This document shows, one piece after another, positions 1 to 20,101 of a DNA stretch of 20,101 nt. This DNA is from Nitrospiraceae bacterium (GTDB lineage: Bacteria > Nitrospirota > Nitrospiria > Nitrospirales > Nitrospiraceae). The stretch is from NCBI GenBank assembly GCA_014534095.1, contig JACVSD010000022.1, positions 1 through 20,101 of the forward strand. Reading direction: 5' to 3'. The position numbers and the translations under genes were made by a program. How positions within the stretch are numbered: the stretch's first letter is position 1; the number at the start of each line of letters is the position of its first letter. Below the pieces are notes generated by a model that saw only the letters and a list, made by a program, of their open reading frames with translations, ran no database searches and was not told where the DNA came from.

Positions 1-514
1 AGCTACCGAACGCTCCTACATCGATCAGGAATTCCTCGCCCTGCGCTCGGAAATCGATCGTATCGCCCAGGTCACCGAATTCAACGGGCAAGCGCTCACG
101 AGCGGCACCACGATCAGCTTCACCATGCAGGTCGGGTTCAAGAGTGGCACCGGCAACACGCTGACGATGGACCTGAATGAATTGACCATTTCAGCGCTGG
201 GCATGAGCACCGTGAATGTGTCTTCGTCGGCAAATGCGCAAAGCGCGTTGAGCAACATCGATAGCGCCATCAGCGCGGTCGCCACCGCCCGAGCCGAATA
301 CGGGTCTCTCCAGAACCGCTTTGAGGCGACGATTGCCAACCTGCAAATCTCCGGTGAGAACCTGACGGCAGCCGAGTCGCGCATTCGCGACGCCGATGTG
401 GCGTACGAGACGTCGCAGTTCACAAAGAACCAAGTGCTGGTGCAGACGGGTATCGCCATTCTTGCTCAGGCGAACACGCTCCCGCAGCAGGCACTCGCCT
501 TACTCCGAGGTTAG
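1..514 (+). CDS. fliC: Flagellin, C-terminal part (5' end outside window)
   Basis: The reading frame is open from base 2 with no start codon in the window, so the gene is cut at its 5' end and about 170 residues remain. The visible protein begins in the conserved D1 helix (IDQEFLALRSEIDRIAQVTEFNG, here given only as IDQEFLALRSEIDRIAQ) and ends in the D0/D1 helices with the hallmark IRDADVAYETSQFTKNQVL and the terminal LPQQALALLRG. Flagellin is exported through the flagellar type III apparatus and polymerises into the filament under the FliD cap. The variable central domain between the N- and C-terminal helices looks short, which suggests a compact flagellin. flaG, fliD and fliS follow directly. 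It could be one of several flagellin paralogues, so the symbol is generic. Family assignment is very secure. Confidence 0.96.
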   Translation, partial: ATERSYIDQEFLALRSEIDRIAQVTEFNGQALTSGTTISFTMQVGFKSGTGNTLTMDLNELTISALGMSTVNVSSSANAQSALSNIDSAISAVATARAEYGSLQNRFEATIANLQISGENLTAAESRIRDADVAYETSQFTKNQVLVQTGIAILAQANTLPQQALALLRG

Positions 515-520
515 TCGGAG

Positions 521-572
521 GGTTCGCACACCGGCCCTCTCCTGAACGGGAGAGGGCCGCGGTGAGTGAACC
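521..572 (+). other. Inverted repeat (hairpin) after the flagellin stop
   Basis: GGCCCTCTCC at 533-542 pairs perfectly with GGAGAGGGCC at 549-558 around a 6-base loop, and one further pair (532/559) extends it to 11 bp. Outside this, GGTTC at 521-525 can pair with GAACC at 568-572, giving a long interrupted hairpin. No run of T follows, so it does not look like a standard intrinsic terminator. Its place between a highly expressed flagellin gene and flaG suggests a partial terminator or an mRNA 3'-end stabiliser; that role is inference. Confidence 0.6.
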
Positions 573-590
573 GAGAATGGGAGGGCTGAC

Positions 591-953
591 ATGATCACCG
601 ATGTCACATCCAAGGTGAATCGCCCCGCCACAGCCGACCGCACGCGCGAATCGAACCAATCGGAAGCCGTACCGCTGCCCGCGGTGCGACAGGATCCGTG
701 GGGTAGTCAGCCCTCCACGCCGCCGTCCGAATCGCCCACGCTCCAAACGGCGGTGGAAGCAGTCCGGCAGGTCATGCAGGAATCTTCCTCGCGTCTCCAG
801 ATCGAGTTCGATCCCGACTCCCAACGCGTCATCGTCAAGGTCCTGAGCGGGGAGTCCGGCGAGGTCATCCGACAGATTCCCGCCGAAGAAGTGCTGGACT
901 TAGCCAAACACCTTCTGGCGCGGAAAGGCCTTCTGCTCGAACAACGGGCATAG
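591..953 (+). CDS. flaG: FlaG family flagellar protein
   Basis: This 120-residue protein has a low-complexity, polar N-terminal half (residues 1-55) and a conserved C-terminal FlaG domain: the region around LQIEFDPDSQRVIVKVL, then SGEVIRQIPAEEVLDLAKHL. The EVIRQIP(A/P)EE motif is diagnostic for the family. FlaG proteins are encoded next to fliD in many bacteria and affect filament length or glycosylation-linked assembly, but their biochemical role is poorly defined. The start is supported by GGGAGGG a few bases upstream of the ATG. The gene sits between flagellin and fliD, which is its usual neighbourhood. The length of about 120 residues is normal for the family. Confidence 0.9.
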   Translation: MITDVTSKVNRPATADRTRESNQSEAVPLPAVRQDPWGSQPSTPPSESPTLQTAVEAVRQVMQESSSRLQIEFDPDSQRVIVKVLSGESGEVIRQIPAEEVLDLAKHLLARKGLLLEQRA

Positions 954-971
954 GGGAGGAGCGTCGACATT

Positions 972-2369
972 ATGCCCTCTGTCAGTTTCGGCGGGTTCGG
1001 CAACGGAATCGATTACGGACAAGTGGTCGACCAGCTCGTCAAAGTGGCCCGCCTCCCGATCGAGCGTCTGACCGACAAGCAGGCGGCTCTCAATTCCAAG
1101 TTTACCGACTACACCACCCTCACCACGAAAATCATGGCCTTGCAAAGCGCCGCCGGCGCGCTGCGCTTACCTAGTCTGTTCGATCGCACGAGCGTCTCCG
1201 TCAGCGATACGACGGTCCTGACCGCCAGCGGATCCTCGACGGCGACGGCCGGTCACTACACCATCAGAGTCTCTCAGTTGGCGCAAGCACATCAGATCAC
1301 CAATGTGGCGGCAAAAACGGTAGCCAGTACGACGGCCGATATTGTGGCCGGGGCCTCGGGCACCTTCAGCTTCACGGTAGCCGGAGGGGCCACCCACACG
1401 GTCACGCTGACCGCTACCGGAACGCTCGAGGACCTCCGCTCGGGCATCAACGATTTGGGGGCGGGCGTCAGTGCCTCGATTGTCAACACGGGGAGCGATA
1501 CCACGCCGGCATACCGACTGGTCCTCACCGCCGGCAACACCGGCGACGCGAACGAGTTAGTCATCGTGGCCGACGACACCGTGCTGGATTTTCTCAATAC
1601 GACCGGGACCGGCGGGACGGATACGTTGCAAGCTGCCCAGGACGCCGTCATCGTCGTCGGTGACCCGGCCTTGAATCCGGTGACCATCCAACGCAGCAGC
1701 AATACCATCACCGATGCCGTTGCGGGCGTGACGCTCAGCTTGACCGAGACGACCGGAACGGACACCGTCTCAGTGAACGTGACGCAGGATGTTGCGGCCG
1801 TGAAAACGAACATCAAAGCGCTCGCTACCGCCTACAACGACGTGGTGAAGTTCATCAACGAACGCAATACCTATGACGTCAACACGAAGAAAGGCGGCAT
1901 CTTTTTCAACGAGCCTACCGTGCGAGGCATCCTGAGCCAGATTGGGACGGCGCTCTCCACCACGGTGTCAGGCTCGACGGCCTTTGAAAGCGTGGGCCAG
2001 GTCGGCTTCAAGACGGAACGTGACGGGACCATCACCGTCGATGACGCGACCCTGGATGCCGCGTTCAGCACCAGCTATACGGCGGTCAAGAATCTCTTCG
2101 TGCGGCAAACCACTACGACCGGTATCGCCCAGTTGCTTGTGGACGCGGTGGACAAGCTTGATGACATCGCCGCAGGGCCGTTGCCTTTGCGCAAAACAGG
2201 CATTACAAGCGAGATCGCCCGATTAACCGCCGACATCGCGCGCAAGGAGGACCGGCTGGCGGAATACGAGGCGCGCCTTCGCCGGCAGTACGCGGCGCTT
2301 GACGCGCTGCTGGGCCAACTGCAAAGCCAAATGGGGTATCTCCAAGCGAGCACATCGACGAAGAGCTAG
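972..2369 (+). CDS. fliD: Flagellar hook-associated protein 2 (filament cap)
   Basis: This 465-residue protein has the FliD architecture. The N-terminal domain (about residues 1-100) starts SFGGFGNGIDYGQVVDQLV and contains the typical LP-IERL-KQ segment. A Thr/Ser/Ala-rich variable middle region follows. The C-terminal domain (about 270-465) contains LATAYNDVVKFINERN and ends in a coiled coil (RLAEYEARLRRQYAALDALL, then QLQSQMGYLQA). FliD forms the pentameric or hexameric cap at the filament tip and guides insertion of exported flagellin. GGGGAGGA at 953-960 lies upstream of the ATG, and the length is usual for FliD. The gene follows flaG by 18 bases and precedes its export partner fliS. Confidence 0.96.
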   Translation: MPSVSFGGFGNGIDYGQVVDQLVKVARLPIERLTDKQAALNSKFTDYTTLTTKIMALQSAAGALRLPSLFDRTSVSVSDTTVLTASGSSTATAGHYTIRVSQLAQAHQITNVAAKTVASTTADIVAGASGTFSFTVAGGATHTVTLTATGTLEDLRSGINDLGAGVSASIVNTGSDTTPAYRLVLTAGNTGDANELVIVADDTVLDFLNTTGTGGTDTLQAAQDAVIVVGDPALNPVTIQRSSNTITDAVAGVTLSLTETTGTDTVSVNVTQDVAAVKTNIKALATAYNDVVKFINERNTYDVNTKKGGIFFNEPTVRGILSQIGTALSTTVSGSTAFESVGQVGFKTERDGTITVDDATLDAAFSTSYTAVKNLFVRQTTTTGIAQLLVDAVDKLDDIAAGPLPLRKTGITSEIARLTADIARKEDRLAEYEARLRRQYAALDALLGQLQSQMGYLQASTSTKS

Positions 2370-2376
2370 CTCTTCG
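2359..2376. repeat. Perfect 18-bp palindrome across the fliD stop codon
   Basis: CGAAGAGCTAGCTCTTCG is exactly self-complementary and contains the TAG stop of fliD in its centre. In RNA it could form a 7-bp stem with a CUAG loop. There is no T-tract after it, so termination is unlikely. It might mark an mRNA processing site or a translation-coupling structure between fliD and fliS, or be chance. Confidence 0.5.
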
Positions 2377-2399
2377 CGAGACAACAAAGAAAGGATTGT

Positions 2400-2783
2400 A
2401 TGGTCGGCCATTATCAACAAACCCACATCATGACTTCTTCGGGGCCGCAGATCGTCGTCCTCCTATACGACGCCGCCATTCAGTCCATCGAATTGGCCCG
2501 TCGCGGCATTGAAACCGGCAATCTGCATGACAAGGGCCGTTTCCTGGGCCGAGCCATTTCCATCGTAGGCGAACTGAATAGCGTGCTTGATTTCGAGCAA
2601 GGCGGAGAGATCGCTCGATCACTTCATCGCCTGTACGAGTACATTCTCACGGAACTCGTAACCGCCAATGCTCGCAATCAGACGCGCCATCTCGATGGCC
2701 CGCTGACCTCCCTCACTACCCTGCGAGAAGGCTGGAGGGAAGTCGCGGCACAGCACCAGGCTCCATTGGCCTTAGGGCGGTAA
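2400..2783 (+). CDS. fliS: Flagellar export chaperone FliS
   Basis: This 127-residue, mostly helical protein carries the FliS signature: an N-terminal YQQTHIMTSSGPQIVVLLYD segment, then alternating amphipathic helices including IVGELNSVLDFEQGGEIARS and LHRLYEYILTELVTAN, ending LREGW. FliS is a cytosolic chaperone that wraps the C-terminal D0 helix of flagellin, stops early polymerisation and delivers it to the export gate protein FlhA. Length and motif order are normal for the family. An AAAGGA-type ribosome binding site precedes the ATG. It follows fliD by 30 bases, the usual order in flagellar loci. Confidence 0.95.
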   Translation: MVGHYQQTHIMTSSGPQIVVLLYDAAIQSIELARRGIETGNLHDKGRFLGRAISIVGELNSVLDFEQGGEIARSLHRLYEYILTELVTANARNQTRHLDGPLTSLTTLREGWREVAAQHQAPLALGR

Positions 2784-2786
2784 GCC

Positions 2787-3098
2787 ATGTCCACCGGCAG
2801 GACCGTTCGGCTTGAATTGACGGAACGCGCACATCGTGCGGCCATCGAGGGTCGCTGGGATACGGTGATGGACTGCTATCGTCAACGAGGGTTGTTGCTG
2901 GCGGCCGGTGGGGTGCCGGCAGATGAGGCCGCAGACTTGCGGGGTCTGGATCGGCAAGTTGAAGAGCGGACCCGACTGGCACAGGCTGCGCTGGCATCGC
3001 TGATGCGGGATGCCGGCGCTATCCGTCAACGGCTCCAGGCACTGCGTCCGGAGCAGGGGGCACTCTCGGACTCAACCGGGCTCCGGCTGGAAGCGTAA
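2787..3098 (+). CDS. FliT-like flagellar chaperone candidate
   Basis: This is a small (103-residue) charged helical protein that starts 3 bases after the fliS stop codon. It shows a pattern seen in FliT and FlgN-type chaperones: a first helix with ALxGRWD-like spacing (AAIEGRWDTVMDCYRQRGLLL), a short linker, then a helix of acidic and basic residues (RGLDRQVEERTRLAQAALASL) and a disordered tail. Position directly after fliS is the classical fliT place. FliT binds the cap protein FliD before export. Sequence conservation in this family is weak, so the call rests on position, size and helix pattern. Only a weak purine-rich signal lies before the ATG, consistent with coupling to fliS. Confidence 0.6.
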   Translation: MSTGRTVRLELTERAHRAAIEGRWDTVMDCYRQRGLLLAAGGVPADEAADLRGLDRQVEERTRLAQAALASLMRDAGAIRQRLQALRPEQGALSDSTGLRLEA

Positions 3099-3109
3099 AC
3101 AGGAGTCTC

Positions 3110-3277
3110 ATGGCGATCGATGTCAGGCCGATTCACAATGTTTTGCAGACCGATCCGGCGGCACCGGCCGTATCTCGTAGTCTGAATCAGGCGCACAACA
3201 TGCAGCCCACGGATCGGATCCTGCGGTCTGTTCGGCTAGCGATAGTGATCGAAGCTTCCATGCCGGACCGGCGTTAG
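3110..3277 (+). CDS. Small ORF, 55 residues, unknown function
   Basis: An ATG at 3110 preceded by AGGAG (3101-3105) opens a 55-codon frame that starts MAIDVRPIHNVLQTD and ends ASMPDRR before TAG at 3275. I do not recognise a domain. The MAIDVRP-HNVL opening resembles, from memory, small uncharacterised proteins found in flagellar loci of delta-proteobacteria and Nitrospirota, but this is not verified. It lies 11 bases after the FliT-like gene and ends one base before the ATG of the GGDEF gene, which has no visible ribosome binding site of its own. That arrangement suggests the small ORF is translated and feeds ribosomes to the downstream gene. It could also be a degraded remnant of a longer protein. 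Confidence 0.45.
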   Translation: MAIDVRPIHNVLQTDPAAPAVSRSLNQAHNMQPTDRILRSVRLAIVIEASMPDRR

Positions 3278-3278
3278 T

Positions 3279-4796
3279 ATGCGTATGACGCCACGCCCAC
3301 TGCCCAACCAGATCCATCTTGTTGCTGGTTCATCGGTCCGTCGGGCGGGTCTGTGGAGCCAGTTGCCGGGTGTCTTGGTCCATGCATACGGACGACGGCA
3401 GTTTCTTGAAGGCGGGAAGCTGCCATCCGACATACCGGTACTGCTGTATGAGACGGATGATCGACACTCCGAGACCCTGCGTTTTCTGGATCAGGCTGCC
3501 GCCCGGCAAAACGATCTGTGCATTATCCTATTGGGCAAAGCATGGCCTGCCGAGCAGGTGGCCGCCTGTTTCCGCCACGGGGCCTTCGATTACTTGGTCT
3601 GGCCCTGCTCGTCTGAACGACTGTGCGCGTCCATGGCTGATGGCCTGATCAACCGCTGCACGTTCATCGAGGTTCGGAACCTATCCGATGCGTTGGCCGC
3701 TACCAACCAGGCTCTAGTTCATGACCGCGATATGCTGGCCCAGTGCAATCGGACCCTGTCAACCGTCAACCAACTCACGCAAACCATGGCGGCCTCTCTC
3801 GATTCGGCGGCGATCGTCAAGACATTGTTTACCGGCCTGGGTCCGTTGTTCCGTGCCGATATGATGGGATTACTCACCACGCATCCGGAACGATTGTGGA
3901 CGTGGTCCCGTCTGCGGAATCACGCACGTGAAGCCGCCCTCCGCAGGGATCTGCAAAGCCGGTGGGACAGGGCCCGTAACGCGCCGCCTTCCCAAGACCA
4001 CGAACGTCCACATCTGGTCCCCTCTTCACATCGTCATTCTACGGCTGTCTCTGTCGAGGAACCGCCGAGCACACTCCATCCGGCGGTGTGCACCGTCCCG
4101 CTGACCATTGGTTTGCATCACGCCTTTCTGCACATCGAGCGCCCCGGACGCGATCCTTTCACCGAGCAGGAACGGCAGTTGTTGACCACAGTCGCCGGTT
4201 CAGTGGCTCTCAGCTTGCGCAACGCCGAAGCTTATCAGCACGTTCACGAACTCGCGCTCCATGATCCGCTGACCGGTCTCATGAATCGACGGGCGCTTGA
4301 CAGCAAGCTAACCGGAGACGCCAAAGCCGGACGAAGATATGGGACCCCCGCGTGCCTAATGCTGCTGGACCTGGATTTTTTTAAGTCGGTGAACGACCAA
4401 TTGGGGCATACGGCGGGCGACGAGGTGCTCCGGCAGGTTGCTGGGCTGATTCAAGAGTCAGTGCGCGATGTAGACAGCGTAGCGCGCTATGGCGGAGAGG
4501 AGTTTGCCGTGGTTCTTCCCCACACCGCGCTGGACCAAGCGCACGCGTTAGCCGAACGCCTCCGTGGGAATCTCGAACGTCGAGCCTTCGAGCTGCCGGA
4601 TGGTCATGTCCGCCTGACGGCTAGCATCGGGGTGGCTTCATTTGGAGGCCCAGACATCGGCACTGTGTCCCAATGGATCGCTGCCACGGACGCCGCGCTC
4701 TATGTTGCCAAAGCGCAGGGTCGAAACTGCGTTGTGGCGCACAGCGCAGGCCATTACTCGCCCCCTCAGACAGCGGCTCTCTGTCTGGTGGCCTAA
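3279..4796 (+). CDS. Diguanylate cyclase: pseudo-receiver, GAF-like and GGDEF domains
   Basis: The C-terminal GGDEF domain (about residues 325-490) starts LALHDPLTGLMNRRAL, has the metal and GTP segment LDLDFFKSVNDQLGH and an intact GGEEF active site at residues 405-409. An inhibitory I-site RDVD (396-399) sits exactly five residues before it, so product inhibition is expected. The N-terminal 120 residues have a receiver-like alpha/beta pattern, but the acidic pair is replaced (LVAGSSVRR) and the usual KP is WP, so phosphorylation is unlikely. Residues about 180-320 look like a GAF domain. The protein should make c-di-GMP from two GTP in the cytosol. No clear ribosome binding site lies before the ATG; a second ATG is at 3285. 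The neighbouring PilZ gene is a likely reader. Confidence 0.88.
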   Translation: MRMTPRPLPNQIHLVAGSSVRRAGLWSQLPGVLVHAYGRRQFLEGGKLPSDIPVLLYETDDRHSETLRFLDQAAARQNDLCIILLGKAWPAEQVAACFRHGAFDYLVWPCSSERLCASMADGLINRCTFIEVRNLSDALAATNQALVHDRDMLAQCNRTLSTVNQLTQTMAASLDSAAIVKTLFTGLGPLFRADMMGLLTTHPERLWTWSRLRNHAREAALRRDLQSRWDRARNAPPSQDHERPHLVPSSHRHSTAVSVEEPPSTLHPAVCTVPLTIGLHHAFLHIERPGRDPFTEQERQLLTTVAGSVALSLRNAEAYQHVHELALHDPLTGLMNRRALDSKLTGDAKAGRRYGTPACLMLLDLDFFKSVNDQLGHTAGDEVLRQVAGLIQESVRDVDSVARYGGEEFAVVLPHTALDQAHALAERLRGNLERRAFELPDGHVRLTASIGVASFGGPDIGTVSQWIAATDAALYVAKAQGRNCVVAHSAGHYSPPQTAALCLVA

Positions 4797-4810
4797 CGCT
4801 GAAAGGAACG

Positions 4811-5416
4811 ATGCCTATGCCGGCCTCTTTGCCCAGCGCGTCTTCGCGGCCAAATCGTGCATCGGATGACCAGCGTGAATGGATCCGGATCGACGATCAC
4901 CTTTTATTGGAATATCGCCTGCTGAGCGATTCGCCCGACGATGCGACGCCTGGCCTGCCACCGGTGACGCCTGAGATGATCGTGGCCGCTGTTGGCAAAC
5001 CGACCGCAGACCTACTAGCCCGATCCGGCGAGAGTCTCGTCGGATCGCCGCTCTTGCCATGGATCATGAAAGTCGACTGGCTTCTTGAAGTCTTGCTGAA
5101 AGCCCTGGCCGCCCAGCATCCGGCTAGTATGGCCATCGCACGAATGACCGAGGTCAACATCGGCGGCGGCGGAATCAGCTTTGTCTCTCCACGCCAATTT
5201 TCTACGGGTGACCGATTGGCGATCAAGATCATTCTGCCGCCCTTCACGCCGATCCACGCCATTGCAGAGGTGACTCGTTCCGTACCGGAGGGGCCGGGTT
5301 TCGTCATCGCCACGCAATTCGAAGATCTGCCGACCGACGATCAAGATCGCATTATCCGCCATGTCATCCATCTACAAGCGGAACGACTCCGCGCCCGACG
5401 CGACACCGGCCGATGA
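4811..5416 (+). CDS. PilZ domain protein (c-di-GMP receptor) with a long internal helical segment
   Basis: This 201-residue protein carries an RxxxR motif at residues 22-26 (REWIR) and a second PilZ motif at 116-121 (NIGGGG, where the family has D/N-x-S-x-x-G), followed by the beta-barrel region ISFVSPRQFSTGDRLAIKI, then ILPPF and a strand with AIAEVTRS. About 90 residues separate the two motifs, much more than in a classical PilZ domain, and include the hydrophobic helix WIMKVDWLLEVLLKALAAQ. This recalls the atypical PilZ proteins that oligomerise through inserted helices. The Ser of motif two is Gly. GAAAGG before ATG 4811 fixes the start; the open frame extends further upstream but overlaps the cyclase. 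It follows the diguanylate cyclase by 14 bases and probably responds to its product, for example to tune the flagellar motor. Confidence 0.78.
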   Translation: MPMPASLPSASSRPNRASDDQREWIRIDDHLLLEYRLLSDSPDDATPGLPPVTPEMIVAAVGKPTADLLARSGESLVGSPLLPWIMKVDWLLEVLLKALAAQHPASMAIARMTEVNIGGGGISFVSPRQFSTGDRLAIKIILPPFTPIHAIAEVTRSVPEGPGFVIATQFEDLPTDDQDRIIRHVIHLQAERLRARRDTGR

Positions 5417-5477
5417 TCATGGGTAGCCAGCGATCTGGTTGTAGCAGTCCAGGCTGCCTGAAGTGACAAGGGGAACA
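5417..5477. other. Convergent intergenic gap, no recognised element
   Basis: These 61 bases separate the PilZ gene from the converging ATPase gene. Only 4-bp stems can be drawn and no T-run is present, so I see no convincing bidirectional terminator. Confidence 0.5.
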
Positions 5478-6357
5478 TCAGTCTGTTTTCGGCGAACTGC
5501 CGGCGAGCAGGGGGAGGAGAGCGTCCGAAACGCGGGAAAGCGCGAGCGCAGCGGCAGATGCCGGCTCGCTCTCGACCACGGGAAGATAGCTACGGACCGC
5601 TCGCTCCATGGCCGGATCATCGGGTATTTCTCCCAATAGGGTCACATCCCCACCGACATACTCTTTCAATAGTTTCCGGAGCTGCAGAACGTTCACCCGG
5701 GAGCGGCCTGCCACCCGGTTCAGAATGAGGGCGGGGTGAAAGGTTTGGAGCGCCTGCTCTGCGATCGCACGCCCGGTTTCATCGGTCTTCCCGACCACAT
5801 CCAGGACCTCCTCGACGCTGCTGAAGTCCCTTTCCGACAGCGCGTCGGCCATTGCATCCTGCGGGAGGAAAGAGGCAAGCACACGCCGGATAGCTGCGAG
5901 TTTGATGAAGCGATACAGATCCAATACGGACGTGGGATCAGGGGTGGCCACCACTAAGTGATGGTCGGCCATGAGGAAAAAGTCCAGCGCGTGGTATCCG
6001 GTCCCGGCCCCAATGTCGGCAAGAACGAGGTCCGCCTCAATCTCTCGGACATGACGGATTAACCGGGTTTTCGTGGCGTACGCCATGTTTGCGGTCCCCA
6101 GGGTATCACCGGTACCAGGAATGATCCGCAACGCCGGATGAAGAGCGAGAGGCTGCGCGACCTCGGCCAGGCGCTCGATCCGCCGGTGCAGGAAGTCCGT
6201 GAGCGTCGAACAGGATGTGGCTATCGGCTCCGCCGATGTCGAGATCCACCAAAACGACCTGCCGGCCCCTCTTCGCCAAGAGCAGCGCCAGATTGGCGGC
6301 CACCACGCTTTTTCCGACGCCACCCTTGCCTGATGCAATAGAAACGATGCGAGCCAT
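5478..6357 (-). pseudogene. MinD/ParA family ATPase (FleN-like), frameshifted
   Basis: Reading from 6357 on the minus strand the protein starts MARIVSIASGKGGVGKS, a deviant Walker A motif, and goes on through VVLVDLDIGGADSHILF. At base 6207 the homologous sequence leaves this frame and continues in another frame with TLTDFLHRRIERLAEVAQP, LRIIPGTGDTLGTANMAYAT, ADIGAGTGYHALDFFLMADH and VVATPDPTSVLDLYRFIKL to the stop at 5478. One unpaired base joins the halves, and family members have about 6-7 residues between the HILF-like strand and TLTDFL, so a deletion of roughly 17-20 bases is likely rather than a single-base error. Intact FleN/FlhG-type ATPases control flagellar number and expression. 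AGGA lies upstream of the ATG. No programmed-shift signal is visible. It may be a true pseudogene or an assembly error. Confidence 0.82.
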
Positions 6358-6479
6358 TGATATGCGTTCCTGGGGCTTAGGTCTCTCTCGGTCGATTGCC
6401 CCCGAAACATAAGGAGCAGAACCGCCAGGGCCCGACACGAGCGGAGCGTCCGCTCTCACAATGGACGAAAGCGGCGATT

Positions 6480-6506
6480 TAAGTTTTCTATCCGCTACAC
6501 CGATAT
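6480..6506 (+). promoter_or_regulatory. Sigma-28 (FliA)-like promoter candidate
   Basis: TAAG at 6480-6483, a 15-base spacer and ACCGATAT at 6499-6506 match the FliA pattern TAAA-N15-GCCGATAA at 3 of 4 and 6 of 8 positions with the exact spacing. Transcription would begin near 6513, giving a leader of about 70 bases to the HTH gene start at 6586. It lies in the divergent region between the ATPase gene and the chemotaxis genes. Confidence 0.45.
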
Positions 6507-6585
6507 CGCATTCGCCATGAATACGACAGACCTGACATCCAGCGCACAGCATCCAGGCGGATCCCCGGCAGCCGGGGGAGAGATC

Positions 6586-6747
6586 ATGACGGTCGTGGAG
6601 GTGGCCCGGTTTCTCCGGGTTCCCAAATCCACCGTGTACAAGCTTGCGCGGCTCGGTGAATTGCCGGCCTCCAAGATCGGGAAGCATTGGCGCTTCCTCC
6701 GTCGCGACATCGATCAGTGGATGCACAGTCGCTCACAGGCGGCGTAG
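6586..6747 (+). CDS. Excisionase-type helix-turn-helix DNA-binding protein
   Basis: The 53-residue product is almost entirely one MerR/excisionase-like winged HTH: MTVVEVARFLRVPKSTVYKL forms the HTH helices, followed by ARLGELPASKIGKHWRFLRR and DIDQWM, the conserved wing and last helix. It should bind DNA. The start at 6586 is chosen because GGGGGAGAG at 6574-6582 lies at the right distance; the frame is open back to an ATG at 6517, but that codon has no ribosome binding site and would lie only a few bases after the predicted sigma-28 start. The extra 23 residues would be polar and outside the domain. It stands divergent to the FleN-like gene and 83 bases before cheR, so a role in regulating flagellar or chemotaxis genes is plausible but unproven. 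Small proteins of this type also occur in mobile elements; none is seen here. Confidence 0.85.
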   Translation: MTVVEVARFLRVPKSTVYKLARLGELPASKIGKHWRFLRRDIDQWMHSRSQAA

Positions 6748-6767
6748 GCGGTCCGCGTATGACCGCC
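6747..6767 (+). other. Small hairpin after the HTH gene
   Basis: GGCGGTC at 6747-6753 pairs with GACCGCC at 6761-6767 around a 7-base loop, directly after the HTH stop codon. No T-run follows, so it is not a typical terminator; it could protect or process the mRNA between the HTH gene and cheR. Confidence 0.35.
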
Positions 6768-6830
6768 GAGACCGGAAGAGGCGGTGCGCTCCGCGCCACT
6801 GCCAGGACTCGCTACGACCTGAAGGGAAGA

Positions 6831-7688
6831 ATGGGACACGCAACTTCGAAGTCGGACGTCGAACACCTCTCGATGACCGACGAAACATTCACGCAGCTTC
6901 GCGAACTCATCTATGAACAAACCGGCATCACCTTTCAACCCAATCAGAAGTACCTCCTTGAAAGCCGCCTGCTGAGCCGGTTAAAGCGGCACAAGCTCGG
7001 ATCCTACCAGGACTACTATGACTATCTGCGCCGCGATCCCTATCGCGACAAAGAACTCACGTCGCTCTATGCCCTCATTACCACCAACGAGACGTACTTC
7101 TACCGGGATATCCCTCAGTTGGATACGTTCATGGGCACCATCGTGCCGGCTTCGATGGAAGCGAACAAAGCCTCCCGGCAATTGCGCATCTGGAGCGCCG
7201 CTTGTTCGACGGGCGACGAAGTGTACACGCTCGCTATCCTCCTGCAGGAGCATCCCCCGCTGTCCGGATGGACCATCGACCTGCTGGGGACCGATCTCAG
7301 CGATGTCGTCCTGGAGAAAGCCATGGCCGGAGTCTATGGGGCCCACACGCTTCGTCATGTGCCCCCTGCGCTCAAAGCGAAGTATTTTGCCGAGCACAAG
7401 GGCCTTTTTGCACTAAGCTCCGACATCAAGCAACGAGTGAAACTCATGAACCTGAACCTCTACGACCGTCCGCGCCTGAAGCTCATCCGCGGGATGGACG
7501 TCATCTTTTGCCGCAACTGTCTGATCTACTTTGACGACAAAGCGAAACACCGGATTCTGACTGACCTGCACGCGGCATTAAAGCCGAGCGGGTACTTAGT
7601 GATCGGGTTTTCCGAGTCCCTTACCCATATGGCCACGCTGTTCCGCCCCATTCATGCCGGGCGGTCGGTCGTGTATCAAAAAGTCTAG
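6831..7688 (+). CDS. cheR: Chemotaxis protein methyltransferase CheR
   Basis: This 285-residue protein has the two CheR parts: an N-terminal helical domain (about residues 15-80, [18 protein letters not shown]) that recognises receptor helices, and a C-terminal SAM-dependent methyltransferase domain. Visible motifs are [10 protein letters not shown], the SAM loop [32 protein letters not shown] and [12 protein letters not shown]. The SAM loop has small changes from the common GCSTGEEPY form, but the acidic residue is kept. CheR methylates glutamates on chemoreceptors for adaptation, opposed by CheB. The start at 6831 is chosen from the preceding GAAGGGA and the family length; the frame is open upstream to 6687, but that part overlaps the HTH gene. 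cheY follows after 14 bases. Confidence 0.95.
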
Positions 7689-7702
7689 AGGAGGTAGCGA
7701 CC

Positions 7703-8083
7703 ATGCCGGCAGACCCAAACATGAAAATTCTGGTGGTAGACGACATGTCCACCATGCGGAGGATCGTGAAGAACATCTTGAAACAGCTCGGCTTCGGCAA
7801 CATGGAAGAAGCCGAAAACGGCCAGGAGGCATTGGCCAAATTGCGGGCCGATTCCTATGGCTTTGTGGTCTCCGACTGGAACATGCCGGTGATGGCCGGC
7901 ATCGAAATGCTCCGGGCGATTCGCTCGGACGACAAACTGAAACATATTCCGGTTCTCATGGTGACCGCCGAAGCACAGAAGGAAAATCTCGTCGAAGCAA
8001 TCCAGGCGGGGGTCAACAACTATATCGTCAAGCCGTTCACTGCAGAGGTCATGCAGGAAAAGATCGGCAAGATCTTCAAATAG
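7703..8083 (+). CDS. cheY: Chemotaxis response regulator CheY
   Basis: This is a single receiver domain of 126 residues. The acidic pair is Asp13-Asp14 ([12 protein letters not shown]), the phosphorylation site is Asp58 ([10 protein letters not shown]), and the switch residues Thr88 (VTAEA), Tyr107 and Lys110 (NNYIVKPF) are all present, as in enteric CheY. Phosphorylated by CheA, it binds the flagellar switch protein FliM and changes rotation. An almost perfect ribosome binding site, GAGGAGGT, precedes the ATG, which suggests high expression. It follows cheR and is followed by cheZ after 6 bases, so kinase output and its phosphatase are made together. Confidence 0.97.
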
Positions 8084-8089
8084 GAAGGA

Positions 8090-8752
8090 ATGGCCGGTAT
8101 GGCGACTCGCACCACCGCATCGAACGGGCTGCCGAAAGCGCAATCGATCCTGGATCCCGGCGGCGCTCCCATCGATACCCAAATCTACGATCAACTGGGC
8201 GAACTGGCTCGGTTTATCGATACCACGTTGAAGACGATAACGCAGTTTCGAGATCCGATGAGCGCCACCACCGAACAACTGACCGAGTCGGCAAACCATC
8301 TGAGGGATCTCAAGCGATTGACCGAAGACGGCACGCACAAGGTGATGCAGGTCGTCGAAACGCTCCAAGACAACCACCGGCGCCTCGTGACCCATCTCGA
8401 CGACGTGAGCCGCGCGGTGTCGGCCGTGCCCGGGTTGACGGATGCGGTGGCCACCGTCTCTGCGATGCAGCAGGCCCTGGCGGAAGACGAGAAACCGCTG
8501 GTCGATATTCTGACCGCGCTCTCGTTCCAAGATTTGGCCGCCCAGCGCCTGAACAAGCTGGTCACCATCGTCGAGGAAGTCGAGCACAGACTCCTCGAAC
8601 TGGTGGTGGTCTTCGGGCCCTATACCAAAGGAGCCGGGACCGCGGAGGCAAGCAAGACGAGCGCCATGCTGCAGCAGTTGGAGGCTTCCAAGACGACGGC
8701 GATGAACCAGGATCTTGCGGACGAGATCTTAAAGCAATTCGGATTCAACTAG
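8090..8752 (+). CDS. cheZ: CheY-P phosphatase CheZ
   Basis: This helical protein of 220 residues has the CheZ hallmarks: the active-site segment SFQDLAAQ, with Asp148 and Gln152 spaced like Asp143 and Gln147 of E. coli CheZ, then a long amphipathic helix (RLNKLVTIVEEVEHRLLEL), a flexible linker, and the C-terminal CheY-binding peptide DLADEILKQFGFN. CheZ removes the phosphate from CheY-P and resets the motor signal. The N-terminal long helix pair (about residues 40-150) forms the dimer. A second in-frame ATG at 8099 has better spacing from the AGGAAGGA site at 8082-8089 and may be the true start, giving 217 residues. The coding region begins 6 bases after cheY. Confidence 0.94.
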   Translation: MAGMATRTTASNGLPKAQSILDPGGAPIDTQIYDQLGELARFIDTTLKTITQFRDPMSATTEQLTESANHLRDLKRLTEDGTHKVMQVVETLQDNHRRLVTHLDDVSRAVSAVPGLTDAVATVSAMQQALAEDEKPLVDILTALSFQDLAAQRLNKLVTIVEEVEHRLLELVVVFGPYTKGAGTAEASKTSAMLQQLEASKTTAMNQDLADEILKQFGFN

Positions 8753-8813
8753 CTGAGTGATGTGTCAAGCGTGATGGGATGACGAGTCACCGCAATACGG
8801 AACACAGGTCGGA

Positions 8814-8845
8814 CGGTGATCACTGATCCCCTTCACCGATCACCG
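8814..8845 (+). other. Inverted repeat upstream of cheA
   Basis: CGGTGATC at 8814-8821 pairs with GATCACCG at 8838-8845 around a 16-base loop, and the left arm overlaps the perfect palindrome GTGATCAC (8816-8823). It lies in the 112-base gap between cheZ and cheA, 19 bases before the cheA start codon. It could be a regulator site or an RNA hairpin affecting cheA; no T-run follows. No clear promoter was recognised in the same gap. Confidence 0.4.
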
Positions 8846-8864
8846 GGTGTCATCGGAGGATGCT

Positions 8865-10730
8865 ATGAGCGATGAGATGCAGGAAATTCTCAATGACTTT
8901 TTGACGGAATCCAACGAGATGATTGATGTGCTCGACCAGCGTTTTGTCGTGCTCGAATCCGACCCGAATAATACTGATCTCTTGAACGAAATTTTCCGGG
9001 CCATGCACAGCATGAAGGGCTCGGCGGGATTCTTGGGCTTCAATCATCTCGTCGATGTCACCCATCGTGCCGAAAGCATCCTCAATAAGATGCGACAGGG
9101 TGAAATGGCCGTCGTCCCGGACGTCATCAACGTGATCCTGGAAACCGTCGACGTGGTGAAGGCCATTATGGCCGATATCCGCCAGACCGGGACGGACACC
9201 CATGTGCCGATCGAAGCCATGGCAAAGAAACTTGATGACGTGCTGGCCGGCACCATCAGCGCCGCTGTCCCTCCGCCGCCCCCCGCGGCGACGACGAAGG
9301 CCGGACAGCCGGCCGCAGCCGCCCCTGCAACGATCGGCGAGATCCTTGTCAAGGAAGGGCTCGCCACCAAGGAACAGGTTTTCGATGCCTTGACCGAACA
9401 ACACAAGCAGCCCGAACCGAAGCAGCCCCTGGGAGAGCTTCTGGTTCAAGCCAAAGCCATTACGGAACGAGCACTGGACCATGCGCTGAACAAGCAGGAA
9501 CGCCAACCGAAGCCCGGCGAAGAAGACCAAACCATTCGGGTCGAAACCCGCCGACTGGACTCGGTGATGAACCTGGTAGGGGAACTCGTGCTGGGTCGGA
9601 ATCGACTGATCAAGATTGGCGGCATTCTCGAACAACACCATGAGACCGATCCCCAGGTTCGGGCCCTCAGCGAGACGCTCACTCAATTAAATCTCGTGAC
9701 AACTGATTTACAGCTCGCCGTCATGAAGACCCGCATGCTTCCCATTCGGAAAGTCCTCGCGAAGTTGCCCCGGATGGTGCGTGATCTGTCTCAGAAGTTG
9801 GGCAAGCAAGTACGGCTGGAGACACACGGCGAGGAGACCGAGTTGGACAAATCCGTGGCCGACGAGATCGGTGATCCGCTGGTCCATCTGGTGCGCAACG
9901 CGATCGATCACGGCATCGAGATGCCCACGGAGCGGCATGAGCGCAATAAGCCGACGGAAGGAATCCTGCGGATCGCCGCCAGTCAGGAAGGCAATAGCAT
10001 CGTCATCCGGATTCAAGATGACGGACGCGGAATCCCGCTCGACAAAGTCAAAGCCAAGGCCTTAGCCAAGGGATTGATCAGCGAAGCCGAGCTGGCAGCC
10101 ATGGAACCCCGTGAAATCGTCAACCTGATTTTCCTCCCCGGATTCAGCACGGCCGAGAAAGTCACGGACGTGTCTGGGCGGGGCGTCGGTATGGACGTCG
10201 TGCGCACCAATATCCGGAAGATGAACGGAACGGTTGAGATTGAATCGGAACAAGGGAAGGGCAGTCTGATCACCATCAAGTTGCCGCTCACCATCGCCAT
10301 CATCCAGGCCTTGATGGTGGAGGTCGAGCGGGCCACCTTTGCCATCCCCTTGAGTTCGGTGATCGAAGCCGTGCGGATCACGAAGTCGGACATCAAAACC
10401 ATCAATGGCCGGGAAGTCTTGCACTTGCGTGACCGCGTGTTGCCCCTGCTTCGGCTCGCCCAGGAATTTGACTTGCCGGTGGATGCGGACCGGGAACGCT
10501 TCAATGTCGTGGTGGCCGCGCTCGGAGACCGGCGCATCGGCGTCGTGGTCGATGAGTTGCGCTCTCAAGAGGAAGTCGTCATCAAATCGATTTGGGATTA
10601 CCTCGAAAGCATCAAGGGCATCTCTGGGGCGACCATTACGGGTGATGGAAAGGTGGTGCTCATCTTAGACATTTCCGAATTGGTCGAAAATGCCCATGCC
10701 TGGCATGGCAATGTCGCGACAGCCGCCTGA
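8865..10730 (+). CDS. cheA: Chemotaxis histidine kinase CheA with MshEN-like repeat region
   Basis: This 621-residue cytosolic kinase has an N-terminal Hpt (P1) domain with the phosphorylated His48 in AMHSMKGSAGF. In place of a recognisable P2 domain there is a Pro/Ala linker and two 24-residue repeats: TIGEILVKEGLATKEQ starts the first (156-179) and PLGELLVQAKAITERA the second (188-211), similar to MshEN units. Then come the dimerisation helices (VETRRLDSVMNLVGELVLGR), the HATPase domain with N-box DPLVHLVRNAIDHG (Asn345), DDGRGIPLDK and GRGVGMDVVR, and a CheW-like P5 domain (about 480-615). CheA phosphorylates CheY, CheB and CheV under receptor control. GGAGGA at 8855-8860 sets the ATG at 8865; a GTG six codons upstream lacks a site. 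Confidence 0.96.
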   Translation: MSDEMQEILNDFLTESNEMIDVLDQRFVVLESDPNNTDLLNEIFRAMHSMKGSAGFLGFNHLVDVTHRAESILNKMRQGEMAVVPDVINVILETVDVVKAIMADIRQTGTDTHVPIEAMAKKLDDVLAGTISAAVPPPPPAATTKAGQPAAAAPATIGEILVKEGLATKEQVFDALTEQHKQPEPKQPLGELLVQAKAITERALDHALNKQERQPKPGEEDQTIRVETRRLDSVMNLVGELVLGRNRLIKIGGILEQHHETDPQVRALSETLTQLNLVTTDLQLAVMKTRMLPIRKVLAKLPRMVRDLSQKLGKQVRLETHGEETELDKSVADEIGDPLVHLVRNAIDHGIEMPTERHERNKPTEGILRIAASQEGNSIVIRIQDDGRGIPLDKVKAKALAKGLISEAELAAMEPREIVNLIFLPGFSTAEKVTDVSGRGVGMDVVRTNIRKMNGTVEIESEQGKGSLITIKLPLTIAIIQALMVEVERATFAIPLSSVIEAVRITKSDIKTINGREVLHLRDRVLPLLRLAQEFDLPVDADRERFNVVVAALGDRRIGVVVDELRSQEEVVIKSIWDYLESIKGISGATITGDGKVVLILDISELVENAHAWHGNVATAA

Positions 10731-10796
10731 CGATCAGACCTGCGTACCGCTCAGGAAGCGGCTTGACGCCGGAGGCACAGAGGAATCGGAGGAAAT

Positions 10797-11750
10797 ATGT
10801 CCACGCTGATCAATGAGATCGACGCACGAACCCGGCTCGCCGGCGCCAACCAGATGGAGTTGCTTCTCTTTCACTTAGGGAGCCCCGAACTCTTCGGCAT
10901 CAATGTCTTCAAGGTCCGTGAAGTCATGAAGTTTCCGCAGCTCACGCGCGTCCCTGAGGCCGATAACCGGGTCGTCGGCATGGCGAACATCCGGGGCACC
11001 ATGGTGCCGGTGATCGCGTTAAAGCGCAGCCTAGGCCTTGGTGAGCATGAGGTCGATCTGTCCCATCTTGATGCCAAGGAAAACGGCATCCTGATCATTA
11101 CGGAGTACAACGGCAGCCTTCAGGCGTTTCATGTCGCTGCAGTGGATCGCATCATTCGCACCTCCTGGTCGCAAATCAAGACCCCGCCGGCCCTCGTGAG
11201 AGAAAACAACAAAGGCGCGGTTACGGCGGTCACGATGCTCGAGAACGGCCGGATGGTCCTGATCCTGGATGTCGAAAAACTGCTCAGCGATATTTGCCCC
11301 CGGCCGGACGACGAGGTCTATGCCGGGCTCCAATCCAAGGCGGAATTGACGGCGAAATGTGTCCTCTTTGCCGATGACTCGACGGTCGCCAGAACGCAGA
11401 TTCGGAAAGCGCTGGACCGACTGGGCGTGCCCTATGTACAGACCACTACGGGGAAGGAGGCTTGGGACTATCTGCAGCAGTTAGCCGATAACGCTGCCAA
11501 GCAGGGCCTCCCTCAGGTCGAGCAGATCAATCTGATCCTAAGCGACATCGAAATGCCCGACATGGATGGCTTCACGTTGACCAAACAGATTCGGTCGGAT
11601 CCGAGATTGGCTCACATCCCGGTCATCCTGCACTCATCGCTGACCGGTACCTGCAATCAGGATAAAGGCAAGCAGGTCGGCGCGACGGATTATGTGACGA
11701 AGTTTGACCCCAAGACGTTCGCCGACAAGTTAACGCGCTACATCAATTGA
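10797..11750 (+). CDS. cheV: Chemotaxis coupling protein CheV (CheW-receiver fusion)
   Basis: The 317-residue protein fuses an N-terminal CheW domain (about residues 15-170; ELFGINVFKVREVMKFP, VVGMANIRGTMVPVIAL) to a C-terminal receiver (about 185-315). The receiver has Asp193-Asp194 (VLFADDSTVAR), phosphorylation site Asp250 (LSDIEMPDMDG) and KFDP in place of KPF, the usual form in CheV. CheV links chemoreceptors to CheA, and its phosphorylation by CheA damps signalling, giving an adaptation path alongside CheR and CheB. GGAGGA sits just before the ATG. Between cheA and this gene are 66 bases with only a weak 5-bp hairpin. The presence of both cheV and cheW in one cluster suggests different receptors use different couplers. 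Confidence 0.93.
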   Translation: MSTLINEIDARTRLAGANQMELLLFHLGSPELFGINVFKVREVMKFPQLTRVPEADNRVVGMANIRGTMVPVIALKRSLGLGEHEVDLSHLDAKENGILIITEYNGSLQAFHVAAVDRIIRTSWSQIKTPPALVRENNKGAVTAVTMLENGRMVLILDVEKLLSDICPRPDDEVYAGLQSKAELTAKCVLFADDSTVARTQIRKALDRLGVPYVQTTTGKEAWDYLQQLADNAAKQGLPQVEQINLILSDIEMPDMDGFTLTKQIRSDPRLAHIPVILHSSLTGTCNQDKGKQVGATDYVTKFDPKTFADKLTRYIN

Positions 11751-11802
11751 GCGCCGTATTGGCCCGGGCCCTCTATACGCAGGCCACGAAGGAACAGCTG
11801 TC

Positions 11803-12873
11803 ATGCTGAAGCAGCTTCAGGTGCTGGTCGTCGACGATTCGACGTTCATGCGGAAAAGCCTCTCCTCCATGCTGGCGTCGGATGCGCGTCTCGCGATCGT
11901 CGGCATGGCGCGAAACGGGGAAGAAGCCCTGCAGCTGGTGCATCAATTAAAGCCCGACGTGGTCACGATGGACGTGGAGATGCCGGGCATGAACGGTCTC
12001 GAGGCCCTGAAGCGCATCATGGCAGAGCACCCCCTGCCCGTCGTCATGGTCAGTTCGATGACGACGGAAGGCGCGCGCGATACCCTCAAGGCGCTGGAGT
12101 TGGGCGCCGTGGATTTCATCCCCAAGCAGCTCGACGGCGTCGCGATGAAGATCCATGACCTGCAAGAGCAGTTGATTGCGAAGATTGTGGCGGCCGGTCA
12201 GGCAGGGGACAAGGTGAGGCAACGCCTCTCTCCGGCAGTTCGCCCGGCTGCGCTCAGGCCTCGTGCTGCCGCACTGACGGCCCAGTCGGTCAGCCTGACA
12301 CGGGGCAGTCGAGCCGTGGCTATTGGCTCTTCTACCGGAGGCCCCCAGGCGCTCTTGGAAGTGCTCCCCGGATTTCCGTCCGATTTTCCGGCCGGCATCG
12401 TCATCGTGCAGCATATGCCCAAGAATTTCACCAAACCCTTTGCCGATCGCATGAACGCCGTCTGCGCGCTGGAAGTCAAGGAAGCGGCCGATGGCGATGA
12501 AGTGAAGCCAGGGCGCATTCTGATCGCGCCGGGGGGCCTGCAATGCCGCGTCAAGCGGAGGTCCATCACCAGCACTGTGATCGGACTCAGCCCGAACGCC
12601 GAACATCATCTCCATGCGCCCTCGGTCGATGCGCTCATGCAGTCGATGGCGGCTGTCTATGAAGAGCGCAGCATCGCGGTCATCTTGACCGGCATGGGGC
12701 ATGACGGGCTGGACGGCATGAAAGCCATCAAAGCCGCCAGAGGACGGACCATCGCACAGGACGAAAAGACCTGCATTGTGTATGGGATGCCGAAAGCAGT
12801 CGTGGAAGCCGGGTATGCGGATAAGGTCATACCGCTATCGGGCGTAGTCGGGGAGATTCTCAACATGGTCTAG
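11803..12873 (+). CDS. cheB: Protein-glutamate methylesterase CheB
   Basis: This 356-residue protein has a receiver (residues 1-125; Asp11-Asp12, phosphorylation site Asp57 in TMDVEMPGMNG), a linker rich in Ala and Arg, and a C-terminal methylesterase domain. The catalytic triad is visible: Ser177 in IGSSTGGPQA, His204 in VQHMPKNFT and Asp301 in LTGMGHDG. CheB removes methyl groups from receptor glutamates (and can deamidate glutamines) and is activated by CheA phosphorylation, opposing CheR. An AAGGA site lies upstream of the ATG. The length is normal. No cheD gene is present beside it, so any deamidation would fall to CheB. Confidence 0.96.
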   Translation: MLKQLQVLVVDDSTFMRKSLSSMLASDARLAIVGMARNGEEALQLVHQLKPDVVTMDVEMPGMNGLEALKRIMAEHPLPVVMVSSMTTEGARDTLKALELGAVDFIPKQLDGVAMKIHDLQEQLIAKIVAAGQAGDKVRQRLSPAVRPAALRPRAAALTAQSVSLTRGSRAVAIGSSTGGPQALLEVLPGFPSDFPAGIVIVQHMPKNFTKPFADRMNAVCALEVKEAADGDEVKPGRILIAPGGLQCRVKRRSITSTVIGLSPNAEHHLHAPSVDALMQSMAAVYEERSIAVILTGMGHDGLDGMKAIKAARGRTIAQDEKTCIVYGMPKAVVEAGYADKVIPLSGVVGEILNMV

Positions 12874-12918
12874 GGAGACGGGCGCCAGTTACTTTCACTC
12901 ACACAGGAGAGGGGCATT

Positions 12919-14604
12919 ATGAGCATGCTGTTTAAGAATATGAATATCGGGTCCAAATTTGTGTTGTCGATTGGCGGGGTCGCCTTTGCGATTATCGCGG
13001 TCGGCCTCGTGCTCATTTACCAACAGGAGCAGGAGAAATTGGAGTTGCTCCTGGAGCAGCGCGGAAAACTTCTCGAGACTCAAATCCAAATCACACGGGC
13101 ATACATTACGCAAAACTATGTGAGCAAACTAAAAAAGAGCAAAGCCGGGTCCGACGTGGTGGTCGCCAAGGATCATGCGAGCAGTATGGATGCCATTCCA
13201 TTTCCGGCCACCGCGATACGGGAGATGGGCGAGGAAGCCAATAAGGGCGGATTGTATACATCACGCATGATCAGCCAAACTCCGCTTAATCCGGCCAACG
13301 CGCCCAAGGACGCCTTTGAGATGGATGCACTCAGAGCGATCATGAGCGGCGCCGAAAGCTACTCACGCATCGAAGAAATGAACGGGGTCCTTACCTATCG
13401 ACGCGCCTCGGTAGACAAGGCGACGTCGGCCGCCTGTATCGGATGCCATACCGACAAACAAGTGGGAGACACGCTGGGCGTGCTTGCCGTGGGCCTCAAC
13501 ATGAGCAAGGGAAAAGCGGCATCCGACCGGTCTATCCTCTCCACCGGGGCCCTGATGGGCGGTATGGTGTTGTCCCTGGTCCTCGTCACCTATTTGTTGC
13601 TGCGCAGCATCGTCTTGAAGCCGCTCGCCCATGTGGCCAGCATCACGCGAGACATTGCACAAGGAGAAGGGGATCTCACGAAGCGCGTTCCCGTCAACGG
13701 CAGCGATGAGATCTCGCAGTTAGGCAACTACTTCAATCTCTTTATCGAGAAACTACAGAAAATGATCGGCAAGGTGGCCCATGTGACGGACAAAGTCGCC
13801 TCAGCCTCTGTGGAATTGTCCGCGACGGCGGAAGAGATTTCCAAGGGAACGGATACCTTGACGTCCCGAGCCTCTCAGACCGCCGCTGCCGTGGAAGAAA
13901 TGAATGCCACGGTCAGTCAGGTCGCTCAGAATTCAGGAAAGGCCGCGACATTGGCGCAGGAGACGGTCAAGACGGCGAAGGATGGAGGCTCCGTGGTGTC
14001 CGACACCATCAATGGCATGCAACATCTGTCGGATGCCGTCTCGAACAGTGCGACCATCATTGCTGAACTCGGCAAATCTTCGGATCAGATCGGTGAAATC
14101 GTTCGGGTCATCGAAGATATTGCGGACCAGACCAACCTGCTCGCCTTAAACGCGGCCATCGAGGCGGCGCGCGCGGGCGAACAGGGACGGGGATTCGCCG
14201 TCGTCGCCGACGAAGTCCGCAAATTGGCGGAGCGCACGACGAAAGCCACGAAGGAAATCGGGGACATGATTCGCCAGATCCAACAGGACACACGCGGCGC
14301 GGTGGACTCCATGCAGCAGGGCACGCAAAAGGTCTCCGGCGGCGTCGAATTGGTCAATAAGACTGGTGAGGCGCTCACCCGCATCGTACAGATGGTGTCG
14401 GAAAGCGCGGACATGATACGCCAGATTGCGGTGGCCTCGGAGGAGCAGTCGGTGGCCACGCAGCAGATTGCGAACGATATCGAAAACGTGGCCAAAGTCA
14501 CGAAGGAATCCGCTTCCGGGGCGAACGAATCGGCCAAAGCCAGCCACGATTTGAGCCAGTTGGCGGTCGAACTGCAGGGCATCGTGGGATCGTTCAAGGT
14601 GTAA
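12919..14604 (+). CDS. Methyl-accepting chemotaxis protein with periplasmic c-type heme domain
   Basis: This 561-residue receptor has a transmembrane helix at about 13-33, a periplasmic domain to about 206, a second transmembrane helix at 207-228, a HAMP domain (about 229-282) and a cytosolic signalling domain with the conserved tip [20 protein letters not shown] near residues 398-417. The periplasmic part has the features of the Tll0287-like (DUF3365) family: [24 protein letters not shown], and a CIGCH heme c motif at residues 173-177 followed by [12 protein letters not shown] covalently attached heme should sense redox state or a gas such as oxygen or NO. AGGAGAGG precedes the ATG. There is no C-terminal CheR-tethering pentapeptide. 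It sits between cheB and cheW, so it is probably a main receptor for this CheA. Confidence 0.93.
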
Positions 14605-14629
14605 GGCCCACTCAGGAGAGGAGACGTCG

Positions 14630-15187
14630 ATGATTGTGGAAGAAAAATCCGCGCCCCGGGTGAACCAGGGCGCGGAATCGGGAAGCGGCATCATCACGCG
14701 AGAGGCCGTGGCGGGCGACGACCTGTGCCAGTTCGTCACGTGCCTGATTGCCGATGAAGAGTTCGCACTGGACGTGTTAAGCGTCCAGGAGATCAACCGT
14801 ATGGTGGAAGTGACCCGGGTGCCGAAAGCCCCTCGGTTCGTGGAAGGTGTCATCAATCTTCGCGGGCGGATCATTCCGGTGTTGGATCTCCGACGGCGGT
14901 TCGGGCTGCCGCCCACGAATCAAACGGCTGACTCACGCATCATGGTCGTACTGGTCCGTCAGCGGATGGTGGGACTCATCGTGGATGAAGTGGTGGAAGT
15001 ACTGCGTATCCCGAAGTCCTCGATTGAGCCGCCGCCGTCCGTGGGGAACTCGGCTGGATCCGAGTTTACACAGGGGGTCGGCCGGATCGATGACCGTCTG
15101 TTGATCGTCTTGGATCTAAACCGCCTGTTGCTGCCCAACGAACATGCGGCGATGGATGCAGTCACCGGCTCGGGGGTGTCTCATTAG
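14630..15187 (+). CDS. cheW: Chemotaxis coupling protein CheW
   Basis: This 185-residue protein has one CheW domain (about residues 32-170): FVTCLIADEEFALDVLSVQE, then RVPKAPRFVEGVINLRGRII, PVLDLRRRFGLP, and VVLVRQRMVGLIVDEVVEVL. The first 30 residues are a polar extension. CheW bridges MCP tips and the P5 domain of CheA in the receptor array. AGGAGAGGAG lies just upstream of the ATG. It follows the MCP by 25 bases in one transcription unit. Its last 26 bases overlap the end of a small gene on the opposite strand. Confidence 0.95.
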   Translation: MIVEEKSAPRVNQGAESGSGIITREAVAGDDLCQFVTCLIADEEFALDVLSVQEINRMVEVTRVPKAPRFVEGVINLRGRIIPVLDLRRRFGLPPTNQTADSRIMVVLVRQRMVGLIVDEVVEVLRIPKSSIEPPPSVGNSAGSEFTQGVGRIDDRLLIVLDLNRLLLPNEHAAMDAVTGSGVSH

Positions 15188-15401
15188 CCGATGAGCCGGA
15201 CGGTTTCCGCTGGTTCTGGATCATGCGCTCCAGCAAGCGGAGAGACTCGTTCAGCAGGTCTGAGGCGCAGCTCATGGTGGTCTGGAATTGCTGCATCGCT
15301 TCAGCCTGCTTGCCTTCCCGCTGGAGCGCCTGGAAGCGACGATGTTGCTCGTCGAGAATGGCTTGCTTCGCATCAAGTAAGAGACAATCCAGCGAGTTCA
15401 C
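15162..15401 (-). CDS. Small helical protein, 79 residues, unknown function
   Basis: A GTG start at 15401 on the minus strand is preceded by a perfect GGAGGT (complement of 15407-15412) at 5-base spacing, which is strong evidence for translation. The product begins NSLDCLLLDAKQAILDEQHR (after Met), is Gln/Glu/Arg/Leu-rich and predicted helical over residues 3-65, with a heptad-like segment DLLNESLRLLERMIQNQR, and a disordered tail. I do not recognise a family. It converges with cheW, overlapping its last 26 bases, and diverges from motA. Size and helical charge pattern resemble small flagellar chaperones or regulators, but that is only a resemblance. Overlapping plus-strand frames here look like shadows. 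Confidence 0.6.
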   Translation of the reverse strand: MNSLDCLLLDAKQAILDEQHRRFQALQREGKQAEAMQQFQTTMSCASDLLNESLRLLERMIQNQRKPSGSSANETPPSR

Positions 15402-15423
15402 ACCTCACCTCCAACTCGTGTGT

Positions 15424-15456
15424 GACTCGCACGGTATCAGACGAGGACTCGCACGG
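15424..15456. repeat. 11-bp direct repeat in the orf79-motA divergent region
   Basis: GACTCGCACGG occurs at 15424-15434 and again at 15446-15456, a 22-base period equal to about two DNA turns. A degenerate copy starts at 15413. The pair lies between two divergent gene starts and ends 11 bases before the motA -35-like element, a position suited to a regulator binding site. Function is inferred only from placement and spacing. Confidence 0.45.
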
Positions 15457-15466
15457 GCAATAGTAC

Positions 15467-15493
15467 CAAAGCATGGGTTTTGATCGCCGGTCA
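15467..15493 (+). promoter_or_regulatory. Sigma-28 (FliA)-like promoter candidate for motA
   Basis: CAAA at 15467-15470, a 15-base spacer and GCCGGTCA at 15486-15493 match TAAA-N15-GCCGATAA at 3 of 4 and 6 of 8 positions. The predicted start lies about 20 bases before the motA GTG. FliA control of motA and motB is common in other bacteria, which makes the match more believable. Confidence 0.45.
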
Positions 15494-15522
15494 ACGACAC
15501 GACACAAAGGACTGCACGCCGC

Positions 15523-16299
15523 GTGGACATCGCAACCATATTGGGCCTCATTCTCTCCATCGGAGCTATCGTCGGCGGGCAAGCGCTCGAAGGCGGACAT
15601 ATCAGCTCTGTCCTTCAGCTGACCGCCTTCATTATCGTCATGGGCGGCACGCTCGGCGCCTGCCTCGTGCAGAACCCCCTGTCGGTCGTCGTCCGGGCAG
15701 CCAACCTCGCGTCCATGGCGCTCAGCGGCTCGCGCGTCGAAAACAAGAGCACCATCAAACTGATCCTTGAGCTGGCGAACGTCTCGCGAAAACAAGGTTT
15801 GCTCGCGTTGGAGGGCAAGCTCAAGGACATTGATGATCCCTTCATGAGAAAAGGCGTCCAGCTCATTGTGGACGGAACGGATCCAAAGGCCGTGCATGAG
15901 ATCCTCGAAATTGAAGTGGACCAGAAGGAAGACGAAGGCTTGATTGCCGCTAAGGTTTGGGAAGCGGCCGGCGGATACTCGCCCACCGTGGGTATTCTCG
16001 GGGCCGTGTTGGGGTTGATCCACGTCATGGAAAACCTTGCCGATCCGTCCAAGCTGGGATCCGGCATCGCCGTGGCGTTCGTCGCGACCGTGTATGGCGT
16101 CGGCGCCGCCAATCTGCTCTTCCTCCCGCTGGCCAATAAGATCAAGTTTAAGCTGAGAGAAGAAGCGGGGTCTCGGAGCATGATCATTATGGGGCTGGTC
16201 GGTCTCGCCCAGGGAGAAAATCCAAGGCTTCTCCAGGAAAAACTAGAGGGCTATCTGCCACACAGCGAACGCACGAAGGACAGCAATACAGCCGCGTGA
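15523..16299 (+). CDS. motA: Flagellar motor stator protein MotA
   Basis: This 258-residue inner-membrane protein starts at a GTG (MDIATILGLILSIGAIVGGQ) with AAAGGA about 11 bases upstream. It has four predicted membrane segments: residues 1-20, about 33-52 (LTAFIIVMGGTLGACLVQ), about 150-172 (YSPTVGILGAVLGLIHVM) and about 180-205 (IAVAFVATVYGVGAANLLFL). The cytosolic loop between the second and third carries the charged residues that act on FliG. The conserved Pro of the third segment, in SPTVGILG, is present. MotA forms the ring around MotB in the stator and couples ion flow to torque. Ion type (proton or sodium) cannot be settled from sequence here. Confidence 0.95.
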   Translation: MDIATILGLILSIGAIVGGQALEGGHISSVLQLTAFIIVMGGTLGACLVQNPLSVVVRAANLASMALSGSRVENKSTIKLILELANVSRKQGLLALEGKLKDIDDPFMRKGVQLIVDGTDPKAVHEILEIEVDQKEDEGLIAAKVWEAAGGYSPTVGILGAVLGLIHVMENLADPSKLGSGIAVAFVATVYGVGAANLLFLPLANKIKFKLREEAGSRSMIIMGLVGLAQGENPRLLQEKLEGYLPHSERTKDSNTAA

Positions 16300-16328
16300 C
16301 CATGTGGCCCTAGCGCCGGTATGCCGCC

Positions 16329-17117
16329 ATGGCGAAAAAGCACAAGCACGAAGAACACGAGAATCATGAACGCTGGTTGGTGTCCTATGCGGACTTCATC
16401 ACCTTACTGTTCGCGTTTTTTGTCGTCATGTATTCCGTCTCCGCCGTCAACGAGGGAAAATTCCGCACGGTCAGCGAATCGATCAAAGCCGCGCTCCATC
16501 CGATCGCGAGCCGGGAGGCCTCGCCGCTCGCCTTCAATGTGGGGGACAACCGCCCCTCGCTTGTCGCCCCGAACCTGCCCGGCACCAAAGAGGTGGCCAT
16601 TCGCCGGCTGAGAGAACTGGTCAAATCCACCCAAACGATGTCTCAATTTGACGTCATCCATCTGACGGAACGTGTAGATGGCAGCATCGTGATCACCATC
16701 CCGGATCAGGTCTTGTTCAATAGCGGAGAAGCCGCCGTACGCCCAGAAGCGCTGCCGTTCCTCCAGGGGCTGGCGGAGGCCATGATAGAGCTCAATCGCC
16801 AAGTCCGCGTAGAAGGCCATACGGACAACGTGCCGATTCACAGTGCCTTGTTCCCATCGAACTGGGAGCTCTCAGCGACGCGGGCGGTCATCGTGGTGCG
16901 CGTCCTTACTGAACTGTATGGGGTGCCGGCCACCCACCTCGCCGCCTTGGGCTACGCCGATTCGAGACCGGTCACCCACAACCTCAATCCGGCACAGCGG
17001 GCAAAAAATCGACGCGTGGAAGTTATTATCTTGGAAGAAAGACCGCCGCCGCCATCCCGCCATCCGCTGCCGGTTGCCGCCGCCGACCCTGTGGTGGCGG
17101 AGGAGCCCGTCCAGTAA
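16329..17117 (+). CDS. motB: Flagellar motor stator protein MotB
   Basis: The 262-residue protein has a short His- and Lys-rich cytosolic N-terminus, one membrane helix (RWLVSYADFITLLFAFFVVM, about residues 15-36) with the ion-carrying Asp22, a plug/linker region, and an OmpA-like peptidoglycan-binding domain (about 115-240) with VEGHTDNVPI, SNWELSATRA and NRRVEVIIL. It anchors the stator to the cell wall and carries the ion path. The HEEHENHERW lead into the membrane helix is typical of one MotB subfamily. No convincing ribosome binding site is seen before ATG 16329, so it may depend on coupling with motA, 29 bases upstream. The tail is Pro-rich. Confidence 0.95.
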   Translation: MAKKHKHEEHENHERWLVSYADFITLLFAFFVVMYSVSAVNEGKFRTVSESIKAALHPIASREASPLAFNVGDNRPSLVAPNLPGTKEVAIRRLRELVKSTQTMSQFDVIHLTERVDGSIVITIPDQVLFNSGEAAVRPEALPFLQGLAEAMIELNRQVRVEGHTDNVPIHSALFPSNWELSATRAVIVVRVLTELYGVPATHLAALGYADSRPVTHNLNPAQRAKNRRVEVIILEERPPPPSRHPLPVAAADPVVAEEPVQ

Positions 17118-17198
17118 GGGCCGCGGACGTGAGGGCCGGACAAAGGCTGCGCCGGCGCGAGCACGTTCAGTGGAGCAAAGGGACTGAAGGAGGCCATT

Positions 17199-17543
17199 AT
17201 GCACATCCGAGAGCGAGCCGTGCCCAATGGAGTCGTGCTGGATATGAGCGGCGACCTCACGTATGCCAATCGCGAGCGCTTTAAACACGCCATCGAGGCG
17301 GTAGAACAGAAGGGATGCCGGCATCTTTTGCTCAACATGGCGGAGGTGCGATTCGTCGACAGTTCCGGCCTCGGTTTGCTGGCGCTGGTGGCTCAGAAAT
17401 TCAAGCTCGCCCAAGGCAAAGTGAGCCTTTTGAAGCCGCAGAGCTATGTGCGGGAGATCATGGCTTTGGCCAGCATTCCGAAGCTGATTCCGATTTACGA
17501 CAATGAGGACGATGCGCTATCCGGACGGGCACAAGCGGCGTAA
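17199..17543 (+). CDS. STAS domain anti-sigma factor antagonist (SpoIIAA/HsbA-like)
   Basis: This 114-residue single-domain protein has the STAS fold pattern: a first strand region GVVLDMSGDLTYANRERF, a helix, and the phosphorylation loop VRFVDSSGLGLLALVAQK. Ser56, the second Ser of DSSGLG, is equivalent to Ser58 of SpoIIAA. In partner switching the unphosphorylated form binds an anti-sigma factor or another target, a serine kinase inactivates it and a PP2C phosphatase restores it. The three genes after it encode exactly such partners. A strong GAAGGAGG site precedes the ATG. It starts 81 bases after motB. The closest functional parallel I know is HsbA of Pseudomonas, which acts on FlgM; the true target here is unknown. 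Confidence 0.92.
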   Translation: MHIRERAVPNGVVLDMSGDLTYANRERFKHAIEAVEQKGCRHLLLNMAEVRFVDSSGLGLLALVAQKFKLAQGKVSLLKPQSYVREIMALASIPKLIPIYDNEDDALSGRAQAA

Positions 17544-18769
17544 TGACCCGGTCATTACCATCGGGTAGACCGCCGATAGCTCCGGCTTCTTCTCCTGGAG
17601 CTGCTGCTCCGCCACAGACTGTCCTGATTGTGGATGACGAACCGGTTGCCCGGATGAGCATGAGCGCGCGACTCAAACGCCTGGGCTATCGGGTCCTCGA
17701 GGCGGCCAATGGCAAAGACGGCCTCGCACTGCTGCGGCAGGAGCGGCCGGACCTCACCATCCTTGATTGGATGATGCCGGAGATGGACGGTCCCACGGTG
17801 TGTGAGCGGGTGCGACAAGATCCGGCCATTCAGTCGAGCCAAATCCTGCTGATGACAGGTCACGATCAGCCGACTCAAATCGCCGAAGGCCTGGCGCGTG
17901 GCGCCGATGATTTTCTGAGCAAGGCGGCTACGAAACAGGAGATCTCGGCCCGGGTGCAGGCGGCGCTTCGGGCTGCAATGCTCGTGCGGTCGCTGGAACG
18001 GGCGCGGGACGACGTGCAGCGCAAGCAGGAAGTGCTGGAGCGTGAATTGAACTCCGCTGCCCGGTATGTCGAGTCCTTGCTTCCTGAGCAAGGGCGCATC
18101 CTTCCCGGTGTCCAACTGGGACATCTCTATCGACCCTCTCTTGCGCTCGGCGGAGACCTGTTCAATGTCGTGGCTTGGAACGACGGCTTGGTGGGATTGT
18201 ACCTGCTGGACGCCTCCGGCCATGGTGTGTCTCCGGCGTTACGGTCCGCGTCGTTGTCCACTTTTCTCCGAGCAGACAGTTTGCTCCGTCAAGTCGGCTC
18301 GACTGACCCGGGAGCCATTCTCACCGAAGCCAACACGCGCTTTCCTCTGACGGAGGACGGCGCGTACTTTACGATCACCTTCGCCACGCTCGATCTGGCT
18401 GCCAACACTGTCTCCTATGCCTGCGCCGGTCACGGTGGCACGCTTCTGCAGCGGCATCAAGGCACCATGGAGTGGCTGGAAGACCCGGCCTTGCCCTTGG
18501 GTTTCGATCCGCGCACGACGTATGTCTCGAAGCAGATCTCTATTGAGCGCGGGGACCGCCTCTTTTTCCTGAGCGATGGCGTCTATGAGGTGCCTGGACC
18601 AGCGGTTGAATTGTGGGGAAAACGACGGCTGGAAAATGCGATCCGTCTTCGATGCGACGTGTCACTGACGGAGGTGTTTGCCGGCGTGATGGCCGAGGCG
18701 GCTCTGTGGCTTGGCCATGACCGGTTCCCGGACGATGTCGCCATCATGGGGATCGAGGTCCTGAGATGA
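17543..18769 (+). CDS. Receiver-PP2C serine phosphatase (RsbU/HsbR-like)
   Basis: Residues about 26-145 are a receiver with Asp31-Asp32 (VLIVDDEPVAR) and phosphorylation site Asp75 (ILDWMMPEMDG). A coiled-coil linker follows (SLERARDDVQRKQEVLEREL). Residues about 190-408 form a SpoIIE-type PP2C domain with the metal-binding residues in place: Asp205 in LGGDLFN, Asp223 in LDASGHGVSPAL, Asp345 in FLSDGVYE, and Asp397-Asp398 in PDDVAI. Phosphorylation of the receiver probably controls removal of phosphate from the STAS protein encoded just upstream. The ATG overlaps the STAS stop codon (TAATG), so the two are translationally coupled. Pseudomonas HsbR has the same first two domains but also a kinase domain, which is absent here. 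Confidence 0.92.
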   Translation: MTRSLPSGRPPIAPASSPGAAAPPQTVLIVDDEPVARMSMSARLKRLGYRVLEAANGKDGLALLRQERPDLTILDWMMPEMDGPTVCERVRQDPAIQSSQILLMTGHDQPTQIAEGLARGADDFLSKAATKQEISARVQAALRAAMLVRSLERARDDVQRKQEVLERELNSAARYVESLLPEQGRILPGVQLGHLYRPSLALGGDLFNVVAWNDGLVGLYLLDASGHGVSPALRSASLSTFLRADSLLRQVGSTDPGAILTEANTRFPLTEDGAYFTITFATLDLAANTVSYACAGHGGTLLQRHQGTMEWLEDPALPLGFDPRTTYVSKQISIERGDRLFFLSDGVYEVPGPAVELWGKRRLENAIRLRCDVSLTEVFAGVMAEAALWLGHDRFPDDVAIMGIEVLR

Positions 18770-19152
18770 GGCCACCTCAGGAAAGCTCCATGGGGGGCAG
18801 GGAGTCGATCTTCAGCCTCCGCGAGGCATTGGCCGGCGCGGACGATGACTCCGACCTGTTCAAGGCTATGGCTGAAGCTTTTGTGACGGAGGGCCCGAAG
18901 GATCTCGCTGAAGCCCAAAGAGCGCTGGCCGCCCGGGACGGCGCGGCCCTCGCTCGTTCCGCCCACCGTCTGAAGGGCGCCCTCCTGCAGTTCTGCGCCC
19001 CGATGGTGTTGGCCTCGGCGAAAGAATTGGAAGCCTTGGGAACTGGGGGAACGTTTGATGCCGCAGCCCCGGTCTTTGTTCGCCTCGAGCAGCAACTCGG
19101 GCAATTGTTCATGGCCTTGCGTGAGACGCTCGTCAAGGGACCTGACGCATGA
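18766..19152 (+). CDS. Histidine phosphotransfer (Hpt) domain protein
   Basis: This 128-residue helical protein has the Hpt signature SAHRLKGALLQF with the likely phosphorylated His67, preceded by the helix FKAMAEAFVTEGPKDLAEAQ. Hpt proteins shuttle phosphate between receiver domains or from hybrid kinases. The ATG overlaps the stop of the phosphatase gene (ATGA), and the stop overlaps the next start in the same way, so all three are made together. It is therefore the probable phosphate donor or acceptor for the receivers on either side. No catalytic kinase domain is attached, and no hybrid histidine kinase for it lies in the window. HptB of Pseudomonas is the functional parallel. Confidence 0.9.
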   Translation: MRPPQESSMGGRESIFSLREALAGADDDSDLFKAMAEAFVTEGPKDLAEAQRALAARDGAALARSAHRLKGALLQFCAPMVLASAKELEALGTGGTFDAAAPVFVRLEQQLGQLFMALRETLVKGPDA

Positions 19153-20039
19153 TAGCAGCCGCTTGTGTCGTCCTCATCGTCGACCCCTGTTCTGAAACGC
19201 AGGCGCGCATTGCCGAACATCTGCAGGGCAGAGGGTTCTCCATTATCACGGCCACCGAACCCGTAGCCGCCATGGCCATGATCGATATGGCGGCTCCCCA
19301 TGTCGTCATCACTGACTTGTTTCTTCCCGAGGGCGGTGGATTGGCTCTGACCAAGCGCTTGAAAACGCGTCACGGGAGTTGTCCGGTCATTGCTATGACT
19401 GGGGACGGTTCTTCCACGGCAATCATACAGGCGCTCCGGGCCGGTGCCGTCGATTATTTGAATAAACCGATCGCCGTTGAAGAACTGGCCCACGCCCTCC
19501 AACGAGCACGCCAGGTCCTGCCGCTCGAGATCCACAGTACAGCTGTACGGCGCTTCGAGCATATCGTGACGATGCATTCGCATCCGGACCATATTCCCCA
19601 TACGGTGTCCTGGTTGCTGAAGAGCACGGGGGTGTCGTTGCCGGAGAACCACCGCCTACATGTGCAAGGAGCGTTGCAAGAACTACTGCTCAACGCGGTT
19701 GAGCATGGGAATTTGGAAATCTGCTATCACGACAAACGGCGCGCGATTGCTGAGGACCGATTCGAACAGTTAGTCGCAGAACGGCTGGCCCAACGAGCGC
19801 TCAGCACACGACTGGTCACCATTCATGTCCTGTATGAACCGGGCCGGAAAATCCTTCAGTTTCGTATCACTGATGAAGGACGAGGGTTCAAGTGGCGTAC
19901 GTACCTGCGGGAGGGGCTGTATGCCTGTCCGTCTGACGACGTCAATGGACGCGGTATTTTCCTCGTTCATTCGTTTTTTCCTGAGATGACCTACAATGAG
20001 GCAGGTAATGAAGTGACGATTACCGTTCCGCTCAATTAG
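19149..20039 (+). CDS. Receiver-HATPase protein (RsbW-type serine kinase/anti-sigma-like)
   Basis: Residues about 1-122 are a receiver with Asp12 and phosphorylation site Asp56 (VVITDLFLPEGGG), a switch Thr (AMTGDG) and Lys in LNKP; the second member of the usual acidic pair is Pro13, which may weaken metal binding. Residues about 135-296 are a GHKL ATPase of the RsbW/SpoIIAB kind, with N-box ELLLNAVEHGN (Glu178, Asn182), ITDEGRGFKW (Asp242) and GRGIFLV. There is no histidine dimerisation domain, so it is a protein serine kinase or anti-sigma factor rather than a histidine kinase. It probably phosphorylates the STAS protein three genes upstream and may bind a sigma or anti-sigma factor. The ATG overlaps the Hpt stop codon. 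It is the last gene of the window. Confidence 0.9.
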   Translation: MIAAACVVLIVDPCSETQARIAEHLQGRGFSIITATEPVAAMAMIDMAAPHVVITDLFLPEGGGLALTKRLKTRHGSCPVIAMTGDGSSTAIIQALRAGAVDYLNKPIAVEELAHALQRARQVLPLEIHSTAVRRFEHIVTMHSHPDHIPHTVSWLLKSTGVSLPENHRLHVQGALQELLLNAVEHGNLEICYHDKRRAIAEDRFEQLVAERLAQRALSTRLVTIHVLYEPGRKILQFRITDEGRGFKWRTYLREGLYACPSDDVNGRGIFLVHSFFPEMTYNEAGNEVTITVPLN

Positions 20040-20101
20040 CGGCGTAATTGTCTGCTGTTCGATCTCGTACGTTCTTCCGTCTCATTCATATCGCGCTGTT
20101 C
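20040..20101. other. Window end, no feature recognised
   Basis: After the final stop codon 62 bases remain. I see no open frame, T-rich hairpin or promoter match in them. Confidence 0.5.

Follow-up and report, generated by a model that had tools for sequence, protein, structure and literature searches.

A putative partner-switching module with phosphorelay parts and a kinase pseudo-receiver behind motAB in a Nitrospiraceae bacterium

Four signalling genes behind the flagellar stator genes motAB of a Nitrospiraceae bacterium raise the question of whether they form a partner-switching module, and which of its two opposing enzymes a phosphorelay would address. The window analysed here is the whole 20,101-nucleotide stretch of DNA that carries them; judged by homologues, it belongs to Nitrospira or lies close to that genus. 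The ORF list and Pfam bore out the four-gene run of the original prediction: consecutive plus-strand ORFs downstream of motAB encode a STAS protein of the RsbV/SpoIIAA-like anti-sigma-antagonist type (17199..17543; PF01740 E 2.7e-19; TIGR00377 59.9 bits, cut-off 53.45), a receiver-PP2C phosphatase of the SpoIIE/RsbU type (17543..18769; Pfam receiver 1.9e-28, SpoIIE/PP2C 1.4e-31), an Hpt protein (18766..19152; PF01627 1.6e-10) and an RsbW-like, TciR-like receiver-GHKL kinase (19149..20039; Response_reg 4.7e-22, HATPase_c_2 3.5e-12). On the same strand precede a motA-type stator gene, presumably MotC-like (15523..16299; Pfam MotA_ExbB 1.5e-32; NCBIfam NF006583 'flagellar motor protein' 329 bits, cut-off 237), and a motB-type, MotD-like stator gene (16329..17117; MotB_plug 2e-23, OmpA 8.7e-16) whose top NCBIfam model was MotD at 234 bits, under the cut-off of 283. 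The motB-STAS gap of 81 bases contains no terminator-like site, and a Shine-Dalgarno-like GAAGGAGG can be read from the sequence ahead of the STAS start (17186..17193, plus strand). From 14550 onward, the sole terminator-like site on the plus strand sits inside the PP2C gene (6 sites were found in total; chance alone would give 4.0). The genes had been called overlapping, which is correct for STAS/PP2C (1 base, TAATG) and Hpt/kinase (4 bases, ATGA) but not secure for PP2C/Hpt; starting the Hpt at 18766 is questionable, since the database copy and most relatives start where the window has the ATG at 18790, 20 bases past the PP2C stop, which makes 18790 the likelier start.

The phosphatase combines a canonical receiver (17621..17956, plus strand, Pfam limits; D31, D32, D75, T105 and K127) with a PP2C/SpoIIE catalytic domain (18182..18760, plus strand, Pfam). 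We found 851 homologues among the 7996 candidates sharing most words with it. In the best 120 of these 851, the acidic pair of the receiver was present in 119, the exception being the window protein's own shortened database copy; D75, T105 and K127 were kept in 120/120, and the GGD, DASGHG, SDG and PDD positions of the PP2C domain were invariant or almost so. The closest solved structure was a receiver-PP2C protein (PDB 3eq2, E 2.4e-36 over residues 25-354), which we take to be P. aeruginosa RssB. Assignment of the phosphatase as a Pseudomonas RssB was rejected, since it scored only 125.8 bits with NCBIfam NF045505, where the cut-off is 700. The Hpt protein carries its phosphotransfer His in the motif AHRLKG (codon 18964..18966, plus strand), with His in 18/18 aligned proteins, window included. 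The STAS protein aligned to SpoIIAA structure chains (E 3.9e-8 to 4.5e-7), including chain u16153, in which Ala replaces one Ser; this Ala falls on Ser55, the first Ser of DSSG (codon 17361..17363, plus strand). By this homology, Ser55 is the probable phospho-acceptor, in place of the Ser56 proposed earlier.

The receiver of the kinase, by contrast, is degenerate (19170..19499, plus strand; Pfam Response_reg, residues 8-117, and residue conservation), and a GHKL serine-kinase domain follows it (19629..20024, plus strand, Pfam; E178, N182, D242 and the G-box). In the window it reads D12, P13, D56, T84 and K106, with the codon of the non-acidic Pro13 (19185..19187, plus strand, from sequence and alignment) at the usual place of the direct metal-binding Asp; the second acidic residue of receivers contacts the metal directly (PMC12632262). 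We found 892 kinase homologues and counted residues in the best 120, window included. Position 13 was acidic in 0/120, so that loss of the second acid is fixed in this set. Thr or Ser at position 84 occurred in 8 and was absent from 112, and the phospho-Asp D56 occurred in 111, 8 of the others having Glu and one Gly instead. D12 and K106 were kept in 120/120, as were E178, N182, D242, G244, G246, G267 and G269 of the GHKL domain. Bourret et al. (2025; PMC12632262) count a receiver as a pseudo-receiver once any of the five active-site residues is missing, and the kinase receiver falls under this definition, being non-acidic at position 13 in all of the best 120 of 892. The family also repeats the pattern described for aspartate-less receivers, in which the first acid and Lys are mostly retained, the second acid is mostly gone and Glu is the most frequent substitute for the phospho-Asp (PMC4395418). 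The domain is not simply decaying, because its sequence remains constrained, at a mean column entropy of 0.79 bit against 0.87 for the kinase's own HATPase domain. The window kinase and its nearest relatives, P0002 and P0003, keep D56, T84 and K106 and are without only one of the five residues; with four of five kept, weak phosphorylation of the window receiver may occur. Of 45 receiver-kinases aligned from outside Nitrospira, 43 were readable, and 38 of these have Asp at the second-acid position. The earlier statement that all catalytic residues but the second acid of the last receiver are present thus holds, including AHRLKG in the Hpt and the complete receiver of the phosphatase. The kinase also matched SenB chain 9qih (E 1.2e-18 over residues 51-292), for which the matches listed in a literature search included none on SenB.

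We put at a little under 60% the probability that these genes form a Nitrospira-lineage partner-switching module with phosphorelay input on the phosphatase arm and a pseudo-receiver on the kinase. In this scheme, a hybrid sensor kinase, which we infer to be encoded elsewhere, would use the Hpt to relay phosphate to the phosphatase's intact receiver; its phosphorylation would activate the PP2C domain, the transfers and the regulatory sign alike being part of the proposal. The activated phosphatase would dephosphorylate STAS at Ser55, the RsbW-like kinase would rephosphorylate that residue, and the phosphorylation state of STAS would select its binding partner. The pseudo-receiver would keep its fold in order to dock, dimerise or bind a ligand, and would not be phosphorylated in the usual way. 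A motility-related output is suggested only by the position behind motAB. The proposal builds on observed domains and residues, their conservation and the phosphatase-kinase linkage on other contigs, and the predicted split module with phosphorelay parts is supported by its domains, residues and this recurring pairing. In a further version, which we consider unlikely, the pseudo-receiver would couple the switch by pairing with the phosphatase receiver or the Hpt, or by binding a ligand such as c-di-GMP, so that phosphorylating just the phosphatase receiver switches the phosphatase on and the kinase off together; if true, opposing enzymes would be coupled through a receiver/pseudo-receiver pair and not by sharing one protein.

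The 21 window ORFs scanned with Pfam included neither a FlgM or FliA gene nor a sigma factor, an anti-sigma target or a cognate hybrid kinase; FlgM, FliA or c-di-GMP as the target of the module is speculation. A diguanylate cyclase gene is present as predicted (GGDEF, 3279-4796), but its link to the module is weakened by distance: it ends 12.4 kb upstream, and a PilZ gene, chemotaxis genes and motAB lie in between. The GGDEF and PilZ genes do bear on c-di-GMP as a possible ligand of the pseudo-receiver.

Several known systems share parts of this design. The HptB-HsbR-HsbA(-HsbD) switch, which governs motility versus biofilm in Pseudomonas aeruginosa, likewise joins an Hpt, a receiver, a PP2C phosphatase, an RsbW-like kinase and a STAS protein in a partner switch (PMC6482189). 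By sequence the window has both an Hpt with its His (18/18) and a STAS protein with Ser55 in DSSG, and the module appears to operate in the manner of HptB-HsbR-HsbA. HsbR, however, holds one receiver, phosphatase and kinase on one protein, a single-protein design that we rejected here: the window has two separate genes and two receivers, the kinase with its own degenerate one. The links to FlgM, RpoS and HsbD belong to the Pseudomonas system. Separate STAS, HATPase and receiver-PP2C genes are also found in Rhodobacter capsulatus as RbaV, RbaW and RbaY, named after B. cereus RsbV/RsbW/RsbY (PMC3999984). The rba genes form one 3-gene operon in Rhodopseudomonas palustris, and rbaW is tied to flagellar motility as unpublished data (PMC3999984). 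In the passages describing them, RbaW is a HATPase-domain protein with no mention of a receiver, unlike the window kinase (Response_reg 4.7e-22), and in R. capsulatus rbaY lies elsewhere in the genome with no Hpt gene described in the set, whereas the four genes of the window module are adjacent and include one (PMC3999984). TciR of Vogesella indigofera has the N-terminal receiver and C-terminal RsbW-like ATPase of the window kinase, and Nitrospira is listed among the taxa with TciR-like proteins (PMC12826045). TciR pairs with the sensor kinase TciK in a host that the source says is without an RsbV homologue, in contrast to the adjacent STAS, phosphatase and Hpt genes of the window (PMC12826045). 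In Vibrio fischeri, RsbW-like kinase, receiver and PP2C also act on a STAS protein, SypA, with all three domains on one protein, SypE, and not split as in the window (PMC8256260, PMC12826045). 'Undescribed', as the original prediction had it, can therefore apply at most to the combination, since a split STAS/receiver-PP2C/kinase set (RbaVWY, PMC3999984) and a receiver-RsbW protein (TciR, PMC12826045) are published.

How bacterial pseudo-receivers are activated or inactivated has been called a mystery (PMC12632262). A pseudo-receiver next to a canonical receiver, on opposing enzymes, with the likely substrate and likely phosphate donor encoded alongside, constitutes a compact test system. The module would also offer a starting point for studying how motility is regulated in nitrite oxidisers; in two strains of these, FleQ has been proposed as the master regulator (PMC5767232).

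The neighbourhood suggests two other inputs or outputs. Upstream, in the same orientation, are cheR, cheA, cheV, cheB, cheW and an MCP gene, and the window ORFs scanned included no free cheY. This would fit phosphorylation of the phosphatase receiver by CheA, with the switch as a further output of the chemosensory array and the free Hpt as a shuttle or sink. We regard this as quite unlikely: a dedicated Hpt would be superfluous, and the 335-base cheW-motA gap may separate operons. It is just as doubtful that the output is post-translational, with STAS binding a stator or other motor part and not an anti-sigma factor. The short, terminator-free distance from motB to STAS fits such an output, and STAS switches with no known sigma target have been published (SypA; PMC8256260); the argument for it in the window itself is one of position only.

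The evidence for linkage in Nitrospira is equal-sized contigs and two locus-tag pairs rather than DNA sequence. Between the phosphatase and kinase homologue lists, 20 of 119 listed contigs matched in size (shifted controls: mean 0.67, maximum 4), 7 of the 20 being under 10 kb, and locus tags in two named genomes were compatible with one gene between the pair. The pairing of phosphatase and kinase thus recurs in related genomes. A scan of genome contigs with the kinase sequence gave six loci, none named Nitrospira. We also scanned, with Pfam, the neighbours of the receiver-kinase at 44 loci outside Nitrospira (150 of 190 ORFs, leaving out 40 short ones of up to 103 aa, with one known STAS positive, at locus L078, retained; ORFs >800 aa and on the other strand were excluded from the list). 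STAS and PP2C each matched at most 3 of these 150 ORFs. At L078, which comes from a member of the Marinobacter phylum, genes for receiver-PP2C, STAS, receiver-HD and receiver-kinase proteins cluster with one for a hybrid kinase carrying an Hpt domain, and there the kinase receiver is intact.

The L078 cluster, together with the presence of an Hpt gene in the same run as two receiver genes and the phospho-Asp, Thr and Lys kept in the window kinase, favours the earlier idea that one Hpt phosphorylates both receivers and so drives the two enzymes, either in parallel or in opposition. We consider this very unlikely, and transfer to the phosphatase better supported, because the kinase receiver is degenerate and the phosphatase receiver intact: in the best 120 of 892 kinase homologues, the second acid, a metal ligand, is missing from all, Thr/Ser is found in 8 and the phospho-Asp is replaced in 9. 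Given these losses, set against the complete phosphatase receiver, we rejected an Hpt that drives both equally.

Among 1894 matching plasmid records, 12 cover at least 80% of the kinase, and two, both Azospirillum, cover it fully at 31-32%. In these two, no STAS or PP2C was annotated or detected alongside, and the receiver-kinase adjoins a large two-receiver protein annotated 'response regulator', probably a hybrid kinase. These plasmids and the scarcity of STAS and PP2C neighbours at the 44 loci would fit an independent TciR-like regulator that merely neighbours a STAS/PP2C pair serving another kinase, which is highly improbable given the gene overlaps here, the repeated phosphatase linkage on Nitrospira contigs and the STAS and PP2C genes near the receiver-kinase in L078.

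What speaks against the favoured scheme is that the Hpt search gave only 18 members (17 besides the window) among 486 candidates, against 892 kinase and 851 phosphatase homologues. Its AHRLKGALLQFCAP stretch is well conserved despite the few relatives, and many Nitrospira may have a different or highly divergent gene at its place. Equal-sized contigs shared by Hpt and kinase numbered 2, no more than the control maximum (2). In viral contigs one weak match to the Hpt turned up, and no relative of the kinase.

The original prediction placed a run of four genes behind motA and motB, and this observation stands: STAS (17199–17543), receiver-PP2C phosphatase (17543–18769), Hpt (18766–19152) and receiver-HATPase kinase (19149–20039) follow on the plus strand. 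Judged by its sequence, the module is a split, phosphorelay-linked partner switch whose kinase bears a conserved pseudo-receiver. The earlier interpretation was half right: the split, phosphorelay-linked switch survives, while the idea that one Hpt drives both receivers, and hence both opposing enzymes, independently does not suit a kinase receiver of this kind. The genes had also been described as overlapping, which is true of STAS and PP2C (1 base) and of Hpt and kinase (4 bases); whether PP2C and Hpt overlap turns on a start codon absent from most relatives, and the Hpt start lies more likely at 18790.

We compared the two receivers among their homologues. The second acid, which contacts the metal directly in receivers (PMC12632262), was correctly named as the sole active-site residue absent from the receiver of the window's kinase, and a receiver without any one of five residues is a pseudo-receiver in the terms of Bourret and colleagues (PMC12632262). 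Among the 120 kinase homologues listed, the window included (best 120 of 892), this position was Pro in 98, Ser in 14, Ala in 4, Gly in 3 and Thr in 1. The first acid and Lys were invariant, the Thr position held Ala in 108 (Thr 6, Gly 3, Ser 2, Ile 1), and the phospho-Asp position held Asp in 111, Glu in 8 and Gly in 1. This pattern fits the profile reported for aspartate-less receivers, which mostly retain the first acid and Lys, have mostly lost the second acid, and carry Glu as the commonest substitute for the phospho-Asp (PMC4395418). The kinase receiver is under constraint, since its mean column entropy is 0.79 bit against 0.87 for the ATPase domain of the same protein; that of the phosphatase receiver is 0.49. 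The phosphatase receiver kept its phospho-Asp, Thr and Lys in all 120 listed homologues (best 120 of 851) and its acidic pair in 119; the pair is missing only from the window's own protein, whose database version has its start placed too far downstream.

Phosphorylated HsbR is reported to dephosphorylate HsbA, and unphosphorylated HsbR to phosphorylate it (PMC6482189). By analogy, from which we infer every step beyond the sequence, phosphorylated Hpt would phosphorylate the phosphatase receiver, the phosphatase so activated would take the phosphate off STAS Ser55, and the kinase would put it back. Ser56 had been proposed as the phospho-site; the first Ser of the DSSG motif, Ser55, is suggested instead because a SpoIIAA chain bears Ala at that place. 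Key residues described for such STAS proteins are SypA Ser56 and BtrV Ser55 (PMC8256260). The position of the genes suggests an output related to motility.

Known systems share parts of this design. RbaV, RbaW and RbaY, described as STAS, HATPase and receiver-PP2C proteins, are likewise encoded by separate genes (PMC3999984). TciR likewise joins a receiver to an RsbW-like part in one protein and has Nitrospira relatives; its authors report a host without RsbV, whereas the window has a STAS gene, and state that to their knowledge the architecture previously had no functionally characterised protein (PMC12826045). A solved relative of the kinase, PDB 9qih, is named 'SenB'; no publication on it appeared among the open-licence papers listed, and the titles and abstract beginnings of those listed on such switches gave no description of the Nitrospira module.

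Homologues of the kinase numbered 892, and the named organisms among the best 120 were 12, namely 11 Nitrospira and one 'Nitrospirae bacterium', at 55–59% identity. The phosphatase had 851, from a search that scored the 7996 candidates with the most shared words, with Nitrospira among those listed (N. moscoviensis, 70% identity). Closer relatives reach 85% for the kinase and 92% for the phosphatase. The window therefore probably belongs to Nitrospira or to a close sister. As a proxy for linkage, we counted identical lengths of the longest contig per protein cluster across two homologue lists, the window left out, with lengths shifted by 1 to 200 bases in either direction as control. Kinase and phosphatase lengths coincided in 20 of 119 cases (control mean 0.67, maximum 4), and seven of the common contigs were below 10 kb, the shortest 3874 bases. 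Locus tags in SG-bin1 (kinase A4E19_04300, phosphatase A4E19_04310) and LK265 (CV081_00225, CV081_00215) fit one gene between the two if tags go in steps of five. Hpt and phosphatase lengths coincided in 4 of 17 (control mean 0.14, maximum 2), on three short contigs and one whole chromosome; for Hpt and kinase the 2 coincidences were no higher than the control maximum. The Hpt search returned 18 proteins including the window from 486 candidates, against 892 and 851 for its partners. These 17 other relatives were few despite a strongly kept AHRLKGALLQFCAP stretch; either the middle gene evolves fast or another gene occupies that place in many genomes.

Receiver-kinases also occur outside Nitrospira. 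In the phylum of a Marinobacter locus, relatives were found in at least 20 of 398 genomes (27–35% identity, mostly full-length), a lower bound from scoring the six best candidates per genome; in that of a Treponema locus, with 16 candidates scored, in 23 of 149 (27–35%), some ATPase-part-only matches counted. A third phylum gave matches of some kind in 27 of 28 genomes, most of them confined to the receiver; two covered the full length. We sampled 44 loci with 45 receiver-kinases: 20 of 26 places in the Marinobacter phylum, 20 of 25 in the Treponema phylum, two in the third phylum and two on Azospirillum plasmids. By these alignments, loss of the second acid is typical of the Nitrospira set but exceptional elsewhere, where Asp is kept in 38 of the 43 receivers readable at this position. 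The other five have Pro, all in the Treponema phylum (loci L100, L101, L102, L107 and L110), three with Glu at the phospho-Asp.

Of the 190 ORFs listed on the same strand up to about 2.6 kb from these kinases, 150 were scanned; STAS and SpoIIE each matched at most 3 of them, a bound set by their lying outside the 25 families shown, the last with three members, so that ties at three may be missing. One Marinobacter-phylum locus (L078:6180–10468) has consecutive genes for receiver-PP2C, STAS, receiver-HD and receiver-RsbW-like kinase proteins. Another STAS gene lies upstream of them, and a gene for a hybrid kinase that includes an Hpt domain lies downstream; the split design is therefore not confined to Nitrospira. 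The kinase receiver there is intact, and the one-Hpt model could apply where the split design has such a receiver. HD-domain (HD_5) ORFs often adjoin the non-Nitrospira kinases (9 of the 150 scanned; L015–L016, L028–L029, L073–L112), perhaps a link to c-di-GMP breakdown. At L112:25–2263, MCP-like and CheW-like genes lie immediately upstream of the kinase, hinting at chemosensory input to such proteins.

The window's genes include flagellin, flaG, fliD, fliS, GGDEF and PilZ genes, the chemotaxis block, motA and motB, and then the module. MotB and STAS are 81 bases apart, with a ribosome-site-like GAAGGAGG stretch in front of STAS. Scans of 14550–20101, a weak kind of evidence, found no sigma-70-like promoter (1.3 expected by chance) and six terminator-like sites against 4.0 expected, the sole plus-strand one inside the PP2C gene. 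The MotA protein exceeds the cut-off of NCBIfam NF006583, which we take to denote MotC; the nearest NCBIfam model for MotB is MotD, with a score under the cut-off. A 90-aa ORF (15191–15463) occupies most of the gap between cheW and motA. The GGDEF and PilZ ORFs (3279–5416) overlap as called, PilZ from 4673 and GGDEF to 4796, and the real PilZ start is probably downstream. A 310-aa minus-strand ORF (5478–6410) had no Pfam match and, in NCBIfam, aligned with just the C-terminal portion of a MinD-type model, well below cut-off. The chemotaxis block (6687–15187) comprises cheR, cheA, cheV, cheB, MCP and cheW genes, and the ORFs scanned in the window included no free cheY; a 368-aa ORF between cheR and cheA (7654–8760) had no match above threshold in Pfam or NCBIfam. 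The MCP (12919–14604) carries a Tll0287-like sensor domain and a CxxCH haem-binding motif (ACIGCH), and may therefore sense redox state or a gas through haem.
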